Shown: positions 1 to 64,000 of the stretch, piece by piece
Layout: every line of letters begins with the position of its first letter
Numbering within the stretch: position 1 is the first letter of the stretch
NCBI RefSeq assembly: GCF_002005565.1
Contig: NZ_BDJC01000020.1
Location: 1 to 64,000, forward strand
DNA from: Streptomyces sp. JHA26
Lineage (GTDB): Bacteria; Actinomycetota; Actinomycetes; Streptomycetales; Streptomycetaceae
Length of the DNA stretch: 64,000 bases
Reading direction: 5' to 3'
Position numbers and translations under genes: made by a program
Notes under the pieces: generated by a model
Told to the model about the DNA's origin: nothing
The model's database searches: none
What the model saw: only the letters and a program-made list of their open reading frames with translations

Positions 1-1
1 C

Positions 2-289
2 GCCCCGGGGACGCCGGGCCCGGCCCGGGCCACCGCCGCCCTCACCACCGCCCTGGGCGCCGCCTACGCCGCCGCGGCCGCCCGCCCCTACCTCCACGCC
101 ACGCTCAACCCCTCGCCCCCGCTCACCCAGCGTGCCGTCGGGGGCGGCATCCGGGCCACGGTCCCGCTCCAGGCGGCCCTCGCCGCCCGCTCCGGTGCGG
201 TCGCCACGTCCCTCCTGGTCGCGGCCCTGGCCCCGGCGGGCCGGCTGTTCGCGAGGAGGACCGGCATGAGGAAGGTGAGCATCACATGA
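2..289 (+). CDS. UbiA-like prenyltransferase of an Ebo cluster, C-terminal end only (EboC-like)
   Basis: The gene enters from the left edge, so only the last 95 residues are visible. They are Ala/Leu-rich and consistent with membrane helices, and end in a basic tail (RRTGMRKVSIT). The stop TGA overlaps the next start as ATGA at 286-289, so translation is coupled to the isomerase. UbiA-family enzymes transfer isoprenyl groups within the membrane. The assignment rests mainly on the neighbours, because UbiA-like EboC accompanies EboA, TatD-like and EboE proteins in Ebo operons. The piece has too little sequence for a motif-based call. It could be another polytopic membrane protein, but the gene order argues for EboC. 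Confidence 0.55.
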   Translation, partial: APGTPGPARATAALTTALGAAYAAAAARPYLHATLNPSPPLTQRAVGGGIRATVPLQAALAARSGAVATSLLVAALAPAGRLFARRTGMRKVSIT

Positions 290-1263
290 GCCGGAACCCG
301 CATCACGAGCCACCCGCGAACGCGGACGCGACCACCGCCACCGGCCTGCGGCCGGACCCGGACAGCGCCTCCCCGTCCCCGCTCCGTTTCGGCTACGGCA
401 CCAACGGCCTCACCGACCTCCGCCTGGACGACGCCCTCGCCCTCCTCGCCGACCTCGGCTACGACGGCGTCGGCCTGACGCTCGACCACATGCACCTTGA
501 CCCGCTCGCCCCCGACCTCGCCGCCCGCACCCGCCGGGTCGCGCACCGCCTGGCCGCCCTCGGGCTGGGCGTCACGGTGGAGACGGGCGCCCGCTACGTG
601 CTCGACCCGCGCCGCAAGCACGGCCCGTCCCTCCTCGACCCGGACCCGGAGGACCGCGCCCGCCGCACCGACCTCCTCGTGCGGGCCGTCCGGGTCGCCG
701 CCGACCTCGGCGCGCACGCCGTGCACTGCTTCAGCGGCATCACCCCACCCGGCACGGACGAGGACACGGCCTGGAAGCGGCTGGCCGAGTCCCTCGCCCC
801 GGTCCTGGACGCCGCCGCCGACGCCGGCGTGCCTCTGGCCGTCGAGCCCGAACCGGGCCACCTGCTGGCCGCCCTCGCCGACTTCCACGTCCTGCGCCGC
901 ACCCTCGGCGACCCCGAGCACCTCGGCCTCACCCTGGACATCGGCCACTGCCAGTGCCTCGAGCCCCTGCCGCCCGCCGACTGCGTGCGCGAGGCCGCTC
1001 CCTGGCTGCGCCACGTGCAGATCGAGGACATGCGCCGCGGCGTCCACGAACACCTCCCCTTCGGAGACGGCGAGATCGACTTCCCGCCCGTCCTCGAGGC
1101 CCTCGCCGCCACCGGCTACCAGGGCCTGACCGTCGTCGAACTGCCCCGCCACTCGCACGCGGGCCCCCGCTTCGCCGAACACTCCCTCCCGTTCCTCCGC
1201 CGGGCGGCGGCGACGGCGTCCCCCTCCGCCGACCACCGGGGCGAGCCCTCCGCCACCCTCTGA
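286..1263 (+). CDS. Sugar phosphate isomerase/epimerase (AP endonuclease 2-type TIM barrel)
   Basis: This 325-residue protein has the xylose-isomerase-like TIM-barrel pattern. FGYGTNGLTDLRLDDAL is the first strand, VEPEPGH a metal-binding Glu, LTLDIGHCQCLE the Asp/His strand and HVQIEDM the later metal-binding strand. The first 30 residues are Pro/Ala-rich and probably disordered. Its start overlaps the upstream stop (ATGA), and only 13 bases with a GGGAG ribosome site separate it from eboA, so it belongs to the Ebo operon. Family members isomerise or epimerise sugar phosphates or cyclitols at a divalent metal; the substrate here is unknown. Ebo operons typically carry one or two such barrels, thought to act on the head-group of a prenylated metabolite. 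Confidence 0.85.
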   Translation: MSRNPHHEPPANADATTATGLRPDPDSASPSPLRFGYGTNGLTDLRLDDALALLADLGYDGVGLTLDHMHLDPLAPDLAARTRRVAHRLAALGLGVTVETGARYVLDPRRKHGPSLLDPDPEDRARRTDLLVRAVRVAADLGAHAVHCFSGITPPGTDEDTAWKRLAESLAPVLDAAADAGVPLAVEPEPGHLLAALADFHVLRRTLGDPEHLGLTLDIGHCQCLEPLPPADCVREAAPWLRHVQIEDMRRGVHEHLPFGDGEIDFPPVLEALAATGYQGLTVVELPRHSHAGPRFAEHSLPFLRRAAATASPSADHRGEPSATL

Positions 1264-1276
1264 AGGGAGCCATCCC

Positions 1277-2005
1277 ATGACCAGATCCCACGCCACCCAC
1301 CGCACCCAGGACACGGATGGCACCCCCGCCGAGCACGCCGCGCAGGGCACCGTCCCCGCCCACCTCGCGCCGGCCGGCCTGCACGCGCTCCTCACCGCCC
1401 GGCTCGCCCCGGCCGCCCGCGCCTGGCTCGACCAGGCCCTGGACGAGGCCACCGCCCACCCCGGCACCCACGGCCCGATCTCCGTGTGGGAGCTGCGCCT
1501 CGCCGAGGCCGGCCGCCGCTGCGGTCCCGCCCACGCCGACGCCGCCCGCGTCCTCATCCTGCACGCGGCCCGCGCCGACGCCGGCGTCCTGTCCCGGGTG
1601 TACGCGCAGGGCACCGCCGACGAACGCCGCGCCGTCCTGCAGGCGCTGCCCCACCTGGTGCCCGGCCCCGACGCCCTCCCGCTCGTCGAGGACGCCCTGC
1701 GCACCAACGACACCCGGCTGGTCGCCGCCGCCCTCGGCCCCTACGCCGCCCGGCACCTGGACGCCCACCAGTGGCGGCACGCCGTGCTGAAGTGCCTGTT
1801 CACCGGTGTCCCCGTCGACCAGGTGGCGGACCTGGACCGGCGGGCCGGCGGGGACGGCGAACTCGCCCGCATGCTCACCGACTACGCCGCCGAACGCACC
1901 GCCGCGGGCCGTCCCGTCCCCGACGACCTGCACCGCGTCCTGGCCCTGACCGAGGCCCCGCGCTCCTCGCACGGCACGGCCGACCCCCACGGCAAGGAGT
2001 CCTGA
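1277..2005 (+). CDS. eboA: EboA domain-containing protein
   Basis: This 242-residue soluble, Ala/Arg/Leu-rich protein has a helical repeat look and no signal peptide or membrane segment. Residues 35-80 (LHALLTARLAPAARAWLDQALDEA) and the central WRHAVLKCLFTGVPVDQV segment match the EboA pattern as I remember it. EboA has no established biochemical activity. In cyanobacteria the ebo genes are needed to move the scytonemin precursor to the periplasm; the role in actinomycetes is unproven. Its stop overlaps the TatD start (TGATG, 2003-2007), which indicates translational coupling. The name depends on synteny with TatD and EboE as much as on the sequence. Confidence 0.75.
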   Translation: MTRSHATHRTQDTDGTPAEHAAQGTVPAHLAPAGLHALLTARLAPAARAWLDQALDEATAHPGTHGPISVWELRLAEAGRRCGPAHADAARVLILHAARADAGVLSRVYAQGTADERRAVLQALPHLVPGPDALPLVEDALRTNDTRLVAAALGPYAARHLDAHQWRHAVLKCLFTGVPVDQVADLDRRAGGDGELARMLTDYAAERTAAGRPVPDDLHRVLALTEAPRSSHGTADPHGKES

Positions 2006-2853
2006 TGCGCATCTTCGACCCCCACATCCACATGACCTCCCGCACCACCGACGACTACGAGGCCATGCACGCCGCGGGCGTCCGCGCCGTCGTCGAGCCC
2101 TCCTTCTGGCTCGGCCAGCCCCGCACCTCTCCCGACTCCTTCCGCGACTACTTCGACGCCCTCCTTGGCTGGGAGCCCTTCCGCGCCGCCCAGTACGGCA
2201 TCGCCCACCACTGCACGATCGCCCTCAACCCCAAGGAGGCCAACGACCCGCGCTGCCTGCCGGTCCTGGACGAACTGCCCCGCTACCTCGTCAAGGACCG
2301 CGTCGTGGCCGTCGGCGAGATCGGCTACGACTCGATGACCCCGGCCGAGGACAAGGCCCTGGCCGCGCAGCTCCAGCTCGCCGCCGACCACGGCCTGCCC
2401 GCCCTGGTGCACACCCCGCACCGCGACAAGCTCGCCGGCCTGCGCCGCACCCTCGACGTGGTCCGCGAGTCCGCCCTGCCCGTGGACCGGGTCCTGGTCG
2501 ACCACCTCAACGAGACCACCGTCGGGGAGGCCAAGGACAGCGGCGCCTGGCTCGGCTTCTCCGTCTACCCGGACACCAAGATGGACGAGGCCCGCATGGT
2601 CGCCCTCCTGCGCGCGTACGGCCCCGAACGGGTCCTGGTGAACTCCGCCGCCGACTGGGGGAAGAGCGATCCGCTCAAGACCCGCAAGGTCGGCGACCTG
2701 ATGCTCGCCGAGGGCTTCACCGAGGACGACGTGGACCGGGTGCTGTGGCGCAACCCCGTCGCCTTCTACGGGCTCAGCGGGCGCCTGAGCCTCGACGTGG
2801 CCGCCTCCGACGCCACCCACGAGGGCAACTCCATCCTGCGCGGCGGGGAGTGA
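2005..2853 (+). CDS. TatD family metal-dependent hydrolase of the Ebo operon
   Basis: The ATG at 2005 overlaps the eboA stop and begins MRIFDPHIHMTSRTTDDYEAM, giving 282 residues. DPHIHM is the amidohydrolase HxH metal site. VGEIGYD supplies the bridging Glu, LVHTPH and VLVDHLNE later metal ligands, and VNSAADWG the terminal Asp. This is a complete TatD set. TatD proteins are cytosolic metal-dependent nucleases or hydrolases, but in Ebo operons (where this type is called EboB) the substrate is probably a small metabolite. The gene lies 3 bases upstream of eboE and is co-transcribed with it. The motifs make the fold call firm; the substrate is unknown. Confidence 0.88.
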   Translation: MRIFDPHIHMTSRTTDDYEAMHAAGVRAVVEPSFWLGQPRTSPDSFRDYFDALLGWEPFRAAQYGIAHHCTIALNPKEANDPRCLPVLDELPRYLVKDRVVAVGEIGYDSMTPAEDKALAAQLQLAADHGLPALVHTPHRDKLAGLRRTLDVVRESALPVDRVLVDHLNETTVGEAKDSGAWLGFSVYPDTKMDEARMVALLRAYGPERVLVNSAADWGKSDPLKTRKVGDLMLAEGFTEDDVDRVLWRNPVAFYGLSGRLSLDVAASDATHEGNSILRGGE

Positions 2854-2856
2854 GCG

Positions 2857-4032
2857 ATGCGCTTCCGGCACCCCGACGGCTCCACCGTCCACCTCGCCTA
2901 CTGCACCAACGTCCACCCCGCCGAGACCCTCGACGGCGTCCTCGCCCAGCTCCGCGACCACTGCGAACCCGTCCGCAGGCGCCTGGGCCGCGACCGCCTC
3001 GGCATCGGCCTGTGGCTCGCCCGCGACGCCGCCCACGCCCTGGTCACCGACCCCTCGGCACTGCGCGGCCTGCGCGGCGAACTCGACCGGCGCGGCCTGG
3101 AGGTCGTCACCCTCAACGGCTTCCCCTACGAGGGATTCGGCGCCGAAGAGGTCAAGTACCGGGTCTACAAGCCCGACTGGGCCGACCCCGAGCGCCTCGA
3201 CCACACCACCTCCCTCGCCCGCGTCCTCGCCGGCCTGCTGCCCGACGACGTCACCGAGGGGACCGTCTCCACCCTGCCGTTGGCCTGGCGCACCGCCTAC
3301 GACGACACCCGCGCCGACAAGGCCCGGAGTGCCCTGGCCACCCTGGCCGAACGCCTCGACGCCCTCGAGGAACTGACCGGCCGCTCCATCCGCATCGGCC
3401 TCGAACCCGAACCCGGCTGCGTCGTGGAGACCACCCACGACGCGATCGCCCCGCTGACCGCGATCGGCCACGACCGCGTCGGCGTCTGCGTCGACACCTG
3501 CCACCTCGCCACCTCCTTCGAGGACCCGCACACCGCCCTGGACGCCCTGACCGAGGCCCGCGTCCCCGTCGTCAAGTCCCAGCTCTCCGCCGCCCTGCAC
3601 GCCGAACACCCCCGCGATCCCGCGGTCCGCGAAGCCCTCGCCGCCTTCGCCGAACCCCGCTTCCTGCACCAGACCCGCACCACCACCGTCGACGGCGCCC
3701 TGCACGGCACCGACGACCTCGACGAGGCCCTGGCCGCCGACGGCCCGCTTCCCGGCACCGCTGCCTGGCGCGCCCACTTCCACGTCCCGCTGCACGCCGA
3801 CCCCGCGGCACCCCTCACCTCCACGCTCCCCGTACTGAAGGCCGCGCTGTCCCGGCTCGTCGGCGGCCCGCACCCGCTCACCCGCCACCTGGAGGTCGAG
3901 ACGTACACCTGGCAGGCCCTCCCGCCCGAGCTGCGGCCCCGCGGCCGCGCCCAGCTCACCGACGGCATCGCCGCCGAGCTCACCCTCGCCCGCGACCTGC
4001 TGACCGACCTCGGCCTGAAGGAACTGCCATGA
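2857..4032 (+). CDS. eboE: Metabolite traffic protein EboE (TIM-barrel, sugar phosphate isomerase-like)
   Basis: This 391-residue protein opens with the characteristic EboE phrase HLAYCTNVHPAETLDGV and continues with LNGFPYEGFGAEEVKYRVYKPDW. A xylose-isomerase-like barrel follows, with IGLEPEPGCVVETT (metal Glu), VGVCVDTCHLATSFE (Asp/His strand) and HFHVPL near residue 310. The length fits the family. It starts 3 bases after the TatD gene and ends in an ATGA overlap with the next gene. EboE is implicated with EboA in metabolite export, while the catalytic step is unknown. Of all genes in this operon the N-terminal motif is the most distinctive, which anchors the Ebo identification. Confidence 0.88.
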   Translation: MRFRHPDGSTVHLAYCTNVHPAETLDGVLAQLRDHCEPVRRRLGRDRLGIGLWLARDAAHALVTDPSALRGLRGELDRRGLEVVTLNGFPYEGFGAEEVKYRVYKPDWADPERLDHTTSLARVLAGLLPDDVTEGTVSTLPLAWRTAYDDTRADKARSALATLAERLDALEELTGRSIRIGLEPEPGCVVETTHDAIAPLTAIGHDRVGVCVDTCHLATSFEDPHTALDALTEARVPVVKSQLSAALHAEHPRDPAVREALAAFAEPRFLHQTRTTTVDGALHGTDDLDEALAADGPLPGTAAWRAHFHVPLHADPAAPLTSTLPVLKAALSRLVGGPHPLTRHLEVETYTWQALPPELRPRGRAQLTDGIAAELTLARDLLTDLGLKELP

Positions 4033-5435
4033 CCGCCGCCCCCGCCCCCGCCTCCTCCGACGGACCGACCCCGCTCCTCGTCCTGGACGTCGTCGGCCTC
4101 ACCCCCCGTCTCCTCGACCACATGCCCCACCTCAAGAAGCTCGGACAGTCCGGCTCCCGGGCACCGCTCGGCACCGTCCTGCCCGCCGTCACCTGCGCCG
4201 CCCAGTCCACCTTCCTCACCGGCACCATGCCCTCCGAACACGGCATCGTCGGCAACGGCTGGTACTTCCGCGAACTCGGCGAGGTCCTGCTGTGGCGCCA
4301 GCACAACGGACTCGTCGGCGGCGACAAGCTCTGGGACGCCGCCCGCCGCGCCCACCCCGGCTACACGGTCGCCAACATCTGCTGGTGGTACGCCATGGGC
4401 GCCGACACCGACATCACCGTCACCCCCCGTCCCGTCTACTACGCCGACGGCCGCAAGGAACCCGACTGCTACACCCGGCCCCCGGCCCTGCACGACGAAC
4501 TCACCGACAAGCTCGGCACCTTCCCCCTCTTCCACTTCTGGGGCCCCGGCGCCGACCTGGTCTCCAGCCAGTGGATCATCGACGCCACCCGGCACATCAT
4601 GGCCACCCGCCACCCCGACCTGACGCTCTGTTACCTCCCTCACCTCGACTACGACCTGCAGCGCTTCGGCCCCGACGACCCGCGCTCCCTCAAGGCCGCC
4701 GCCGACCTGGACGCGGCACTCGCCCCGCTCCTCGACGACGCCCGGGCCGAGGGCCGCACCGTCGTCGCGCTCTCCGAGTACGGCATCACCCCCGTGAACC
4801 GGCCCGTGGACATCAACCGCGCCCTGCGCCGCGCCGGCCTGCTCGAGGTGCACACCCAGGACGGCATGGAGTACCTCGACCCGATGGCCTCCCGCGCCTT
4901 CGCGGTCGCCGACCACCAGATCGCCCACGTGTACGTCCGCCGCCCCGAGGACCTCGACGCCACCCGCGCCGCCCTCGACGGCCTGCCCGGCATCGAGCAG
5001 CTCATCGACGACGAGGGCAAGAAGGCCCACCACCTCGACCACCCGCGCGCCGGCGAGCTGGTCGCCGTCGCGGAGCCGGACGCCTGGTTCACGTACTACT
5101 ACTGGCTCGACGACGACCGCGCGCCCGACTTCGCGCAGCTCGTCGAGATCCACCGCAAACCCGGCTACGACCCGGTCGAGCTGTTCATGGACCCGCTCGA
5201 CCCCTATGTGAAGGTCAAGGCCGCAACGGCCGTGGCCCGCAAGAAGCTCGGCATGCGCTACCGCATGGCGGTCGTGCCCCTGGACGCCTCACCTATTCGC
5301 GGCAGCCACGGCCGCCTCCCCGCGAGCGACGACGACGGTCCGCTCCTCATCTGCTCCACCCCCCGCGCTGTCGGTGACCGCGTCGCGGCCACCGATGTGA
5401 AACAACTCCTGCTCCAACTGGCCGGACTCGGCTGA
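4029..5435 (+). CDS. Type I phosphodiesterase/nucleotide pyrophosphatase-like protein (EboF position)
   Basis: The 468-residue protein begins at the ATG overlapping the eboE stop. PLLVLDVVGL provides the first metal Asp. PAVTCAAQSTFLTGTMPSEHG carries the nucleophile Thr and is typical of the nucleotide pyrophosphatase branch of the alkaline phosphatase superfamily. LPHLDYDLQ and a late SHG motif give further metal ligands. No signal peptide is seen, so it should act in the cytosol. These enzymes hydrolyse phosphodiester or pyrophosphate bonds, which fits removal of a phosphate group from a prenyl-linked or sugar-linked intermediate. It closes the translationally coupled Ebo gene set; 115 bases separate it from the next start. 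Confidence 0.85.
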   Translation: MTAAPAPASSDGPTPLLVLDVVGLTPRLLDHMPHLKKLGQSGSRAPLGTVLPAVTCAAQSTFLTGTMPSEHGIVGNGWYFRELGEVLLWRQHNGLVGGDKLWDAARRAHPGYTVANICWWYAMGADTDITVTPRPVYYADGRKEPDCYTRPPALHDELTDKLGTFPLFHFWGPGADLVSSQWIIDATRHIMATRHPDLTLCYLPHLDYDLQRFGPDDPRSLKAAADLDAALAPLLDDARAEGRTVVALSEYGITPVNRPVDINRALRRAGLLEVHTQDGMEYLDPMASRAFAVADHQIAHVYVRRPEDLDATRAALDGLPGIEQLIDDEGKKAHHLDHPRAGELVAVAEPDAWFTYYYWLDDDRAPDFAQLVEIHRKPGYDPVELFMDPLDPYVKVKAATAVARKKLGMRYRMAVVPLDASPIRGSHGRLPASDDDGPLLICSTPRAVGDRVAATDVKQLLLQLAGLG

Positions 5436-5550
5436 CGCACCACCCGGTACGCCCGCCGCATTCCGACTACTGAGAGTGAAACACACGGCACTGACAACGG
5501 CCCGCCCGAGCCGCATCGGCGCAGGCCACGACCCCAGAAGGCAGGCATCA

Positions 5551-6759
5551 GTGACCCCGTTCACGGACCCCTCCCGCACCGACTCCGGCATCGCCCCGGC
5601 CGCCGACGGCCCGGACGAGAGCCTGCGCCGCACCCTCGGCGTGAACCGACGCCGCTTCCTCAGCACCTGCACCGCCGTGGCGGCCGGAGCCGTGGCGGCC
5701 CCCGTCTTCGGCGCCTCCCCGGCCCTCGCCCACGACCGGGACAGAGACCACGGCCACGGCCACGACCACGGCCACGGGCAGGTCCTCGTCCCGGCGGACA
5801 AGCGCGGCATCATCCTCTACACCGTCCGCGACGCCACCGCCCGCGACCCCCTCGCCTCCGACCTGCCCTCCGGCTTCCGCGAGGTCTTCAAGCAGCTGTC
5901 CCGCCACGGCTACCGCCAGGTGGAGTTCGCCGGCTACAACCAGCACGCCAACGCGCCGGGCGGCGCCAGCCTGGAATCCGTCCAGGGCGCCAAGCTGCTG
6001 CGCTCCTGGCTCGACGAGTACGGCCTGCGGGCCCAGGGCAACCACGGCTTCATCCCGTCCTCCTGGCCGCTGACCACGGCGGACCTGGACACCTTCAAGA
6101 AGCACCTGGAGATCGCCAACATCCTCGGCATGGACCACATGGGTACCGGCGGCGACCCCACCGGCAGCGCCTACCGCGCCGACTGGGACGTGGCCGCCGA
6201 CAAGTGGAACGCCCTCGGCGCGATCGCCCACCGCGAGGGCATCAAGCTCTACACCCACAACCACGACAGCGCCTACGGCTTCCTGCTCGACGGCGGCCCG
6301 CTGGACGAACAGGGCCGGCCGACCCGCAGCTCCGGCATCCGGAAGCTGGAGTACTTCCTCAAGATCACCGACCCGAAGGTGGTCTGGCTGGAGATGGACA
6401 TCTTCTGGGCGCACGTCGCCCAGTACAAGTTCCACACGTACACCGCCCACGACGGCTCCACCCGGAAGAACGTCTTCGACCCGGCCGGGCTGGTCGTCCG
6501 CAACAACCGGCGCTACCCGCTCTTCCACGCCAAGGACGGCGTGGTCAGCACCACCAACGGCATGGGCTACGACATGGTGCCCTTCGGAACCGGGGTCATC
6601 GACTACATGACGTTCTTCTCCCGGGTCGGGCAGCGGAACTACCACAACCCGATGATCGAGGACGACAACTCCCCGAGCGCGACCGACCCGGCGCAGTCGC
6701 TGCGCGAGGCCAAGATCAGCTACGACAACCTGGCGGCCCTGCGCAAGCGGCGCCACTGA
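5551..6759 (+). CDS. Tat-exported TIM-barrel protein (sugar phosphate isomerase/epimerase family)
   Basis: I place the start at GTG 5551 because AGAAGG lies about 10 bases upstream; an in-frame GTG at 5476 is open but has no clear ribosome site. The 402-residue product has a twin-arginine signal (NRRRFLSTC, then a hydrophobic Ala-rich stretch ending ASPALA). A His/Asp-rich tether follows (HDRDRDHGHGHDHGHGQ), then a xylose-isomerase-like barrel with RQVEFAGYNQHAN, KLYTHNHDSAYGF, VWLEMDIFWAH and YPLFHAKDG. The protein should therefore work outside the membrane. The His-rich segment may bind Zn, Ni or Cu. It follows the Ebo genes on the same strand and ends just before a strong hairpin. The substrate is unknown. 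Confidence 0.85.
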   Translation: MTPFTDPSRTDSGIAPAADGPDESLRRTLGVNRRRFLSTCTAVAAGAVAAPVFGASPALAHDRDRDHGHGHDHGHGQVLVPADKRGIILYTVRDATARDPLASDLPSGFREVFKQLSRHGYRQVEFAGYNQHANAPGGASLESVQGAKLLRSWLDEYGLRAQGNHGFIPSSWPLTTADLDTFKKHLEIANILGMDHMGTGGDPTGSAYRADWDVAADKWNALGAIAHREGIKLYTHNHDSAYGFLLDGGPLDEQGRPTRSSGIRKLEYFLKITDPKVVWLEMDIFWAHVAQYKFHTYTAHDGSTRKNVFDPAGLVVRNNRRYPLFHAKDGVVSTTNGMGYDMVPFGTGVIDYMTFFSRVGQRNYHNPMIEDDNSPSATDPAQSLREAKISYDNLAALRKRRH

Positions 6760-6767
6760 CCGGAACA

Positions 6768-6815
6768 CGGACCGGGCGGCCCTTCCGCGTGCCGCGGGAG
6801 GGGCCGCCCGGTCCG
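6768..6815 (+). terminator. Strong hairpin terminator after the Tat-exported barrel gene
   Basis: A perfect 15-bp inverted repeat, arms 6768-6782 and 6801-6815, encloses an 18-base loop and starts 9 bases after the stop codon. There is no U-tract, which is usual for streptomycete terminators. Confidence 0.75.
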
Positions 6816-6850
6816 TGCCGGTCCGTGCCGGTCCGTGCCGGTCCGTGCCG
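6811..6850. repeat. Four tandem copies of a 10-bp unit
   Basis: The unit GTCCGTGCCG occurs four times head to tail without change. The first copy overlaps the right arm of the terminator hairpin, so the array may have grown by slippage from it. Confidence 0.9.
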
Positions 6851-6874
6851 GCCCGGCGGGGGAGGTCCGTCGGG

Positions 6875-7091
6875 TCATCCCTCGCCGAGCGGCCGGGGGC
6901 CGGGTGTGACGCGCTTGTCGCCGGAGCGTCCCGGCGGCCGCAGGAACAGCGCCGCGAACATCGGGAAGCGGTGCGAACGCCAGCGACAGGTAGCCGAGCA
7001 GCGTGCCGGCCGACCCCAGCATCATCGCCCAGCGCGCCGGCAGCTTGCCGTTCTCACGCAGCCGCCCCGCCGGAAAGGCGACCGCGTTGCC
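6875..7091 (-). pseudogene. C-terminal fragment of a membrane permease (possibly APC type), frameshifted
   Basis: Read leftwards from about 7091, the sequence gives VAFPAGRLRENG, then KLPARWAMMLGSAGTLLGYL, a basic turn followed by a membrane helix. After a one-base frame change near 6970 it continues as RFPMFAALFLRPP to a TGA at 6875-6877. This looks like the last transmembrane segment and tail of a transporter, perhaps an amino-acid/polyamine (APC) permease, although I cannot confirm the family. It is fused in frame to the acyl-CoA ligase fragment at a shared Gly-Asn (7086-7091). No start and no upstream body are present, so it is a remnant. Confidence 0.5.
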
Positions 7092-8180
7092 CGCGGCCCC
7101 GAACGGCGGGATGAACGCGCGGAACGCCTCGTCCAGGTCGGGCGGGATCTCCATCAGGGACAGCCCGTTGTCCGTCACCGCGTCGGACAGCAGCACGCCG
7201 CTGCCGCCGGCCCCGGTGATGATCACCACGTTGTCGCCCTTCGGCACGGGCAGCACCGGCAACGCGCGCGCGTACTCCAGCATCTCGTTCAGCCCTGGCG
7301 CCCGGATGACCCCGGCCTGCCTCAGCACGTCGTCGTAGACGGCGTCGTCCCCGACGAGCGCCCCGGTGTGCGACCCGGCGGCCTTCGCGCCCGCCGCCGT
7401 GCGCCCCGCCTTGAGCACCACGACCGGCTTCCTCGGCACGGTCGCCCGCGCGGCCTCGACGAACGCGCGCCCGTCCTTGAGATCCTCCAGGTGCATCGCG
7501 ATGCACTCGGTGTGCGGGTCCTCGCCGAACCAGGTCAGCAGGTCGTCCTCGTCCAGGTCCGACTTGTTGCCGAGGCCCACGATCGCCGACACGCCCGTCC
7601 TCGTGGTCCGCGCGAAGCCCAGGATCGCCATCCCGATGCCGCCCGACTGCGAGGTCAGCGCGACCCCGCCCTTGACGTCGTACGGCGTGCAGAACGTGGC
7701 GCACAGGTCCTGCCAGGTCGAGTAGTAGCCGTAGATGTTCGGCCCCAGCAGCCGCACGCCGTACCGCTCGGCGACCGCCACGATCTCGTCCTGGAGCCCG
7801 TGCTCACCGGTCTCCGCGAAACCGGACGGGATCAGCACGGCGTTGGGGATCCCCTTGCGTCCCACCTCCTCCAACGCCGCCGCCACGAACCGCGCGGGGA
7901 TCGCGAAGACCGCCACGTCCACCTCGCCGGGGACGTCGGTGACGCTCTTGTACGCCTTGCGGCCCACGATGTCGTCGGCCCTGGGGTTCACCGGGTGGAT
8001 CTCGCCCGCGAAACCGCCGTCGACGAGGTTGCGCATCACCGAGTTGCCGATCTTGCCGGCTTCGTCGGAGGCGCCGATCACGGCGATCGACGAGGGCTGC
8101 ATCAGCCGGCGCATCGAGGTGAGGATCTCCTCGCGCGTGTACCGGCGGCGCTCCCTGGGCGCCTCGGTCGCGAGGATCAC
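7086..8180 (-). pseudogene. Acetate-CoA ligase family protein (CoA-binding/ligase domains), 3'-truncated
   Basis: The frame gives a good acyl-CoA synthetase (NDP-forming) N-terminal half. SSIAVIGASDEAGKIGNSVMR is the CoA-binding Rossmann motif, RLLGPNIYGYY and LTSQSGGIGMA follow, and SHTGALVGDDAVYDDVLRQAGV leads to the ligase-CoA domain. The family normally continues past PPFGAAGNPVD, but here the text changes after GAAGN into permease-like sequence. The last third and any ATP-grasp part are therefore missing. A GTG at 8180 or the ATG at 8114 could start it, and no clear ribosome site is visible. These enzymes interconvert acyl-CoA, ADP/ATP and acid. The truncation makes activity unlikely. 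Confidence 0.72.
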
Positions 8181-8189
8181 CCGGATGTC

Positions 8190-8993
8190 GGCGGCGACGG
8201 CGCCGACCTGGGCAAACGCCACATCCTCGAACAGGAGGGCCTGAACACCTGGGGCATCTGGAACTTCTCCGACTGGGACACCCTGAGCGCGACGATCCCG
8301 AAACTCTTCGACTACGGCAAGCAGCGCTGCACGGCCTACCCGCGCTTCGTCGTCCAGCGCAGCCTCTTCGACGCGTTCCTCGCCGCCTACCTCCCCGCCG
8401 TCCGCACCCTGCGCACCGGCCACCCCCTCGCCGTCGAGCATCCGGACGACCCGTACCCGGCGCTCGACCTCGGCCCCGTGATCAACGCGGCCAAGGCGAA
8501 GGAGCTGCACGACCAGGTCGCCGAGGCGATCGACCGCGGCGCCGTCCCGCTGCACCGCGGCACCCCGACCGACGCCCGCTTCCTGCCCGGCCAGGACACG
8601 TCGGCGTACGTCCAGCCCGTCACGCTGCTCAACCCGCCCCGCTCCTCCCCGCTGCACCACGCGGAACCGTTCGGCCCGGTCGACACGATCGTCCTGGTCG
8701 ACACGGAGGCGGAACTGCTGGCCGCCATGAACGCGTCCAACGGCGCCCTGGTGGCCACCCTCTCCACGGACGAACGCGCCACCTTCGACCGGCTCGCCCC
8801 GCACATCCGCGCCTTCAAGATCGGCCACGGGGTGCCGCGCTCGCGCGGAGACCGGGACGAGCTGTTCGGCGGCTTCGGCGCGTCCTGGCGCGGCGCCTTC
8901 GTCGGCGGCGACCTCCTCGTCCGCGCGGTGACCCGCGGCCCGGCGGGGGAGAGGCTGCCGGGGAACTTCCCGGAGTACCAGCTCACGCCCTGA
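8190..8993 (+). pseudogene. Aldehyde dehydrogenase family, C-terminal half only
   Basis: From about 8190 the plus strand reads DLGKRHILEQEGLNTWGIW and then DYGKQRCTAYPRFVVQRSLFDAFL, which carries the catalytic Cys of an aldehyde dehydrogenase. LGPVINAAKAKELHDQV, AEPFGPVDTIVLVDTEAELLAAMN and a normal C-terminus follow. The NAD-binding N-terminal half is absent: sequence to the left of 8190 belongs to the oppositely oriented acyl-CoA ligase. The frame stays open far upstream only because of the GC bias. This is one end of a multi-gene deletion or rearrangement scar, and no start codon with a ribosome site could make a functional enzyme. Confidence 0.75.
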
Positions 8994-9062
8994 CCCGCGT
9001 GACCGCCCGGACACACCCCGTGCACCCCGTACCACCACCGTCCGGAGGCACGGAAAACGCAG

Positions 9063-9092
9063 GTGAAAGGCACTCCGAAACCTTGGTATGGT
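9063..9092 (+). promoter_or_regulatory. Likely promoter of the tRNA-Leu gene
   Basis: GTGAAA (9063-9068) and TATGGT (9087-9092) are separated by 18 bases, and the tRNA begins 48 bases downstream. The -10 element agrees well with the HrdB-type pattern; the -35 is weaker. Confidence 0.5.
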
Positions 9093-9139
9093 TGTCCATG
9101 TCGCCGCGGGGAACACCCCCGCAGGGCGGCAGACACCTA

Positions 9140-9224
9140 GTCCGGGTGGCGGAATGGCAGACGCGCTAGCTTGAGGTGCTAGTGCCCTTTATCGGGCGTG
9201 GGGGTTCAAGTCCCCCCTCGGACA
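9140..9224 (+). tRNA. tRNA-Leu (anticodon GAG)
   Basis: The 85-base gene folds into a class II tRNA. The acceptor arm GTCCGGG pairs with CTCGGAC (one G-T pair). The anticodon stem CTAGC/GCTAG encloses the loop TTGAGGT with anticodon GAG. A variable arm TGCCCTTTATCGGGCG follows, then the T-arm GGGGGTTCAAGTCCCCC. The discriminator base is A9224 and no CCA is encoded. It reads CUC and CUU leucine codons, CUC being very common here. Confidence 0.97.
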
Positions 9225-9234
9225 CGTGCTCCTT

Positions 9235-9266
9235 CGAGGGCCTCGACCGGATGGTCGGGGCCCTCG
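9235..9266 (+). terminator. Hairpin terminator after the tRNA
   Basis: Arms 9235-9248 and 9253-9266 pair over 14 bp with one G-U wobble around a 4-base loop (GGAT), starting 11 bases after the tRNA. Confidence 0.7.
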
Positions 9267-9413
9267 AGGCGTTCCGGGGTCCCGACCGATGGAGCGGCTC
9301 AGGCGACCGCCCCCTCGGCTGCCAGGTGGCGGCGTCATGGAGCGAGGGCACGGAAAGTCCTCCCGAGGGTGTGCCCGCCGATTCTGGATCATGAGCGGCG
9401 CGGACGCCACGGA

Positions 9414-10511
9414 TCACAGCAGGACGAGCAGCCTGGTCCCCGGGACCAGCTTCCGGTTGACCGACGTCGACTGGACGAACACCGTGTAGGCGTCGTTGCT
9501 CCCCGGCGCCACCGTGACCTCCGTCGACGGCAGGCCCAGGAGCTGCCGGGCGGCGGGACCGGTGAACACCTTCCCGGTCATGCGGCCGGTGGCCGGGTCC
9601 TTCTCCGCCACCGCGATCTGCTTGTTGGCCTGCACCTTCTCCCGCTTGGACAGCTCGTAGAAGGCGCAGCCGGTCTTGTACGGATGCCCGGCGCTGGTGA
9701 CGAAGTCGCGGATCGACGTGCGCTGGTCCACCGGGATGAGCACGTACTTGCCGGCGTCCAGGGCCTGGAGGTTCGACTTCACGTCCGCCGCGCTCAGATC
9801 CTGGCCCATCGCGAAGAGGTTCCGGGTACCGCGCACGCCCTGCTCACGGTCCCGCAGGAACCGGGTGGCGGCCGACTTGACGGCACCGATCGCCTCCTCG
9901 ACGCCCTGGTCCGAGTCCGCGTCCCAGATCGAGATGTTGCCCGTCGGGAAGCCGTACTGCTGGGCGGTGCGCTTGGCCAGGGAGTTCGGCACCATGATGG
10001 CCGAGGTCCAGTGGTCCGGCAGGGTGTTCATCTTCTCCGTGATCCTGCTGCGCCACTGGTCCAGGACGGCGCGGCCGTCGGGCAGGAGGTCGTGCCGCGC
10101 GCCCGTCGTGTCGGCGCCGGAGGCGTTCTCCTCGCCGTCGGTGACGACGACCTGGAGGAAGCTGTGCTCGCCGTACTCCTCCCATATGTGGCCGAGGTCG
10201 TCGAGCGCCTTCACCGATGCCTGGATCAGCGCCGTCGCGCCGTTCTCGACGGTGTACAGGCCCCGCATGGACGGCAGGTGCTTGACGTCCATGTCCCACA
10301 CCAGGTTCTCGACCAGGTGGTCGAAGGCGTAGAGACTGATCCGCGTCTCGTGGCCGAGCCGGTCGGACTCCTCCTTCAGCCCCTTCACGAACTCGTCGAC
10401 CACACGCACGAGTTGCTCCGAGTGACCCCGCATCGAACCGGACTTGTCGATGACGAGAGCGACGTGATTCACGAAGTGCTTCTTCAGCCGGTCCTTCACC
10501 GTGGCGCTCAT
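9414..10511 (-). CDS. VWA domain-containing protein
   Basis: The chosen ATG at 10511 (MSATVKDRLKKHF) has GGAAAGGG about 9 bases upstream, giving 365 residues. Residues 10-190 form a von Willebrand A domain: HVALVIDKSGSMRGHS holds the DxSxS metal-ion-dependent adhesion motif, ENGATALIQA the Thr and VVVTDGEEN the Asp. The rest is mixed alpha/beta with a C-terminal hydrophobic beta section ending RLLVLL. No signal peptide or membrane helix is seen, so it is probably cytosolic. VWA proteins of this kind often serve in ATPase, chaperone or stress complexes, but no AAA partner lies next to it. Specific function unknown. Confidence 0.85.
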   Translation of the reverse strand: MSATVKDRLKKHFVNHVALVIDKSGSMRGHSEQLVRVVDEFVKGLKEESDRLGHETRISLYAFDHLVENLVWDMDVKHLPSMRGLYTVENGATALIQASVKALDDLGHIWEEYGEHSFLQVVVTDGEENASGADTTGARHDLLPDGRAVLDQWRSRITEKMNTLPDHWTSAIMVPNSLAKRTAQQYGFPTGNISIWDADSDQGVEEAIGAVKSAATRFLRDREQGVRGTRNLFAMGQDLSAADVKSNLQALDAGKYVLIPVDQRTSIRDFVTSAGHPYKTGCAFYELSKREKVQANKQIAVAEKDPATGRMTGKVFTGPAARQLLGLPSTEVTVAPGSNDAYTVFVQSTSVNRKLVPGTRLLVLL

Positions 10512-10956
10512 CGTGTCCATCCCTTTCCCCGTCGGGGCAGCTCCCCAACACCCTTTTCCGCAGGCGGACGTGTCCACCCGAGGCGTGAACGCCGGGATGG
10601 ATTCTGGTCCGTCCAGATGATGGCTTCACCTTAGGGAGGGGGACTGACAACGCGTCTGAGCTGCGGTTTCGCGCATGTGCCCGGGGGTCGGCCCGCACCC
10701 ACCGTACGGGCTGTCACTCGGACGTCTCTCGATCGCGTCACGCTGCTGTCCCGGCTGGGATCCGACGGTGGGAACACCACAGGAGCCCGGCCGGTGTTCC
10801 TGGTCGCAGGGGCGGACGCCCGTGTGTTCGCCCACGGCGTGGCGTCGGCCGACGCGTGAGGACATCTCACCGCACTGTTGAACTCACGCGGCTAATGGTT
10901 GATGGTTCATCTAAAGCTTCGATCCGCCGGAGCTCCGACCGGAAGGAACAACGAGC
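10512..10956. other. Intergenic region without a convincing gene
   Basis: Short frames here lack codon bias and ribosome sites. The base composition drops in GC from about 10860 on (GTTGAACTCACGCGGCTAAT), where the promoter of the secreted protein gene at 10957 should lie. TTGAAC near 10878 is a possible -35, but no good -10 could be fixed. Confidence 0.5.
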
Positions 10957-11310
10957 ATGAAGAGCCGAACCAGGAAGCTGGCACTGGGCGCCATGGCGGC
11001 CGTCGCCTTGAGCGTTGTGCTCCCGGCAGCTCCCGCCTTAGCCACTGAGGAGGTCGACTGCGGCGTCGGCACGGACGCCGTGCGGGTGACGTATCTGGAG
11101 GACGGCGCGGAGCGCAGCCGGTGCTGGACCGGACCCGGTGACGTCTCGCTCGGACAGAGCGGGGTCACCTCCTTCTCCTCGGGCGCCCACGAGGTGGTCG
11201 TCTTCTGGAGGACAAACTCCGGATGGGACGTCGCAGTCCTCCCGCCCCACACGTCGGCCCCCTTCACCGGGGCCGGCACCCATCACGTCTACGGTTTCCA
11301 CGTCAGGTAA
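10957..11310 (+). CDS. Small secreted protein with a TTA codon, possibly beta/gamma-crystallin-like
   Basis: The 117-residue product has a Sec signal peptide (KSRTRKLALGAMAAVALSVV, cleavage after APALA). The mature domain of about 88 residues carries two cysteines (EVDCGVG and SRCWTGPG) that could form a disulfide. The pattern of V-x-V-x-Y strands and RCW-G-G resembles small beta/gamma-crystallin or killer-toxin-like folds, but I am not sure. GGAAGGA precedes the ATG. Codon 28 (11038-11040) is TTA, read only by the bldA tRNA in streptomycetes, so translation is expected to be tied to development. A hairpin follows 20 bases after the stop. Confidence 0.75.
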   Translation: MKSRTRKLALGAMAAVALSVVLPAAPALATEEVDCGVGTDAVRVTYLEDGAERSRCWTGPGDVSLGQSGVTSFSSGAHEVVVFWRTNSGWDVAVLPPHTSAPFTGAGTHHVYGFHVR

Positions 11311-11329
11311 CCGCTGACGGCGGCCGGTC

Positions 11330-11351
11330 GACCGGCCCGTCCGGGCCGGTC
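11330..11351 (+). terminator. Hairpin terminator of the TTA-containing secreted protein gene
   Basis: A perfect 9-bp stem (GACCGGCCC / GGGCCGGTC) with a 4-base loop starts 20 bases after the stop codon. Confidence 0.7.
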
Positions 11352-11507
11352 CGGCCGCCCGCTACGCGGTGACGAGGAGGCGGCCGCGGCCGGACTCGGA
11401 CGTGGAGTCGGGGTCCGTGCCACTGGCGGCCGGTCAACCTCGGCCGCTTCATCGCCGGGGAGCACTACCGGCTCACCCTCACCTCGTCCGCTCGGTCCGC
11501 TTCATCG

Positions 11508-12239
11508 TCACTTCGGTTCCTCGGCCCGCAGCGTGCCGTCGCGCAGGGCCTTGTCCGTGGCCCGTCCGATGACAGCGGTCGCTCCCGCGTCCACGGCGCC
11601 TCCGACGATGCCTCCCAGGATCGGGATCCCCTTGGCGAGCGTGATCGCGGCGCGCTGGGTTCCGTACTTCGCGACGAGGTGGGTTCCGGCCTTCTTGTTG
11701 ATCGCCCGGATCACCGTGATCGGGATCTTCTTGATCATCTGCTCGCCGAGCTTCTGGCCGACCTTCACGCCGAGGGACGCCAGAACGTTCTGCGCGCTCA
11801 TCCCGATCGCGAGCATCATCGCGACGGTTCGCACGTGCGGGTCGCCGATGTCCCACCCTCGGAGGTGTGCGATGGAACCGGCCATCCGTATGTTGATGGC
11901 GAGGGACGCGGCCACGTTCGCGGGGATCGTCACGCCTGCGGTGATCAGACCTCCGAGCCCGGTGACGAACCCCTGGGTCCCGGCCGCGGCCACGGACTCC
12001 TTGATGAGGCGGGCGACGACCGCGTCGATGTCGTCCTTCATGTCCTCGGAAGAACGGCGCTCCTCGGCGTCAGGTGCCCGGTAAGCGTCACCCTGCCGAC
12101 GCGAAAGACGGTCCTCGGCCCAGGTCACCGACCCCGTGACCGGCCCCACGCCGTTCACCATGACCTTCTCCGCGAGCTCGGCGACCCACCGTCCGGCCCT
12201 TTCGGCCGCACCCTCGTCAGGAGTCTTCTCGTCGGCCAT
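11508..12239 (-). CDS. EcsC family protein
   Basis: The ATG at 12239 is preceded by GGAAGGGG at about 8 bases; a GTG one codon upstream is also possible. The 243 residues contain the EcsC domain from about residue 75: KESVAAAGTQGFVTGLGGLITAGVTIPANVAASLAINIRMAGSIA is a long amphipathic/hydrophobic helical stretch, followed by IGMSAQNVLASLG and GIPILGGIVGGAVDAGATAVIGRATD. The domain is named after Bacillus EcsC, whose gene lies with an ABC exporter, but its role is unknown. There is no transporter next to it here. The Gly/Ala-rich segments may associate with membranes. Confidence 0.85.
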   Translation of the reverse strand: MADEKTPDEGAAERAGRWVAELAEKVMVNGVGPVTGSVTWAEDRLSRRQGDAYRAPDAEERRSSEDMKDDIDAVVARLIKESVAAAGTQGFVTGLGGLITAGVTIPANVAASLAINIRMAGSIAHLRGWDIGDPHVRTVAMMLAIGMSAQNVLASLGVKVGQKLGEQMIKKIPITVIRAINKKAGTHLVAKYGTQRAAITLAKGIPILGGIVGGAVDAGATAVIGRATDKALRDGTLRAEEPK

Positions 12240-12512
12240 CACACACCCCTTCCGCGAGCGCCCCCGCCGGGGGCGTCCCGCACTGCTGCGGGCAGCAGGA
12301 GGAGTCCGGTCGCCGACACCCCGGCGAAGCTGCGGACGACCGAAGCCGTATCCCCCTTGTCACCGCCCGCCCACCCCTTGCGTCACGACGTCTGCCGCAC
12401 CGCCCTTCGCGAGCTGAAGTGACCATACCCTCCCACGGAAGTGAAAGCGTCGTCAAACCTTAACGACTTGCTTGCGTGCGTTCCTCTCAGGAACGGCGAG
12501 AGGCCGAGTCTT

Positions 12513-13091
12513 CTACTCCGCTTCCACGATGCGCTCCACTGCGGCCGTCACCAGTTGTTCACGCTCTTCCTCCGTGAAGACGTCCGGCAGAGTGAGCTGC
12601 TCGACGATCAGCCAGTTCAGGGTCAGTATGAGCAGCTTGACGGCCGTGGCGTCGCCCGGGAGGTGGGAGGCCTCGTGATAGGCGACGTTGGCGTCGACGT
12701 CTGCTCGGACTCGTTCAGTGAGGACCTTGCGCAGTTCGGGGCGGCGGGTGGCCTCGAGGCGGAGTTCCAGCAGTGCGAGGTAACCGGTGCGGAAGGAGGC
12801 GATGCGGCCGACGAGTTCGCGCATCAGCTCCGCATAGGTTTCCCGGTCGCGGCCGGCCGCCTGCTGGCGGGCGATCGTGGCCTCGTCCGGCTGGAGTCGC
12901 TCGTAAACCCGGGCGCCGGCCTGAGTGAACAGGTCGTCGCGATTGAGGAAGTAGTTGGACGCCGTGCCGGGGGGAACGGCGGCCTCGGCATCCACGGCCC
13001 GGAAAGTCAGGCCGCGTGCGCCTTCTCGGGCCAGCACCTCGATCGCCGCGTCGACGAGGGCCGCACGTCGCTGGTCGTTCCGTCTCACCAT
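12513..13091 (-). CDS. TetR family transcriptional regulator
   Basis: The start at 13091 (MVRRNDQRRAALVDAA) has GGAG 9 bases upstream and gives 192 residues, the usual TetR length. Residues 8-55 form the DNA-binding HTH (AIEVLAREGARGLTFRAVDAEAAVPPGT then SNYFLNRDDL). The remainder is a helical ligand/dimer domain. It is divergent from the RibD-type reductase gene at 13161 with only 69 bases between the starts. That gap contains repeated GTACTACGT elements, so it very probably represses itself and the reductase. The ligand is unknown. Confidence 0.9.
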   Translation of the reverse strand: MVRRNDQRRAALVDAAIEVLAREGARGLTFRAVDAEAAVPPGTASNYFLNRDDLFTQAGARVYERLQPDEATIARQQAAGRDRETYAELMRELVGRIASFRTGYLALLELRLEATRRPELRKVLTERVRADVDANVAYHEASHLPGDATAVKLLILTLNWLIVEQLTLPDVFTEEEREQLVTAAVERIVEAE

Positions 13092-13107
13092 TGACACCAC
13101 TCCACTT

Positions 13108-13147
13108 GTAGTACTACGTTCAAACCACTTCAAGCAGAGTACTACGT
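13108..13147. promoter_or_regulatory. Probable TetR operator region between divergent genes
   Basis: The 10-bp perfect palindrome GTAGTACTAC (13108-13117) and a second AGTACTACGT (13138-13147) lie between the two starts. The 9-mer GTACTACGT occurs at 13111, 13139 and again at 13175 inside the reductase gene. This is typical of a binding site for the adjacent regulator. Confidence 0.55.
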
Positions 13148-13160
13148 GTGGGGGATAGCT

Positions 13161-13751
13161 GTGCGAAAGCTCGTGTACTACGTCGGCGTCTCGCTCGACG
13201 GCCGCATCGCCGGTCCCGACGGCGAGTTCGACTTCTTTCCGCAGGGCGATGAGCAGCAGGCCGCCGCCTACTCGGCCTGGACGAACGCGCTGTACCCGGA
13301 GACCGTCCCGACCGCTTACCGCGCGGCCGTCGGCGTCACCGACGCGCCCAACCGGCGTTTCGGCACCGTCGTCATGGGCCTCGGCACCTACCGCCCAGCC
13401 CTCGACAACGGGATCACCAGCCCCTATGCGCATCTGCGCCAGTACGTGGTGTCCAGCACGCTCAGGCCGGACACCGACCCAGCCGTCACCGTCGTGCCGA
13501 ACGACCCACTCGCCCTCGTCCGCGAACTCAAGGGCGAGGCGGGCCTCCTGGACATCTGGCTCTGCGGAGGCGGCCGGCTCGCGGGCACCCTGTTGCCCGA
13601 GATCGACGAGCTGCTGATCAAGACCTATCCGGTCGTTGCCGGTAGGGGAATCCCGGTGGTCGACGGTGTCTTCGACCCCACCGTCTTCGACGTCGCCGAG
13701 CGCACCGCCTTCCCCAACGGGGTCACCCTCACCCGCCTCACCCGCCGCTAG
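13161..13751 (+). CDS. Dihydrofolate reductase/RibD C-terminal family protein
   Basis: The GTG at 13161 follows GGGGGA by 6 bases and gives 196 residues. It shows the RibD_C/DHFR-like fold: KLVYYVGVSLDGRIAGPDGEFD at the N-terminus, VVMGLGTYRPAL in the middle and DIWLCGGGRLAGTLLPEIDEL as the NADPH-binding loop, then a C-terminal strand ending VTLTRLTRR. Family members are NADPH-dependent reductases; most in streptomycetes have no known substrate. It is divergent from the TetR gene and likely controlled by it. Confidence 0.87.
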   Translation: MRKLVYYVGVSLDGRIAGPDGEFDFFPQGDEQQAAAYSAWTNALYPETVPTAYRAAVGVTDAPNRRFGTVVMGLGTYRPALDNGITSPYAHLRQYVVSSTLRPDTDPAVTVVPNDPLALVRELKGEAGLLDIWLCGGGRLAGTLLPEIDELLIKTYPVVAGRGIPVVDGVFDPTVFDVAERTAFPNGVTLTRLTRR

Positions 13752-13868
13752 GTGTCGCCGGCCATGACATCGGTGACGCTCGTGCGGGGGCGTGGACGGT
13801 CGGCCGGGTGCGGCAGCGCTCCACGGGTCTTCGGCGGTCCTCGACGGTCAAGGGAGCGTTCGCATGCG

Positions 13869-15047
13869 TCACCGGAGCACCTCGGTGCTTCGGCCGGCCG
13901 TGACCACGGCGCGGAGGGGGAACGCGATGAGCAGCGCGACGGCGACCAGGAGCCCGCTTGCCCACAGCGGTCCGAGGTCCCCGACCGCGGTGCTGAGGGC
14001 GATCGCGGCGACGAGGGGACCGACGGCGGCGCCGACGTTGAGGGCCGCGGTCGCATACGAGCCGGCCATGGTGGGAGCGCCCGCGGCCTCGTAGAGGACC
14101 CGGGTGATCAGCGTGCTGCCCAGCGCGAACGAAAGCGCGCCTTGGACGAACACGAGGGCGAGCAGAGCGACCGGACGGTCGGCCAGCAGGGCCAGGGCCG
14201 GCCAGCCGAGGAGCAGCAGCGGACCACCGACTGCGAGGACCGGACCGGGGCGCCGGTCGGACAGCCGGCCGGCGACGGTGACGCCGAGGAAGGAACCGGC
14301 ACCGAAGAGCACCAGCACGACAGGGATCCACAGCTCGCCCAGCCCGGCGGTGCCGGTCACCACGGGGGCGAGGAAGGTGAAGCCTGCGAAGGTGGCCGCG
14401 TTCACCAGCGCGCCGAGCAGCATCACCAGGATCAACCGCGGTCTGGCGAGCTGGGCGAGCTCCGCCCGCAGGGCCGGTCCGCCGGTCGCGTCGTTCTGCG
14501 CATGTCCCGTGGGGATCCCCTTCAGGATGCCGATGGCGGCCGGCAGGCAGAGGGCGGCGACAGCCCAGAACGTGGCCCGCCAGCCGAACAGCGTGCCGAG
14601 GACCGACCCGCCGGGGACACCGGCGATCGTGGCCACCGTCGTGCCCGACAGCAGCACGGCCAGCGCACGCCCCTTCTTGTCGGCAGGGGCCAGCGTGGCG
14701 GCAGCCGTCAGAGCGACGGCGAGGAACCCCGCGTTCGCGAGCGCGGCGACGACCCGGGTGGTGAACAGGACCGGAAAGCTCGTGGTGAGGGCGCCCGCGG
14801 CGTGAGCCGCCGCGAAAGCGAGGAGGAACCCGAGAAGGCTGGAGCGCCTGGGCCAGTTGCGGGCAAGTGCGGCCACCAGGGGAGCGCCGACGATCATGCC
14901 GATCGCGAAGGCCGAGGTGAGCACGCCTGCTGTCCCGACGGTGACGTCGAGGTCCGAGGCGATGTCCGGCAGGAGGCCGGCGAGCATGAACTCCGAGGTG
15001 CCCATGGCGAAGACCGCCAGGGCGAGCAGGTACAGCGGAAGAGGCAT
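13869..15047 (-). CDS. MFS transporter of the Cmx/CmrA chloramphenicol-exporter family
   Basis: The ATG at 15047 follows GGAG by 8 bases and gives 392 residues, the normal length of this family. The N-terminus PLPLYLLALAVFAMGTSEFM then AGLLPDIASDLDVTVGTAG is close to actinomycete chloramphenicol efflux proteins. Twelve hydrophobic segments are visible, with ALARNWPRRSSLLGF as the loop 2-3 motif and SGTTVATIAGVPGGSVLG as the antiporter motif in helix 5. It sits in the cytoplasmic membrane and should exchange drug for protons. The drug is inferred from family resemblance only. No regulator gene is adjacent on the same strand. Confidence 0.88.
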   Translation of the reverse strand: MPLPLYLLALAVFAMGTSEFMLAGLLPDIASDLDVTVGTAGVLTSAFAIGMIVGAPLVAALARNWPRRSSLLGFLLAFAAAHAAGALTTSFPVLFTTRVVAALANAGFLAVALTAAATLAPADKKGRALAVLLSGTTVATIAGVPGGSVLGTLFGWRATFWAVAALCLPAAIGILKGIPTGHAQNDATGGPALRAELAQLARPRLILVMLLGALVNAATFAGFTFLAPVVTGTAGLGELWIPVVLVLFGAGSFLGVTVAGRLSDRRPGPVLAVGGPLLLLGWPALALLADRPVALLALVFVQGALSFALGSTLITRVLYEAAGAPTMAGSYATAALNVGAAVGPLVAAIALSTAVGDLGPLWASGLLVAVALLIAFPLRAVVTAGRSTEVLR

Positions 15048-15336
15048 CGAGTGGCTCCGAGGTGAGGAGAGGCACGAGAAGGTCATCTCGCCACCGCGGC
15101 CGGCCCCCAGGGCGCACTCGTCCCACCACGGAACGTGGCGCGACGACAGGGCTACAAGCTCAGTGGTTCAGGGGGCTGACGGCGTGACCGAAAGCCCCCA
15201 CCTTGTCCGACTCAGGACTCGACATGGCCCGCACGCTACCCGACCGAGACCCGTCGAGACACCTCGGTTTCACCGGCATTGGCCTTGGTCTGTGTCACCA
15301 ACGTCCCGCCCCGCAACGCCTGGGCGCGGCACAGAC

Positions 15337-15705
15337 ATGCTGGCCCATCAGCTCGAAGACTTCACAGCTCGTCGGCCAGGAGCAATGGCACGCGCAGACC
15401 AACAAGCAGCCACCGTCAAAACCCAGGAGGTCAAGGCCGCCCTCAAAACGCAACAGCAACGTGGAGGGATCTCCCCCGAACACCTGCTGCCCGTCCTTGA
15501 GGGCATCGCTGTCCTCTGGCGCGTCGAAGCCAGCAACCGCACCACGGGCAAAGCCGCTACCACCCCGGCCGACGGGAGCGTCTTCGGCATCTACGTCGGC
15601 GAATCCGCCTGCATCTCCGGCGCGGTAAGCAGTTCACGCATATGGGTCAACGTCAACGGGCACTTCCCGGAAACAGGATGCATCGAGCCTCCCGCCGCCC
15701 ATTGA
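15337..15705 (+). CDS. Hypothetical protein
   Basis: This 122-residue frame from ATG 15337 reads MLAHQLEDFTARRP, has a Lys/Gln-rich middle (ATVKTQEVKAALKTQQQRGG) and ends in a more ordered part, GSVFGIYVGESACISGAV then RIWVNVNGHFPETGC, with two cysteines. The C-terminal part looks like a genuine folded domain and I do not recognise the family. No good ribosome site precedes the ATG, and it lies beside transposase remnants, so it may itself be shortened at the N-terminus. Confidence 0.4.
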   Translation: MLAHQLEDFTARRPGAMARADQQAATVKTQEVKAALKTQQQRGGISPEHLLPVLEGIAVLWRVEASNRTTGKAATTPADGSVFGIYVGESACISGAVSSSRIWVNVNGHFPETGCIEPPAAH

Positions 15706-15824
15706 CCTACACGTCAGCAGCGAGCCTGTGCGAACTGCCCCGCAGAAGGGCGGGTCTGGCCAAGCAGGGCACCGTGATCACAGCATCCTCACAGCCGTGC
15801 AGAACCCCGGCCTGCGCGCCGCCC

Positions 15825-15923
15825 ACGGAGTCGGCAGGTCTGCAGCACCTGCTCAATGGCGCCCGGTGGGACGCCGACGCTGTCCGGGATGACGTCCGCG
15901 ACTACGTCGCCGAACGGCTCGGC
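15825..15923 (+). mobile_element. Fragment of an IS701-family transposase
   Basis: The frame reads GLQHLLNGARWDADAVRDDV then RDYVAERLG, which matches the segment before the first catalytic Asp in IS701-type DDE transposases. Nothing before or after continues the enzyme; the DDE residues are absent. Confidence 0.6.
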
Positions 15924-15924
15924 C

Positions 15925-16134
15925 GGGCTGATCGAGGCGAATGACGCTCACCGTGCCGAGGTGGGTGACGACTACTGGGACGAGTCCTACGTTGCCGGTG
16001 CCTTCGAGACCCCGGGCGAGAAAGGTGACTGGGCAGTTGTCCTCGGCTTCGACGGTGGCCTTGGGATGCCGTGTGCCGAGACGCTGTCGGAGGGCGGTCG
16101 GGTTGTGGCGCACTCGAGCAACGAATGGCTATGA
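15925..16134 (+). pseudogene. C-terminal fragment of a DUF6461-like protein
   Basis: Directly after the IS701 scrap the frame gives LIEANDAHRAEVGDDYWDES then YVAGAFETPGEKGDWAVVLGF and GGRVVAHSSNEWL. The WAVVLGF strand and RVVAHSSN segment resemble the central part of DUF6461 proteins. The N-terminal part with the DYxW motif and the final domain are missing. The end overlaps the convergent lipoprotein gene by 6 bases. The frame could be open by chance for some distance upstream, so I treat only the recognisable part as real. Confidence 0.45.
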
Positions 16135-16638
16135 GCCTGTCTCGCGCGTCATCACGTACGTGTTCCCGATGTCCGGATCGCCGTACATGAAGAACAGCAC
16201 CAGCCCATCGTGCTGATCGCGGTCCACGTAGAAGAACCACGAGTATGTCGACGGGGGCTCCGGAGCCGAGTGGTCGGCCACAGGTGCGGGAAAGCGCCTC
16301 TCGACTCGTGTCCGGGTCGTCAGCGCGAGGTGGACGGTCTGTCCGCCGTCGTCGTCGTTCAGTTGCCAGGTTCCCATACCGGAGAGGCGCCAGCCGTCCT
16401 CGAAGTCGAAGTCCTGCCCATCGAGTTTTTCGAGAAGGGCCGTTCCGTCCTTGCGAAGCACCACGTGGGTCCCCTCGATGTTCTCCCAGCCCCCGGCGAC
16501 TTCGGCCGCCGTGGCGCCGTGGAGCCCTGTTCCCCCGTAGTACTGATAGGGGCCGGCGCATGCCGTCAGAGCAGCCAGAACAACTACCAGGACACCGAGG
16601 GCCGTCCCCCACGCACGCAGCCTGCCTCCGCCCGCCAC
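16129..16638 (-). CDS. Hypothetical lipoprotein
   Basis: The GTG at 16638 with GGGAG 6 bases upstream starts a 169-residue protein. The signal (GRLRAWGTALGVLVVVLAA) ends in a lipobox LTAC with the lipidated Cys near residue 27, so it is anchored on the outer face of the membrane. The mature part (EVAGGWENIEGTHVVLRKDG, GWRLSGMGTWQLND, YSWFFYVDRDQHDG) looks like a small beta barrel of the kind found in many uncharacterised streptomycete lipoproteins. Its neighbours are remnants and give no hint of function. Confidence 0.75.
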   Translation of the reverse strand: MAGGGRLRAWGTALGVLVVVLAALTACAGPYQYYGGTGLHGATAAEVAGGWENIEGTHVVLRKDGTALLEKLDGQDFDFEDGWRLSGMGTWQLNDDDGGQTVHLALTTRTRVERRFPAPVADHSAPEPPSTYSWFFYVDRDQHDGLVLFFMYGDPDIGNTYVMTRETGS

Positions 16639-16842
16639 CAGGATCTCCCACCCTCAGTCCGCATCGGCCTCCCGGGAGGAGCGGCCGTGGAGAGATACCT
16701 TGCCAGGCCTGTTGAACGCGTTCAACTCTGTGGCTCCAGGGTGGGCGTCATCCCTGCAACCCACACCTCCAGCGCGGCCCGCAACCGTCGGCAAGCAGCA
16801 TGAACAGCGTCTTCGATGCACGGCCTAAGGGTTGCCCCGCCA

Positions 16843-17649
16843 ATGGCTCGGGAGCGCGTGGCCCTGTCATCCCGCAGGTTGGCGGCGGGGTTGTGGGAAC
16901 AGTTGAATGCCCTCGTGACGGACTGGACGCAGGTGGTCGATGCTCACGGGGCGGTTGGGCGAGTGCCACAGCTCCTGGATCAGGTGGAACAGGAGGAAGT
17001 TCCGGAGGCGTGGGACGAGCTGTGGGACCGCCTCTGCCTCCACGGTGAGACGGTCTCCGCGGCGAGCTTCGCAGCTCTCCCACGCTTGGCAGCTCTGGTT
17101 CCCGCGTGTGTCCAGGCACTCGAATTGGCCAGTGCCATCGTGCGAAACACATTGCGGCACCCCGACGGTGAAGCTCTGCTCGCGGGTTGTCCGAACGAGG
17201 TCGACCGGTTGCGGGAACTCGTGGACCAGAGACTTCGGACGCGTCCGGCCGACTACAACCGGCTTTTCGGTGATCTGCTCGCCCTTGCAGGGCAGTACCA
17301 CTGGAGCGCCTCCTTGGGGGACTTCGCCGACGACTTCTATGCCGTGTCCTGCCCCGGCTGCGAAGCGGAGGTGACCATCGCCGTCGGTGACTACGGCTGC
17401 TACGCGGCCGTTCGAGACTGGGATCAGGGCGACATGGAGCGGGGGTTGCTGCGGCCCGCCCCGGCCGGGGAGCTTCGCGACCCGGGCCGATGGATGCACG
17501 CCATAGCCGTCCGGGACGGGCAGCAGCGGCTCGCCGAGGGGATCAGATACGTCTTCGGCCGAGCAGAGTGTCCGGCTTGCGCAAGTGTATTCAACATCGC
17601 GGAAGCGCACACGACCGCGAACCTTCCTCCAGCCCTTGGAGCGTACTGA
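16843..17649 (+). CDS. Hypothetical protein with two CxxC pairs
   Basis: I prefer the ATG at 16843 (MARERVALSSRRLAAGLWEQ), preceded by AAGGG at about 11 bases; an ATG at 16816 is also open. The 268 residues are helical at first (VGRVPQLLDQVEQEEVPEAW then DELWDRLCLHGETVSAASFA). A C-terminal part follows with SCPGCEAEV and CPACASVFN, two Cys-x-x-Cys pairs that could hold one zinc. FADDFYAVSCPGC and VTIAVGDYGCYAAVRDWDQG look conserved in related streptomycete proteins I have seen, but the function is unknown. No operon partner is present. Confidence 0.65.
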   Translation: MARERVALSSRRLAAGLWEQLNALVTDWTQVVDAHGAVGRVPQLLDQVEQEEVPEAWDELWDRLCLHGETVSAASFAALPRLAALVPACVQALELASAIVRNTLRHPDGEALLAGCPNEVDRLRELVDQRLRTRPADYNRLFGDLLALAGQYHWSASLGDFADDFYAVSCPGCEAEVTIAVGDYGCYAAVRDWDQGDMERGLLRPAPAGELRDPGRWMHAIAVRDGQQRLAEGIRYVFGRAECPACASVFNIAEAHTTANLPPALGAY

Positions 17650-17693
17650 ACAGGGATAGACGCCCCGATCGTTTGCGATGATGTGGCCGGCCC

Positions 17694-18051
17694 TTGGTCC
17701 CCGCCCATGACCACGGCATCGCCGAGCAGTTCAACAACTACCGGTACTCCACCAACCATCAGGTCGTCACCGACGCCGACACTCGGCTCGTCGTCGTCCT
17801 CGCCGTCGGCCGACCGCTGCCCGGCAACCGCAACGACTGCAAGGCGTGGAAGCTGTCCGGTGCCAAGGCCGCCGTCGGCCGCACCACGGTGATCGCCGAC
17901 GGCGATCACAGGAACACCGGCCCGGTCGTCCCGCACCCGGCCAAGCAGGCCTTCCGGCCCGGAAAAGGAGCACAACCGCTCACACCGCAAGGTCCGCGCC
18001 CGCATCGAGCACGCCTTCGCCCGCCTGCACACCCTCACCCTCGCCGGGTGA
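17694..18051 (+). mobile_element. Degenerate IS5-family (DDE_Tnp_4) transposase remnant
   Basis: In one frame the sequence reads TNHQVVTDADTRLVVVLAVG, PLPGNRNDCKAWKLSGAKAAVG and TTVIADGDHRNTGPVVPH, typical of the middle of IS5/IS1647-type transposases. After a frameshift near 17960 it continues as KEHNRSHRKVRARIEHAFAR and LHTLTLAG, ending at a TGA (18049-18051). The N-terminal part and first catalytic Asp are missing, and no terminal inverted repeats were seen. It cannot be active. Confidence 0.75.
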
Positions 18052-18346
18052 CCAGGGAACGACGCTGGTCAACCAAACTGAGCCGACGCACGATAGCTGT
18101 CACCGGCGAATCCTGATGAGCTTGCGAATGGGGTCGGGCGAAGCAGCGTGGTTGTCACCAACGAGGCACGCTACTTGGCCCATCCCTGCAACACCAGCCG
18201 CTCGTCCTCGGATAACACCAGCGGTTGCAGCCTGCTGTCCCCCATTCCTCCAGCAGACCGCAGCCGCCAGCCGCTGTCACCGCCCGAGCCGAAATCTGAA
18301 ACGAACCACGACTCACGTGGCGAGACGTGAACTCAAGACCAGATCA

Positions 18347-20482
18347 CTAGGTCGGCTGCGGCACCAATTGCCCGCCCGTGAGCCCCCCGCTCACGAGCCG
18401 TGCCGTCTCCTCGGCCAAGTCCTTTGCGCGCCGCGCCTGTTCACGCAGCGCTTCCACGTGCCGGAAGGCCTCGCCGTACCGGCGCTGCTCCTCCAGGGGC
18501 AGCAGCGGCACGCGCAGTCGGCCCGGCGTGAGGTGGAGGGTGGAGCTGCCGGTCGAGGCGCCGGCCAGGTTGGCCTCGGAGCTGAGGAAGCCGAGGAGGA
18601 ACCAGGGGTCCAGTCGCGCCGGGTCCGGGCGGAACAGGTGGACGCCGGCCCCCAGCAGGGCACCGGCCTCCGCCTCGCCCGCGACCCGGGCCACGGGGCC
18701 CGTACCGCCGACCAGGTTGCGGACCAGGACGTCGCCCTCGGCGATCTCCGGCATCTGCTCGGCCTGCACGTCCAAGGCCCGCCCGGTCGGTCCGGTGCCA
18801 CCGGCGATGTCACGGCCCGCCAGTACTGGGCGACGGTCCGTGCCGTCGGCGCCCGCCTGCGCGTCCTCCGCATCGGCGCCCACTGTCCGCGGCGAGACCG
18901 GAACCGCGCGCAGCACCTTCAGCGCCCCGCCCCGGGCCAGGTCCGCCACCGTGGCCGTGCGCCAGTCGCGGGCCGAAGCCCCCGCCGCGTCCCACGCCGC
19001 CGTGTCGGCCAGCTCGGCCACCGTCCGCACCGCCGTCGCCAGTCCCTCGCGGGCCGTCGTGGCCTCGCGGGCCAGTTCCTGCGGGTCGACGTCGGCCCGG
19101 GAGGCACGGACCTGACGGGCGGGCGTCACGTCGACCACCTCGTCGAGCAGGTCGACCACGCTCACGGCCCGCGCCACCCCGGCCTGCGCCTCGAACCCGT
19201 CCGGGTCCTCGGCGTACGCCGTCCACGCGGAGAGGATCCGCTCCGTCACCCGCGCCCAGTCCACCGAACCCGAACGGGTGCCGCCGCGCCCCGGCGCCGA
19301 CGGCTCGTCGGCCGTGTCGACGAAGAGGACCGTCTGGTACGCCGGCCGCGTCGGCTCCGGGCGTTGCAGTACCCACACCTGCAGGCCGATGTGGAGCGGG
19401 ATCGCCGCCCCCGGCGGCAGGGCCGCCACCGCGCGCAGTGCGCCGCTGCGGATCAGCTCGGCGCGGATGCGGCGACCGGAGGAGCGGGACGCCGTCGCCG
19501 GCGGAAGGAGCAGCACGGCGTGGCCGCCCGGTTCGAGGTGGGCCAGCGCGTGCTGGACCCAGGCCAGTTCGGACTCGGCGCGGGGCGGGAAGCCGTACGC
19601 CCAGCGGGAGTCGTAGGCCAGTTCGTCGTGGCCCCAGTCCCGGTCGCCGTAGGGCGGGTTGCACAGTACGGCGTCGACGGTGAGGTCCGGGAAGGCGTCG
19701 GCGCGCAGGCTGTCGCCCGGGCGCACGGTGACGTCCGCGCCCTCCCCGGCCGTCAGGGTCAGGCCGACCGCGGTGCGCCGCGCCTGGACGGGCAGGCTGT
19801 CCTGTCCGTACAGCGCGCGTGCGCCACGCGCGGCGGCGGCCGTCAGCAGGGTGCCGCTGCCGCAGGCGGGGTCGAGGACGTGGGCGGGGGAGCCCGGGAC
19901 CAGGCGGGCCAGCAGGTCGGCGAGCGGGGTCGGAGTGCGGTAGGCGCCGCTGGCGGAGCTGTCCTCCAGTTCCCGCTCCGCCAGCACACCCAGCGCGGTC
20001 TGTGCGCCCTCGTCGCGGACGCAGAGCAGCAGGGCGCGCAGGACCGTGGTGTCGGCGGCGGTGAACCGGACGGGTCCGGTGTCCGGCACCACGTCCGCGA
20101 CGCCGGCCGCCGCGTCGTTCGCCTGCTTCACCAGGTCGTCGTCGGGCAGTGCGAGCAGGCCGGCGAGGTCGTCGGCGGGGCGGCGGGCCGCTGCGAGAAC
20201 CAGCACGAGCAGGTCGGACACACCCGTGCCCCCCTGTTCGCGCAGACGCAGGGTCGTGCGCAGCTCCCCGCTGGGTGTGGCCGCCGTGTGCTGTCCGCGC
20301 GAGGCGAGCCAGGCGCGGACCTCCTCCAAGTCGTAGAGCGGACTGCTGTCGGTGCCGCCCGAGGGGGCGGGGAAGTCGTCGTGCCGACGGCGCCAGTTGC
20401 TGACGGTGGCGCGCGTGACGCCCGCGATGCGGGAGATCTCGGCGGCTGTCACCTGGGCGGATGGTGCGGGTGGCTGCGACAT
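18347..20482 (-). CDS. HTH/N6-adenine DNA methyltransferase/HsdS-like fusion (defence module 1)
   Basis: The ATG at 20482 starts a 711-residue protein in three parts. Residues 11-40 are an HTH (VTAAEISRIAGVTRATVSNW). Residues 180-390 are a type I-style N6-adenine methyltransferase with motif I DPACGSG (204-210) and an intact catalytic NPPY (275-278). From about 480 it resembles a specificity subunit: TVADLARGGALKVL, a beta-rich target-recognition segment, then TPGRLRVPLLPLEEQRRYGE and a terminal coiled helix. It should methylate adenine in a specific DNA sequence using AdoMet. It is divergent from the DndB-like and RNase H-like genes and paralogous to the protein at 39997. No restriction (R) subunit lies beside it. 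Confidence 0.88.
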   Translation of the reverse strand: MSQPPAPSAQVTAAEISRIAGVTRATVSNWRRRHDDFPAPSGGTDSSPLYDLEEVRAWLASRGQHTAATPSGELRTTLRLREQGGTGVSDLLVLVLAAARRPADDLAGLLALPDDDLVKQANDAAAGVADVVPDTGPVRFTAADTTVLRALLLCVRDEGAQTALGVLAERELEDSSASGAYRTPTPLADLLARLVPGSPAHVLDPACGSGTLLTAAAARGARALYGQDSLPVQARRTAVGLTLTAGEGADVTVRPGDSLRADAFPDLTVDAVLCNPPYGDRDWGHDELAYDSRWAYGFPPRAESELAWVQHALAHLEPGGHAVLLLPPATASRSSGRRIRAELIRSGALRAVAALPPGAAIPLHIGLQVWVLQRPEPTRPAYQTVLFVDTADEPSAPGRGGTRSGSVDWARVTERILSAWTAYAEDPDGFEAQAGVARAVSVVDLLDEVVDVTPARQVRASRADVDPQELAREATTAREGLATAVRTVAELADTAAWDAAGASARDWRTATVADLARGGALKVLRAVPVSPRTVGADAEDAQAGADGTDRRPVLAGRDIAGGTGPTGRALDVQAEQMPEIAEGDVLVRNLVGGTGPVARVAGEAEAGALLGAGVHLFRPDPARLDPWFLLGFLSSEANLAGASTGSSTLHLTPGRLRVPLLPLEEQRRYGEAFRHVEALREQARRAKDLAEETARLVSGGLTGGQLVPQPT

Positions 20483-20809
20483 GGCGTGGTCCTGGCTCCG
20501 ATGGTCGACGTGGTCACACCATACAGCGCGCGTCAACTCGCACAAGCTGTTGGACAGCGCTTTCGTGTTCGTGCTTACATGGTCCTGCTTCCGCCGGTAG
20601 GCAGCACTCTACGGCGTGGAGCGGCAGCTTCATGGCCACAGTCATGCCTCAGAGCCATGCCTCAGAGCACCCAGAGCACCAGAGCGCTCAGAGGACCCAC
20701 AGCCTTCACAGCCCTCATCCACTCGTCCCGCGCCGCCCGGCGGGTCGCCGGGGCCACGAGGGATCCGAGGCGGGGCGACGGCCCATCGACCACAACTCAG
20801 GGGGGACCC
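20483..20809. promoter_or_regulatory. Divergent promoter region of defence module 1
   Basis: On the minus strand TTGTGC and TATGGT with 16 bases between them lie ahead of the methylase start. GCTGTTGGACAGC (20546-20558) is a 5-bp inverted repeat with a 3-base spacer. The 12-mer ATGCCTCAGAGC is repeated in tandem near 20644. No open frame with coding character occurs. The methylase HTH or another regulator could bind here. Confidence 0.4.
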
Positions 20810-22042
20810 ATGCGTCTGACCATGCCGACCGGCACGCCGGAAGGAATCCCGCTCACCGTCATGCCGTTCCGCGAGGACGCGGTCATCGGCACCATGTCCC
20901 TCGCGTCACTGGTGCGGCTCGTGCCGTCGCCGCGTCAGGAGGAGGACCCGCGCGCCCTGAAGACCGCGTCCGGGCACGACCGGCGTCGCGCCGAGCTGCG
21001 CGCCACCGTGCAGCGGACGCTGAAGTCCCAGAAGGGCAAGAACATCCCGGACTACGCCGAGTACATCGCCACCGGCGTTCTCGGCAAGCACGGCTCCGCC
21101 TGGTCCACGCCCCCGATCACGCTCTGGCACCCGGGCGAGATCGCCGCGATGAGCGACGAACTGATCGCTGGTTCCGGGCTGCGGACGCTGACCGTCGCCC
21201 CGGACGCCATGGTGATCGCCATCGACGGTGAGACCCAGACCACCGCCTGGCACGACATCTACCGGGACCCGGAATCCTTCGGCCTCACCTACGACGAGCT
21301 CGGCCGACGGGTCCGCATCCCCTTCGAGCTCTACATCGGCATCTCCCCGGCGGACGCCCGCCAGATCTTCTACGACCGCAACGTCAAGGGCGTCGACGTC
21401 GCCAAGAACCTGGCCATGTCCATGGACCAGCGCGACCTGGCCACCCGCCTCGCCTACACGGTCGGCGAGAAGCTCGAGGTCGAGTCCGACGGGCGGCGGA
21501 TGCCGTTCGCCAAGCTGGTCAACGCCGGCAAGCGGCAGCTCACCAAGACCGACAAGGAGGTGGTGACGCTCTCCGCGCTGCGGGCGCTGATCGTCACCAC
21601 CGTCTTCGGCGCCAAGGGCGTGCAGTACTCGGCGGACAACGTCAACGAGGGCGATCTGCCCCCCAACACCGACGCCGACGAGGTGACGGCGGTGGTCGTC
21701 CGTCTCGTGTCCCGGTTGATCGAGGACCGTTTCCCGGACTTCGCCCGGCGCAGCGCGATCACCGCCCCGGCCGTGATGGCGGGCCTGGGTGTCCTGCTCC
21801 ACCGCGCGACCCCGTGGTGCGCCCCTCACGACGCCATGGGCTACGACACGGTGGAGCGCCTGCTCGCCGACGTCCGCTGGGAGCGCGAGCCCGTCTACTG
21901 GGACGGCGTCTGCGCCAGTGTGGGCGCCACCGGGCGTCTCAACTTCAGCGGCGGTGTGAAGGACTCCGCCGGCCGTGTCGCGGGCGCGCTCCTCGACCCG
22001 TACAGCGAACTGGGCCGCAAGGTCCGAGGCGTGCGCGGCTGA
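20810..22042 (+). CDS. DndB-like (DGQHR-type) protein (defence module 1)
   Basis: The ATG at 20810 follows GGGGGA closely and gives 410 residues. The arrangement resembles DNA sulfur modification regulator DndB. It has an N-terminal IPLTVMPF strand and a long helical part (GHDRRRAELRATVQRTLKSQ). AIDGETQTTAWHDI (137-150) lies where the family has its DGQHR motif, so here the His and Arg are changed (DGETQ). ISPADARQIFYDRNVKGVDV follows. DndB binds DNA and represses the dnd phosphorothioation genes. None of dndACDE is in this window, so this copy must work differently, perhaps as a DNA-binding or sensing partner of the methylase. It is followed by the RNase H-like gene. Confidence 0.75.
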   Translation: MRLTMPTGTPEGIPLTVMPFREDAVIGTMSLASLVRLVPSPRQEEDPRALKTASGHDRRRAELRATVQRTLKSQKGKNIPDYAEYIATGVLGKHGSAWSTPPITLWHPGEIAAMSDELIAGSGLRTLTVAPDAMVIAIDGETQTTAWHDIYRDPESFGLTYDELGRRVRIPFELYIGISPADARQIFYDRNVKGVDVAKNLAMSMDQRDLATRLAYTVGEKLEVESDGRRMPFAKLVNAGKRQLTKTDKEVVTLSALRALIVTTVFGAKGVQYSADNVNEGDLPPNTDADEVTAVVVRLVSRLIEDRFPDFARRSAITAPAVMAGLGVLLHRATPWCAPHDAMGYDTVERLLADVRWEREPVYWDGVCASVGATGRLNFSGGVKDSAGRVAGALLDPYSELGRKVRGVRG

Positions 22043-22262
22043 ACCCGCGCGTGTGGCAGGGGGCGTTGACGTCGGGGTCTCCTCGGCCGAGCCCCCGCGC
22101 CGTGCCGTCGCCGCCTCCGTTCGATGACGGCGCCCCTGACGGCGCCCCCGGCGGCGGCCGTCCCGGTGACCGGACCGCCGGGCTCGCTCGCACACCCACC
22201 CGAACGCACACCCCGTGCGGCCTCCACCCGCACCGGCCGCGACCTGCCTTGGGAGGACCACC

Positions 22263-23897
22263 GTGACGATCACACCACACCCCGAGCTGATCCGTCGTCT
22301 CGCCGACGACTTCACCGCCCTGCAGGATGCCGTTCTCACCGACATGAACGGCGTTTGCGCCCCGGAGATCGCCGCAGCCCTCGAGGACGCCGCCCTCGTC
22401 GGCCCCGTCACCGTCGTTCTCGCTCACACCGACGTACTCGCCCGCGGGGCCGTCCGGCGGGCGGAGCTGTCGCAGCAGCCCCCCGAGCGGCTGCGACACC
22501 TGCGTGCGCACGCACGCAGGGTGCGACGAGCCCGGTCCCAGGCCGAGGCCCGGTACAAGAAGGAACGGGCCCGGCGGATCGGCAGCCGCTCCCGGCCGCT
22601 GGACTCGCTGGAGCTCCGCGTGGCGCGGGTGGCCTTCAGACCGGCGTACGACGAGAGCCTGCGGCAGGAACTGCGGGGGAGAGGGCTGCCGGACGGAACA
22701 CCCCAGGCGCCGGAAGGCGACCTGGTCCGCTGGGCCTGGGAGCGGGAGACGGGAGTCCGTCGGCTTCCCGCGCGGGTGCGTGAGCTGTGCGACGGCGACG
22801 ACGAGGATTTCGTCCGCGCCCTCCTGCTCGACGCGCGCGAGGAGGAGAATCCGTACCTTCAGCACGACGCCGTGGTCGAGCGGTGGGCTCGTCACACCCG
22901 CACCGCCCTGGCCTGGGGCCGCTACGCGATCGGACAGGCCGAACGGGAGGCAGCCGCGTGCGCTCCCGCCGTACGGCGGACGCGACTGGAGGCACTTGAC
23001 GACGCCTACCAGGACGCCGCCGTTCTCGCCGCCCGCTGCCGCGAAGCACAGCTACGGACGACGGACCTCCACGACCGCATGCAGACCGCTGTGGTGACGG
23101 GACCCGGAGGGGAACTCGTCGGCGAGTGCCGCGCCGCGGCCCTGGCACGTTTCGCGGAGGCCCAGCCCGAGGCGTGGCACCGCGTACGCGAACTGACCAC
23201 ACGGCACCGGGTGGACTGCCCGGAGCAGGCCGACGGCTGCCCGCACTGCCACCACGCTCTTGCCACCGTGCTCGCCGACTCCCTGCCCGACGGCACGGAC
23301 GAGGACGACGACGCGGGGCGTCCGGACGAGGACGTCGACGTCACCTACGGGGACCGCTACGCCCTGCTCACCGACCTCCCCGACTCCGCCGTCGTGGCCG
23401 TCGCCGACGCCGCGGCCGGAGGCGACTCCGCGCTGTGCGGTTACGGCTGGGCCGCCGAGGACGGGGCCACCGGCCACGGCGACTCCCTGGCCTCGAGCAG
23501 CGGGGAGGCCGAGGTCATCGGAGTCTGCGCCGCCGCCCTCAGCCTCCTCGATCACCACGAGGACGCGCCCGTCGTCGTCCTGTGCGACAGCGTCCAGGCG
23601 GTCAAGGCGGTCGACACCGCCCTCGGCTCGGGCGACGCCGAAACCGCTCGCCGTGTTCTCGTCTTCCCCGAGGGCCGCGAGCTGCTGCACCGCTTGGTAC
23701 GCCATCGCCACCGCGTCCAGGTGCGCTGGCTGAAGGGACACGTCGGGCACGAGCTCAACGAAGCCGCGGACGCCTTGGCCCGCTTCGCGTTCCGCCGCGT
23801 GACCGGCCGCATACCTTCCGGTGCGGTTCGACGGGAGGAAACGCGAATCCTCCGCTCGCTCGGCCGGGAACCCGGCCCCCTCGCGGCCGCGGCCTGA
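22263..23897 (+). CDS. Protein with C-terminal RNase H domain (defence module 1)
   Basis: GTG 22263 follows GGGAGGA by 6 bases, giving 544 residues. The first 360 are helical, very Arg/Ala-rich and probably coiled (RRVRRARSQAEARYKKERAR); I know no family for them. CPEQADGCPHCHHAL may form a small Cys/His metal site. The last 170 residues are an RNase H fold with the full acidic set: Asp382 (VADAA), Glu415/417 (SSGEAEV), Asp442 (LCDSV) and Asp503 (NEAADALARF), plus WLKGHVGHELNEA. It could therefore cut RNA in RNA-DNA hybrids or act as a nuclease. It is 220 bases downstream of the DndB-like gene on the same strand and is a candidate effector of the module. Confidence 0.8.
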   Translation: MTITPHPELIRRLADDFTALQDAVLTDMNGVCAPEIAAALEDAALVGPVTVVLAHTDVLARGAVRRAELSQQPPERLRHLRAHARRVRRARSQAEARYKKERARRIGSRSRPLDSLELRVARVAFRPAYDESLRQELRGRGLPDGTPQAPEGDLVRWAWERETGVRRLPARVRELCDGDDEDFVRALLLDAREEENPYLQHDAVVERWARHTRTALAWGRYAIGQAEREAAACAPAVRRTRLEALDDAYQDAAVLAARCREAQLRTTDLHDRMQTAVVTGPGGELVGECRAAALARFAEAQPEAWHRVRELTTRHRVDCPEQADGCPHCHHALATVLADSLPDGTDEDDDAGRPDEDVDVTYGDRYALLTDLPDSAVVAVADAAAGGDSALCGYGWAAEDGATGHGDSLASSSGEAEVIGVCAAALSLLDHHEDAPVVVLCDSVQAVKAVDTALGSGDAETARRVLVFPEGRELLHRLVRHRHRVQVRWLKGHVGHELNEAADALARFAFRRVTGRIPSGAVRREETRILRSLGREPGPLAAAA

Positions 23898-24063
23898 GTG
23901 CGCGCGGTTGTGCTTTCGTGCGCACGGGCTGGCCGCAAAATGTCTCTTGAAGCTCGTGACACGATCATGTTGCTGGCACGGACTGGGTGCAGCCCGAGTC
24001 CCGGCTCCAGTGATGAGAACCGGCATGTCGGCATTGTCAGAAGCGTCAGGCACACTGCGCCGT

Positions 24064-24504
24064 ATGGACTTGGTGACCGCACACGACTACGCCTGGATCC
24101 GCACGTCGCCGCTCTTCCGCCACATGAGGGAGAGCGGCTACACCTTGACACTGATTCGGGGGCGGAGCCCGCAGGAGGTGCTGCAGGCGATGGAGGCGGA
24201 ACCGCGCGGCACCGGGGAGTGGACCGGCCTGGTCATCGACATCACCGATGCCCACGGAGAGCGTCTGTACAAGGAATGGACCTACGAGGAGATCGCGGCG
24301 GCTTCCGACCGCGGACGGGTGTCGGTGCCCGCCCGCGTACCGGTCCGCGGAAATTCCGTGGCTCCGCCCACGCACTCCTCCCTACACTCACCAACCGGCA
24401 AGCACACGCGGTCCCGTCGGGGCCGCGCATCCGCGACCAGTGAGGGGAGACCGCCGTGCGTGACCGCACCGCCGTCGTCGCTCCCCGTTCCCGGTACACG
24501 GTGA
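24064..24504 (+). CDS. DUF6461-like protein, probably truncated
   Basis: From ATG 24064 the frame reads MDLVTAHDYAWIRTSPLFRH then MRESGYTLTLIRGRSPQEVL and EAEPRGTGEWTGLVIDITDA, the N-terminal domain of DUF6461 proteins. After about residue 90 the text turns into low-complexity Ser/Pro/Arg sequence (PPTHSSLHSPTGKHTRSRRG) that looks like read-through. The usual RVVSH middle and C-terminal domain are missing. It is likely a gene start cut by rearrangement. An ATG at 24024 would add 13 residues. Confidence 0.5.
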   Translation: MDLVTAHDYAWIRTSPLFRHMRESGYTLTLIRGRSPQEVLQAMEAEPRGTGEWTGLVIDITDAHGERLYKEWTYEEIAAASDRGRVSVPARVPVRGNSVAPPTHSSLHSPTGKHTRSRRGRASATSEGRPPCVTAPPSSLPVPGTR

Positions 24505-24572
24505 TCCTGGTGTCCCGGACCCTCCGGTGCCCGCTGCGCGGCCGGTACCGGATGCCCGTGACGTCCGCCTGA
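24456..24572 (+). CDS. Small basic open reading frame, possible leader peptide of the EF-G paralogue
   Basis: A 38-residue frame starts at GTG 24456 with GGGGAGA about 5 bases upstream and reads MRDRTAVVAPRSRYTVILVS then RTLRCPLRGRYRMPVTSA. It has ten Arg codons and ends 18 bases before a 9-bp hairpin that lies in front of the EF-G-like gene. This is the layout of a translation-attenuation leader: stalling on the small frame could change folding of the hairpin. Nothing proves translation. It overlaps the end of the DUF6461-like frame in another phase. Confidence 0.45.
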   Translation: MRDRTAVVAPRSRYTVILVSRTLRCPLRGRYRMPVTSA

Positions 24573-24589
24573 ACCACGCTCCGCCGCAT

Positions 24590-24620
24590 CCCGCCGACCC
24601 CCTGTGAGGGCGTCGGCGGG
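24590..24620 (+). terminator. Hairpin (possible attenuator) before the EF-G paralogue
   Basis: A perfect 9-bp stem (CCCGCCGAC / GTCGGCGGG) with a 13-base loop lies between the 38-residue leader frame and the EF-G-like start at 24699. Confidence 0.5.
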
Positions 24621-24698
24621 ACGCGACGTGCGCTCGGCGCGCGTCCGGGGAATCGCGCTGCCCGTTTACGGACCGTCCATCCGAAAGGCCACGCGGCC

Positions 24699-26738
24699 AT
24701 GCGCAGCACCCCTCTCACCACCGTCCGCAACCTCGGCATCCTCGCCCACGTCGACGCGGGCAAGACCACCGTCACCGAGCGGATCCTCTACGCCACCGGC
24801 ACCACCCACAAGCGCGGCGAGGTCCACGACGGCACGACCGTCACCGACTTCGACCCGCAGGAGCGCGACCGCGGCATCACCATCTTCGCCGCGGCCGTCA
24901 GCTGCTCCTGGGACGGTCACCGGATCAACCTGATCGACACTCCGGGGCACGTCGACTTCGCCGACGAGGTGGAGCGCTCCCTGCGCGTGCTGGACGGCGC
25001 GGTCGCCGTGTTCGACGCCGTCGCCGGCGTGGAGCCGCAGAGCGAGTCCGTGTGGCGGCAGGCCGACCGGCACGGCGTGCCAAGGATCGCGTTCGTCAAC
25101 AAGATGGACCGGGCCGGCGCCGACCTGGACGCGGCCGTCACCTCCCTCCGCGAACGGCTCCACCCGGCGCCCCTGGCCGTGCAGGTGCCCATCGGCGCGG
25201 AGGACGGCTTCACCGGCGTCGTCGACCTGCTGCGCATGCGCGCGCTGGTGTGGGCGGACGGCGCGCAGGCGCCCGAGGAACGACCGGTGCCGGACGCCCT
25301 GCGCGCGGAGGCGGCACACCGGCGGCGGGCGCTGGAGGAGGCCGTGGCCGAACGTCACCCGGCCGCGCTGGAGGAGTTCTGCGACCGGGAGACGCTGAGC
25401 ACCGCCACCCTCGCCGCGGCGCTGCGCGACCTGACCCGTGCCGGCGACGCCGTGGTCGTGCTGTGCGGCTCGGCGTACCGCAACCGCGGCATCGAGCCCC
25501 TGCTGGACGCCGTGGTGGCCTACCTGCCGTCCCCGGCGGACGTGCCCCCGGTGCGCGGCACGCACGACGGCACGGAGCAGGAGCGGGCCGCCGATCCGGC
25601 CGCACCGCTGGCCGCGCTGGCGTTCAAGGTCAACGCGACCCCGACGGGGCGGCTGACGTATCTGAGGCTGTACTCGGGCACGATCGAGAAGGGGGACACC
25701 GTGTGGGACGCGGGCACGAACCGCACCGAGCGCATCGGCCGCATCCTGCGCGTGCGGGCCGACCGGCACGACCCGCTGGAGCGGGCGGTCGCCGGGGACA
25801 TCGTCGCCGTGGTCGGGCTGAAGTCCGCCCGCGCCGGCTCGACCCTGTGCGCGCCGGGCGCCCCGATCGTCCTGGAGCCCCCGGGCGTGGCCGAACCGGT
25901 CGTGCACGTCGCCGTCGAGGCCCGCCGGTCCGCCGACACCGACCGGCTGGCCACCGCGCTGGCCCGGCTCACCGAGGAGGACCCCTCGCTGGCCGTGCGG
26001 AGCGACCCGGAGACCGGGCAGACCGTGCTGTCCGGCATGGGCGAACTGCACCTGGAGGTCGCGGTGGAACGCGTCCGGCGCGAGTACGGCGTCGAGGTCG
26101 CCGTGGGCCGCCCGGGTGTGGCGTACCGCGAGACGGTCAGCGGGGGCGTGACCGGCTTCGTCTTCCGGCACGTCAAACAGGACGGCGGGGCCGGGCAGTT
26201 CGCGCACGTCGTGCTGGACGTCGAACCGTGGGACGAGGGCGGCTTCGTGTTCCGGTCGGCGGTCGTCGGCGGGCGCGTGCCGCAGGAGTTCGTCCGGGCC
26301 GTCGAGGCCGGCTGCCGGGACGCGCTCGCCGAGGGGCCGCTGGGCGGTCACCCGGTGACCGGGCTCCGCGTCACGCTCACCGACGGGTCGACCCATGTGA
26401 AGGACTCCTCGGACACCGCGTTCCGCACCGCCGGCCGGTTCGGACTGCGGGACGCCCTGCGGGCCTGCGCGATGGTGCTGCTGGAACCGGTCGTCGAGGT
26501 CACGGCCACCGTGCCCGAGGACGCGGTGGGCGGGGTGCTCGGTGATCTGGCCGCCCGCCGCGGCCGGGTGACCGGCTCCGTCACCCGGTCCGGTGCGACG
26601 GTCGTCACCGCGACGGTGCCGCTGGCCGAACTGTTCGGCTACGCGACCCGGTTGCGCAGCCGCACCCAGGGCCGCGGCACCTTCACCGCCCGGCCCACCG
26701 GTTACGCCCCCGCACCGGCCCCCGCGCCCGCGCGGTGA
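24699..26738 (+). CDS. Elongation factor G paralogue (EF-G 2 / ribosomal-protection-like GTPase)
   Basis: This 679-residue translational GTPase has all G motifs: AHVDAGKTT (G1), RGITI (G2), DTPGHVDF (G3) and NKMD (G4), with domain II ([20 protein letters not shown]), [16 protein letters not shown] in domain [23 protein letters not shown] in domain IV and a short Ala/Pro tail. It is shorter than canonical EF-G (about 700) and lies apart from ribosomal protein genes, so it is an accessory paralogue. Related actinomycete proteins are annotated as EF-G2 or tetracycline ribosomal-protection proteins; sequence alone does not decide. GAAAGG lies about 11 bases ahead of the ATG. The upstream leader frame and hairpin suggest inducible expression. 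Confidence 0.87.
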
Positions 26739-26760
26739 GCGGTGAGCGGTGAGGCGTGAC

Positions 26761-26797
26761 GGCGGCCCCTCCCACGACCCGGCCGGGAGGGGCCGCC
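26761..26797. terminator. Bidirectional terminator between EF-G paralogue and GH55 gene
   Basis: A perfect 13-bp inverted repeat, arms 26761-26773 and 26785-26797, with an 11-base loop sits between two convergent genes. Confidence 0.8.
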
Positions 26798-26878
26798 ACC
26801 GCCGCCACCGTCACCGCCGCCGCACGAGCACACCCGGACCGTCGGCGCCGGTCACGGGCGTGCCCGCCGGTGCCGGGA

Positions 26879-28672
26879 TCAGGGGTACTGCGCGACCTTC
26901 GACGGCACGGTGTCCGTCCCGGACGTCGGGGCGCCGGTGTCGTTGATGACGTGTTCGTACTGTCCGTGTCCGCTCAGTGAGACGACCAGCAGGCCGTGGA
27001 AGCGCACGCCGGGCCGGTTCGGTGCGGCGAAGCCGTGGTGCTGGACGATGGAGGGGTTCACGTTGTAGTAGCAGTAGCTGCCCATGCCCCAGCCCTCGTG
27101 GGTGGTGACGTGGTCGGCGACCTTGTAGGCGGCGTATCCCTTGACCGGGCCGTTCTGGATGGCGGCCTGGTCGGGGGCGTCGTAGGCCTTCTCGTTCTGG
27201 AAGAAGACCGTGCGGCCGCGTTCGCCGTTCCATTGCACGTCGTACTTGTTGAAGTGCTCGACGAACAGTCCGGTGGCCAGGACGTCGTGGCCGTTGACGA
27301 CGACGCCGTAGTCGCAGCGGTTGGTCTCCCAGCCGACGCCGTCGCCGTGGTCGGCGCGCCAGACCCAGGTGTGGTCGACGATGGTGTGCCGGGCGTTGAT
27401 CGCCATGGCGGTGGTGGCCCGGCCGGGGCCGGCCCCGCCGATCCGGATGAAGACGTCCTGCACGGTGATGGGGTTGGTCGAGTGGTTCCGGGAGGCGCCC
27501 TGCGGGCCGACCTCCAGCAGGACGGGCGAGTTGACCGGTCCGGCGTCGACCAGGAAGCCGGCCAGCCGTACGCCGTCCACGTCGGCGACCTTCAGGGCGG
27601 TGACACCGTGGTCGGGGACCAGGGTGGCGTAGCCGAGGCCCAGGACGACCGTGCCGGGGCGGTTCACCCTCACCGGCCGGTCGACGTGGTAGATGCCCGG
27701 GGTGAGCAGCAGGTGGAGGCCCTGCTCGAGCGCCTGGTTGAGGGTGGCGGCCGAGTCGCCGGGCCTGGCGACGTAGAAGCGCTCCAGCGGCAGGGAGGTG
27801 CCGCGCGGGGTGCCGTTGCCCCAGGTGACGCCGCGGGAGCCGGTCCGCAGGGCGGGCAGGAAGACACGGTACCGGTCGCCGTCGAGGTACAGGAACGGCT
27901 TCTCGCGGGAGCGGGGTGTCCGGTCGAGGGTGGTGTAGGGCGGGTCGGGGAAGCTCTGGGCGGGGGCGCCCTCGACTCCCGAGAACACCATGTTCCACAC
28001 GGCGTTGGTCCAGCCGCCGACCGTGCTGTCCCGGGTGTACCACTGCTGCTGTGAGTACGGTCCGACCGTGCCGTCGATGCGGCTGTCGGCGATGTAGCCG
28101 CCGCTGGCCCAGCCGTAGCCGGACGGTGCGAGGTCGAGGCCGCCGCGGACGTGCATGCGGCGGAAGGGTGCGGCCTGTGCGACCGCCCACCGGTTGGTGC
28201 CGTTGACGGGGACGAGGGCGAGGTTCTCCGCCGAGCGCCAGAAGTTCTGGGTGGCGTTGCCGTCGAACCAGCCGGCGTCGACGGTGACGTCGCCGTTGAT
28301 GGTGGTGTCGTCGGGGGAGAGGCCGAGTCCGGAGATGGAGGTGTAGAAGCCGATCTGGGCGGTGAGGCCGTGGTAGGTGCCCGGTTTGAACAGCAGTTGG
28401 TAGCGGCCGGTGCCGAACTGGGCCGATTCCTGCTGCCGGAAGACCTCGTCCAGCCGGGCCTGGATGCCGGGCGTGGACGGGTCGAAGACGATCACGTTCG
28501 GACCAAGGTCGCCACCGCCCTTCAGCCGGTGCGGTTTCCGGTGCCTCGCCGCGGGCGCGGCGGAGGCCGCCGAGGGCAGTCCGGCCAGGACCGGGGCGGC
28601 GGCCGCGGCGCCGAGCAGGGTGCGGCGGCCGATGGCCGATGGCCGGGAGGACGACGGGGAGTCGGACGTCAT
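26879..28672 (-). CDS. Secreted glycoside hydrolase family 55 (exo-beta-1,3-glucanase type)
   Basis: The 597-residue protein starts at 28672 with GGAGAG 8 bases upstream. It has a twin-arginine signal (IGRRTLLGAAAAAPVLAG) and then the two beta-helix halves of GH55. GGGDLGPNVIVFDPSTPGIQ, GFYTSISGLGLSPDDTTING and GWFDGNATQNFWRSAENL come first; RMHVRGGLDLAPSGYGWASG, TWVWRADHGDGVGWETNRCD and GRTVFFQNEKAYD follow. The Glu of FFQNE corresponds, as I recall, to the catalytic acid of the Streptomyces laminarinase SacteLam55A. The enzyme removes glucose or short oligosaccharides from beta-1,3-glucans such as laminarin or fungal walls. It is divergent from the sugar importer and GH1 genes. A 401-bp stretch is duplicated at 35413. 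Confidence 0.92.
   Translation of the reverse strand: MTSDSPSSSRPSAIGRRTLLGAAAAAPVLAGLPSAASAAPAARHRKPHRLKGGGDLGPNVIVFDPSTPGIQARLDEVFRQQESAQFGTGRYQLLFKPGTYHGLTAQIGFYTSISGLGLSPDDTTINGDVTVDAGWFDGNATQNFWRSAENLALVPVNGTNRWAVAQAAPFRRMHVRGGLDLAPSGYGWASGGYIADSRIDGTVGPYSQQQWYTRDSTVGGWTNAVWNMVFSGVEGAPAQSFPDPPYTTLDRTPRSREKPFLYLDGDRYRVFLPALRTGSRGVTWGNGTPRGTSLPLERFYVARPGDSAATLNQALEQGLHLLLTPGIYHVDRPVRVNRPGTVVLGLGYATLVPDHGVTALKVADVDGVRLAGFLVDAGPVNSPVLLEVGPQGASRNHSTNPITVQDVFIRIGGAGPGRATTAMAINARHTIVDHTWVWRADHGDGVGWETNRCDYGVVVNGHDVLATGLFVEHFNKYDVQWNGERGRTVFFQNEKAYDAPDQAAIQNGPVKGYAAYKVADHVTTHEGWGMGSYCYYNVNPSIVQHHGFAAPNRPGVRFHGLLVVSLSGHGQYEHVINDTGAPTSGTDTVPSKVAQYP
26941..27341. repeat. 401-bp direct repeat, copy A (inside the GH55 gene)
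   Basis: This block matches 35413-35813 in the same orientation with only three differences by eye (near 26969, 27214 and 27289). The two copies flank about 8.5 kb containing the importer, GH1, MarR and oxidoreductase genes. Confidence 0.92.
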
Positions 28673-28714
28673 GGGGCGGCTCTCCTGGTTCAGGAAGTGA
28701 ACGGCGTGGGGTGC

Positions 28715-28728
28715 TGGGAGCGCTCTCT
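28715..28728. promoter_or_regulatory. CebR/BglR-like LacI-family operator upstream of GH55
   Basis: TGGGAGCGCTCTCT agrees at 12 of 14 positions with the TGGGAGCGCTCCCA box of actinomycete CebR-type sugar repressors. It lies 43-56 bases upstream of the GH55 start. No LacI gene is in this window, so a repressor encoded elsewhere would act here. Confidence 0.55.
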
Positions 28729-28814
28729 CGACGCTGAATGGTTCATCCCCGGAACAGATGAGTCAAGGGGTGCGGCGAGAGTGCGGTGAGAGGGGGGCGA
28801 GTCCGTCGAAACCC

Positions 28815-28847
28815 TTGACGTTCTGCCGTGAGAAGGTTTAACTCACG
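28815..28847 (+). promoter_or_regulatory. Promoter and overlapping inverted repeat of the sugar importer operon
   Basis: TTGACG (28815-28820) and TTAACT (28838-28843) are 17 bases apart. The inverted repeat CGTGAG-n9-CTCACG (28827-28847) covers the -10 element, a good place for a repressor. The ATG of the binding protein is about 100 bases downstream. Confidence 0.5.
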
Positions 28848-28944
28848 TCCTAAATTAAGTGGTGATGCGCTGCCTCCGCGTGGAGGCGGCCGCCTTCGTG
28901 CAAGGGCGTCACCCCCTGCACCCCGGAAAGGGACATCAGGAGCC

Positions 28945-30261
28945 ATGCGCAGTATCCGAGCCGCGGCCACAGGCGCCGTCATCCTGTCTCTCGCACTCGC
29001 CGCCTCGGCCTGCGGAGGCGGATCGAGCACGGGCGGCGGGTCCAACGACTCGCCGAAGGAACTGACCTACTGGGCCTCCAACCAGGGCGCCAGCATCGAG
29101 GTCGACAAGAAGGTCCTCCAGCCCGAGCTCGACAAGTTCGAGAAGCAGACCGGCATCAAGGTGAAGCTGGAGGTGGTGCCCTGGTCCGACCTGCTCAACC
29201 GGATCCTCACCGCCACCACCTCCGGCCAGGGCCCGGACGTGCTGAACATCGGCAACACCTGGTCCGCCTCCCTCCAGGCCACCGGCGCCCTGCTGCCCTG
29301 GGACGCGAAGAACTTCGACAAGATCGGCGGCAAGGACCGCTTCGTCGACTCCGCGCTCGGCTCCACCGGCGTCCAGGGCCAGGACCCGGCGGCGGTCCCG
29401 CTGTACTCGATGGCCTACGCGCTCTACTACAACAAGCAGATGTTCGCCGACGCCGGCATCGACGGTCCGCCGGCCACCTGGGACGAGCTGGTCGCCGACG
29501 GCAAGAAGCTGTCGAAGGACGGCAAGTGGGGCATAGGCATGGAGGGCTCGAACCCCTCCGAGAACATCCACCACGCCTTCGTCTTCGCCAAGCAGCACGG
29601 CGCCGACTTCTTCACCGCCGACGGCAAGGCCGACTTCACCAACGACGGCGTGGTCACCGCGGTCAAGCAGTACGTCGACCTCATGGCCGAGGACAAGGTC
29701 ATCGCCCCGGGCAACGCCGAGTACGCCCAGAACCAGTCGGTCAGCGACTTCGCCAAGGGCAAGACCGGCATGCTGCTGTGGCAGTCCGCCTCCGCCAACC
29801 TCAAGTCCCAGGGCATGAGCGAGGACGCCTACGGCATCGCCCCCGTGCCCGTGCAGTCCGGCACCCCCGGCGCCGGCAAGCAGGTCAACTCGATGGTCGC
29901 CGGCATCAACCTCGCCGTCTTCAAGAACACCGACAACCTCGACGGCGCCACGCAGTTCGTGAAGTTCATGACCAGCGACGCCGAGCAGAAGATCCTCAAC
30001 ACGGCGTACAGCTCCATCCCGCCGGTCAAGGCCGCCCAGGAGGACGCCGCCTTCACCTCCCCGGCCAACGCCGTACTGAAGGACACCCTCGCCAAGAGCG
30101 CCGTCGCCCTGCCGCAGGTGCCGGACGAGTCCCAGTTCGAGACCGCCGTCGGCACGGCCATCAAGGAACTGTTCGCCGACGCCGCCGCCGGACGCGAGGT
30201 GACCACCGACTCGGTCAAGGCCGCGCTCACCAAGGCGCAGCAGCAGATGCCCAAGAAGTGA
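28945..30261 (+). CDS. ABC transporter sugar-binding lipoprotein
   Basis: The ATG at 28945 follows AGGAG. The 438-residue protein has a lipoprotein signal (RSIRAAATGAVILSLALAAS, then ACGGG with lipid-modified Cys near 23) and a family 1 solute-binding domain. KELTYWASNQGASIEVDKKV, GIKVKLEVVPWSDLLNRILT, GPDVLNIGNTWSASLQATGA and GKTGMLLWQSASANLKSQ are typical of oligosaccharide binders. Being next to GH55 and GH1 genes, it most likely binds laminari-oligosaccharides or other beta-glucosides outside the membrane. It is the first gene of a four-gene operon with two permeases and GH1. No ATPase gene is present; streptomycetes commonly share MsiK for such systems. Confidence 0.92.
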   Translation: MRSIRAAATGAVILSLALAASACGGGSSTGGGSNDSPKELTYWASNQGASIEVDKKVLQPELDKFEKQTGIKVKLEVVPWSDLLNRILTATTSGQGPDVLNIGNTWSASLQATGALLPWDAKNFDKIGGKDRFVDSALGSTGVQGQDPAAVPLYSMAYALYYNKQMFADAGIDGPPATWDELVADGKKLSKDGKWGIGMEGSNPSENIHHAFVFAKQHGADFFTADGKADFTNDGVVTAVKQYVDLMAEDKVIAPGNAEYAQNQSVSDFAKGKTGMLLWQSASANLKSQGMSEDAYGIAPVPVQSGTPGAGKQVNSMVAGINLAVFKNTDNLDGATQFVKFMTSDAEQKILNTAYSSIPPVKAAQEDAAFTSPANAVLKDTLAKSAVALPQVPDESQFETAVGTAIKELFADAAAGREVTTDSVKAALTKAQQQMPKK

Positions 30262-30275
30262 GTCCCGACACCGCC

Positions 30276-31265
30276 ATGACTGCCACTGCACCCGCAGCGC
30301 AGGCCACCGTGCGGAAGAGCTCCCCCGGCGCGGCGCGCGACCCCCGCCGCCGCCCCGGGCGGATCCGCCGCATCGGACTGCCCTACCTGCTCCTCCTGCC
30401 CGCCCTGCTCCTCGAACTCCTCGTCCACCTCGTGCCGATGGTCATCGGCGTCGTGATGAGCTTCAAGGAACTCACCCAGTTCTACATCCGCGACTGGAGC
30501 ACCGCGCCCTGGGCTGGCTTCGACAACTACTCGGTGTCGGTGGACTTCGACGCCCCCGTCGGCAAGGCCCTGCTCCACTCGTTCCTCGTCACCATCGCCT
30601 TCACCCTGCTCTCCGTCGGCCTGTGCTGGCTGATCGGCACGGCGGCGGCCGTCTTCATGCAGGACGCCTTCCGCGGCCGCGGCCTGCTGCGCGCCCTGTT
30701 CCTGGTCCCGTACGCCCTGCCGGTCTACGCGGCCGTCATCACCTGGGTGTTCATGTTCCAGCACGACAACGGCCTGGTGAACCACGTCCTGCACGACCAG
30801 CTCGGCCTCACCGACGAGCCGTCGTTCTGGCTGATCGGCGACAACAGCTTCGTCGCGCTGCTGGTCGTCTCGGTGTGGAAGGGCTGGCCGTTCGCCTTCC
30901 TCATCGTGATGGCCGGCCTGCAGAACATCCCGCGCGAGCTGTACGAGGCCGCCGCCCTCGACGGCGCCGGAATGCTCCAGCAGATCCGCCGCATCACCCT
31001 GCCGTCGCTCCGCCCGGTCAACCAGGTCCTGGTCCTGGTGCTGTTCCTGTGGACGTTCAACGACTTCAACACCCCGTACGTCATGTTCGGCAAGACCGCC
31101 CCCGAGGCCGCCGACCTCATCTCGGTCCACATCTACCAGGCGTCCTTCGTCACCTGGAACTTCGGCACCGGCGCCGCGATGTCGGTCCTGCTCCTGCTCT
31201 TCCTGCTCCTCGTCACGGGCGTCTACCTCGCCCTCACCTCGCGCGGACGGAGGACCGCCTCATGA
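30276..31265 (+). CDS. ABC sugar transporter permease (MalF type)
   Basis: From ATG 30276 the protein has 329 residues; a GTG overlapping the previous stop (30258) would add six. After a basic N-tail it has six membrane helices, beginning [20 protein letters not shown]. The EAA loop [20 protein letters not shown] near residue 230 contacts the ATPase. It forms the transmembrane channel with the next gene product, which starts in a 4-base overlap (ATGA). The pair imports the sugar delivered by the lipoprotein. Confidence 0.92.
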
Positions 31266-32122
31266 GCTCGCCCCGGTCCCCGATGGCCCCGTCCCGCTCC
31301 TTCCTGTGGTCCCGGCGGGTCTTCCTGACCCTGCTCACCGGCTTCGTGCTGGTCCCGGTCTACGTGATGGTCTCCAGCTCGCTGAAGCCGCTCGCCGACG
31401 TCACCGGCAAGTTCCGCTGGCTGCCGACCGAGCTGACGATCCGCCCGTACATCGACATCTGGTCCACGGTGCCGCTCGGCCGCTACTTCGTGAACTCGCT
31501 GATCGTGGCGGGTGCGGCGACCGTCTGCTCGGTGGTGATCGCGGTGTTCTCCGCGTACGCCGTCAGCCGTTACGACTTCCGCGGCAAGCGCGTCTTCACG
31601 GTGACCGTGCTGTCGACGCAGATGTTCCCGGGCATCCTGTTCCTGCTGCCGCTGTTCCTCATCTACGTCAACATCGGCAACGCCACCGGCATCGCCCTGT
31701 TCGGCTCGCGCGGCGGCCTGATCCTGACGTACCTGACCTTCTCCCTGCCGTTCTCCATCTGGATGCTGATCGGCTACTTCGACTCGGTCCCCAAGGACCT
31801 CGACGAGGCGGCCGAGGTGGACGGCTGCGGGCCGCTCGGCGCGCTGTTCCGCGTCGTCGTCCCGGCGGCCGTCCCCGGCATCGTCGCGGTCGCCGTCTAC
31901 GCCTTCATGACCGCCTGGGGCGAAGTCCTCTTCGCGTCCGTGATGACCAACGACACCACCCGCACCCTCGCCGTCGGCCTCCAGGGCTACTCCACCCTCA
32001 ACGACGTGTACTGGAACCAGATCATGGCCGCATCGCTCGTGGTGAGCGTGCCCGTGGTCGCCGGCTTCCTGCTGCTGCAGCGCTACCTCGTCGCAGGCCT
32101 GACGGCGGGAGCCGTCAAGTGA
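31262..32122 (+). CDS. ABC sugar transporter permease (MalG type)
   Basis: The ATG at 31262 overlaps the preceding stop. The 286-residue protein has six membrane helices ([20 protein letters not shown] first), the MalG-type phrase [20 protein letters not shown], and the EAA loop [20 protein letters not shown]. It ends in AGLTAGAVK, the usual C-terminal GAVKG-type tail of this family. It is the second half of the import channel, and its stop lies 29 bases ahead of the GH1 start. Confidence 0.92.
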
Positions 32123-32151
32123 CCGGCTCTCCCGCTCCCGAAAGGACTTCC

Positions 32152-33510
<1,359 letters not shown>

Positions 33511-33516
33511 CACACC

Positions 33517-33565
33517 CACGTCACCGGTGGGCGCGGGCGAACGGCCCGCGCTCACCGGTGACGTG
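33517..33565. terminator. Very stable bidirectional terminator between GH1 and marR-type genes
   Basis: Arms 33517-33537 and 33545-33565 pair over 21 bp with a single G-U position around a 7-base loop. It lies between two convergent genes. Confidence 0.85.
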
Positions 33566-33575
33566 GTCCGGGCGA

Positions 33576-34031
33576 CTACAACCGGCGGAGCACAGAGCTC
33601 AGCGTCTCGATCTCCCGCGCGGAGAGCTTGTCGGTGAAGTGGCGGCGCACGGCGGCCTCCAGGCCGGGGTGCACGGAGGCGACGGCCCGACGCCCGGCGT
33701 CGGTGAGGACGACGGTGACACCGGCGGCGCGTTCGCGGGTGACGAGGCCGCGCTTGTCCATGCGGGTGAGCTGGTGGGAGACGCGGGTGCGGTCCCAGCC
33801 GAGCGACGCGGCGAGCTCGCTCTGGCGCAGGGCGCCCCCGGCCTTGTTGAGGTCGACCAGGATCGTCAGGTCCGGCTCGGACAGGCCCGCCGCCTCGGCG
33901 GTGTCCGCGATCACGCGGGCACGCACGACCTCGTGGGCGCGCTTGAAGGCGGACCAGAGGTCGACGGGCCCCGGTGCGGTGCCCCCCGTGGACTCGTCCG
34001 GGCCGGTGGCCCCGCCGCCAGGTGTTGACAT
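33576..34031 (-). CDS. MarR family transcriptional regulator
   Basis: This 151-residue protein has a flexible Gly/Thr-rich N-tail and a winged helix. EPDLTILVDLNKAGGALRQS then ELAASLGWDRTRVSHQLTRM is the HTH, and LVTRERAAGVTVVLTDAGRR is the wing. The ATG at 34031 lies inside a perfect 18-bp palindrome (34022-34039), with a second near-copy 28 bases further. The protein most likely represses itself and the divergent oxidoreductase gene at 34137. The ligand is unknown. Confidence 0.9.
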   Translation of the reverse strand: MSTPGGGATGPDESTGGTAPGPVDLWSAFKRAHEVVRARVIADTAEAAGLSEPDLTILVDLNKAGGALRQSELAASLGWDRTRVSHQLTRMDKRGLVTRERAAGVTVVLTDAGRRAVASVHPGLEAAVRRHFTDKLSAREIETLSSVLRRL

Positions 34032-34068
34032 GTCAACACTCCCTTCCTAGTGTTGAGATGTCAACACT
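34022..34068. promoter_or_regulatory. Two MarR operators
   Basis: GTGTTGACATGTCAACAC (34022-34039) is a perfect palindrome that covers the start codon of the MarR gene. GTGTTGAGATGTCAACAC (34050-34067) differs from it at one position. Their centres are 28 bp apart, close to three helical turns, which suits two dimers on one face of the DNA. Confidence 0.75.
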
Positions 34069-34136
34069 AACAGGCGGCCGCTCCCTCGCCCGCCTGTGAG
34101 TGCGTCGGGACGTCCACGCGAAGAAGGCTGCGAGTC

Positions 34137-35258
34137 ATGAACACATCCGCATCACCGCTCGCCGAACTGGCCCGGTCCGGAAAACCGATCGGAGTGGGCA
34201 TCATCGGACTCGGCGCCCGGGGGAGCTGGGCCCAGCGCTCCCACCTGCCGGCCCTGCGCGCCCTCCCGGGCTACGAACTGAGGGCGCTGAGCACGAGCTC
34301 GAAGCGGTCGGCGGAACTCTCCGGACACACCCACGGCGTGCCCCGCACCTTCGGGACCGCGGCCGAGCTGGCCGCCTGCGACGACGTGGACCTCGTGGTC
34401 GTGGCGGTCAAGGTGCCGCACCACCGGGAGCTGGTGACCGCGGCGCTGGACGCCGGCAAGGGCGTGCTGTGCGAATGGCCGCTGGGCAACGGGCTCGCGG
34501 AGGCCGAGGACATGGCCCGGCTGGCGCGCGACCGCTCCGTGCCGACCGCCGTCGGACTCCAGGCGCGGTCGCACCCGGTCCTCGCCCACATGCGGGATCT
34601 CGTGGCCGACGGATACGTGGGGGAGGTGCTGTCGACGACGGTCGTCGGATCCGGCGGCGCCTGGGGCGCCACCGTCGGTCCCGGCGACCACTACGTGCTC
34701 GACGCCGCCAACGGCGCGACACTGCTGACCGTTCCGTTCGGCCACGCCCTCGACGGGCTCGCGTCCGTGCTGGGGGAGCCCGAGGAACTGCGGATCCACC
34801 TGGCGTCGCGCCGTACGTCGGCCGTGGACACCGAGAGCGGACGGCCCGTGCCCATGACCGCCGCCGACCAGGTGGTGGCCTCGGGGCGGCTGCCCGGCGG
34901 CGCGGTGGTCACCTTCCACTACCGCGGAGGCATGTCCCGGGGCACCAACTTCCGCTGGGAGATCAACGGCACCGAGGGCGACCTCGTCCTCACCGCCCCG
35001 GTCGGCCACCCCCAGCTCAGCCCGCTCACCCTGGAGGGCGGCCGCGGAACGTCCACCGGCCTCGCCCCCCTCACGGTGCCGGAACGGTACCTCCGCGTCC
35101 CGCACCTGGACCCGCGCGCCGACGCGCCGGCCTACGCGGTCGCCCACGCCTACCGGCAGTTCCTGGACGACCTGCGCGAGGGCACCTCGCACGTCCCCGA
35201 CTTCGCCCACGGCGCCGCCCGGCACCGCAGCATCGCCTCCACCACGACGAGCACCTGA
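34137..35258 (+). CDS. Gfo/Idh/MocA family oxidoreductase
   Basis: The 373 residues start with a Rossmann motif (IGVGIIGLGARGSWAQRSHL). VVVAVKVPHHRELVTAALDA then GKGVLCEWPLGNGLAEAEDM follows, where the family usually has EKP and this one has EWP. The C-terminal beta-sheet domain carries GGAVVTFHYRGGMSRGTNFR. Such enzymes oxidise or reduce sugars and cyclitols with NAD(P). The Lys of EKP is replaced by Trp, so catalysis may differ. It is divergent from the MarR gene and shares its operators. Confidence 0.88.
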   Translation: MNTSASPLAELARSGKPIGVGIIGLGARGSWAQRSHLPALRALPGYELRALSTSSKRSAELSGHTHGVPRTFGTAAELAACDDVDLVVVAVKVPHHRELVTAALDAGKGVLCEWPLGNGLAEAEDMARLARDRSVPTAVGLQARSHPVLAHMRDLVADGYVGEVLSTTVVGSGGAWGATVGPGDHYVLDAANGATLLTVPFGHALDGLASVLGEPEELRIHLASRRTSAVDTESGRPVPMTAADQVVASGRLPGGAVVTFHYRGGMSRGTNFRWEINGTEGDLVLTAPVGHPQLSPLTLEGGRGTSTGLAPLTVPERYLRVPHLDPRADAPAYAVAHAYRQFLDDLREGTSHVPDFAHGAARHRSIASTTTST

Positions 35259-35412
35259 CCGGACGCGACCCCGGCCCACCGGGCCACTGCGCCGCGTCCA
35301 CCGTGTATGCCGTCATGTACGGAGGTGTTGCCCGTCACGGACTGTCGACACGACCCGCGGACGGATGCGAGGCGAGGTACCCCCGTCCCCCCGGACGTGG
35401 GCGCCCCCGTCT

Positions 35413-35813
35413 CGTTGATGACGTGTTCGTACTGTCCGTGCCCGCTCAGTGAGACGACCAGCAGGCCGTGGAAGCGCACGCCGGGCCGGTTCGGTGCGGC
35501 GAAGCCGTGGTGCTGGACGATGGAGGGGTTCACGTTGTAGTAGCAGTAGCTGCCCATGCCCCAGCCCTCGTGGGTGGTGACGTGGTCGGCGACCTTGTAG
35601 GCGGCGTATCCCTTGACCGGGCCGTTCTGGATGGCGGCCTGGTCGGGGGCGTCGTAGGCCTTCTCGTTCTGGAAGAGGACCGTGCGGCCGCGTTCGCCGT
35701 TCCATTGCACGTCGTACTTGTTGAAGTGCTCGACGAACAGTCCGGTGGCCAGGACGTCGTCGCCGTTGACGACGACGCCGTAGTCGCAGCGGTTGGTCTC
35801 CCAGCCGACGCCG
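35413..35813 (-). pseudogene. Fragment of a GH55 gene (401-bp direct repeat, copy B)
   Basis: Read on the minus strand, this block encodes about 134 residues of the GH55 C-terminal half (GWETNRCDYGVVVNGDDVLA, GRTVLFQNEKAYDAPDQAAI, GWGMGSYCYYNVNPSIVQHH). It is nearly identical in DNA to 26941-27341, with three differences. Beyond 35413 the C-terminal tail diverges (GAPTSGGTGVP), and beyond 35813 the sequence changes to a discoidin domain on the opposite strand. It has no start, so it is a remnant or the scar of gene conversion. Confidence 0.85.
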
Positions 35814-35814
35814 A

Positions 35815-36127
35815 CGCCGTGGACGGCGACCCGAACACCCGCTGGGCCAGCGACTGGAGCGACCCGCAGTGGCTGCGGGTGGACCTCGGCACCCGCACCA
35901 CCTTCCGCCACGTGCAGCTGCACTGGGAGACCTCCTACGCCAGGGCCTACACCGTCCAGACCTCCGACGACGGCACGAACTGGCGGACCGTGCGCACGGT
36001 GACCGACGGCAACGGCGGCGTCGACGACCTCGACGTGACCGGCACCGGCCGCTACGTCCGCGTCAACGGCACCGCACGCGGCACCGGCTACGGCTGCTCG
36101 CTGTACGAGTTCGGCGTCTACACCTGA
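35815..36127 (+). pseudogene. Headless F5/8 type C (discoidin/CBM32) domain
   Basis: The plus strand reads ADAVDGDPNTRWASDWSDPQ, then WLRVDLGTRTTFRHVQLHWE, VQTSDDGTNWRTVRTV and GRYVRVNGTARGTGYGCSLY ending EFGVYT. This is a nearly full carbohydrate-binding discoidin module, normally at the end of a large secreted hydrolase. Nothing upstream encodes the enzyme: the left neighbour is the inverted GH55 fragment. The join is at about 35805-35815, where both partners share CCGACGCCG. Confidence 0.75.
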
Positions 36128-36203
36128 CCTGCGCCGGATACCGCTAGGGTGACGACTAGGGTGACGACCTGACGGTGCCGTTCCGCGTACGGAGGAGTGT
36201 CCT

Positions 36204-36989
36204 GTGACCGCCGGTGTATCCAGACCCCGCATCGACACCAGCAAGCCGCACCCCGCCCGGGTCTACGACTGGCTGCTGGGCGGCAAGGACAACTACCCCG
36301 TCGACCAGCAGGTCGGCGAGACCCTCCCGGAGGAGGCGCGGGGCAACGCGGCCCGCAACCGCGCGTTCATGCACCGCGCGGCGGCCTGGCTGGCGAAGAA
36401 CGGCGTCGACCAGTTCCTGGACATCGGCACCGGCATCCCCACCGAACCCAACCTGCACCAGATCGTGCAGGGCATCAGGCCGGACGCCCGGATCGTCTAC
36501 GCGGACAACGACCCGATCGTCCTCAGGCACGCGGAAGCGCTGCTGACCAGCACCCCGCAGGGCGCCACGCACTTCCTCCACGCGGACGTACGGCAGCCCG
36601 AGGCGATACTCGAACGAGCCCGTGAGGTACTGGACTTCGACCGCCCGGTCGCCCTCTCCCTGATCGCGCTCCTGCACTTCCTGCCCGACGACGAGGACCC
36701 GTACCGCATCGTGCGCACCCTCGTGGGGGCCCTCCCCTCCGGCAGTCACCTGCTCCTCTCGCACGGCACCGCCGACCAGCACCCGGAGCTGAAGCAGGAG
36801 ACCGAGGCCGCGTACAAGAAGGGCGCCATCCCGCTGCGGATGCGCACCCGGAGCGAGGTCGAGCCCTTCTTCGCCGGGCTGGAACTCGTCGCGCCCGGCC
36901 TGGTGTTCGCCACCGAGTGGTACCGGGAGGAGCCCGCACCGGTGCAGGAGCGCAGCGGTTTCTACGTGGGCGTGGCGCGGGTCCCCTGA
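36204..36989 (+). CDS. DUF574 family S-adenosyl methyltransferase
   Basis: GTG 36204 follows GGAGGAG by about 7 bases. The 261 residues match the streptomycete DUF574 family: KPHPARVYDWLLGGKDNYPV at the N-terminus, FLDIGTGIPTEPNLHQIVQG as the AdoMet motif I, VYADNDPIVLRHAEALL as motif II and VALSLIALLHFLPDDEDPY as motif IV. These Rossmann-fold proteins are predicted AdoMet-dependent methyltransferases, and I know of no established substrate. It stands alone; the 76 bases upstream contain the tandem 12-mer CTAGGGTGACGA. Confidence 0.92.
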   Translation: MTAGVSRPRIDTSKPHPARVYDWLLGGKDNYPVDQQVGETLPEEARGNAARNRAFMHRAAAWLAKNGVDQFLDIGTGIPTEPNLHQIVQGIRPDARIVYADNDPIVLRHAEALLTSTPQGATHFLHADVRQPEAILERAREVLDFDRPVALSLIALLHFLPDDEDPYRIVRTLVGALPSGSHLLLSHGTADQHPELKQETEAAYKKGAIPLRMRTRSEVEPFFAGLELVAPGLVFATEWYREEPAPVQERSGFYVGVARVP

Positions 36990-37118
36990 CCGGCGCGATC
37001 CGTACGGAGGGGGTGGCCCACGTCCGCCGGGCCGCCTTGACGTGAGCCGGAACCGGCCGATACTTGTGCGCAGCATGGGTCGGTCGGTGTCCGTGAACGG
37101 CGCGAGACGGGACGACGG

Positions 37119-38738
37119 ATGAAGAAGAGACTGTGTGTCGCGGGAGTCGTCCTCGGGATCCTCGTCACCTGCGGCACGCTGCCGGCGCACGCGTCCCCGG
37201 GCCCGCGACCGGGCGGCCGTGCTCTCCCGTTGGGCCCCTCCGACCTGTCCGAGTCCCGCACCACGACGACCCTGCAACCGGGCGTCATCCTCACCCGCAT
37301 CGTGCGCGGCGACGACGACCCGTCCCTGCGCTGGACGGTGGAGGTCTCCATCCCCGGCGGCGAGACCTCACCGGACCCCGACGCACCGCCGACCACGCTG
37401 AAGGACAGGGCGAGCGCCGACGAACTGGCCGCCCGACTGCGGCAGGACGGCTTCCAGGTCCGCGTCGAGGAGGTGACGACGGAGAGGACGGTCGACTACG
37501 CGGGCGGCACCCTCGGCTGGCGGGTCCGCGTCGGATCGTTCGACTCCCAGGCCGCCGCGACGGCCGAACGCACCCGCCTGCGAACGGCCGGACACACCGG
37601 ATCCGCCGTGTTCACCGGCTGGGACGGCGGCGCCGCCGACCGCGGCCCCTGGCACGTCGACGTGCTCACCATCGACCCGCACGCGTTCCGGGGAAAGCTG
37701 GAGGCCTCCTACGGCCCCGACATCGAGAACCGGGAGACCACCAGCGCCCTGGCGAACGCGGCCGGTGCGACGGCGGCGGTCAACGCCGGCTTCTTCGTCC
37801 TCGACCCGAAGGCGGGCGCCCCCGGCGACCCCACCGGAGTGGGCGTCTACGACGGACGCCTGCTCAGCGAACCGGTGAACGGCCGCCCGGCCCTGGTCAT
37901 CCACGACAACGGCAGACGGACGCAGATCGCCCGCTACACCTGGCGGGGCCGGATCACGACCCGCGGCACCTCGCTCCCCCTGAACGGCGTCAACCGCGTC
38001 CCCGGCCTGATCAGAAACTGCGGCGGCGGCGAGGGCGGCCGGCCCACGCCCCTCCCGCTGCACGACGTGACCTGCACGAACCCGGACGAACTCGTCGCCT
38101 TCACCCCCGACTACGGAGCGAAGACCCCGTCCGGCGAGGGCGTGGAGGCGGTACTGGACGCCCACGACCGGGTCGTGGAGCTGCGCTCACCGCGCGGCGG
38201 ACAGCTCCCGGAGGGTGGCACCTCGGTCCAGGCGACCGGCAACCGCGTCGCGGACCTGACGGCCCTGGCCCGCCCGGGCACCCGCGTGAACCTGGCGACG
38301 ACCCTGCTGGACGACCGGGGCAGGCGCGTCACGCCGTCCCCCGAGACCGACATCGTCAACGCCGCACCCGAACTGGTCCGCGACGGACGCCTCCACGTCA
38401 CCCCGGTCACCGACGGCATGGTCCGCCCGGACGACCCGAGCTGGTACTACGGCTGGGCCCACAAGCGCAACCCACGCACCCTCGCCGGAGTGGACGCGGC
38501 CGGCCGCACGGTGCTCATCACGGCCGACGGACGCAGCACCGAGGCCCTCGGCCTGAGCATCACGGAGAGCGCCAGGATCGCCAAGGCGCTCGGACTGCGC
38601 GACGCGGTCAACCTCGACGGAGGCGGCTCGACGACGATGGTGGCCGGTGGCAGGGTCATCAACGACCCGTCCGACGCGGCGGGCGAACGCCCGGTTGGGG
38701 ACGCCCTGTTGATCCTGCCCCGCCGCGACGGCGCCTGA
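37119..38738 (+). CDS. Secreted phosphodiester glycosidase family protein with SPOR-like domain
   Basis: The 539-residue protein has a Sec signal (KKRLCVAGVVLGILVTCGTL, cleavage after PAHA). Residues 100-165 are SPOR-like (LAARLRQDGFQVRVEEVTTE, GWRVRVGSFDSQAAATAERT), able to bind glycan or peptidoglycan. The C-terminal NAGPA-type domain carries AAVNAGFFVLDPKAG, TLAGVDAAGRTVLITADGRS and AVNLDGGGSTTMV, the active-site block of phosphodiester glycosidases related to the mammalian uncovering enzyme. It should remove sugar-phosphodiester groups from cell-wall glycans outside the cell. The next gene, a secreted esterase, lies 86 bases downstream on the same strand. Confidence 0.88.
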   Translation: MKKRLCVAGVVLGILVTCGTLPAHASPGPRPGGRALPLGPSDLSESRTTTTLQPGVILTRIVRGDDDPSLRWTVEVSIPGGETSPDPDAPPTTLKDRASADELAARLRQDGFQVRVEEVTTERTVDYAGGTLGWRVRVGSFDSQAAATAERTRLRTAGHTGSAVFTGWDGGAADRGPWHVDVLTIDPHAFRGKLEASYGPDIENRETTSALANAAGATAAVNAGFFVLDPKAGAPGDPTGVGVYDGRLLSEPVNGRPALVIHDNGRRTQIARYTWRGRITTRGTSLPLNGVNRVPGLIRNCGGGEGGRPTPLPLHDVTCTNPDELVAFTPDYGAKTPSGEGVEAVLDAHDRVVELRSPRGGQLPEGGTSVQATGNRVADLTALARPGTRVNLATTLLDDRGRRVTPSPETDIVNAAPELVRDGRLHVTPVTDGMVRPDDPSWYYGWAHKRNPRTLAGVDAAGRTVLITADGRSTEALGLSITESARIAKALGLRDAVNLDGGGSTTMVAGGRVINDPSDAAGERPVGDALLILPRRDGA

Positions 38739-38824
38739 CCCGGACCTCCACGACCGACCACAGGACGCACCACCGCACCACCGCACCACCGCACCACGAA
38801 CAGCAACCCACCCAGGGAGCCGCC

Positions 38825-39853
38825 GTGTTCGCGAACGTGCTCACCGTCCTCGGCCCGTCGCGAGCGAGACTCCTCCTGGTCCTCGCCGTACTGCTGGCCG
38901 TCCTGACGCCGACGGCACCCGGAGCCCTGGCCGCCGGGAAACCGCGGGCCGGCGCCACCCGCCCCGGCGCGGAGGTCGTCGCCGTCACCCGGGTCGCGGA
39001 CCGGCAGGTCGACCTGTCGGTCCGGTCCACGGCCCTCGGCGGCCGCACCGTCGACGTCCGCCTGCTCACCCCCGACGGCTGGAACCCGCACGACCGGCGC
39101 CACCGGCAGCACTGGCCCACCCTCTGGCTCCTGCACGGCTGCTGCGGCGACTACACGTCGTGGACGAGCATGACGGACCTGGCGCGGACCGACAGCCTGC
39201 GCGACGTCCTCGTCGTCATGCCCGAGGCGGGCTGGAACGGCTGGTACAGCGACTGGTGGAACCACGGCGAGGGCGGCGACCCGGCCTGGGAGACCTTCCA
39301 CACCGGGGAACTGCGCCGCCTCCTGGAACGCGACTGGGGCGCGGGCCCCGACCGTGCGGTCGCCGGCCTGTCGATGGGAGGCCAGGGCGCCCTGCTGTAC
39401 GCCGCCCGGCACCCGGGGATGTTCAGGGCGACGGCGGCGTTCTCCGGCTCCGCCCACCCCCTCCTCGACGACGAGTCGGTCGACCGCATCATGGGCTTCT
39501 TCGCCGGCCAGAACACCGACCCGCTCCGCGTCTGGGGCGACCCGGTGGCCCAGCGCCGGATCTGGGAGGCCCACGACCCGTACCACCTGGCGAAACGACT
39601 CCGCTCGATCCCGGTCTACCTGTCCTGCGGCGACGGCACCACCGGCCCCCTGGACGCACCGGGCGCCACGAGCGCCCTGGAGGCCGACTTCAACCGGCAG
39701 AACCACGCACTGGCGGGGGAGCTGCGCAGGGTGGGGGCGCGGCACCTGACGACCCACTTCTACGGGCCGGGGACGCACGGCTGGGCGTACTGGGAGCGGG
39801 AGCTGCACGCGTCGCTGCCGATGCTGCTCGGGGCCCTGGGGGTCGACGACTGA
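38825..39853 (+). CDS. Secreted esterase (esterase D / antigen 85-like alpha/beta hydrolase)
   Basis: GTG 38825 follows AGGGAG. The 342-residue product has a signal peptide (LLLVLAVLLAVLTPTAPGAL, cleavage near ALAAG). The alpha/beta hydrolase domain shows WPTLWLLHGCCGDYTSWTSM (oxyanion region), GLSMGGQGALLYAARHP with the nucleophile Ser, and FYGPGTHGWAYWERELH with the catalytic His. It belongs to the putative esterase family that includes mycolyltransferases and feruloyl esterases; the substrate is unknown. It probably follows the phosphodiester glycosidase gene in one transcript. Confidence 0.88.
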   Translation: MFANVLTVLGPSRARLLLVLAVLLAVLTPTAPGALAAGKPRAGATRPGAEVVAVTRVADRQVDLSVRSTALGGRTVDVRLLTPDGWNPHDRRHRQHWPTLWLLHGCCGDYTSWTSMTDLARTDSLRDVLVVMPEAGWNGWYSDWWNHGEGGDPAWETFHTGELRRLLERDWGAGPDRAVAGLSMGGQGALLYAARHPGMFRATAAFSGSAHPLLDDESVDRIMGFFAGQNTDPLRVWGDPVAQRRIWEAHDPYHLAKRLRSIPVYLSCGDGTTGPLDAPGATSALEADFNRQNHALAGELRRVGARHLTTHFYGPGTHGWAYWERELHASLPMLLGALGVDD

Positions 39854-39932
39854 CCCGGACGCGCCGCGTCCCGACACCCTTTCTCACGCGGCCGCTTCGC
39901 CGTGGCCGGCACGGGCGAGCGACCGGCCCTGT

Positions 39933-39989
39933 CGTTGACGCCGTCAACGGCCATCCTTCATTGAACGTCATCGCACCTCTGTGTACCGT
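39933..39989 (+). promoter_or_regulatory. Promoter and inverted repeat ahead of the second methylase fusion
   Basis: CGTTGAC-GCC-GTCAACG (39933-39949) is a perfect 7-bp inverted repeat. TTGAAC (39961-39966) and TACCGT (39984-39989) are 17 bases apart. The ATG at 39997 lies 7 bases after the -10 box, so the transcript should begin at or within a base or two of the start codon (leaderless). Confidence 0.6.
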
Positions 39990-39996
39990 AGGGCGT

Positions 39997-41655
39997 ATGC
40001 CAGAGACCCCGACGACGTCGGCGAACCCATCGGTCACCGGTTCCGAGATCGCCCGTATCGCGGGTGTCACCCGTGCCGCCGTGTCCAACTGGCGGCGACG
40101 GTACGACGACTTCCCCGCGCCGGTCGGCGGCGGCGCCAACAGCCCCCTGTTCGACCTCGCCGAAGTGCAGGCGTGGCTGGACAAGCAGAGCAAGGGGCAG
40201 GGCGTCACCGACGAGGTCCAGCTCTGGCAGGTGTTGCGCGGGGCCTACGGCGACGACATCCTCGGCGGGCTCGCCGACGTGGCACAGGCCCTCGCGGACC
40301 CCCACAAGGAGGTGCCCGCCGCGCTCCCCGACCAGGCCGTCCGGCTCGCCCGGCAGATGGCGGGCAGCGGTTCCGCCGCCGACGTGGTCAACGGCCTCGC
40401 CGAGCGCTTCACCGAGTCCGTGCGGCGAGCCGGCTCCGACCAGGTGACCTCGCCCCGCGTGGTGCGGGCCGTCCGGCACTTCGCGGGGGACGTCGCACCC
40501 GACGCGGTCCTCCTCGACCCCGCCTGCGGCATCGGCACGCTCCTGCTCGCCCTCGGCGCCGGGCAGGGCGCACGACGGTACGGCCAGGAAGTGGACGCCC
40601 GCAGCGCCCGCCTCGCGCAGTCGCGAGCCGACCTCGCCGGCCTCTCCCGCGTCGAGATCCAGCAGGGCGACTCGCTGCGCGCCGACCGGTGGTCCGGCGT
40701 CAAGGCCGACCTCGTCGTCTGCGACCCGCCGGTCAGCGACACCGACTGGGGCAGGGAGGAGCTCCTCCTCGACCCCCGCTGGGAACTCGGCACGCCCTCC
40801 CGCGCAGAGGGCGAACTCGCCTGGCTCCAGCACGCCTACGCGCACACCGCGCCGGGTGGCCGTGTCGTGATGGTCATGCCCGCCTCGGTGGCGTACCGCA
40901 AGGCCGGCCGTCGCATCCGGGCCGAGCTCGTGCGCCGGGGCATCCTCACCCAGGTCACGGCCCTGGCCCCCGGTACGGCTGCCGCGCACTCCCTCCCCGT
41001 CCACCTGTGGCACCTGCGGCGGCCGCGGACGCCGGACGACACGGCCGCCACCGTACGCATGGTCGACCTCACGTCCAACGACCCGGACGGCCCCTTGCAG
41101 CCCCGGCCCCAGCAGATCACCGAGGTTCCCCAGATCGACCTGCTCGACGACACGGTCGACCTCACCCCGAGCCGCCACGTCGAGGAGTCCCACCGCGACT
41201 ACGTCACGGAGTACGACACCCTGCGCCAGGAGCTCACCGAACACGTACGGCGCCTGACCGCACTGCTGCCCGCCCTCGTCGCCGGCGACGGCACCGGCAC
41301 CCTGGACGGACCCAGCGTCAGCGTGGCCGACCTGGCCAGGGCCGGGCTGATCGAGTTCGCCGATCCGGAACCGGTCTCGGTCAGCGACCAGCTCGACACC
41401 GACTTCCTCCAGGGTTTCCTGCACAGCGCCGCCAACAGCCGCCGCTCCACGACCGCCAGCGGCACCTTCCGCCTCGACAGCAAGGGCGCCCGCATCCCGC
41501 AGATGGACATCACCGCGCAACGCGGGTACGGCGCCGCCTTCCACGCGCTGCGCGAGTTCGAGGAGCGGTCGCGCAGGGTGGCGGAACTCAGCCGCCAGAT
41601 CGCGGCACTGGCCCGCGACGGACTGAGCAACGGGGCGCTGAAACCGGGCACGTGA
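39997..41655 (+). CDS. HTH/N6-adenine methylase/HsdS-like fusion with altered motif IV (defence island 2)
   Basis: The 552-residue protein is organised like the one at 18347-20482. It has an HTH at 14-34 (TGSEIARIAGVTRAAVSNWR), a methyltransferase domain with motif I DPACGIG (174-180), and a C-terminal part ending GARIPQMDITAQRGYGAAFH and a coiled helix. At motif IV it reads CDPPV (242-246) instead of D/N-PP-Y/F. Loss of the aromatic residue that stacks on the flipped adenine suggests weak or no methylation, so it may only bind DNA and AdoMet. It is 150 residues shorter in the target-recognition part than its paralogue. It heads a two-gene block with the EVE-like protein. Confidence 0.85.
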   Translation: MPETPTTSANPSVTGSEIARIAGVTRAAVSNWRRRYDDFPAPVGGGANSPLFDLAEVQAWLDKQSKGQGVTDEVQLWQVLRGAYGDDILGGLADVAQALADPHKEVPAALPDQAVRLARQMAGSGSAADVVNGLAERFTESVRRAGSDQVTSPRVVRAVRHFAGDVAPDAVLLDPACGIGTLLLALGAGQGARRYGQEVDARSARLAQSRADLAGLSRVEIQQGDSLRADRWSGVKADLVVCDPPVSDTDWGREELLLDPRWELGTPSRAEGELAWLQHAYAHTAPGGRVVMVMPASVAYRKAGRRIRAELVRRGILTQVTALAPGTAAAHSLPVHLWHLRRPRTPDDTAATVRMVDLTSNDPDGPLQPRPQQITEVPQIDLLDDTVDLTPSRHVEESHRDYVTEYDTLRQELTEHVRRLTALLPALVAGDGTGTLDGPSVSVADLARAGLIEFADPEPVSVSDQLDTDFLQGFLHSAANSRRSTTASGTFRLDSKGARIPQMDITAQRGYGAAFHALREFEERSRRVAELSRQIAALARDGLSNGALKPGT

Positions 41656-41763
41656 CGCCCCTGTCGAAAACGTGTACGCACATCCCCCGGGTGTCTGGCA
41701 CGATGAGACGCTGCTTCGAAGTGTCTTCACGCGGGCCGAGTGTCCTGGACGAGGGGGATGTGC

Positions 41764-42162
41764 ATGGCGGACTGGATCTACATCCTCGATCCCCGCAGGG
41801 ACACGCTGGACGGTGAGTCGCCCGACAAGGAGACGATTCTCCAATTGGCGCAGGAAGAGCCCGAGTTGGAACTCTGGCTCGGTCGCCGCAACCGTATGGA
41901 GCCCGGCGACCGCCTCTGGTTGTACTTTGCCCGGCCCGAGTCCGCGGTCGCCGCGGTGGCCGAGGTCGACGAGGAGCCCCGCCCGGACGACGAGGACCCC
42001 GGGACCCCCTTCCTCGTCCCCGTCACCCTGCTGCCCGAGGCGACGAAGTCGCTCCACCGCGACCCGGTGGGCCGGGACGAACTGGGCCTGGGCCAGGTGC
42101 GGTCGGTCCAGAAGGTGAAGCCGGAGGCGCTGACGGTACTGCTGGCGCGTGCGGGGCTGTAG
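41764..42162 (+). CDS. EVE/PUA-like domain protein (defence island 2)
   Basis: The ATG at 41764 follows GAGGGGG. The 132-residue protein begins MADWIYILDPRRDTLDG and contains ELELWLGRRNRMEPGDRLWL then YFARPESAVAAVAEVDEEP, the layout of a PUA/EVE fold (a strand, then a basic loop, GDRLWLY and a beta hairpin). EVE domains read modified bases in DNA and are frequent in restriction systems. It lies 108 bases downstream of the methylase fusion and is convergent with the helicase. A 14-mer in front of it (41664-41677) recurs ahead of the other EVE-like gene. Confidence 0.7.
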   Translation: MADWIYILDPRRDTLDGESPDKETILQLAQEEPELELWLGRRNRMEPGDRLWLYFARPESAVAAVAEVDEEPRPDDEDPGTPFLVPVTLLPEATKSLHRDPVGRDELGLGQVRSVQKVKPEALTVLLARAGL

Positions 42163-42358
42163 CACGGCCGACATGCGTCGGCCGTCGCGTACCGGCCGCC
42201 GTGCGCCGGTGTGGCCCGCGCAGGGCGAGCCGCACCAGTGGTGGTAGCTGGAGGCGGCGGGTCACGGACAGGAGGCGCACGTCACCTCGGCGAGCTCGTC
42301 CTCGGTGAGGGCACCGGACACGTGCATCAGGCTGTCGGCTCCTCAGCGCAGAGGGGAC

Positions 42359-44488
42359 TCAACCCGGCAGGAACGGGCTGGCCGTCCCGCTCCAGGACAC
42401 CGCGAGCGCCTCCCGTGCCCTCGTGCACGCCACGAACAGCAGGCACCGCTCCCGCAGCAGATCCGACTCGTGCTGCAGGACGTCCACGGAGGCCGGCGTC
42501 ACCTCCCGGCCGAACGGCACCGCACCGGCGGTCACACCGAGCACCGCCACGCACCGGAACTCCAGCCCCTTCATGGCGTGCATGGTGGCGAGCCGCACCC
42601 CGTCCACCTCGGCGCCCGCGTTGTCCCTGACCCGGACCACCGGCACCCCGGCCGCGGCGAGCCTGTCGTAGGCCTTGTCGAGCAGGACGTTGAACCGGGC
42701 GCACACGCCGATCTCCGCGGGCCGGATGCCCCGCGCGACCCAGTCCTGGACGCGCGCGACGAGCGCCGCGACCTCCTCCTGCTCCGACCCGTACCCCGCC
42801 GTGTGCGGTCTGCGTCCGTGCAGCAGCGACCGGTAGCCGGCCAGCGTGTCGTGGCCGTCGCCGCCCAGGTCCTCCACCGTCACCGGGCTCAGCAGGCCGG
42901 TGGACCAGGTCAGGATCTCCTCCGTGCTGCGGTAGTTGAGCCGCAGCCGGTGGGTGCGCCCGGTCACCGCGATGCCCAGGGAACCGAGGGACACCTTCGA
43001 GTCGTAGATGCGCTGGTGCGGATCGCCCGTGAGGAACAGGTCGTCGCTGCCGGGGGCCACCGCGCCCCGCAGCACCCGCCACTGAGCGGGGTGCAGGTCC
43101 TGCGCCTCGTCCACCACCACGTGGTCGTGCGTGGGCGACGACGCCGCCAGCAGCTCGGCCGCCCGCGCGCACACCTTCAGGTACGTCGTCTCCTTCCGCT
43201 CCCGCAGCATCGCCTCGAACAGCTCCACCGCGGGCCACAGCCGCTCCCGCCTGCCCGGGGACAGGGCGCTGCCCCGGCCGCGCCGCGAGGCCGCGAGATA
43301 GTCGTCCAGCGTGCGCAGGTCCTGCGCGAGGACGACGTGCCGGTACTCCTGGGCGAGGAACTGCTCGGTCCACGGCAGCCCGAGCCTCTTGACCACCCGC
43401 TGCCACACCTGCCGCTCCTCGCGGTCGCCGACGGGCGAGGGCGCCTTGCCGTCGAGACGGGTGACGACGCCGTGCGCGTAGGCGTTGACCGTCGTCACGT
43501 CCACCCGCCCCAGCAGTTCCTCGTCACCGTCCAGGAGCAGCGACAGGTTCTCGCGCAGGGTCGCCGCCAGCGCGTTGGTGTACGTCGTGAGCAGGACCCG
43601 GGTGTCCGCGGAGCGGCCGAGCAGATGCTTGACGCGGTGCAGGGCGGCGACCGTCTTCCCGGTCCCGGGACCCCCGGTGACCTGCACCGGGCCGCCGTAG
43701 GACACCCGGTAGGCGACCCGCCGCTGCGAGGGGTGCAGGAAGACCCGCCAGGCCGCGAACGGCTTCTCCAGGATGTCGGCGAGTTCCTCCGGTCCGGTGA
43801 CCAGGGTGATCCGGCTGGTGGTGTTGGCGATCGCGGCCGCGAGGCTCTCGTCCGGATCGGGGCCGGCGGCCACCGGCCGGCGCACCGCGACGACGTCCCG
43901 GTAGACCTCCTCGGGGCCGAACCCCTCCGCGAGGTACTGCAGCACCTCGAACTGGTCCTCCGGCAGCAGCGTCCCGAACGCCTCGAGCTGGGGTTTGTCG
44001 ATGACGGTCCGCACCGCGCGCAGCACCTGGTCGTCGAGGCCCAGCTCCCGCAGCACGGTGTCCGAGTACCGCGCGAACAGCAGCGAGGGCGCGGCGGCCG
44101 CGGCCTTCTCCAGCTGCGGAGTCAGCTGCTCGATGGCCACCACGTTGCGGACCTCGAGCGCCCGCGTCGCCGAGTTCGTGGTGTAGAGCCGTTTGGCGGC
44201 CCAGGTGTAGGCGTCGTCGTGCGGGACGACGTTGACGAGCAGGAACACGTCGCTGCCGTCGTCGGGAGCGAGGACGACACCGCGCCAGAAGTCGTTGATC
44301 CGGATGGTCCGCATCCGCGGATCACGGGCTTTCTCGACGGACTCCAGGTGCAGCCCCTTGTCCGCCTGCAGCTCGGGAACGGTGAGCTGCTGGAACTTCT
44401 GCATCGCCTTGCGCACGCCGGCCCGCACGGGTTTCTCCAGGAGGTCGTAGCTCTCCCAGAAACTGTTGGCGAACGCCAGCTGCGGCAC
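42359..44488 (-). CDS. UvrD/Rep-like DNA helicase with N-terminal RelE/ParE-like domain (defence island 2)
   Basis: GTG 44488 follows GGGAGG by 8 bases, giving 709 residues. The first 90 (LAFANSFWESYDLLEKPVRA, DPRMRTIRINDFWRGVVLAP, VFLLVNVVPHDDAYTWA) look like a RelE/ParE toxin fold. A superfamily 1 helicase follows: VTGGPGTGKTVAALHRVKHL (Walker A), VVVDEAQDLHPAQW (motif II), GDPHQRIYDSK (motif III), RLNYRSTEEI (motif IV) and TMHAMKGLEFRCVAV (motif V), with ACTRAREAL (VI) at the end. It should unwind DNA with ATP. It is the last gene of the coiled-coil/McrB/McrC operon, 40 bases after mcrC. Confidence 0.88.
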   Translation of the reverse strand: MPQLAFANSFWESYDLLEKPVRAGVRKAMQKFQQLTVPELQADKGLHLESVEKARDPRMRTIRINDFWRGVVLAPDDGSDVFLLVNVVPHDDAYTWAAKRLYTTNSATRALEVRNVVAIEQLTPQLEKAAAAAPSLLFARYSDTVLRELGLDDQVLRAVRTVIDKPQLEAFGTLLPEDQFEVLQYLAEGFGPEEVYRDVVAVRRPVAAGPDPDESLAAAIANTTSRITLVTGPEELADILEKPFAAWRVFLHPSQRRVAYRVSYGGPVQVTGGPGTGKTVAALHRVKHLLGRSADTRVLLTTYTNALAATLRENLSLLLDGDEELLGRVDVTTVNAYAHGVVTRLDGKAPSPVGDREERQVWQRVVKRLGLPWTEQFLAQEYRHVVLAQDLRTLDDYLAASRRGRGSALSPGRRERLWPAVELFEAMLRERKETTYLKVCARAAELLAASSPTHDHVVVDEAQDLHPAQWRVLRGAVAPGSDDLFLTGDPHQRIYDSKVSLGSLGIAVTGRTHRLRLNYRSTEEILTWSTGLLSPVTVEDLGGDGHDTLAGYRSLLHGRRPHTAGYGSEQEEVAALVARVQDWVARGIRPAEIGVCARFNVLLDKAYDRLAAAGVPVVRVRDNAGAEVDGVRLATMHAMKGLEFRCVAVLGVTAGAVPFGREVTPASVDVLQHESDLLRERCLLFVACTRAREALAVSWSGTASPFLPG

Positions 44489-44528
44489 GACGTGCCCTCC
44501 CCACCCCGGACGGTCACTGCGGAGCCGA

Positions 44529-45737
44529 TCATACGCGTGACCTGCCGATCAGCCGCTCGGCCACCTCCCCGACCTCGGCCAGCAGCCCCACCGGTTCCTG
44601 GTCGAGGTCCAGGGCGTGCTGGTGGAGGACGGTGCCCGCGTGCCGCACCCGGTGGGCGGCGTGACCGGCGTTGCCCTTCGCGTACACCAGGTGCCCCTCG
44701 CCGAGTCCGAGGGCGGTGCAGTAGGCGAGCATCTGGTACAGGTCGGCGTCCGGGTAGCCGCCCCGTCTCTCCGCCTTGTACTTGGCGTCGGCCACCGCGC
44801 ACGGCGCGCGGTCGGGCCCGTAGAGGACGAGGTCCGGCCTCATCCGGACGGTCCGCGCCTCGTCCAGGTGGAGCGGGTCCTGGAACCGCGCGACGTACCC
44901 GGAACCGCGCAGCGCCTCCCGCAGGGCGACGGTCACGAAGTCCTCGAAGAGCTTGTTCATGTCGAACAGGAACCCCTCGACGCGCAGCCCGCCGGGCCCG
45001 TGCTCCGGGGAGGCGCCCTCCAGCACGGCCCGCGCCAGCCGCAGGGCGTGGTGGTACCGGGCGTTGAGCCGGCTCGGCCGCCACTCGGGCAGGGGCCGGC
45101 CGCGCACGAGCACCGTGACGTCCGCCAGCCGCGCCCGCTGGTGCAGCAGCCGCCGGCGCACCTCGCGCGGCACGCCGGGCAGCCGCAGCAGCCGCTCGAC
45201 GGCCGCCCGCAGGATCCGGTTCTCCGCGATGTCCGTGGTGAAGTCGTCGTACGCCACCTCCACCGGCGGCGTCGCCCCGAACCGGCGCCGTATCTGCTCG
45301 GCCTCCCGGATCCGCCCCCGCACGACCGGCGAGGTCTCCTCCGTCATCCGGTAGCCCTGCAACAGCCCCTGCCGCAGGGCCCGGTCCACCTGTCGTTCCA
45401 CGGCGTGGGCGAGCGCGGGCAGCACCTCCCGGTGCTCGGCCACGTCGACCTCGCCGTCCCGCCAGGCACCGGCGGGGTCGAGGCTGTAACCGAGCAGGAA
45501 GAACAGACGGACGATCGGCACCTTGGGCACGATCCGGACCGTCAGCCGGTCGTGCCCCGGCACCGCGACCGCGACGGCCCCGACCTTGCTGCCGGCCCGC
45601 AGCGACCAGCGCCCGGGGGAGTACGGGTCCGGCGCGGCGTCCACGACCCGCAGGGCCGCGAGCGCCCGCCCCACGTCGTCCGGCAGGGCCACACCGACCG
45701 CCGGCGCGTGCTCGACGAGCTCGACGACCGGCGTCAC
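44529..45737 (-). CDS. mcrC: McrC family protein (5-methylcytosine restriction nuclease subunit)
   Basis: The GTG at 45737 overlaps the McrB stop as GTGA, giving 402 residues. It begins VTPVVELVEHAPAVGVALP. The N-terminal beta region (GSKVGAVAVAVPGHDRLTVR, IVPKVPIVRLFFLLGYSLDP) is typical of McrC. The C-terminal nuclease core has RMRPDLVLYGPDRAPCAVAD then AKYKAERRGG, which is the PD-(D/E)xK site (Asp, then Asp-Ala-Lys). With McrB hexamers it would cleave DNA carrying modified cytosines. It lies between mcrB and the helicase on one transcript. Confidence 0.88.
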   Translation of the reverse strand: MTPVVELVEHAPAVGVALPDDVGRALAALRVVDAAPDPYSPGRWSLRAGSKVGAVAVAVPGHDRLTVRIVPKVPIVRLFFLLGYSLDPAGAWRDGEVDVAEHREVLPALAHAVERQVDRALRQGLLQGYRMTEETSPVVRGRIREAEQIRRRFGATPPVEVAYDDFTTDIAENRILRAAVERLLRLPGVPREVRRRLLHQRARLADVTVLVRGRPLPEWRPSRLNARYHHALRLARAVLEGASPEHGPGGLRVEGFLFDMNKLFEDFVTVALREALRGSGYVARFQDPLHLDEARTVRMRPDLVLYGPDRAPCAVADAKYKAERRGGYPDADLYQMLAYCTALGLGEGHLVYAKGNAGHAAHRVRHAGTVLHQHALDLDQEPVGLLAEVGEVAERLIGRSRV

Positions 45738-47548
45738 CCCGACGACTCCCGCAGCGCCGCCAGCCCGTACCGCTGCTCGACGTCCACGCCCTCGCCGTAG
45801 TGGTGCTCCTCCAGCAGCGGCAGGATCTTCGTCCGCCAGGTCCGCTCCAGACCGCCCTCCCGGTACACGCCCTTCTTCATCAGGTACGAGGGCCCGATGC
45901 GGAAGTCGGGATCGTCGATCCGCGCGTTGAGCGCGTCGAGCAGGTCCGCGGGCTCGGCCTCCCGGCCCTCCCGCTCCAGCCACCGGCGCAGCAGACCGCT
46001 CGTCGGCTCGGTGCGCGGCGACAGCTCGACGAACGCGAACCGCCGCCGCATCGCCGCGTCGACGAGGGCGATGGACCGGTCGGCGGTGTTCATCGTCCCG
46101 ATCACGAACAGGTTCGGCGGCAGCGCGAAGTCGTCACCGGAGTACGTCAGCCGCACCGACCTGTTGCGGTACTCCAGCAGGAAGTACAGCTCGCCGAAGG
46201 CCTTCGCGAGGTTGGCCCGGTTGATCTCGTCGATGATCAGGAAGTGCGGGATGTGCCGGTTGCCCTCGCGGGACGCGAGGTCGGCCAGCTCCCGCAGCGG
46301 CCCGGCGGTGAGCCGGAACGCCACCTCCCGGGTCTCCGGGTCCTCCTGCGGCCGGAACCCCTCGAAGAAGTCCTCGTAGGAGTACGAGGGGTGGAACTGC
46401 ACGAGCTTGACCTGCTCGGGGCCGCCGCCCAGGAACTCGGCGAGTTTGAGGGCGAGGTAGGTCTTGCCGGTGCCGGGCGGACCGTAGAGCACGAGCTGCC
46501 GCTCGTCCCAGAGCAGATCACGCACCTCCTCCAGCCACGCCGCGTCGTGCACGAGCAGATCGGCGGCCAGTTCCTCCGTGGGCCGGGGCAGCTCCAGCTC
46601 GCGGCGGGCGGCGAGCGCGGGGATCTCCACGCTCGGGTCCCGCTCCGTCCCCCCTGCCTCCTCGGCCAGTTCCTGGTCGGTGAGGCCGAGCCCCTGGACG
46701 TGGGCCTGGACGGCGGAGAGGTCGACGACGTCGTGCTGGACGGACAGCTTCTGCTGGAGCTCCTCGGGCAGGTCGTCGTAGGGGAAGCCGGTCGGCTGCC
46801 ACTCCACGGGCCGGCGCAGGTTCGACCGGCGGTCCTCGGACTCCGTCTGTCCGGCCTCGCCGGTGACTTCGCCGACGTACAGCCGGCCGCCGGAGATCGT
46901 GCACACGGTGTCCCCGGGTTTCATGCGCGACAGGAAGGCGTGGAGGTCCTCGACGAGCTGCTGCCGCTGGCTGTACGTGGCGGTCGACTCGTAGTCCTCC
47001 TGGACCAGCGTGCGCAGCTCGTCCTTGCTGACGCCCTGCCGAACGCCCTGCCGCAGCCGGGAGGCGGCGAGGGTGACGCGTCCCTCGGGCAGCCACAGAC
47101 GCTGGACCAGGTCCAGGCCGGTGACGTTGGAGCCGCGCACGAGCCACGTGCGACTCGGGCCCGCCCACACCCCGGACATGAAGTCGGACAGGGGCCTGCC
47201 GTCCTCGGTCCGCCACTCCTCCCACCCGTTGCGCGGCGCCCCGACCAGCACGACGGCGGCGAAGGAGGGCGAGCCGAACACCACGTCCTCGGTCAGCTCC
47301 AGCCAGCCCGGCCAGCGCGCCGACGGCACCAGCACGCCTTGTGCCCGGAGCTCCTCACGACGTCTGGTCGGCGCCTTGAAATGCTTGCCCAGCGAGGGCA
47401 TCACATGGTCCCGCGCCGGAGAACCGGCCCGGACGAGGAACTTCCGGCTGCCGTTGGTCCCCGTCTCGTCCAGGAGCACTCCGCGTGCCCGGTCGATGCC
47501 GTCACCGCTGGGCAGCCGGAGCCGGAACTCCGGATATTCGTCGGCCAT
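45734..47548 (-). CDS. mcrB: McrB-type AAA+ GTPase with N-terminal DUF4357-like domain
   Basis: The 604-residue protein begins at 47548. Residues 1-70 resemble DUF4357 (GVLLDETGTNGSRKFLVRAG, LRAQGVLVPSARW). Residues 190-260 are PUA/EVE-like (GDTVCTISGGRLYVGEVTGE). The AAA+ core from 330 has YGPPGTGKTYLALKLAEF (Walker A from residue 356), YEDFFEGFRPQ, FLIIDEINRANLAKAFGELY (Walker B) and IGTMNTADRSIALVDAAMRR (the McrB signature and sensor). It should hydrolyse GTP and translocate DNA for McrC. It is preceded on the same strand by the coiled-coil gene at 155 bases. Confidence 0.92.
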   Translation of the reverse strand: MADEYPEFRLRLPSGDGIDRARGVLLDETGTNGSRKFLVRAGSPARDHVMPSLGKHFKAPTRRREELRAQGVLVPSARWPGWLELTEDVVFGSPSFAAVVLVGAPRNGWEEWRTEDGRPLSDFMSGVWAGPSRTWLVRGSNVTGLDLVQRLWLPEGRVTLAASRLRQGVRQGVSKDELRTLVQEDYESTATYSQRQQLVEDLHAFLSRMKPGDTVCTISGGRLYVGEVTGEAGQTESEDRRSNLRRPVEWQPTGFPYDDLPEELQQKLSVQHDVVDLSAVQAHVQGLGLTDQELAEEAGGTERDPSVEIPALAARRELELPRPTEELAADLLVHDAAWLEEVRDLLWDERQLVLYGPPGTGKTYLALKLAEFLGGGPEQVKLVQFHPSYSYEDFFEGFRPQEDPETREVAFRLTAGPLRELADLASREGNRHIPHFLIIDEINRANLAKAFGELYFLLEYRNRSVRLTYSGDDFALPPNLFVIGTMNTADRSIALVDAAMRRRFAFVELSPRTEPTSGLLRRWLEREGREAEPADLLDALNARIDDPDFRIGPSYLMKKGVYREGGLERTWRTKILPLLEEHHYGEGVDVEQRYGLAALRESSG

Positions 47549-47703
47549 GGGCCCCTCTCACCCCTCCTGGTCAATCCGTCCGCAGCGTACCGGCGGACAC
47601 TGACGATCCCGCCGTGACGCCGGCACCGGTGGGCCGGTCTCCGGTGACGAGAGGACCGGCCCACGCCCGACTCGCCGGGCACCTCCCGCTGGTCAGCGGT
47701 CCG

Positions 47704-49320
47704 TCACGTCAACGTGTTGGACAAATGGGGCCCGATGTACCCGATGTAGATGCCGTACTTCGCGCGGGCTCCGTCGAAGTAGTGGAGCCGCGGCGCGATC
47801 GTGTTGCCGCCGCCGACGCGTACGTGCGCGCCCATGAACACCTTCCGTGCCGGATCGACGTGCTCCGGCACGGGGAACGTACGCTGTCGGCGCCAGCTCG
47901 AGTTGCCCTTCACCGACTTGGACTCGTCCCGCACGATCTTCCGGGGCGAGATCGTGCGGACCCCGCCCGGGGCGTCGGCGCACCACTGCTTGAAGTCCCG
48001 GCCGGCCTGCCCGGTGGTTGCCGCCCGGGCGAAGTCCCCGAGCGCCAGCAGCGCGTCCCAGGTCATGCGCACCCAGGACGAGCCGTACGCCTGCGCGTCG
48101 AGGTCGAGCGTCACCTTCCGGGAGCCGGTGAAGTGCAGGCGGGGCAGGGAGTCGAGGCGGCGCAGGAGTTCCTCGAAGGACTCCGGGCAGTCCTCCGGCA
48201 CGGTGAGCGGGGTGTACGCGGCCGCGGCGGCACCCAGTTCCACCATCTGCTTGCGCAGCATCTGCAACTGCGCTCGGACGGAGTGCAGTTCCCGGTACTG
48301 CTCGTCGTACTCGGCGATCAGCAGGGTCTCGTTGTCCTCGGCCTTGCGCAGCTCGTACTTGAGGTCGCGGATCTCGTCGGCCCGTACCCGTTGCTCCCGC
48401 CCCGCCTCCTCCAGGATCTCGTGGAGGGCCTCGTTCTCGACGCGCAGCCGTTCCAGCTCGGGCGCGGCGGAGTCACCCGGTGCACGGGTCCGCATGACCG
48501 GCACGGAGTCGAGCTCGGCGGGGAGGGGAGCACGGGCGGCCAGCCGCTGGGGCAGCTGGGCGATGATCCTGCGGGCCTGCGACGGGCGGTCGGCGATCAG
48601 TCTGCGGGACATCACCCGGTGCCGTTGCCCGTCGGCGGGCCAGGCCGGGTCGACTCCCGGGAGGTAGGTACGCACCCCGCCGCCGTAGACCCGGTGGTAC
48701 TCCAGCGCGCGGTTGAAACGGGTCTCCGCCTCGGGGGTGAGCACGTAGAGGATCGCCAGACCGGCCAGGGGCCGGACCAGCGGGTCCACGGTGTCCTCCA
48801 GCCAGGTGTCGAAGTCGGCCCCGTACGGCGTGCTGGCCACGACGACCGGCAGGCGCCGTGTCTCGTCGCACAGTTCGTCTATGACGGCGTCGACGTCCTC
48901 CGCCTCGACCACCTGGGGATCGGCCGTGACGTCGGCGCGGCCGTCGCGCGCCTCGAGGACATCGAGGAGCCCGCGCGCGAGCCGGGGCGTCTTGGCCGGT
49001 ACGGGCACGGCCTCGGGGTCGTCCGGCAGGTGTTCCACGTCCAGCTGGACCCTGGTCGGGCCGTCTCCGGCCTGACGGATCACCAGGGTGGTCTGCCAGG
49101 TTCCGCCGGGCAGCGTCTCGCGCAGCCGCCAACGGCCGTACGCCCCCGAGGCGCCGGTGGCGGAGTCGTGGTCGAGGGTGACGCCGCGGGCTATCTCGTT
49201 GCGGCCCTCGGCGAAGGCGTCGACGTCGTAGCTCTTCGGGGGGTCCCTGAGCCATCGGCGCAGCCGGTCGTCGACCTGCGCACCGGTCGTGACGTAGTCC
49301 AGTCCGCTGGTGACGACCAT
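47704..49320 (-). CDS. Coiled-coil protein of the McrBC operon, function unknown
   Basis: I use the ATG at 49320; TTG 49341 with GAGGA upstream would add seven residues. The frame stays open to 49608, but that part is low-complexity Pro/Ala/Thr. The 538 residues have an N-terminal alpha/beta part (VVTSGLDYVTTGAQVDDRLR, PVVVASTPYGADFDTWLEDT). A coiled coil runs from about 295 to 380 (RVENEALHEILEEAGREQRV, EIRDLKYELRKAEDNE). The ordered C-terminal domain has PARKVFMGAHVRVGGGNTIA, PRLHYFDGARAKYGIYIGYI and GPHLSNTLT, which may be a RelE-like or nucleic-acid-binding fold. I know no family name. It lies upstream of mcrB on the same strand and may sense or scaffold the complex. Confidence 0.72.
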   Translation of the reverse strand: MVVTSGLDYVTTGAQVDDRLRRWLRDPPKSYDVDAFAEGRNEIARGVTLDHDSATGASGAYGRWRLRETLPGGTWQTTLVIRQAGDGPTRVQLDVEHLPDDPEAVPVPAKTPRLARGLLDVLEARDGRADVTADPQVVEAEDVDAVIDELCDETRRLPVVVASTPYGADFDTWLEDTVDPLVRPLAGLAILYVLTPEAETRFNRALEYHRVYGGGVRTYLPGVDPAWPADGQRHRVMSRRLIADRPSQARRIIAQLPQRLAARAPLPAELDSVPVMRTRAPGDSAAPELERLRVENEALHEILEEAGREQRVRADEIRDLKYELRKAEDNETLLIAEYDEQYRELHSVRAQLQMLRKQMVELGAAAAAYTPLTVPEDCPESFEELLRRLDSLPRLHFTGSRKVTLDLDAQAYGSSWVRMTWDALLALGDFARAATTGQAGRDFKQWCADAPGGVRTISPRKIVRDESKSVKGNSSWRRQRTFPVPEHVDPARKVFMGAHVRVGGGNTIAPRLHYFDGARAKYGIYIGYIGPHLSNTLT

Positions 49321-49618
49321 GCGGTATCGGCGGGTGTCCAAGGCGGGGTCCTCATGTCCGGAGATGTGCGGTGTGCAGGGGGTGACGGCTCGGTCCTCCG
49401 CGGCGTCGGGTGCCGTCAGCGGGTCGGCGGCCTCCTGCGGACGGGTGTGGATCCGCGCCGGGGCCGGAGGCGGTTCGCGCGGCGGGGGCCACGTCTCGGC
49501 AGCGCGGTCCGCGGCTGGTCGATCACGACTGCCCCTTTCGTGGGGTGCGGGACGAGGTGTGCCGGGGAACGACGGACATCCTGTTTGCCTAAAGAGGATG
49601 GAGTGCACGTGTGAGCGT

Positions 49619-49661
49619 TGTCAACGAATTGACAGCAATAGAGCAATTCGAAAACGTGTAC
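49619..49661. promoter_or_regulatory. Regulatory region between coiled-coil and EVE-like genes
   Basis: TGTCAA-CGAA-TTGACA (49619-49634) is a perfect inverted repeat. TCGAAAACGTGTAC (49648-49661) is identical to 41664-41677 ahead of the other EVE-like gene. The stretch 49600-49670 is much richer in A and T than its surroundings. Confidence 0.45.
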
Positions 49662-49835
49662 ACATGGAGGGTGTTCGATGCGCCGATCGACGGTCGTGGC
49701 GCTTGTACGCGGCGTCCACGGGCGGTGGAGAGCGGGCGGAGACGTCCTGGCCGGGGAGTTCGAGCAGTACGTGGGGCCGGCCTCCGGCCTGCAGGGCGGC
49801 GGCCGGGCATCCGGTGCCTCGGTAAGGTGACCGGC

Positions 49836-50336
49836 GTGTCGTCCTCGCACCTGCTGATCATCGGAGAACGGGCCGCTCTGAGCTGGGTGGTGACCGAGCA
49901 GCGCATGGCGTTCCCGGCCGGGCGGACCAAAGCGGCGCGGGCCCTGGAAGAGGATGACGAGATCTTCCTCTACACGACGCGCGGCTGCTTCCGGAATCCG
50001 ACCCGCGACCTGGGCCGGGTGATCGCCCGCGCCTCGGTCGCCACTCCGGTGCGGACGCTGGACGAACCCGTCGTCTTCGGCGGCCGCTCCTTCACGGAGG
50101 GCTGCCGCCTGGAAGTGTCCGGGCTGGCGCCCTTCCGCGACGGACTCGTCCTGCGCGACCTGGTCCCCCGGCTGTCGGCCTTCCCGGACCCGGCGACGTG
50201 GAGCGTCCGCATGCGACGGGCGTCGCTGCCCCTGCCACCGGCGGACGCCGACCTGGTGCGCGCGGAACTGCGACCACTGCTGCGCCCGTACGACGAGGCC
50301 GCCGACGCCTACCGTTGGGAACCGGCGCCTGCCTGA
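49836..50336 (+). CDS. Second EVE/PUA-like protein
   Basis: GTG 49836 follows AAGG by 8 bases; GTG 49827 is also open. The 166 residues contain HLLIIGERAALSWVVTEQRM, then TKAARALEEDDEIFLYTTRG and LGRVIARASVATPVRTLDEP. This matches the EVE pattern: a start strand, an amphipathic part with GDxIFLYxTRGCF, and a RVIARA strand. Domains of this group bind modified bases or nucleic acid. It is divergent from the coiled-coil/McrBC operon and may help recognise the target DNA. Confidence 0.7.
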   Translation: MSSSHLLIIGERAALSWVVTEQRMAFPAGRTKAARALEEDDEIFLYTTRGCFRNPTRDLGRVIARASVATPVRTLDEPVVFGGRSFTEGCRLEVSGLAPFRDGLVLRDLVPRLSAFPDPATWSVRMRRASLPLPPADADLVRAELRPLLRPYDEAADAYRWEPAPA

Positions 50337-50657
50337 GCCGGAGCACGGCTCCGCGAGGCCCGGGAGCCGACGACCCTCTACCGAAGCTGTCGGCGAATCC
50401 GCCGGACCGCCCCGGACACAAGCCCCGGGGCCACGACGGGAGCGAGCCTCCCGGCGACACGCCACTTGGCGACCGTCGTGCGGGGACGCGCACTCCTGTC
50501 GGCCTCTTGCCGTTGGTTCACCGCCGAGCCGCTCCTGTCGAACCGGGAACTCATCGACCGTGCCCACGGATTCGGCTTCGACCGGGTGCCGGGCACCAAG
50601 CCGCCCCTGTGAACGGGCGCCGTCGGGAGCCGGCTCGCGGCCTTGCCCTGTCGCCCG
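50337..50657. other. Intergenic region with a possible short gene fragment
   Basis: The only frame with a protein-like look is GTG 50478 to TGA 50612 on the plus strand (44 residues, RGRALLSASCRWFTAEPLLS then NRELIDRAHGFGFDRVPGT), which may be the tail of a lost gene. I see no other feature. Confidence 0.35.
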
Positions 50658-51194
50658 TCAGGAGTAGGACCAGCGCCACGCGTTCGAGCTGTACCTGCAC
50701 GTGATCCGCGTGCCGCCCGCGGTCGTCGTCGTGGCCCCGTGGTCACTGTTCCGGCAGTACTGCCCCGCCCGGTAGCAGTTGCCCGCGTTGGAGGTGATGG
50801 AGCAGGTGCCGGAGCCGCTGCCGCTGTCGCTGCCGCTGTCGCTGCTGTCACCGGTGCCGCTGGTGCCGCTGGTGCCGGATCCGGTGGCGGCCCGGGCGGT
50901 CTTGGTGACGGTGACGGTCGGGCCGGGTGTGGTGACCTTCTCGGTCTTGGTGACTGTGGGGGCGGGTTCCGGCTCGGCGGTGACGGTCGCCGTAGCCGTA
51001 GCCGTGGCCGTGGCCGTGACGGTCGGCACGGGCTTGGCGGCCAAGGCCTGGGCGGCGTCCACCTCGTCCTGCGCGGACTGGGTGCCGCCGATCGCCCCCA
51101 GGGCGAACAGGGCGGCGCCGACGGCCCACAGCCTCTTGCGCTTGCGCAACGGCCGTATGTCGGAGGGGCCTTGCGGGCGGTTCTGCGGATTCAC
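50658..51194 (-). CDS. Membrane-anchored or secreted protein with Thr-Ala repeat and Cys-rich end
   Basis: The 178-residue protein has a basic N-terminus and one hydrophobic segment (LWAVGAALFALGAIGG, residues 22-37) that may be a signal anchor. A long extracellular linker follows: TVTATATATATATVTAEPEP, TVTKTEKVTTPGPTVTVTKT and a Gly/Ser/Asp-rich run. The C-terminal 50 residues have four Cys (GTCSITSNAGNCYRAGQYC and RITCRYSS), probably in two disulfides. Similar small Cys domains end many streptomycete cell-envelope proteins. Function unknown. A perfect 8-bp inverted repeat lies about 100 bases upstream of the start. Confidence 0.72.
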   Translation of the reverse strand: MNPQNRPQGPSDIRPLRKRKRLWAVGAALFALGAIGGTQSAQDEVDAAQALAAKPVPTVTATATATATATVTAEPEPAPTVTKTEKVTTPGPTVTVTKTARAATGSGTSGTSGTGDSSDSGSDSGSGSGTCSITSNAGNCYRAGQYCRNSDHGATTTTAGGTRITCRYSSNAWRWSYS

Positions 51195-51294
51195 GGTTTC
51201 TCCCGGGACGGCGAACGGGGTGGGCGCACGGCAGCTGAGGCACAGGGGTGCCGCCTGGGCTGCTCATGCTCTGTGAACTGGAGCATGATGCATG

Positions 51295-51315
51295 CGCGTT
51301 GATAATGTCAACGCG
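51295..51315. promoter_or_regulatory. Inverted repeat upstream of the Thr-Ala repeat protein gene
   Basis: CGCGTTGA and TCAACGCG are perfect 8-bp arms with a 5-base spacer. On the minus strand the second arm region contains TTGACA, a good -35 element, so a bound regulator would block polymerase. Confidence 0.45.
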
Positions 51316-51372
51316 CTTTGTGTTGCGAGGTGTGTACGGTTGCCGATGTGGAGCGTCAGGTGTGAACAGCGG

Positions 51373-51660
51373 TCACGAGAAGCAAGGGGGGAGAGCGCAT
51401 GACTCATCGGTGCGGTGCGCGCGGGCCGGCTCGGCGTGCCTGCGCTCGATCTCCCGGCGCTCCGCCTCCGCCAGTTCGGCCTCGGTGACCTCGCCGTACT
51501 CCTCTTCCCACCAGGCGACCACCTCCCCGAGACGGTCCTGCTCCCGCTGGCGCTCCGTGGCGTGAGCGACGGAGCGGCTGAACCCGCCGGGACCCTCCTC
51601 GGCCCGGACGGCCTCGACGGGCCCCTCGGGAAGCGTGACGGTGTACTTCTTCGTCGCCAT
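51373..51660 (-). CDS. Ribbon-helix-helix antitoxin-like protein without a visible toxin
   Basis: The 95-residue protein begins MATKKYTVTLPEGPVEAVRA then EEGPGGFSRSVAHATERQRE and EYGEVTEAELAEAERREIER. The N-terminal strand and following helices are like VapB/CopG-type antitoxins of actinomycetes (xxKKxTVTLPEE, GPGGFSR). The C-tail is charged and flexible, as in toxin-binding antitoxins. No PIN-domain or other toxin gene follows, so it is either an orphan or a stand-alone regulator. Confidence 0.65.
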   Translation of the reverse strand: MATKKYTVTLPEGPVEAVRAEEGPGGFSRSVAHATERQREQDRLGEVVAWWEEEYGEVTEAELAEAERREIERRHAEPARAHRTDESCALPPCFS

Positions 51661-51739
51661 GCGGTTCTCCTTCCTGGTGAGCGACCCGAGCGGCGGTGGC
51701 CTCACGCCCTCAGGGGCGTGTCGACGACCAGGACGGCGT

Positions 51740-52174
51740 TCAGCACGCGCACTCGGCCCAGACGGTCTTGCCGCCCGGCGGATACGGCTCCGTGCCCCAG
51801 CGGTCGGCCAGGGCGGTGACGATGACCAGGCCCCGGCCCGACTCGTCGTCCGACGGCGTGACGGCGTCCCCCACCGGGGAGGGGAGCCGCTCCCCGCGGG
51901 CGTCGGAGACCGCGATGCGCAGCACGCCGGCGGCCGGGTCGTGGGTGAGGGCGAGACGGAAGTCGCGGCCCTGGACACGGCCGTGCAGCGCCGCGTTGGC
52001 GGCCAGTTCCGCGACGATCTGCTCCGCCCGGTCGGTGACGCCGGGTGACACCTGCCAGGTCCGCAGCTGCTCGTAGGTGAGCAGTCGGGCGAGGCGGGCA
52101 CCGCGTCGGGTGGACGAGAACTGCTGCGTGAACGTCCGCGCGGCGGCGGGAAGCTGGGGTGTGGTTGTGCTCAT
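51740..52174 (-). CDS. ATP-binding protein, RsbW-like anti-sigma factor/histidine kinase-like ATPase
   Basis: The 144-residue protein is a stand-alone GHKL ATPase of the streptomycete RsbW type. QIVAELAANAALHGRVQGRD carries the N-box Asn, VLRIAVSDARGERLP the G1 Asp, and ESGRGLVIVTALADRWGTEP the G2 box. Proteins of this kind bind a sigma factor or an antagonist and phosphorylate serine in partner-switching circuits. No sigma or antagonist gene is adjacent. It is followed by the antitoxin-like gene on the same strand after 79 bases. Confidence 0.88.
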   Translation of the reverse strand: MSTTTPQLPAAARTFTQQFSSTRRGARLARLLTYEQLRTWQVSPGVTDRAEQIVAELAANAALHGRVQGRDFRLALTHDPAAGVLRIAVSDARGERLPSPVGDAVTPSDDESGRGLVIVTALADRWGTEPYPPGGKTVWAECAC

Positions 52175-52452
52175 GGGACCACGGTGGCGGGCGCGCGGGG
52201 GCGCGTTCCAGAGGTGAGCCCCGTACGTGGAGTCACCGTACGGACACCTGCCGTGCGGGCTCGAGGTGACGCCACCGGCACGACCAGGGCCTGTCCGGCG
52301 GGCGGATCATGCCGCGGTCGTGGCGGTCCGGCACCTGGTGACCCGCTCCCTGGTCCGAGGGGGGGCGACCTCGGCGCCCCTTGACTTCGAGAGCACTCCA
52401 GCAGGCAGGATCACCGCCGAAGCCCCAGGCATCCCCTTCGGAAGGCCCCAGC

Positions 52453-53439
52453 ATGCGCTACCGCACGATCGGTCAGAGCCCGGACAGCCGCCGCAAGGTG
52501 AGCGTCCTGAGCCTCGGCGCCATGCGGTTCGGCACCACCACCGACGAGGCGACCTCGTACGCGATCCTCGACCGGTACGTCGAAGCCGGCGGCACCTTCA
52601 TCGACACCGCCAACAACTACGCGTTCTGGGTCAACGGCACTCAGGGCGGCGAGAGCGAGCGGCTCCTGGGACGCTGGCGGCGCAGCCGGGGCGTCGGCGA
52701 CGAGATCACGATCGCCACCAAGCTCGGCGGCCGCCCCAACCACCCCACCTCGACCTTCACGAAGGACGTCGAGGGCCTCACCGCGAAGACGATCCGCGAG
52801 TCGGCCGAGCGCAGCCGCGAGAACCTCGGCACGGACAAGCTGGACCTGCTCTACGCGCACATCGAGGATCCCCGCGTCCCCCTCCAGGAGACGGTGGAGG
52901 GTTTCGCCGCCGTCGTCGCCGACGGCACGGTGGGCCTGCTGGGTGCGAGCAACCATCGTGTCTGGCGCCTGGAGCGCGCCCGGACCCTGGCGGCAGCCGC
53001 GGGACTGCCCGGCTACGAGGTTCTGCAGTACCACCACAGCTACCTCCGCCATCGCACCGACGAGCCCACGCTCCGCTCTCCCGACGGCGACCTGGGGGTC
53101 GTCTCCGGCGACCACCTCAGCTACCTCCGCGAGGACCCGTCCCTCTCCCTGGTCGCCTACTCCCCGCTTCTGAACGGCAGTTACGGCCGTGCGGACAAGC
53201 CTCTGGACCCCGGCTACCAGAACGCGGGAACGGCCACCCGCCTCGCCGCCCTGGCGGAGGTCGCGGCGGAGACGGGAGCCACGCGGAACCAGGTCGTCCT
53301 CGCCTGGCTGATCGGCGGCGAGATCCCGGTCATCCCCCTGGTGGGCGCGTCCTCGGTGGCCCAACTGGAGGAGAGCCTCGCGGCGACGGACCTCGACCTC
53401 ACACAGGACCAGCGGGCGAAACTGGACGCCGCGCATTAG
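52453..53439 (+). CDS. Aldo/keto reductase
   Basis: The ATG at 52453 follows GGAAGG by 8 bases. The 328 residues form a typical AKR barrel: VSVLSLGAMRFGTTTDEATS, FIDTANNYAFWVNGTQGGES with the catalytic Asp and Tyr, ITIATKLGG with the Lys, and LYAHIEDPRVPLQETVEGF with the His. RNQVVLAWLIGGEIPVIPLV then GASSVAQLEESLAA is the NADPH-binding end. It reduces carbonyl compounds with NADPH in the cytosol; the substrate is unknown. It stands alone. Confidence 0.9.
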   Translation: MRYRTIGQSPDSRRKVSVLSLGAMRFGTTTDEATSYAILDRYVEAGGTFIDTANNYAFWVNGTQGGESERLLGRWRRSRGVGDEITIATKLGGRPNHPTSTFTKDVEGLTAKTIRESAERSRENLGTDKLDLLYAHIEDPRVPLQETVEGFAAVVADGTVGLLGASNHRVWRLERARTLAAAAGLPGYEVLQYHHSYLRHRTDEPTLRSPDGDLGVVSGDHLSYLREDPSLSLVAYSPLLNGSYGRADKPLDPGYQNAGTATRLAALAEVAAETGATRNQVVLAWLIGGEIPVIPLVGASSVAQLEESLAATDLDLTQDQRAKLDAAH

Positions 53440-53581
53440 GCCCTGTCCTGGTCATGGGCGGAGCCCTTGGCCGCCTCGAAGACCCTGCGACCGGCCTGGA
53501 CCGGACCGGTGAATCCGGCTGTCCGTCGCCGACTACCCTGACGTTCCCTCGGGGTCGGCGTCGGATCCGGAGGTGCCTTCG

Positions 53582-53800
53582 GTGGCGGGTGTCAGGTCTG
53601 TGGTGCGCAGCAAGAAGGTCGCGGCCGCGGTGGTGACAGCGGTCGGTGTCGTGGCGGTGGGCCTCGGGACGAGTGCGGCCGCGAACGCGCCGGAGGACAA
53701 GGGGCGCCCTCTGGGGCAGGGGTTCGACAAGTCTCCGCAGGAACTCCGTGAGTACGGGACGCCCGAGCGCATCAAGGAGGTGAAGCGGAACGGCCTGTGA
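53582..53800 (+). CDS. Small secreted hypothetical protein
   Basis: GTG 53582 follows GGAGG; GTG 53573 is in frame but would sit on the ribosome site. The 72 residues are a signal sequence (VRSKKVAAAVVTAVGVVAVG, cleavage after TSAAANA) followed by about 40 charged residues (DKGRPLGQGFDKSPQELREY). I do not recognise it. Confidence 0.55.
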   Translation: MAGVRSVVRSKKVAAAVVTAVGVVAVGLGTSAAANAPEDKGRPLGQGFDKSPQELREYGTPERIKEVKRNGL

Positions 53801-54115
53801 GGCCCGCCGCAGCCTCCGGCGTCGAGAACCCGTCCACCAGGAGCTTCGTCGTTGCTCAGGCGTGTCCAGCTCGCGGTCAACACCGCCAGCCGTGGGGACA
53901 GGGACAGTGTTGGCCCCCGGGCCGGAGGGCTGGACGGTCGGCGACGTGGAGGTCCTGCCGGGGTATGCCGCCGCCGTGTCGCTCAAGCGAGCGACTGAGC
54001 GGTGATGGGTCGGGCCGATCAACACGCAATCTGTCCTCGGTGAGCCGGTGAGAGCCGCTAAGGTTCTTCAACGCGCAGACGTGGGGCGAGGTTTCGGGGG
54101 AGGCGAGCTATACCG
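53801..54115. other. Intergenic stretch with a possible gene tail
   Basis: The plus strand around 53930-54004 reads GWTVGDVEVLPGYAAAVSLK then RATER and stop, which looks like the end of a lost gene; it has no start. The remainder, up to the NACHT gene, holds the leader of that gene and nothing else I can support. Confidence 0.35.
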
Positions 54116-57100
54116 ATGGAGATCGTCACGACGGCCGCAGGGATCATCGGAAGGATGGCAGCCAAGCCCTTGTCGGATACCGCGATGCGTCGTGAGGCGG
54201 TGATCCGAGCGCTGCGGGCAGCACGGCTGAACCCCACGGTGCCACCGCAGGACTTCGCCAGTCTGTACGCCTACACACTCATCGAGTACTGCACCGGTCG
54301 CTCGCAGTCTGTGCTGGTCTTCTTCCGGGATACGTACGTACGGGATGCGTTCCACAGGTCCTTCTCCGACGGCGACTGGAGCCGGCTGCGCCGTGAGACG
54401 TCGGAAGCGGTGGAGCGCAACCGCGAGACACGCGAGTTCGGGCACCTCGACCACGGATTCGAGGAGCATGTCGACGGATTCATCGCCGAGTTCCACTCTC
54501 TTGTGGACCGCAGTCGGGCACCGCACGAGGCTCGACTTGAGCAGAAGATCGACACGCTCCTGGAACGAGTTCCTCAGACGCGGGTGGAGGAGGAGAGCCA
54601 TCGCGTTCGCACCGAGCCGGGACGCGCCGAACTCTCGCCCGCACAACGTCTCATGCAGGACGCGCACGAGTGGTTCACCGCTGTGGGCTACGAGATCCGG
54701 CGCACGTGGGAGGTGGCCGACGGCAATGTGGCCATGCTGGTCGACATCCCCCAGCGGCGTCCCGGGCGCTTCGATCGTACGGTGATGCTCTGCGTCGAGG
54801 GTGAACTCGCGCCGCACCACATGCGGCTCCTCGACGAACTGGTCACTGCCGAGACCGCCCTGGAGGGCTGGGGACTGGCCCGACTTCGAGTCAGTGAGGC
54901 CGCCCGCCGCCAGGCTGCGGATAGCGGCGACGTACTGTTCTGCTTCTCTTTCGACGAGCTGGTCGATCTTGAAGCGGACTTCGAGCCGTACATCGCCTGG
55001 GTCGAAGAAGAGGTTCGCCGCCGCGGCATCGACAGCCGTTACGTGCCGGTCTCCTGCCGCAAGGAAGAGATCGACCCCGCGACGCAGCGGACGCTCGACA
55101 CCAGTACCTATGACTGGCGGGACGGCGGCCTGGACGACTACGTGGCGGGCTGGCTGGAAGAACCGGCGAAGAGGCATCTCTCCGTCCTCGGCGAGTTCGG
55201 CATGGGCAAGTCGTGGTTCGCCCTGCACCTGGCCGGCGATATGGCCCGTGGTTGGCGCGACGCCAAGCAGAGGGGGGTGCCCAGGCCCCGGATTCCCCTG
55301 CTGATCCCGCTGCGGGACTACGCCAAGCAGGCGACGGTCCAGGGTCTGTTGTCGGAGTTCTTCTTCAACAAGCACAAGATCGACCTGCGCAGCTACGACG
55401 TCTTCCGTGTCCTCAACCGTATGGGCCGTCTGCTGCTCATCTTCGACGGCTTCGACGAGATGGCCGCGAGGGCCGATCGGAACACCGTCATCGCGAACTT
55501 CTGGGAACTGGCCGGCGCCGTCGAACCCGGCGCGAAGGTGCTGCTCAGCAGCCGCAAGGAACACTTCCGTGACGCCCAGGAGGCGCGCAAGCTGTTCGGC
55601 GGTGAGATCAGCGTGCCCACGGCCGGATCTCTCGAGTCCAAGGACGGCCCGACCTTCGACATCGTCGAGCTGGTTCGCTTCGACGACGAGCAGATCGAAC
55701 GGATGCTCCGCCATGACCTGGCCGAGGACAAGGTACGGCTGGTCATGGAGCACGAGGACGTGCGTGAGCTCATGGGGCGGCCGGTCATGTCCGAGCTGGT
55801 GATCGACGCACTGCCGGAGATCGAGCAGGGGGCCGAGATCAATCTCGCCCGGATCTACCTCTATGCCGTGCAACGGAAGATGGACCGTGACGTGCGGGCG
55901 GAGCGCACGTTCACATCGCGCGGCGACAAGCTCTTCTTCCTGTGCGAGGTCGCGTGGGAGATGCTCTCCACCAACCAGCTCAGCCTCAACTACCGCGACT
56001 TCCCCGATCGACTGCGGTCCTGCTTCGGCTCTGCAGTGCAGAGCGCCAAGGACCTCGACTACTGGGAACAGGACATGCGCAACCAGGGCATGCTGGTGCG
56101 CAACGCCGAGGGCGACTACGGCCCCTCGCACAAGTCTTTGTTGGAGTTCCTGGTAGCCCTCAAGTTCGCGGCGGAACTCGGTCTGTTGGAAGGTGACTTC
56201 CTCGGCGTGATCCCTACGTCGGAGTCTGTGGACACCGGGCAGCGGGAGTGGACGTGGTCGCAGTACTTCTCGGCTCGCTCGGGCGACGGGAAGCTGCCCG
56301 CACTCGCTGCGTTCGTGGCGGAACCGATCGACGTGCTGGGCAGCACGTTCGGCGAGCTGGATCAGAACGAAGCGGTGTACGAGTTCCTCTCGACGATGGT
56401 CCGCGAATGTATGGATCACCAGGAGCGACTGCTCGACGTGGCACGGGCGACTACCGGAGCGGAGGTGGAGACGGGGACCCTCGCGGCCAACTGCCTCAAC
56501 TTGATCGTCTTCGCCGGGGGCAGTCTGGAGGGGGCACGGTTGAGAGGGCTCGATCTCTCGGGCTTTGGGCCGTGGCACTCTACGCAAAAGGTGTCACTCG
56601 CGGGTGCTGACCTGCGAGATACACAGCTAGGCGACGCGCGACTGACCAGTGTCGACCTCGCCGGAGCAGACCTCACCGGCGCATGGCTGGGGCACGGGGA
56701 TCTACTGGATGACGGGCAATATCGCCAAGGCCTGGTCCATTCCAGCGGAGCGGTGGTGGTTCATGAAGGCAACGAGGTGCTGCACTGGGCGAGAGGCCGA
56801 ATACACGAGCCACCCTCTCGACTGCCTATCGTCGGTGATCCACACTCCGTGAACATCGGAAACTGGGATTCTGCCACCTGGTGGTACAGCGATGTGACTG
56901 AGGGGCGGATCATCGATGCGGCGACAGGCGGTGTGGTCGGCATCACGATAGCTGGGGAGTACTGCATCCCTATCGTGTGGCGAGATCAGCAGGCACTCGC
57001 TGCGTTCGATCCCGTGGCCCACGCCCTGCTTGTGAAAGAGCCGGGGACGGGCCACGTCATCGACAATTTGCCATTGCTTTGGGAGGGATCCGGAACGACA

Positions 57101-57727
57101 GTCCTCATGGGCGGTAGCCACGGCCTTGTGGCGATGGGATGGGGTGAAATGTCCCTGCGCTTTGGAGTCGCCACGGGAGAAGAAGGTGGCTACTGGCGTC
57201 AACTGCAGACCATGGATTACAAACGGGAAGCCACAAGTCGTCAGGTTCTCTCGACGAAGGACAGCGCACTGCTTCTGGTGGACGGGCGACCCGTCGCGGC
57301 GGTGGACGCCCTTGCGCCAGAGGGTCGACTCGATGATCAGGGATTGCCCTTTCCTGTTCCGGCATTGACCAAGGTCGATGCCTTCGTATTCCGCGCCAGG
57401 TCAGGCATGGCGGCAGTGGCGGCTGACAATAGCCTGTATGGGTGGTCTATGGGGACGTCCTCCCAAGCGATGATGTGGCAGATACCGGGGGTGCCCAGTG
57501 GGGTTCAGGCGCTCTGGTCCCCCGTAGAGGGCGATCTCCTTGCTGTCATGACGAGGATGGGTGAATTGTGGCTATGCGACTTCCGTACGGGCGAAGTCAA
57601 GTCCCGTACAGCGCTGGGCAGTCGCCTGCGAGGTACGCGCTTCTCGCGTGTGTGTGGTCTGGACGAGGGCGCATTGCAAGCCATCTGCCGGGCTGGCGGC
57701 GTGCTCGTGGACCAGCCTGAACCGTAG
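54116..57727 (+). CDS. NACHT-domain STAND protein (bacterial NLR) with pentapeptide and propeller-like sensor
   Basis: This 1203-residue protein has several parts. Residues 1-150 are a helical N-terminal region. Residues 165-300 (QRLMQDAHEWFTAVGYEIRR, GRFDRTVMLCVEGELAPHHM) may be a degenerate nuclease-like domain. The NACHT ATPase follows, with GEFGMGKS (359-366) as Walker A and LLLIFDGFDEMAARAD (Asp444) as Walker B. A helical arm comes next, with a NYRDFPDRL segment and GPSHKSLLEFLVALKFA. About 805-870 is a short pentapeptide run (GARLRGLDLSGFG, SLAGADLRDTQLGDARLTSV, DLAGADLTGAWL). The last 330 residues are beta-rich. Bacterial NACHT proteins protect against phages by oligomerising on a trigger; the effector here is uncertain. 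It stands alone. Confidence 0.87.
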   Translation: MEIVTTAAGIIGRMAAKPLSDTAMRREAVIRALRAARLNPTVPPQDFASLYAYTLIEYCTGRSQSVLVFFRDTYVRDAFHRSFSDGDWSRLRRETSEAVERNRETREFGHLDHGFEEHVDGFIAEFHSLVDRSRAPHEARLEQKIDTLLERVPQTRVEEESHRVRTEPGRAELSPAQRLMQDAHEWFTAVGYEIRRTWEVADGNVAMLVDIPQRRPGRFDRTVMLCVEGELAPHHMRLLDELVTAETALEGWGLARLRVSEAARRQAADSGDVLFCFSFDELVDLEADFEPYIAWVEEEVRRRGIDSRYVPVSCRKEEIDPATQRTLDTSTYDWRDGGLDDYVAGWLEEPAKRHLSVLGEFGMGKSWFALHLAGDMARGWRDAKQRGVPRPRIPLLIPLRDYAKQATVQGLLSEFFFNKHKIDLRSYDVFRVLNRMGRLLLIFDGFDEMAARADRNTVIANFWELAGAVEPGAKVLLSSRKEHFRDAQEARKLFGGEISVPTAGSLESKDGPTFDIVELVRFDDEQIERMLRHDLAEDKVRLVMEHEDVRELMGRPVMSELVIDALPEIEQGAEINLARIYLYAVQRKMDRDVRAERTFTSRGDKLFFLCEVAWEMLSTNQLSLNYRDFPDRLRSCFGSAVQSAKDLDYWEQDMRNQGMLVRNAEGDYGPSHKSLLEFLVALKFAAELGLLEGDFLGVIPTSESVDTGQREWTWSQYFSARSGDGKLPALAAFVAEPIDVLGSTFGELDQNEAVYEFLSTMVRECMDHQERLLDVARATTGAEVETGTLAANCLNLIVFAGGSLEGARLRGLDLSGFGPWHSTQKVSLAGADLRDTQLGDARLTSVDLAGADLTGAWLGHGDLLDDGQYRQGLVHSSGAVVVHEGNEVLHWARGRIHEPPSRLPIVGDPHSVNIGNWDSATWWYSDVTEGRIIDAATGGVVGITIAGEYCIPIVWRDQQALAAFDPVAHALLVKEPGTGHVIDNLPLLWEGSGTTVLMGGSHGLVAMGWGEMSLRFGVATGEEGGYWRQLQTMDYKREATSRQVLSTKDSALLLVDGRPVAAVDALAPEGRLDDQGLPFPVPALTKVDAFVFRARSGMAAVAADNSLYGWSMGTSSQAMMWQIPGVPSGVQALWSPVEGDLLAVMTRMGELWLCDFRTGEVKSRTALGSRLRGTRFSRVCGLDEGALQAICRAGGVLVDQPEP

Positions 57728-57835
57728 TCTCCACGATTCGCACCTGGAGGCGTCGACTCGTCGGGCGGACTGACGGCGAAGGTGTTGCGGCAAGGCGGGA
57801 GGACGGACAGTTACTCCCCGCCGTTTCCGCCACTG

Positions 57836-57947
57836 TCCGCCGAGGATGCCTTCCAGTTCGCGCTCGATGGCTCCCTTGGGCTTGGCCCCGACGATGGGTC
57901 TTGGTGACCTCGCCGGCCACGTACACGTTCATCGTGGGGATGGACAT
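57836..57947 (-). pseudogene. C-terminal fragment of a thioredoxin gene, frameshifted
   Basis: On the minus strand from 57947 the frame reads MSIPTMNVYVAGEVTKT. After one extra base near 57896 it continues IVGAKPKGAIERELEGILGG. This is the last strand-helix unit of thioredoxin (cis-Pro in SIPT). The WCGPC active site and everything before it are missing. The fragment starts exactly where the right edge of the left arm of the 31-bp inverted repeat begins (57948). Confidence 0.65.
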
Positions 57948-58020
57948 TGAACCGCTCCGGGTCTGATGGAGGCTCGATCCTCTCAGGGAATCGAGCCTCC
58001 ATCAGACCCGGAGCGGTTCA
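57948..58020. repeat. Perfect 31-bp inverted repeat with 11-base loop
   Basis: The arms 57948-57978 and 57990-58020 are exact reverse complements, separated by 57979-57989. The arm reads outward into a thioredoxin remnant on the minus strand and into a headless DUF5753 gene on the plus strand, so the hairpin sits on a recombination junction. It contains the motif GACCCGGAGCGGTTCA at each end. Confidence 0.95.
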
Positions 58021-58320
58021 GAGCACGTGCTGCGCGACCAGTTGGACCACATCTTGGATCTCGCCAGGCTCCGCAACGTGTCCGTGCAGGTCATGCCTAC
58101 CCGCACGGTGTCCCACGCGGGTCTGGACGGCCCCCTGGCGTTGCTGGAGACCCCGGAGGGGAGATCCTTGGCGTATTCCGAAGGGCAGGAGAGCGGCCGA
58201 CTGATCGCTGATCCGAAGCAGGCTGCCGTCCTCCACCGGAGGTATGCGACACTCCGCGCACAGGCCCTCACCCCTCACGACTCCGTGGGCCTGCTGGAGC
58301 GGATCAGAGGAGAACTATGA
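58021..58320 (+). pseudogene. Headless XRE-family regulator: C-terminal part of DUF5753
   Basis: Immediately after the inverted repeat the plus strand reads EHVLRDQLDHILDLARLRNV, SVQVMPTRTVSHAGLDGPLA and LLERIRGEL. This is the last 100 residues of the ligand-binding DUF5753 domain of WhiJ-type regulators. The N-terminal HTH and half of DUF5753 are absent. A GTG at 58027 could allow a short product. Its stop overlaps the next start (ATGA, 58317-58320), which preserves coupling to the DUF397 gene. Confidence 0.8.
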
Positions 58321-58502
58321 GCGGCATGCAACTGACCTGGTTCAAGTCCAGTTACAGCGGCACGGCTGGTGACAACTGCGTCGAGGTCGCCGTCACTGAA
58401 CAGACCGTCCACGTCCGTGACTCCAAGGACGTGACGCGTCATCCTTTCACCGTGAGCCGGAACGGCTGGTCGCAGTTCGTCGCCTTCCTCGAGGACAACT
58501 GA
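58317..58502 (+). CDS. DUF397 domain-containing protein
   Basis: This 61-residue protein reads MSGMQLTWFKSSYSGTAGDN, CVEVAV, VHVRDSKD and WSQFVAFLEDN, which are the DUF397 hallmarks (WxKSSYSG, NCVEVA, RDSK). Such proteins are partners of DUF5753 HTH regulators, as in the whiJ-type and abaA-orfA loci, and modulate their DNA binding. Here the regulator has lost its HTH, so the small partner may be orphaned. ATGA overlap with the upstream remnant. Confidence 0.93.
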   Translation: MSGMQLTWFKSSYSGTAGDNCVEVAVTEQTVHVRDSKDVTRHPFTVSRNGWSQFVAFLEDN

Positions 58503-58505
58503 CCC

Positions 58506-58805
58506 ATGCCCAGGACCACGCAGCTGCGTACGTACACCGTTCGTGAAGGGCTGCTCGACGAGTGGGTGGAGCGGTGGCGCAACGACATCGTGCCGCTGCG
58601 GCTGAAACTGGGCTTCGAGATCGGCGGAGCCTGGGTGGACCGGGAACGCAACCAGTTCGTCTGGCTGATCTCCTACGAGGGCCCGGAGACCTTCGCGGAG
58701 CGCAACGCGATGTACTGGGCGTCGCCCGAGCGCGAGGCAATGGGCCTCGACCCGGACGACTACCTCCTGCACACCGACGACCGCACGGTCGAGCAGCGTT
58801 ACTGA
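58506..58805 (+). CDS. NIPSNAP family protein
   Basis: This 99-residue dimeric alpha/beta barrel-type protein begins TTQLRTYTVREGLLDEWVER and continues IGGAWVDRERNQFVWLISYE and GPETFAERNAMYWASPER. The pattern RxYTVxxGxxxEW and FVWLxSYEG is typical of NIPSNAP. It starts 3 bases after the DUF397 stop and is convergent with the WD40 gene (stops 2 bases apart). The substrate is unknown. Confidence 0.85.
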   Translation: MPRTTQLRTYTVREGLLDEWVERWRNDIVPLRLKLGFEIGGAWVDRERNQFVWLISYEGPETFAERNAMYWASPEREAMGLDPDDYLLHTDDRTVEQRY

Positions 58806-58806
58806 T

Positions 58807-61800
58807 TCAGGCGGGGTCCGGCGGCAGCAGGTGCTGCCGCCGCTCCTCCGCGTCCAGCGTGCGGAACACCCGCCCGCGCGCCCGCGCCTCCAACTGGTCG
58901 TAGTCGGGATCCGCCGGCCACACCCGCGTGGTGCCGTCGGCGGAGGCGGTGAGCAGCCGCGTACCGTCCCCGGACCACGCCACCGACAGCACCTTGTCCC
59001 GGTGGACACCGACGACGGCGAGTTCCTCGAACGTGGCGGCGGACCAGAGCCGTACCGTCCGGTCGTCGGAACCGGTCGCGACGCGGCGGCCGTCCGGCGA
59101 CCAGGCGACGGCCCGGACCCGCCCCTCGTGGCCCTTCAGCACGTCGATACGCCGGCCGGTCACCGCGTCCCATACGGCGGCCGTCCAGTCACCGGAGGCC
59201 GTGGCCACCCGCTCCTCGTCCGGGGACCAGGCCGCGTCCTCCACGTAGTTGCCGTGTCCGCGCAGCACGGTCAGTTGGGTGCCGTCGGCGGTGTCCCACA
59301 GGCGGCAGGTGCGGTCGTCGGAGCAACTGGCCAGCCTCCGCCCGCTCGGTGACCACGCCACGCGTCCCACCCAGTCCTGATGCCCGGTCAGCTTCCGCAG
59401 CTCGGCGCCGTCGACGGCGGACACGAGGCGTACGGTGCCGTCGTGGCCGCCGGTCGCGATCCGCCGGGCGTCGGGGGACCACGAGCAGCCCTCGACGGGC
59501 TCACCGTGCAGGTCGAACACCGTGTCGCCGGAGCCGTCCACCACACGCACCAGTCCGTCCGCGGTGCTGAGGGCCAGACGGTCGCCGTGTGGTGCCCACG
59601 CCACACTCCACACCCGCTCGCCCGGCGCCGTCACCGCTCCGGCGGGCGCGCCGGAGTCCGCGCTCCAGATCCGTGCCGTCCCGTCGTCCGAGGCGGTGGC
59701 GAGACGCGTACTGTCGCCGGACCACACCGCCTGGTTCACCGGCCCGTCGTGCCCCTGGACCAGAACGGACTCGGCTCCCCGCGGCCGGAGGTCCCACACC
59801 CGGCCGCTGCCGTCCGTCGACGCGGTGGCGAGCTGGGTGCCCGACGGCGACCATGCGACGGCCCACACCGTGTCGGTGTGGCCGCGCAGCACCGCGACCT
59901 CCTTCGCGTCCTCGGTGCTGACGACGCGCACCGTCCGGTCGGACGACGGGGAGGCGAGCAGCCGGCCGTCCGGTGAGAAGGCCGGGTTCCACACGTAGTC
60001 CGCGTGGCCGCGCAGCAGCAGCCGCAGGGCGCCCGTGCGAGCGTCCCAGATCCGGGCGGTGTGATCGCCGGACCCGGTGGCCAGTGACTCTCCGTCCGGC
60101 GACCACGCGACGCCCTCGACGAACTCGGTGTGCCCGGTCAGGGCCGTCGTGGCCGCTCCTGTCACCGCGTCCCAGACGATCACCGTCCGGTCGTGCGACG
60201 CGGTGGCCAGACGCGAGCCGTCCGGCGCCCAGGCCACGCCCCAGACGTCACCGGTGTGGCCGTGCAGTTCGTGCACGAGTCGACCGCTGTCGGCCTCCCA
60301 CACCCGGGCCACCTGGTCCTTGAACGTGGCGGCGATCCGTGCCCCGTCCGGCGACCACGCCACCTGCCGACCGATGTCCCCGGCGCCGGCGAGCTGCCGG
60401 ACCGGTTCACCGGACACGGCGTCCCAGACGCGTACGACCTGGTCGCGCCCGGCGGTGGCCAGCCGTGTCGCGTCGGGGGAGAAGGACACCGACTCGACCA
60501 TAGCGCCGTCACACGGCAGCACCCGCAGCGAACGCCCCGACTCCGCGTCGTACACGCGGGCCGTCCCGTCCCTGGACGCGGTCGCCAGCAGTCGTCCGTC
60601 AGCGGACCAGGCGACGTCCCGGACCGTGTCCGTGTGACCGTCCAACCGGATCCGCAGATGACTCGCGGCCAGCGCCGTCATCAGCCCCCGCCGCGCGGCT
60701 GCAGTCGGCGCGCACTCGCCGAGCGCGGCCAGGGAGAGCAACAGCGCCCGCTCCGGCTCGGTCTCCGCACTGGCGAGCACCTGCCGACCGATGCTCTCCG
60801 AGACACGGCTGAGGAAGGCCAGGTCCCGGCTCTGCGAGGCGTCGACGAGCGCACGGGCGGGAGCCGACGCCTGCCCGGCCTCCTCCAACGCGGCCAGCCA
60901 CCGCTGGGCGACGGTGAGGCGCTCACCGGTGAGGAGGTAGTCCGCACTGCGCCCGGACCGTTCCCAGTCGGCGGCCCACCGCTCCAACTCGGCCCGCTCC
61001 CGGAGCCGCTCCGCCCGCGCTTCCGCCTCCTGGCGCAAGGGCGCCCACTGCCGGAACAGCGCCTCGTGCGTCACCTCCGCGCACGCGTCCCGGTGGCCGT
61101 CCGCGTTCCCCGCGGTTCCCTCGGCGGCGTAGGACCGGATCAGGCGCGCCTCGATGAAGGCGTCCACCACGTACCGCTCCCGGTCGGTCAGCTCGGACAG
61201 CCGCACCGGACGGCGGGCGAGGTCCCGTTCCTCGACGGTGACGAACTTCAGCAGCACCCGCAGCGCGAAGTCGATGCCGCCCGGAGTGCCGAGGGCGGCG
61301 ACCGTGTTGTCGGCCTGCCGGGCCAGCGCCCCCGCCACGCCTCCGAGTTGTCGGTACGTCTCCTCGGTGACCGTGCCGCCCGGACCACAGGCGAAGTACA
61401 GTTCCTGGAGGAGATAGGCGAGCAGGGGCAGTGCGTCGTCCGTACCGGTGTCGTCCACGATGGTCTCGACGAGGCCGGGCTCGAACGAGATGCCCACCAG
61501 CGCACCCGGTCGCTCCACCACCTGGGCGAGCTGTGCCCGGCTCAACGTGCCGATGGCGGCCGGGTGTTGCAGGAACGGCGCGTGACCGGTCCCGAGCAGC
61601 CGTCCCAGCAGGTCCACCCGGCACGTGGCCAGGACCCGGACGGAGGGTTCCTGTCGCAGACACGCGTGCAGCGCTTCCAGGAACTGTGCCTGTTCCCGCT
61701 CACCCGCGAGGGTGACCAGCTCCTCGAACTGGTCGATGACGAGCAGCACCCGCTGGAACTGCCCGGCCCGTAACCGCGACAACTCGGCCGCGAGGCTCTC

Positions 61801-62370
61801 CGGCCCCTGCCGCAGCCGCCGCAGTACCGCGTCGGGTGTCTCCCGGCCGCCACCGGCCGCGGCCAGAGACGCGGCCAGCGCGTGCAGGGGGTTCGCTCCC
61901 GGTGAGAACGTCGGCACGATCGTCCACCGGCGCCGGCGCAGCCGGGGCATGACCCCGGCCCGGACGAGCGACGACTTGCCGCTGCCGGACGCCCCCGTCA
62001 GCATCAGGAAGCGGTCGGCGGGGCGGGTCGCGGAGGCGTGCAACCGGCGCGTCAGATCGGCGGCCTGCGCCTCCCGGCCGAAGTAGACGGCCGCCTCGTC
62101 CTCGCCGAACGCGTCCAGCCCCGGGTACGGAATCCGGTCACGCGGCCACTCCGACGGCGCGGGCGCCGGGTTCTCCAACCGGTACACGACGACCTGCCCG
62201 ACCACCATGGCCACGACCAGCAGCCCGATGGCCGGAACGGACCACTGCTGGATCATCTCCAGCGCCCAGGGCGCGTCGTCCTTGCTGGTGGCGTAGTTGG
62301 TGACGATGCCGAGCAGGCAGGCGACCAGCGCCAGCAGGATCTGCAGCACGATTTGGAGGCGCTGCCTCAT
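58807..62370 (-). CDS. Membrane-bound nSTAND ATPase with 14 WD40 repeats
   Basis: The 1187-residue protein has two membrane helices (LQIVLQILLALVACLLGIVT, residues 6-25; VPAIGLLVVAMVVGQVVVYR, 45-64). The nSTAND NTPase domain shows the entry motif PYPGLDAFGEDEAAVYFGRE, LTGASGSGKSSL as Walker A (from about 125) and RVLLVIDQFEELVTLA as Walker B. A helical arm follows. From about 570 there are fourteen WD40 repeats of about 42 residues (GHTDTVxxVAWSPDGxxLAT then ASxDGTxRVWD), enough for two seven-bladed propellers. Such proteins bind a trigger through the propellers and oligomerise by the ATPase. No effector domain is evident, so it may act through the membrane part or a partner. Confidence 0.9.
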   Translation of the reverse strand: MRQRLQIVLQILLALVACLLGIVTNYATSKDDAPWALEMIQQWSVPAIGLLVVAMVVGQVVVYRLENPAPAPSEWPRDRIPYPGLDAFGEDEAAVYFGREAQAADLTRRLHASATRPADRFLMLTGASGSGKSSLVRAGVMPRLRRRRWTIVPTFSPGANPLHALAASLAAAGGGRETPDAVLRRLRQGPESLAAELSRLRAGQFQRVLLVIDQFEELVTLAGEREQAQFLEALHACLRQEPSVRVLATCRVDLLGRLLGTGHAPFLQHPAAIGTLSRAQLAQVVERPGALVGISFEPGLVETIVDDTGTDDALPLLAYLLQELYFACGPGGTVTEETYRQLGGVAGALARQADNTVAALGTPGGIDFALRVLLKFVTVEERDLARRPVRLSELTDRERYVVDAFIEARLIRSYAAEGTAGNADGHRDACAEVTHEALFRQWAPLRQEAEARAERLRERAELERWAADWERSGRSADYLLTGERLTVAQRWLAALEEAGQASAPARALVDASQSRDLAFLSRVSESIGRQVLASAETEPERALLLSLAALGECAPTAAARRGLMTALAASHLRIRLDGHTDTVRDVAWSADGRLLATASRDGTARVYDAESGRSLRVLPCDGAMVESVSFSPDATRLATAGRDQVVRVWDAVSGEPVRQLAGAGDIGRQVAWSPDGARIAATFKDQVARVWEADSGRLVHELHGHTGDVWGVAWAPDGSRLATASHDRTVIVWDAVTGAATTALTGHTEFVEGVAWSPDGESLATGSGDHTARIWDARTGALRLLLRGHADYVWNPAFSPDGRLLASPSSDRTVRVVSTEDAKEVAVLRGHTDTVWAVAWSPSGTQLATASTDGSGRVWDLRPRGAESVLVQGHDGPVNQAVWSGDSTRLATASDDGTARIWSADSGAPAGAVTAPGERVWSVAWAPHGDRLALSTADGLVRVVDGSGDTVFDLHGEPVEGCSWSPDARRIATGGHDGTVRLVSAVDGAELRKLTGHQDWVGRVAWSPSGRRLASCSDDRTCRLWDTADGTQLTVLRGHGNYVEDAAWSPDEERVATASGDWTAAVWDAVTGRRIDVLKGHEGRVRAVAWSPDGRRVATGSDDRTVRLWSAATFEELAVVGVHRDKVLSVAWSGDGTRLLTASADGTTRVWPADPDYDQLEARARGRVFRTLDAEERRQHLLPPDPA

Positions 62371-62627
62371 ACGACACCGGCCCCCTGCCGACCGGCTCGA
62401 TACCTGCGCGGCACTGTCACGCCCCCGTTCCGTTTAGCAGTCAGTGCTCCTTCGTGCACCGGGGCGATGCCCCTGCCCGCATATCGGTTGGTGCACGAGG
62501 AAGCGTGAGCATCATCTGCGGATGCAAGGGGGGTTTCAAGAACACCTGTGGTTATCAGCCATGCCCCTCCGCCAGGGATGCTGGGGTGGAGCGGGGGCAC
62601 GGGTGGACGCTGTAGTCCTTCCGCAGA

Positions 62628-63947
62628 TCAGAAGCTTGGAGTATCGGGCGACTGCTGCTGTGCGGTCTGTGGGGAGTAGGAGATCACCTTCGGCCTCTTC
62701 TTCGCGGTGCGCTGACGGACACGTACGGACCGGTCACGAGGCGTCTCCTCGCTCGTCTCGACCCCCAGTACGACGCTGTATCCCTCGCGGGCACGCTCCA
62801 GACCGAAGTCCCGCAACTGTTCGACGCTGGTTCCCACGGTCCCGACCAGGCCGAGCTTCACCAACTCCGCGAACTCTGAGGCGACGAGATAGCGGCCCAC
62901 CCTTTCGTAGCTGAAGAGGCGCCCACCCCTCCTCCCGAGCGTGCAGTCGTCTTCCAGAAGGACGCGGGCGTAGGAGAGGGGGATGTACATGCCGCGCGCC
63001 AACTCGGAGGTAGGGACTGCTCCGTCCCGCCAGTGTGCGAACTTCAGGAAGCACGCGTCCTGTGAGAGGCGCCACTCGTGGGGATGCACAGGCTTCGAGC
63101 TGAGTTTTGCAACCCCTTCCAAACGGTCCATCTGGTCCAGGAGTTGCTTGTTCACCCGGTACTCCTTGTCCCGGGAGCCCAGGCGTTTGTACTGGACGAG
63201 GACGAAGCTATGGGTGGGGTGATGGTAGTAGATCATGTCCGTGCCCAGTCGGCTCTCGACCGGAGTGGCATTGACGTTGACGACCTCGAGGCGGCGTCCG
63301 GCGGTGTCCTCCAGCACGTGGATGTCACATCGCACGCCATCGAGTCCTGGCCAGTCATCGAAGAGAAGAGGGGCCCCGCTGCCCAGGCCGGCGCGCACAT
63401 CGTGGTCGATCAGGCTGTTCTCCACCGGGTCCGGGACAAGGCCCGCGAGGTACGGCGCATCCCGTGAGTCGGGGCGTCTCCAGGCAGACAGCGCGGAGTG
63501 AGGGAAGTCGGTCACCCGAGTTAGGGACTGGGCGGCGTCCCGCTGTTCCTGCCATGCCCGGTCCGCTGCATCGTCTACGTCGAAGATGACCGGGTTGAGA
63601 TTGGCGAGCAGCCACTCGATGTACCGGGCCAACTCGGGGTGGCTCCGAAGGAGGGCTTCCTGGAGGGCCTGCCAGGTTCTTACGCCGATGTGTCCTGCGC
63701 TTCCGGTGAGGGCCTGCTCCACGTGTGCTCGGTACGGCGAGGAAAGGGAGGCGAGGATTCCGCCGGGGCCGTCCAAAGCTACCGGCTCTGGGCATCTACG
63801 CATGGGTTCAATGGTGATGCTGCTGTCGACCGGCCCCACGGTGTTGAAGCGCTGTACCGATCCGATCCAGGTGATGAAGCGGCCGTGTTCGGAGAACTCC
63901 CGGCGGTTGTTGTTGGAGGGATGCGCCCTGTTGTCGCACACCAGCAA
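62628..63947 (-). CDS. Hypothetical protein, possible PD-(D/E)xK-type nuclease
   Basis: The frame opens at TTG 63947 (GTG 63941 and the ATG at 63801, MRRCPEPVALDGPGG, are alternatives) and encodes up to 439 residues. The N-terminal third is helical (HVEQALTGSAGHIGVRTWQA, LARYIEWLLANLNPV). The middle has a beta-rich part with LGTDMIYYHHPTHSFVLVQY then KRLG, in which Asp and a Gln-Tyr-Lys strand fit a nuclease-type D..QxK site. The end is basic and low in complexity (RVRQRTAKKRPKVI). It is upstream of the nSTAND gene on the same strand (257 bases), so it may be a functional partner. I do not know the family. Confidence 0.6.
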   Translation of the reverse strand: MLVCDNRAHPSNNNRREFSEHGRFITWIGSVQRFNTVGPVDSSITIEPMRRCPEPVALDGPGGILASLSSPYRAHVEQALTGSAGHIGVRTWQALQEALLRSHPELARYIEWLLANLNPVIFDVDDAADRAWQEQRDAAQSLTRVTDFPHSALSAWRRPDSRDAPYLAGLVPDPVENSLIDHDVRAGLGSGAPLLFDDWPGLDGVRCDIHVLEDTAGRRLEVVNVNATPVESRLGTDMIYYHHPTHSFVLVQYKRLGSRDKEYRVNKQLLDQMDRLEGVAKLSSKPVHPHEWRLSQDACFLKFAHWRDGAVPTSELARGMYIPLSYARVLLEDDCTLGRRGGRLFSYERVGRYLVASEFAELVKLGLVGTVGTSVEQLRDFGLERAREGYSVVLGVETSEETPRDRSVRVRQRTAKKRPKVISYSPQTAQQQSPDTPSF

Positions 63948-64000
63948 AGCTAACCGGGTGCCGGTGTCGGACGTGTCGAGCCCTGTGGGCAGCCCTTTTG

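Follow-up and report, generated by a model that had tools for sequence, protein, structure and literature searches.

An McrB-McrC-ArmD candidate restriction module with a methyltransferase-like partner in Streptomyces sp. JHA26

Genes and features of the locus

The window, a stretch of 64,000 nucleotides from Streptomyces sp. JHA26, contains an mcrB-mcrC pair together with a helicase gene, a coiled-coil gene and a convergent methyltransferase-like gene (Table 1). The original prediction had described four minus-strand genes, and open reading frames were recovered at all four positions in that arrangement, both the 4-nt GTGA overlap of mcrB and mcrC (45734-45737) and the 40 bases before the helicase gene (44489-44528) being exact. 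Its gene list was incomplete, having overlooked the methyltransferase-like gene, as well as the 155-nt gap between the coiled-coil gene and mcrB, which carries a promoter motif. Two small genes are also found: several relatives also have the stand-alone EVE gene upstream of their module, and the divergent small protein, which gave no match in a Pfam search, recurs near the module in two relatives (L138 and L188). Defence-like genes are abundant across the window.

Table 1. Positions of the genes and of the promoter motif within the window
Feature	Position	Strand	Description
N6-methyltransferase-like protein	39997..41655	+	N-terminal HTH; convergent; Pfam N6_Mtase E 7.7e-26
Stand-alone EVE-domain protein	41764..42162	+	Between methyltransferase-like gene and helicase; Pfam EVE E 6e-05
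ArmD-like helicase	42359..44488	-	RelE/ParE-like aa 1-97 and SF1 UvrD/GajB-like helicase; Pfam UvrD E 1.5e-19
mcrC	44529..45737	-	PD-(D/E)xK nuclease; Pfam McrBC (PF10117) E 4e-55
mcrB	45734..47548	-	DUF4357 aa 64-120, middle domain aa 129-335, AAA+ GTPase
RecA-NDp/PafBC-type promoter motif	47584..47606	-	TCGTCAGTG-N8-TACGCT, 36 nt before mcrB start
Coiled-coil accessory protein	47704..49341	-	545 aa, HEC-07-like; four regions
Divergent small protein	49827..50336	+	Upstream of coiled-coil gene

The overlapping mcrB-mcrC genes, the GPPGTGKT and NTAD motifs and the PD-(D/E)xK McrC are shared with canonical McrBC (type IV, with NxxD McrB GTPases). GPPGTGKT and the NTAD signature (MNTADRS) are kept throughout an alignment of 22 McrB copies and the catalytic motif PD...DAKY in 30 aligned McrC copies, and by these alignments the GTPase and nuclease motifs are intact. 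The differences lie at the N-terminus of McrB, where canonical McrBC has DUF3578 whereas DUF4357 and a further domain are found here, and in the additional ArmD-like third gene of the operon, the convergent, predicted pseudo-methyltransferase and the damage-type promoter motif. The DUF4357-like part proposed for McrB is well recognised by Pfam (E 7.9e-18, aa 64-120, with AAA_5 also matched); the middle part, which had been called EVE-like, is not recognised as such by Pfam or PDB profiles and is matched solely by the PADLOC PDC-S02 models, leaving the EVE identity unsupported by these profiles. EVE-McrB fusions are common elsewhere (PMC7641849). The sensor domains are the most variable (mean distances 0.46 and 0.35), and the GTPase (0.11) and RelE (0.14) domains the least. 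Membership of the CoCoNuT group was also rejected, as the McrB signature is NTAD (NxxD) instead of NxD and the coiled coil is located on a separate, unfused protein.

The ArmD-like helicase beside McrC

The helicase is, by sequence comparison, a homologue of ArmD, being 36% identical end to end to the E. coli protein from an ArmA-B-C-D operon. As ArmD belongs to the phage-defence system ARMADA type II (Bell et al. 2025, PMC12458937), the RelE-UvrD fusion had already been published, as had EVE-McrB fusions and links of McrBC with methyltransferases and DISARM-like cassettes, leaving the novelty claimed for the domain set only partly right. The RelE/ParE-like N-terminus that had been proposed is well supported indirectly, as it aligns to the corresponding part of ArmD (30%, E 4e-13). 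Direct matches are weak, with ParE_toxin found in two of 14 relatives (best E 0.0019), and the topology b-a-a-b-b-b-b-a, as expected for RelE, was read from a low-confidence model; the full-length AF2 model (pLDDT 57) is usable for topology alone, and the top matches of a PDB search with it were helicases only. Residues R63, R69, H90 and D91 are conserved in the RelE-like domain.

A RelE-like N-terminus followed by a GajB-like UvrD helicase is common to ArmD of ARMADA type II and to the present protein; the difference lies in the setting, the present gene being third in an mcrBC operon, with none of ArmA (SNF2), ArmB (PglX) or ArmC (YprA) in the window. In two other actinobacteria (L335/L336 and L338/L339), full ARMADA II stands beside McrBC. 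Among other Actinomycetota, an ArmD-like gene and McrC occur together in six genomes, where chance would give about 0.75; in five of them the two lie at most 20 kb apart, two of these five pairs being beside a complete ArmA-B-C-D. The helicases linked to McrBC can share a single branch of the tree, the support of which is weak.

A conserved-neighbourhood survey of 200 Streptomycetaceae genomes gave 28 loci with a close McrC, 21 of which have the helicase gene after it and seven lack it. All 21 helicase orthologues of at least 70% identity adjoin this McrC, supporting the claim that the helicase is integral to the system. The locus could instead be a classic McrBC pair in a defence island, with an independent ArmD-like helicase and unrelated neighbours as bystanders, since the ArmD-like family also stands beside DrmA/DrmB-like, SNF2/PglX and other genes and defence-like genes abound in the window; however, adjacency and gene order are strict in the 21 loci, which span genera, with a 40-nt spacing, and every close orthologue has the same neighbour, making this explanation improbable.

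The promoter motif and the coiled-coil gene

The motif ahead of mcrB differs by one mismatch from the consensus TTGTCRGTG-N8-TANNNT and lies at a fixed 36-45 nt from mcrB in the window and its relatives; the coiled-coil gene has none. When 2.02 Mb of strand sequence was scanned allowing one mismatch, 15 of the 20 matches were just upstream of mcrB, and the reversed control gave 0. With up to two mismatches, an automated scan located the motif in only 20 of 46 relatives, and it is absent in several relatives bearing the coiled-coil gene. The JHA26 genome has 21 exact sites, compared to 0 in the control, including sites at recA, ruvC, uvrA, uvrB, UDG and uvrD, as well as a tandem WYL pair compatible with PafBC. 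By its motif, mcrB is a candidate member of the RecA-NDp/PafBC regulon, with putative induction by DNA damage through PafBC. The gap itself showed no special RNA fold signal (z -0.35) and no sigma-70 or terminator matches.

The coiled-coil gene most likely starts at 49341 (MDTRRYRMVVTSG, kept in relatives), 21 nt upstream of the start first proposed. Its product, modelled by AF2 with a pLDDT of 85, has a β-rich N-terminal region, a thioredoxin-like domain (approximately aa 120-270) that matches thioredoxin folds (VIA Z 9.9) and is devoid of CxxC, a coil (295-368) and a conserved C-terminal domain (390-540). No convincing fold match was found for the N- and C-terminal domains, the latter having been singled out for structure prediction. 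The PADLOC HEC-07 model is matched at aa 75-392 (E 2.3e-26, with partial coverage and HEC-07 having no curated cut-off), and 44 of 44 relatives match; there is also a match to the NsnC C-terminus. Members of this candidate family elsewhere accompany Mrr-type nucleases or SNF2-PglX pairs, whereas McrBC is the partner here; literature searches on HEC-07 returned nothing.

In about 85,000 species genomes, every one of the 20 coiled-coil homologues of at least 70% identity is located at this module, while 59 more distant homologues all lie elsewhere, so that the protein is not a chance neighbour and would be a dedicated but optional accessory. The original prediction went further, considering the coiled-coil protein, McrB, McrC and the helicase as four obligate parts of one transcript. 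This is favoured by the same 20 homologues and by the co-directional position of the gene, 155 nt upstream of mcrB; against it, the gene is present in just four of the 28 McrBC loci, its distribution on the McrBC tree requires at least 4-6 gains or losses, inverted genes separate it from mcrB in L033 and L138, and L126 keeps the coiled-coil, helicase and methyltransferase genes with McrBC missing. Moreover, the conserved promoter motif belonging to mcrB itself speaks against a single obligate unit with the coiled-coil gene. The proposed neighbourhood check upheld the helicase, usually present, and not the coiled-coil gene, usually absent, and a low probability is given to the four-part unit. 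A relation between DUF4357 type and presence of the coiled-coil gene, suggested by four loci, failed with twenty.

The methyltransferase-like partner and the proposed mode of action

The methyltransferase-like gene is present at 20 of the 28 loci and is also found without McrBC (L102-L105). The window copy has an intact motif I (DPACGIG) and DPPV as motif IV (40723-40734). Considering all module copies, the SAM motif is kept in 38 of 39 and the catalytic NPP[FYW] is lost in 39 of 39, motif IV being [DE]PP[VAT], whereas paralogues retain NPPY/NPPF. The protein is accordingly predicted to be a pseudo-enzyme, for which adenine methylation is unlikely and other chemistry possible, and this argues against self-protection via methylation. 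Once the GTPase and the helicase are corrected for, its distances correlate with those of McrC (partial r 0.38-0.56); between the McrB sensor domains and either the core or the C-terminal part of the methyltransferase, no covariation beyond phylogeny was observed (partial r ~0, p 0.45-0.62).

McrBC has been linked with methyltransferases and DISARM-like cassettes, and a separate paper on methyltransferase-associated McrBC was announced by Bell et al. 2024 (PMC11090510). A predicted DNA methyltransferase neighbours McrBC in both cases, but the one described here is convergent and predicted inactive, and the excerpted text of that article makes no mention of an ArmD-like gene. Restriction-modification of the LlaJI/BsuMI kind, with the methyltransferase marking host DNA and a McrBC-type complex cutting unmarked DNA, would fit the frequent neighbourhood and the correlated distances, but is very improbable given that motif IV is degenerate in every module copy, arguing from sequence against a competent DNA methyltransferase, and that the sensor domains do not co-vary with this protein.

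We consider it reasonably probable that the locus is a damage-inducible McrB-McrC-ArmD restriction module whose methyltransferase-like partner is non-catalytic, and we infer a type IV-like activity against phage or foreign DNA. McrB, through its swappable N-terminal sensor domains, would load on and translocate DNA, which McrC would cut, and the ArmD-like helicase, probably encoded on the same message, would unwind or process the cleaved DNA, while RNA or ribosomes may be the target of its RelE-like part. The methyltransferase-like protein probably binds SAM and DNA without methylating adenine, so that a role as a subunit for recognition, competition or braking is likelier than one in self-protection. 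As the mcrB-mcrC-helicase message would start at a RecA-NDp/PafBC-type promoter, its level probably increases in response to a build-up of single-stranded DNA or of DNA damage, such as might occur while a phage replicates or following an initial cut. The coiled-coil protein belongs to a defence-linked family and is an optional accessory, which would be expressed separately or by read-through. A bolder picture, rather unlikely, is that of a damage-inducible immune machine in which the dead SAM-binding methyltransferase is the recognition or self/non-self sensor of a McrBC-ArmD complex. In this picture, ArmD would have left ARMADA and joined McrBC in a single event, and McrB sensor domains would be exchanged between lineages.

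The present locus ties McrBC directly to ArmD in a smaller, more easily tested module, which is relevant to the question of what the RelE-like domain of ArmD does in ARMADA. The RecA-NDp/PafBC motif would place this restriction nuclease under control of the DNA-damage response of actinobacteria, a link of which the literature searches found no report. In addition, the conserved pseudo-methyltransferase may help to explain why type IV systems stand beside methyltransferases, a question raised in the literature.

Composition and conservation of the module

The four open reading frames that the original prediction had joined as integral parts of a larger type IV-like system are borne out in the window, as are the GTGA overlap of mcrB and mcrC (45734-45737), the 40-nt gap before the helicase gene and the DUF4357 part of McrB, a Pfam match found together with AAA_5. 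McrC matches PF10117 and the helicase carries UvrD domains. The GPPGTGKT and NTAD (NxxD) signatures of McrB and PD...DAKY of McrC, kept across relatives, mark the pair by sequence as a canonical, non-CoCoNuT McrBC.

Features of the module and of the surrounding window
Feature	Position	Strand	Remark
VWA-domain gene	9414-10520
RecA-NDp-type motif	10628-10650	-	one mismatch, ~108 nt before the VWA-domain gene
N6-methyltransferase paralogue	18347-20482	-	adjoins DndB-like gene
DndB-like gene	20822-22042	+	Pfam DndB, E 2.8e-8
RNase H-domain protein	22263-23897		after DndB-like gene
Methyltransferase-like gene	39997-41655	+	convergent
Helicase	42359-44488	-
mcrC	44529-45737	-
mcrB	45734-47548	-
Promoter motif	47584-47606		one mismatch
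Coiled-coil gene	47704-49341	-	most plausible start 49341
NACHT protein	54239-57727		NNH5 and inactive-REase domains, pentapeptide repeats
nSTAND1-WD40 protein	58807-62370

McrC, the helicase, the methyltransferase-like and the coiled-coil protein were each searched against 200 Streptomycetaceae genomes, and the 20-kb regions around the matches were inspected for locus counts, taking McrC loci that were full-length and at least 55% identical (n = 28). The helicase follows McrC in 21/28 loci, one of which is disrupted; at one of the 21, the methyltransferase-like gene lies between McrC and the helicase. Of the 28 loci, 20 carry the convergent methyltransferase-like gene and 4 the coiled-coil gene, so the helicase stands as part of the proposed unit, while the coiled-coil protein is optional. 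All 21 helicase orthologues with at least 70% identity adjoin this McrC, whereas each of 22 examined orthologues that are more distant lies elsewhere. What precedes mcrB varies: the coiled-coil gene, an SMC-like ATPase (best PADLOC match LmuB) together with a small protein, pairs of SNF2 and PglX, or DrmA/DrmB-like helicase genes with a divergently oriented sigma factor. The unit should be redrawn as mcrB-mcrC-armD-like with a convergent, predicted pseudo-methyltransferase. The NACHT and nSTAND1-WD40 proteins are further conflict-system genes near the module.

The coiled-coil accessory

The coiled-coil protein is an optional, dedicated accessory of the module. Across about 85,000 species genomes, 80 loci were recovered; all 20 homologues with at least 70% identity lie at this module, 18 of them beside McrBC, one further locus (L188) holds a decayed copy, and none of the remaining 59 lies there. 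At one relative's locus (L139), McrBC and most of the helicase are lost and the coiled-coil gene is retained. Mapped onto the tree of 53 McrBC loci, its presence requires six changes, at least four of them forced. Distant relatives precede Mrr-type nucleases (Kitasatospora) or follow SNF2-PglX pairs, and therefore the family is defence-linked; the HEC-07 candidate model is matched by 44/44 members, with partial coverage in the window's protein.

In the AlphaFold model (pLDDT 85), a beta-rich N-terminal part leads into a thioredoxin-like domain, which is followed by a coil and then by a C-terminal domain that is conserved. The thioredoxin-like fold reaches VIA Z 9.9 (rmsd 3.1, 109 residues), with weak Foldseek matches (E at least 0.007), and no conserved redox motif is found across relatives.

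Several arrangements were also observed among relatives. The coiled-coil, helicase and methyltransferase genes are contiguous at L126, McrBC being cleanly absent between them. The very close relative Streptomyces sp. NRRL S-37 (L188) retains only a remnant of mcrB, and its coiled-coil gene carries an internal deletion: the locus decays readily. In many Kitasatospora genomes (among L113-L117, L121 and L154-L201, mostly of that genus), a distant coiled-coil relative is fixed ahead of an Mrr-type nuclease gene. Most coiled-coil-bearing loci (L122-L138, L181) carry an SMC-like ATPase (about 800 aa, LmuB-like) and a ~125-aa protein just upstream, and often there is another distant McrBC pair accompanied by an EVE protein; the window has neither the ATPase nor the second pair.

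The helicase and ARMADA

The helicase is homologous end to end, at 35-36% identity, to a plasmid-borne E. coli protein whose gene comes fourth, behind two genes for DEAD/DEAH helicases and one for a large DNA methyltransferase, which is the ARMADA type II layout, ending in ArmD (PMC12458937). ARMADA defence depends on each of the four genes and on the Walker A motif of ArmD (PMC12458937). The RelE-like domain aligns with its ArmD counterpart (30%, E 4e-13) and is the least divergent module part after the McrB GTPase (mean distance 0.14 vs 0.26 for the helicase core). Outside Streptomycetaceae, ArmD-like proteins and McrC co-occur in six genomes against about 0.75 expected, within 20 kb in five, and in two cases among other Actinomycetota (L335/L336, L338/L339) a complete type II system (ArmA-B-C-D homologues) directly adjoins McrBC. 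McrBC-linked copies are nested within the Streptomycetaceae radiation of ArmD-like proteins, the linkage requiring only one change, on a weakly supported deciding branch.

Promoter, methyltransferase-like protein and proposed mode of action

The RecA-NDp consensus, which we take to be TTGTCRGTG-N8-TANNNT, was confirmed against recA of the same genome. With one mismatch it occurs immediately before mcrB, and the coiled-coil gene lies upstream of the site. Allowing one mismatch, 46 module loci (2.02 Mb of strand sequence) hold 20 matches and the reversed control none; 15 of them lie directly ahead of mcrB, at 35-45 nt from correctly called starts. The exact motif has 21 sites in the JHA26 genome vs 0 in the control, preceding recA, ruvC, uvrA, uvrB, UDG, uvrD, mgsA and others. 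Such promoters, described in Streptomyces (PMC5087735), are activated by PafBC, which binds ssDNA (PMC8223512, PMC6789036, PMC11804915).

The methyltransferase-like protein has an HTH and a Pfam N6_Mtase domain, with the SAM motif DPACGIG intact in 38/39 module copies. Motif IV reads DPPV, DPPA, EPPA, EPPT or EPPV in all 39, NPPY in the window's paralogue and NPPF in two related proteins. In amino-methyltransferases, and in METTL14 (EPPL), absence of the aromatic residue points to a loss of adenine methylation, and because motif IV lacks it here, the protein is predicted to be a pseudo-methyltransferase.

We infer a damage-induced restriction system, where DNA damage would induce McrBC restriction, the ArmD-like helicase may help to process the cut DNA and the non-catalytic methyltransferase might act as a sensor or brake.
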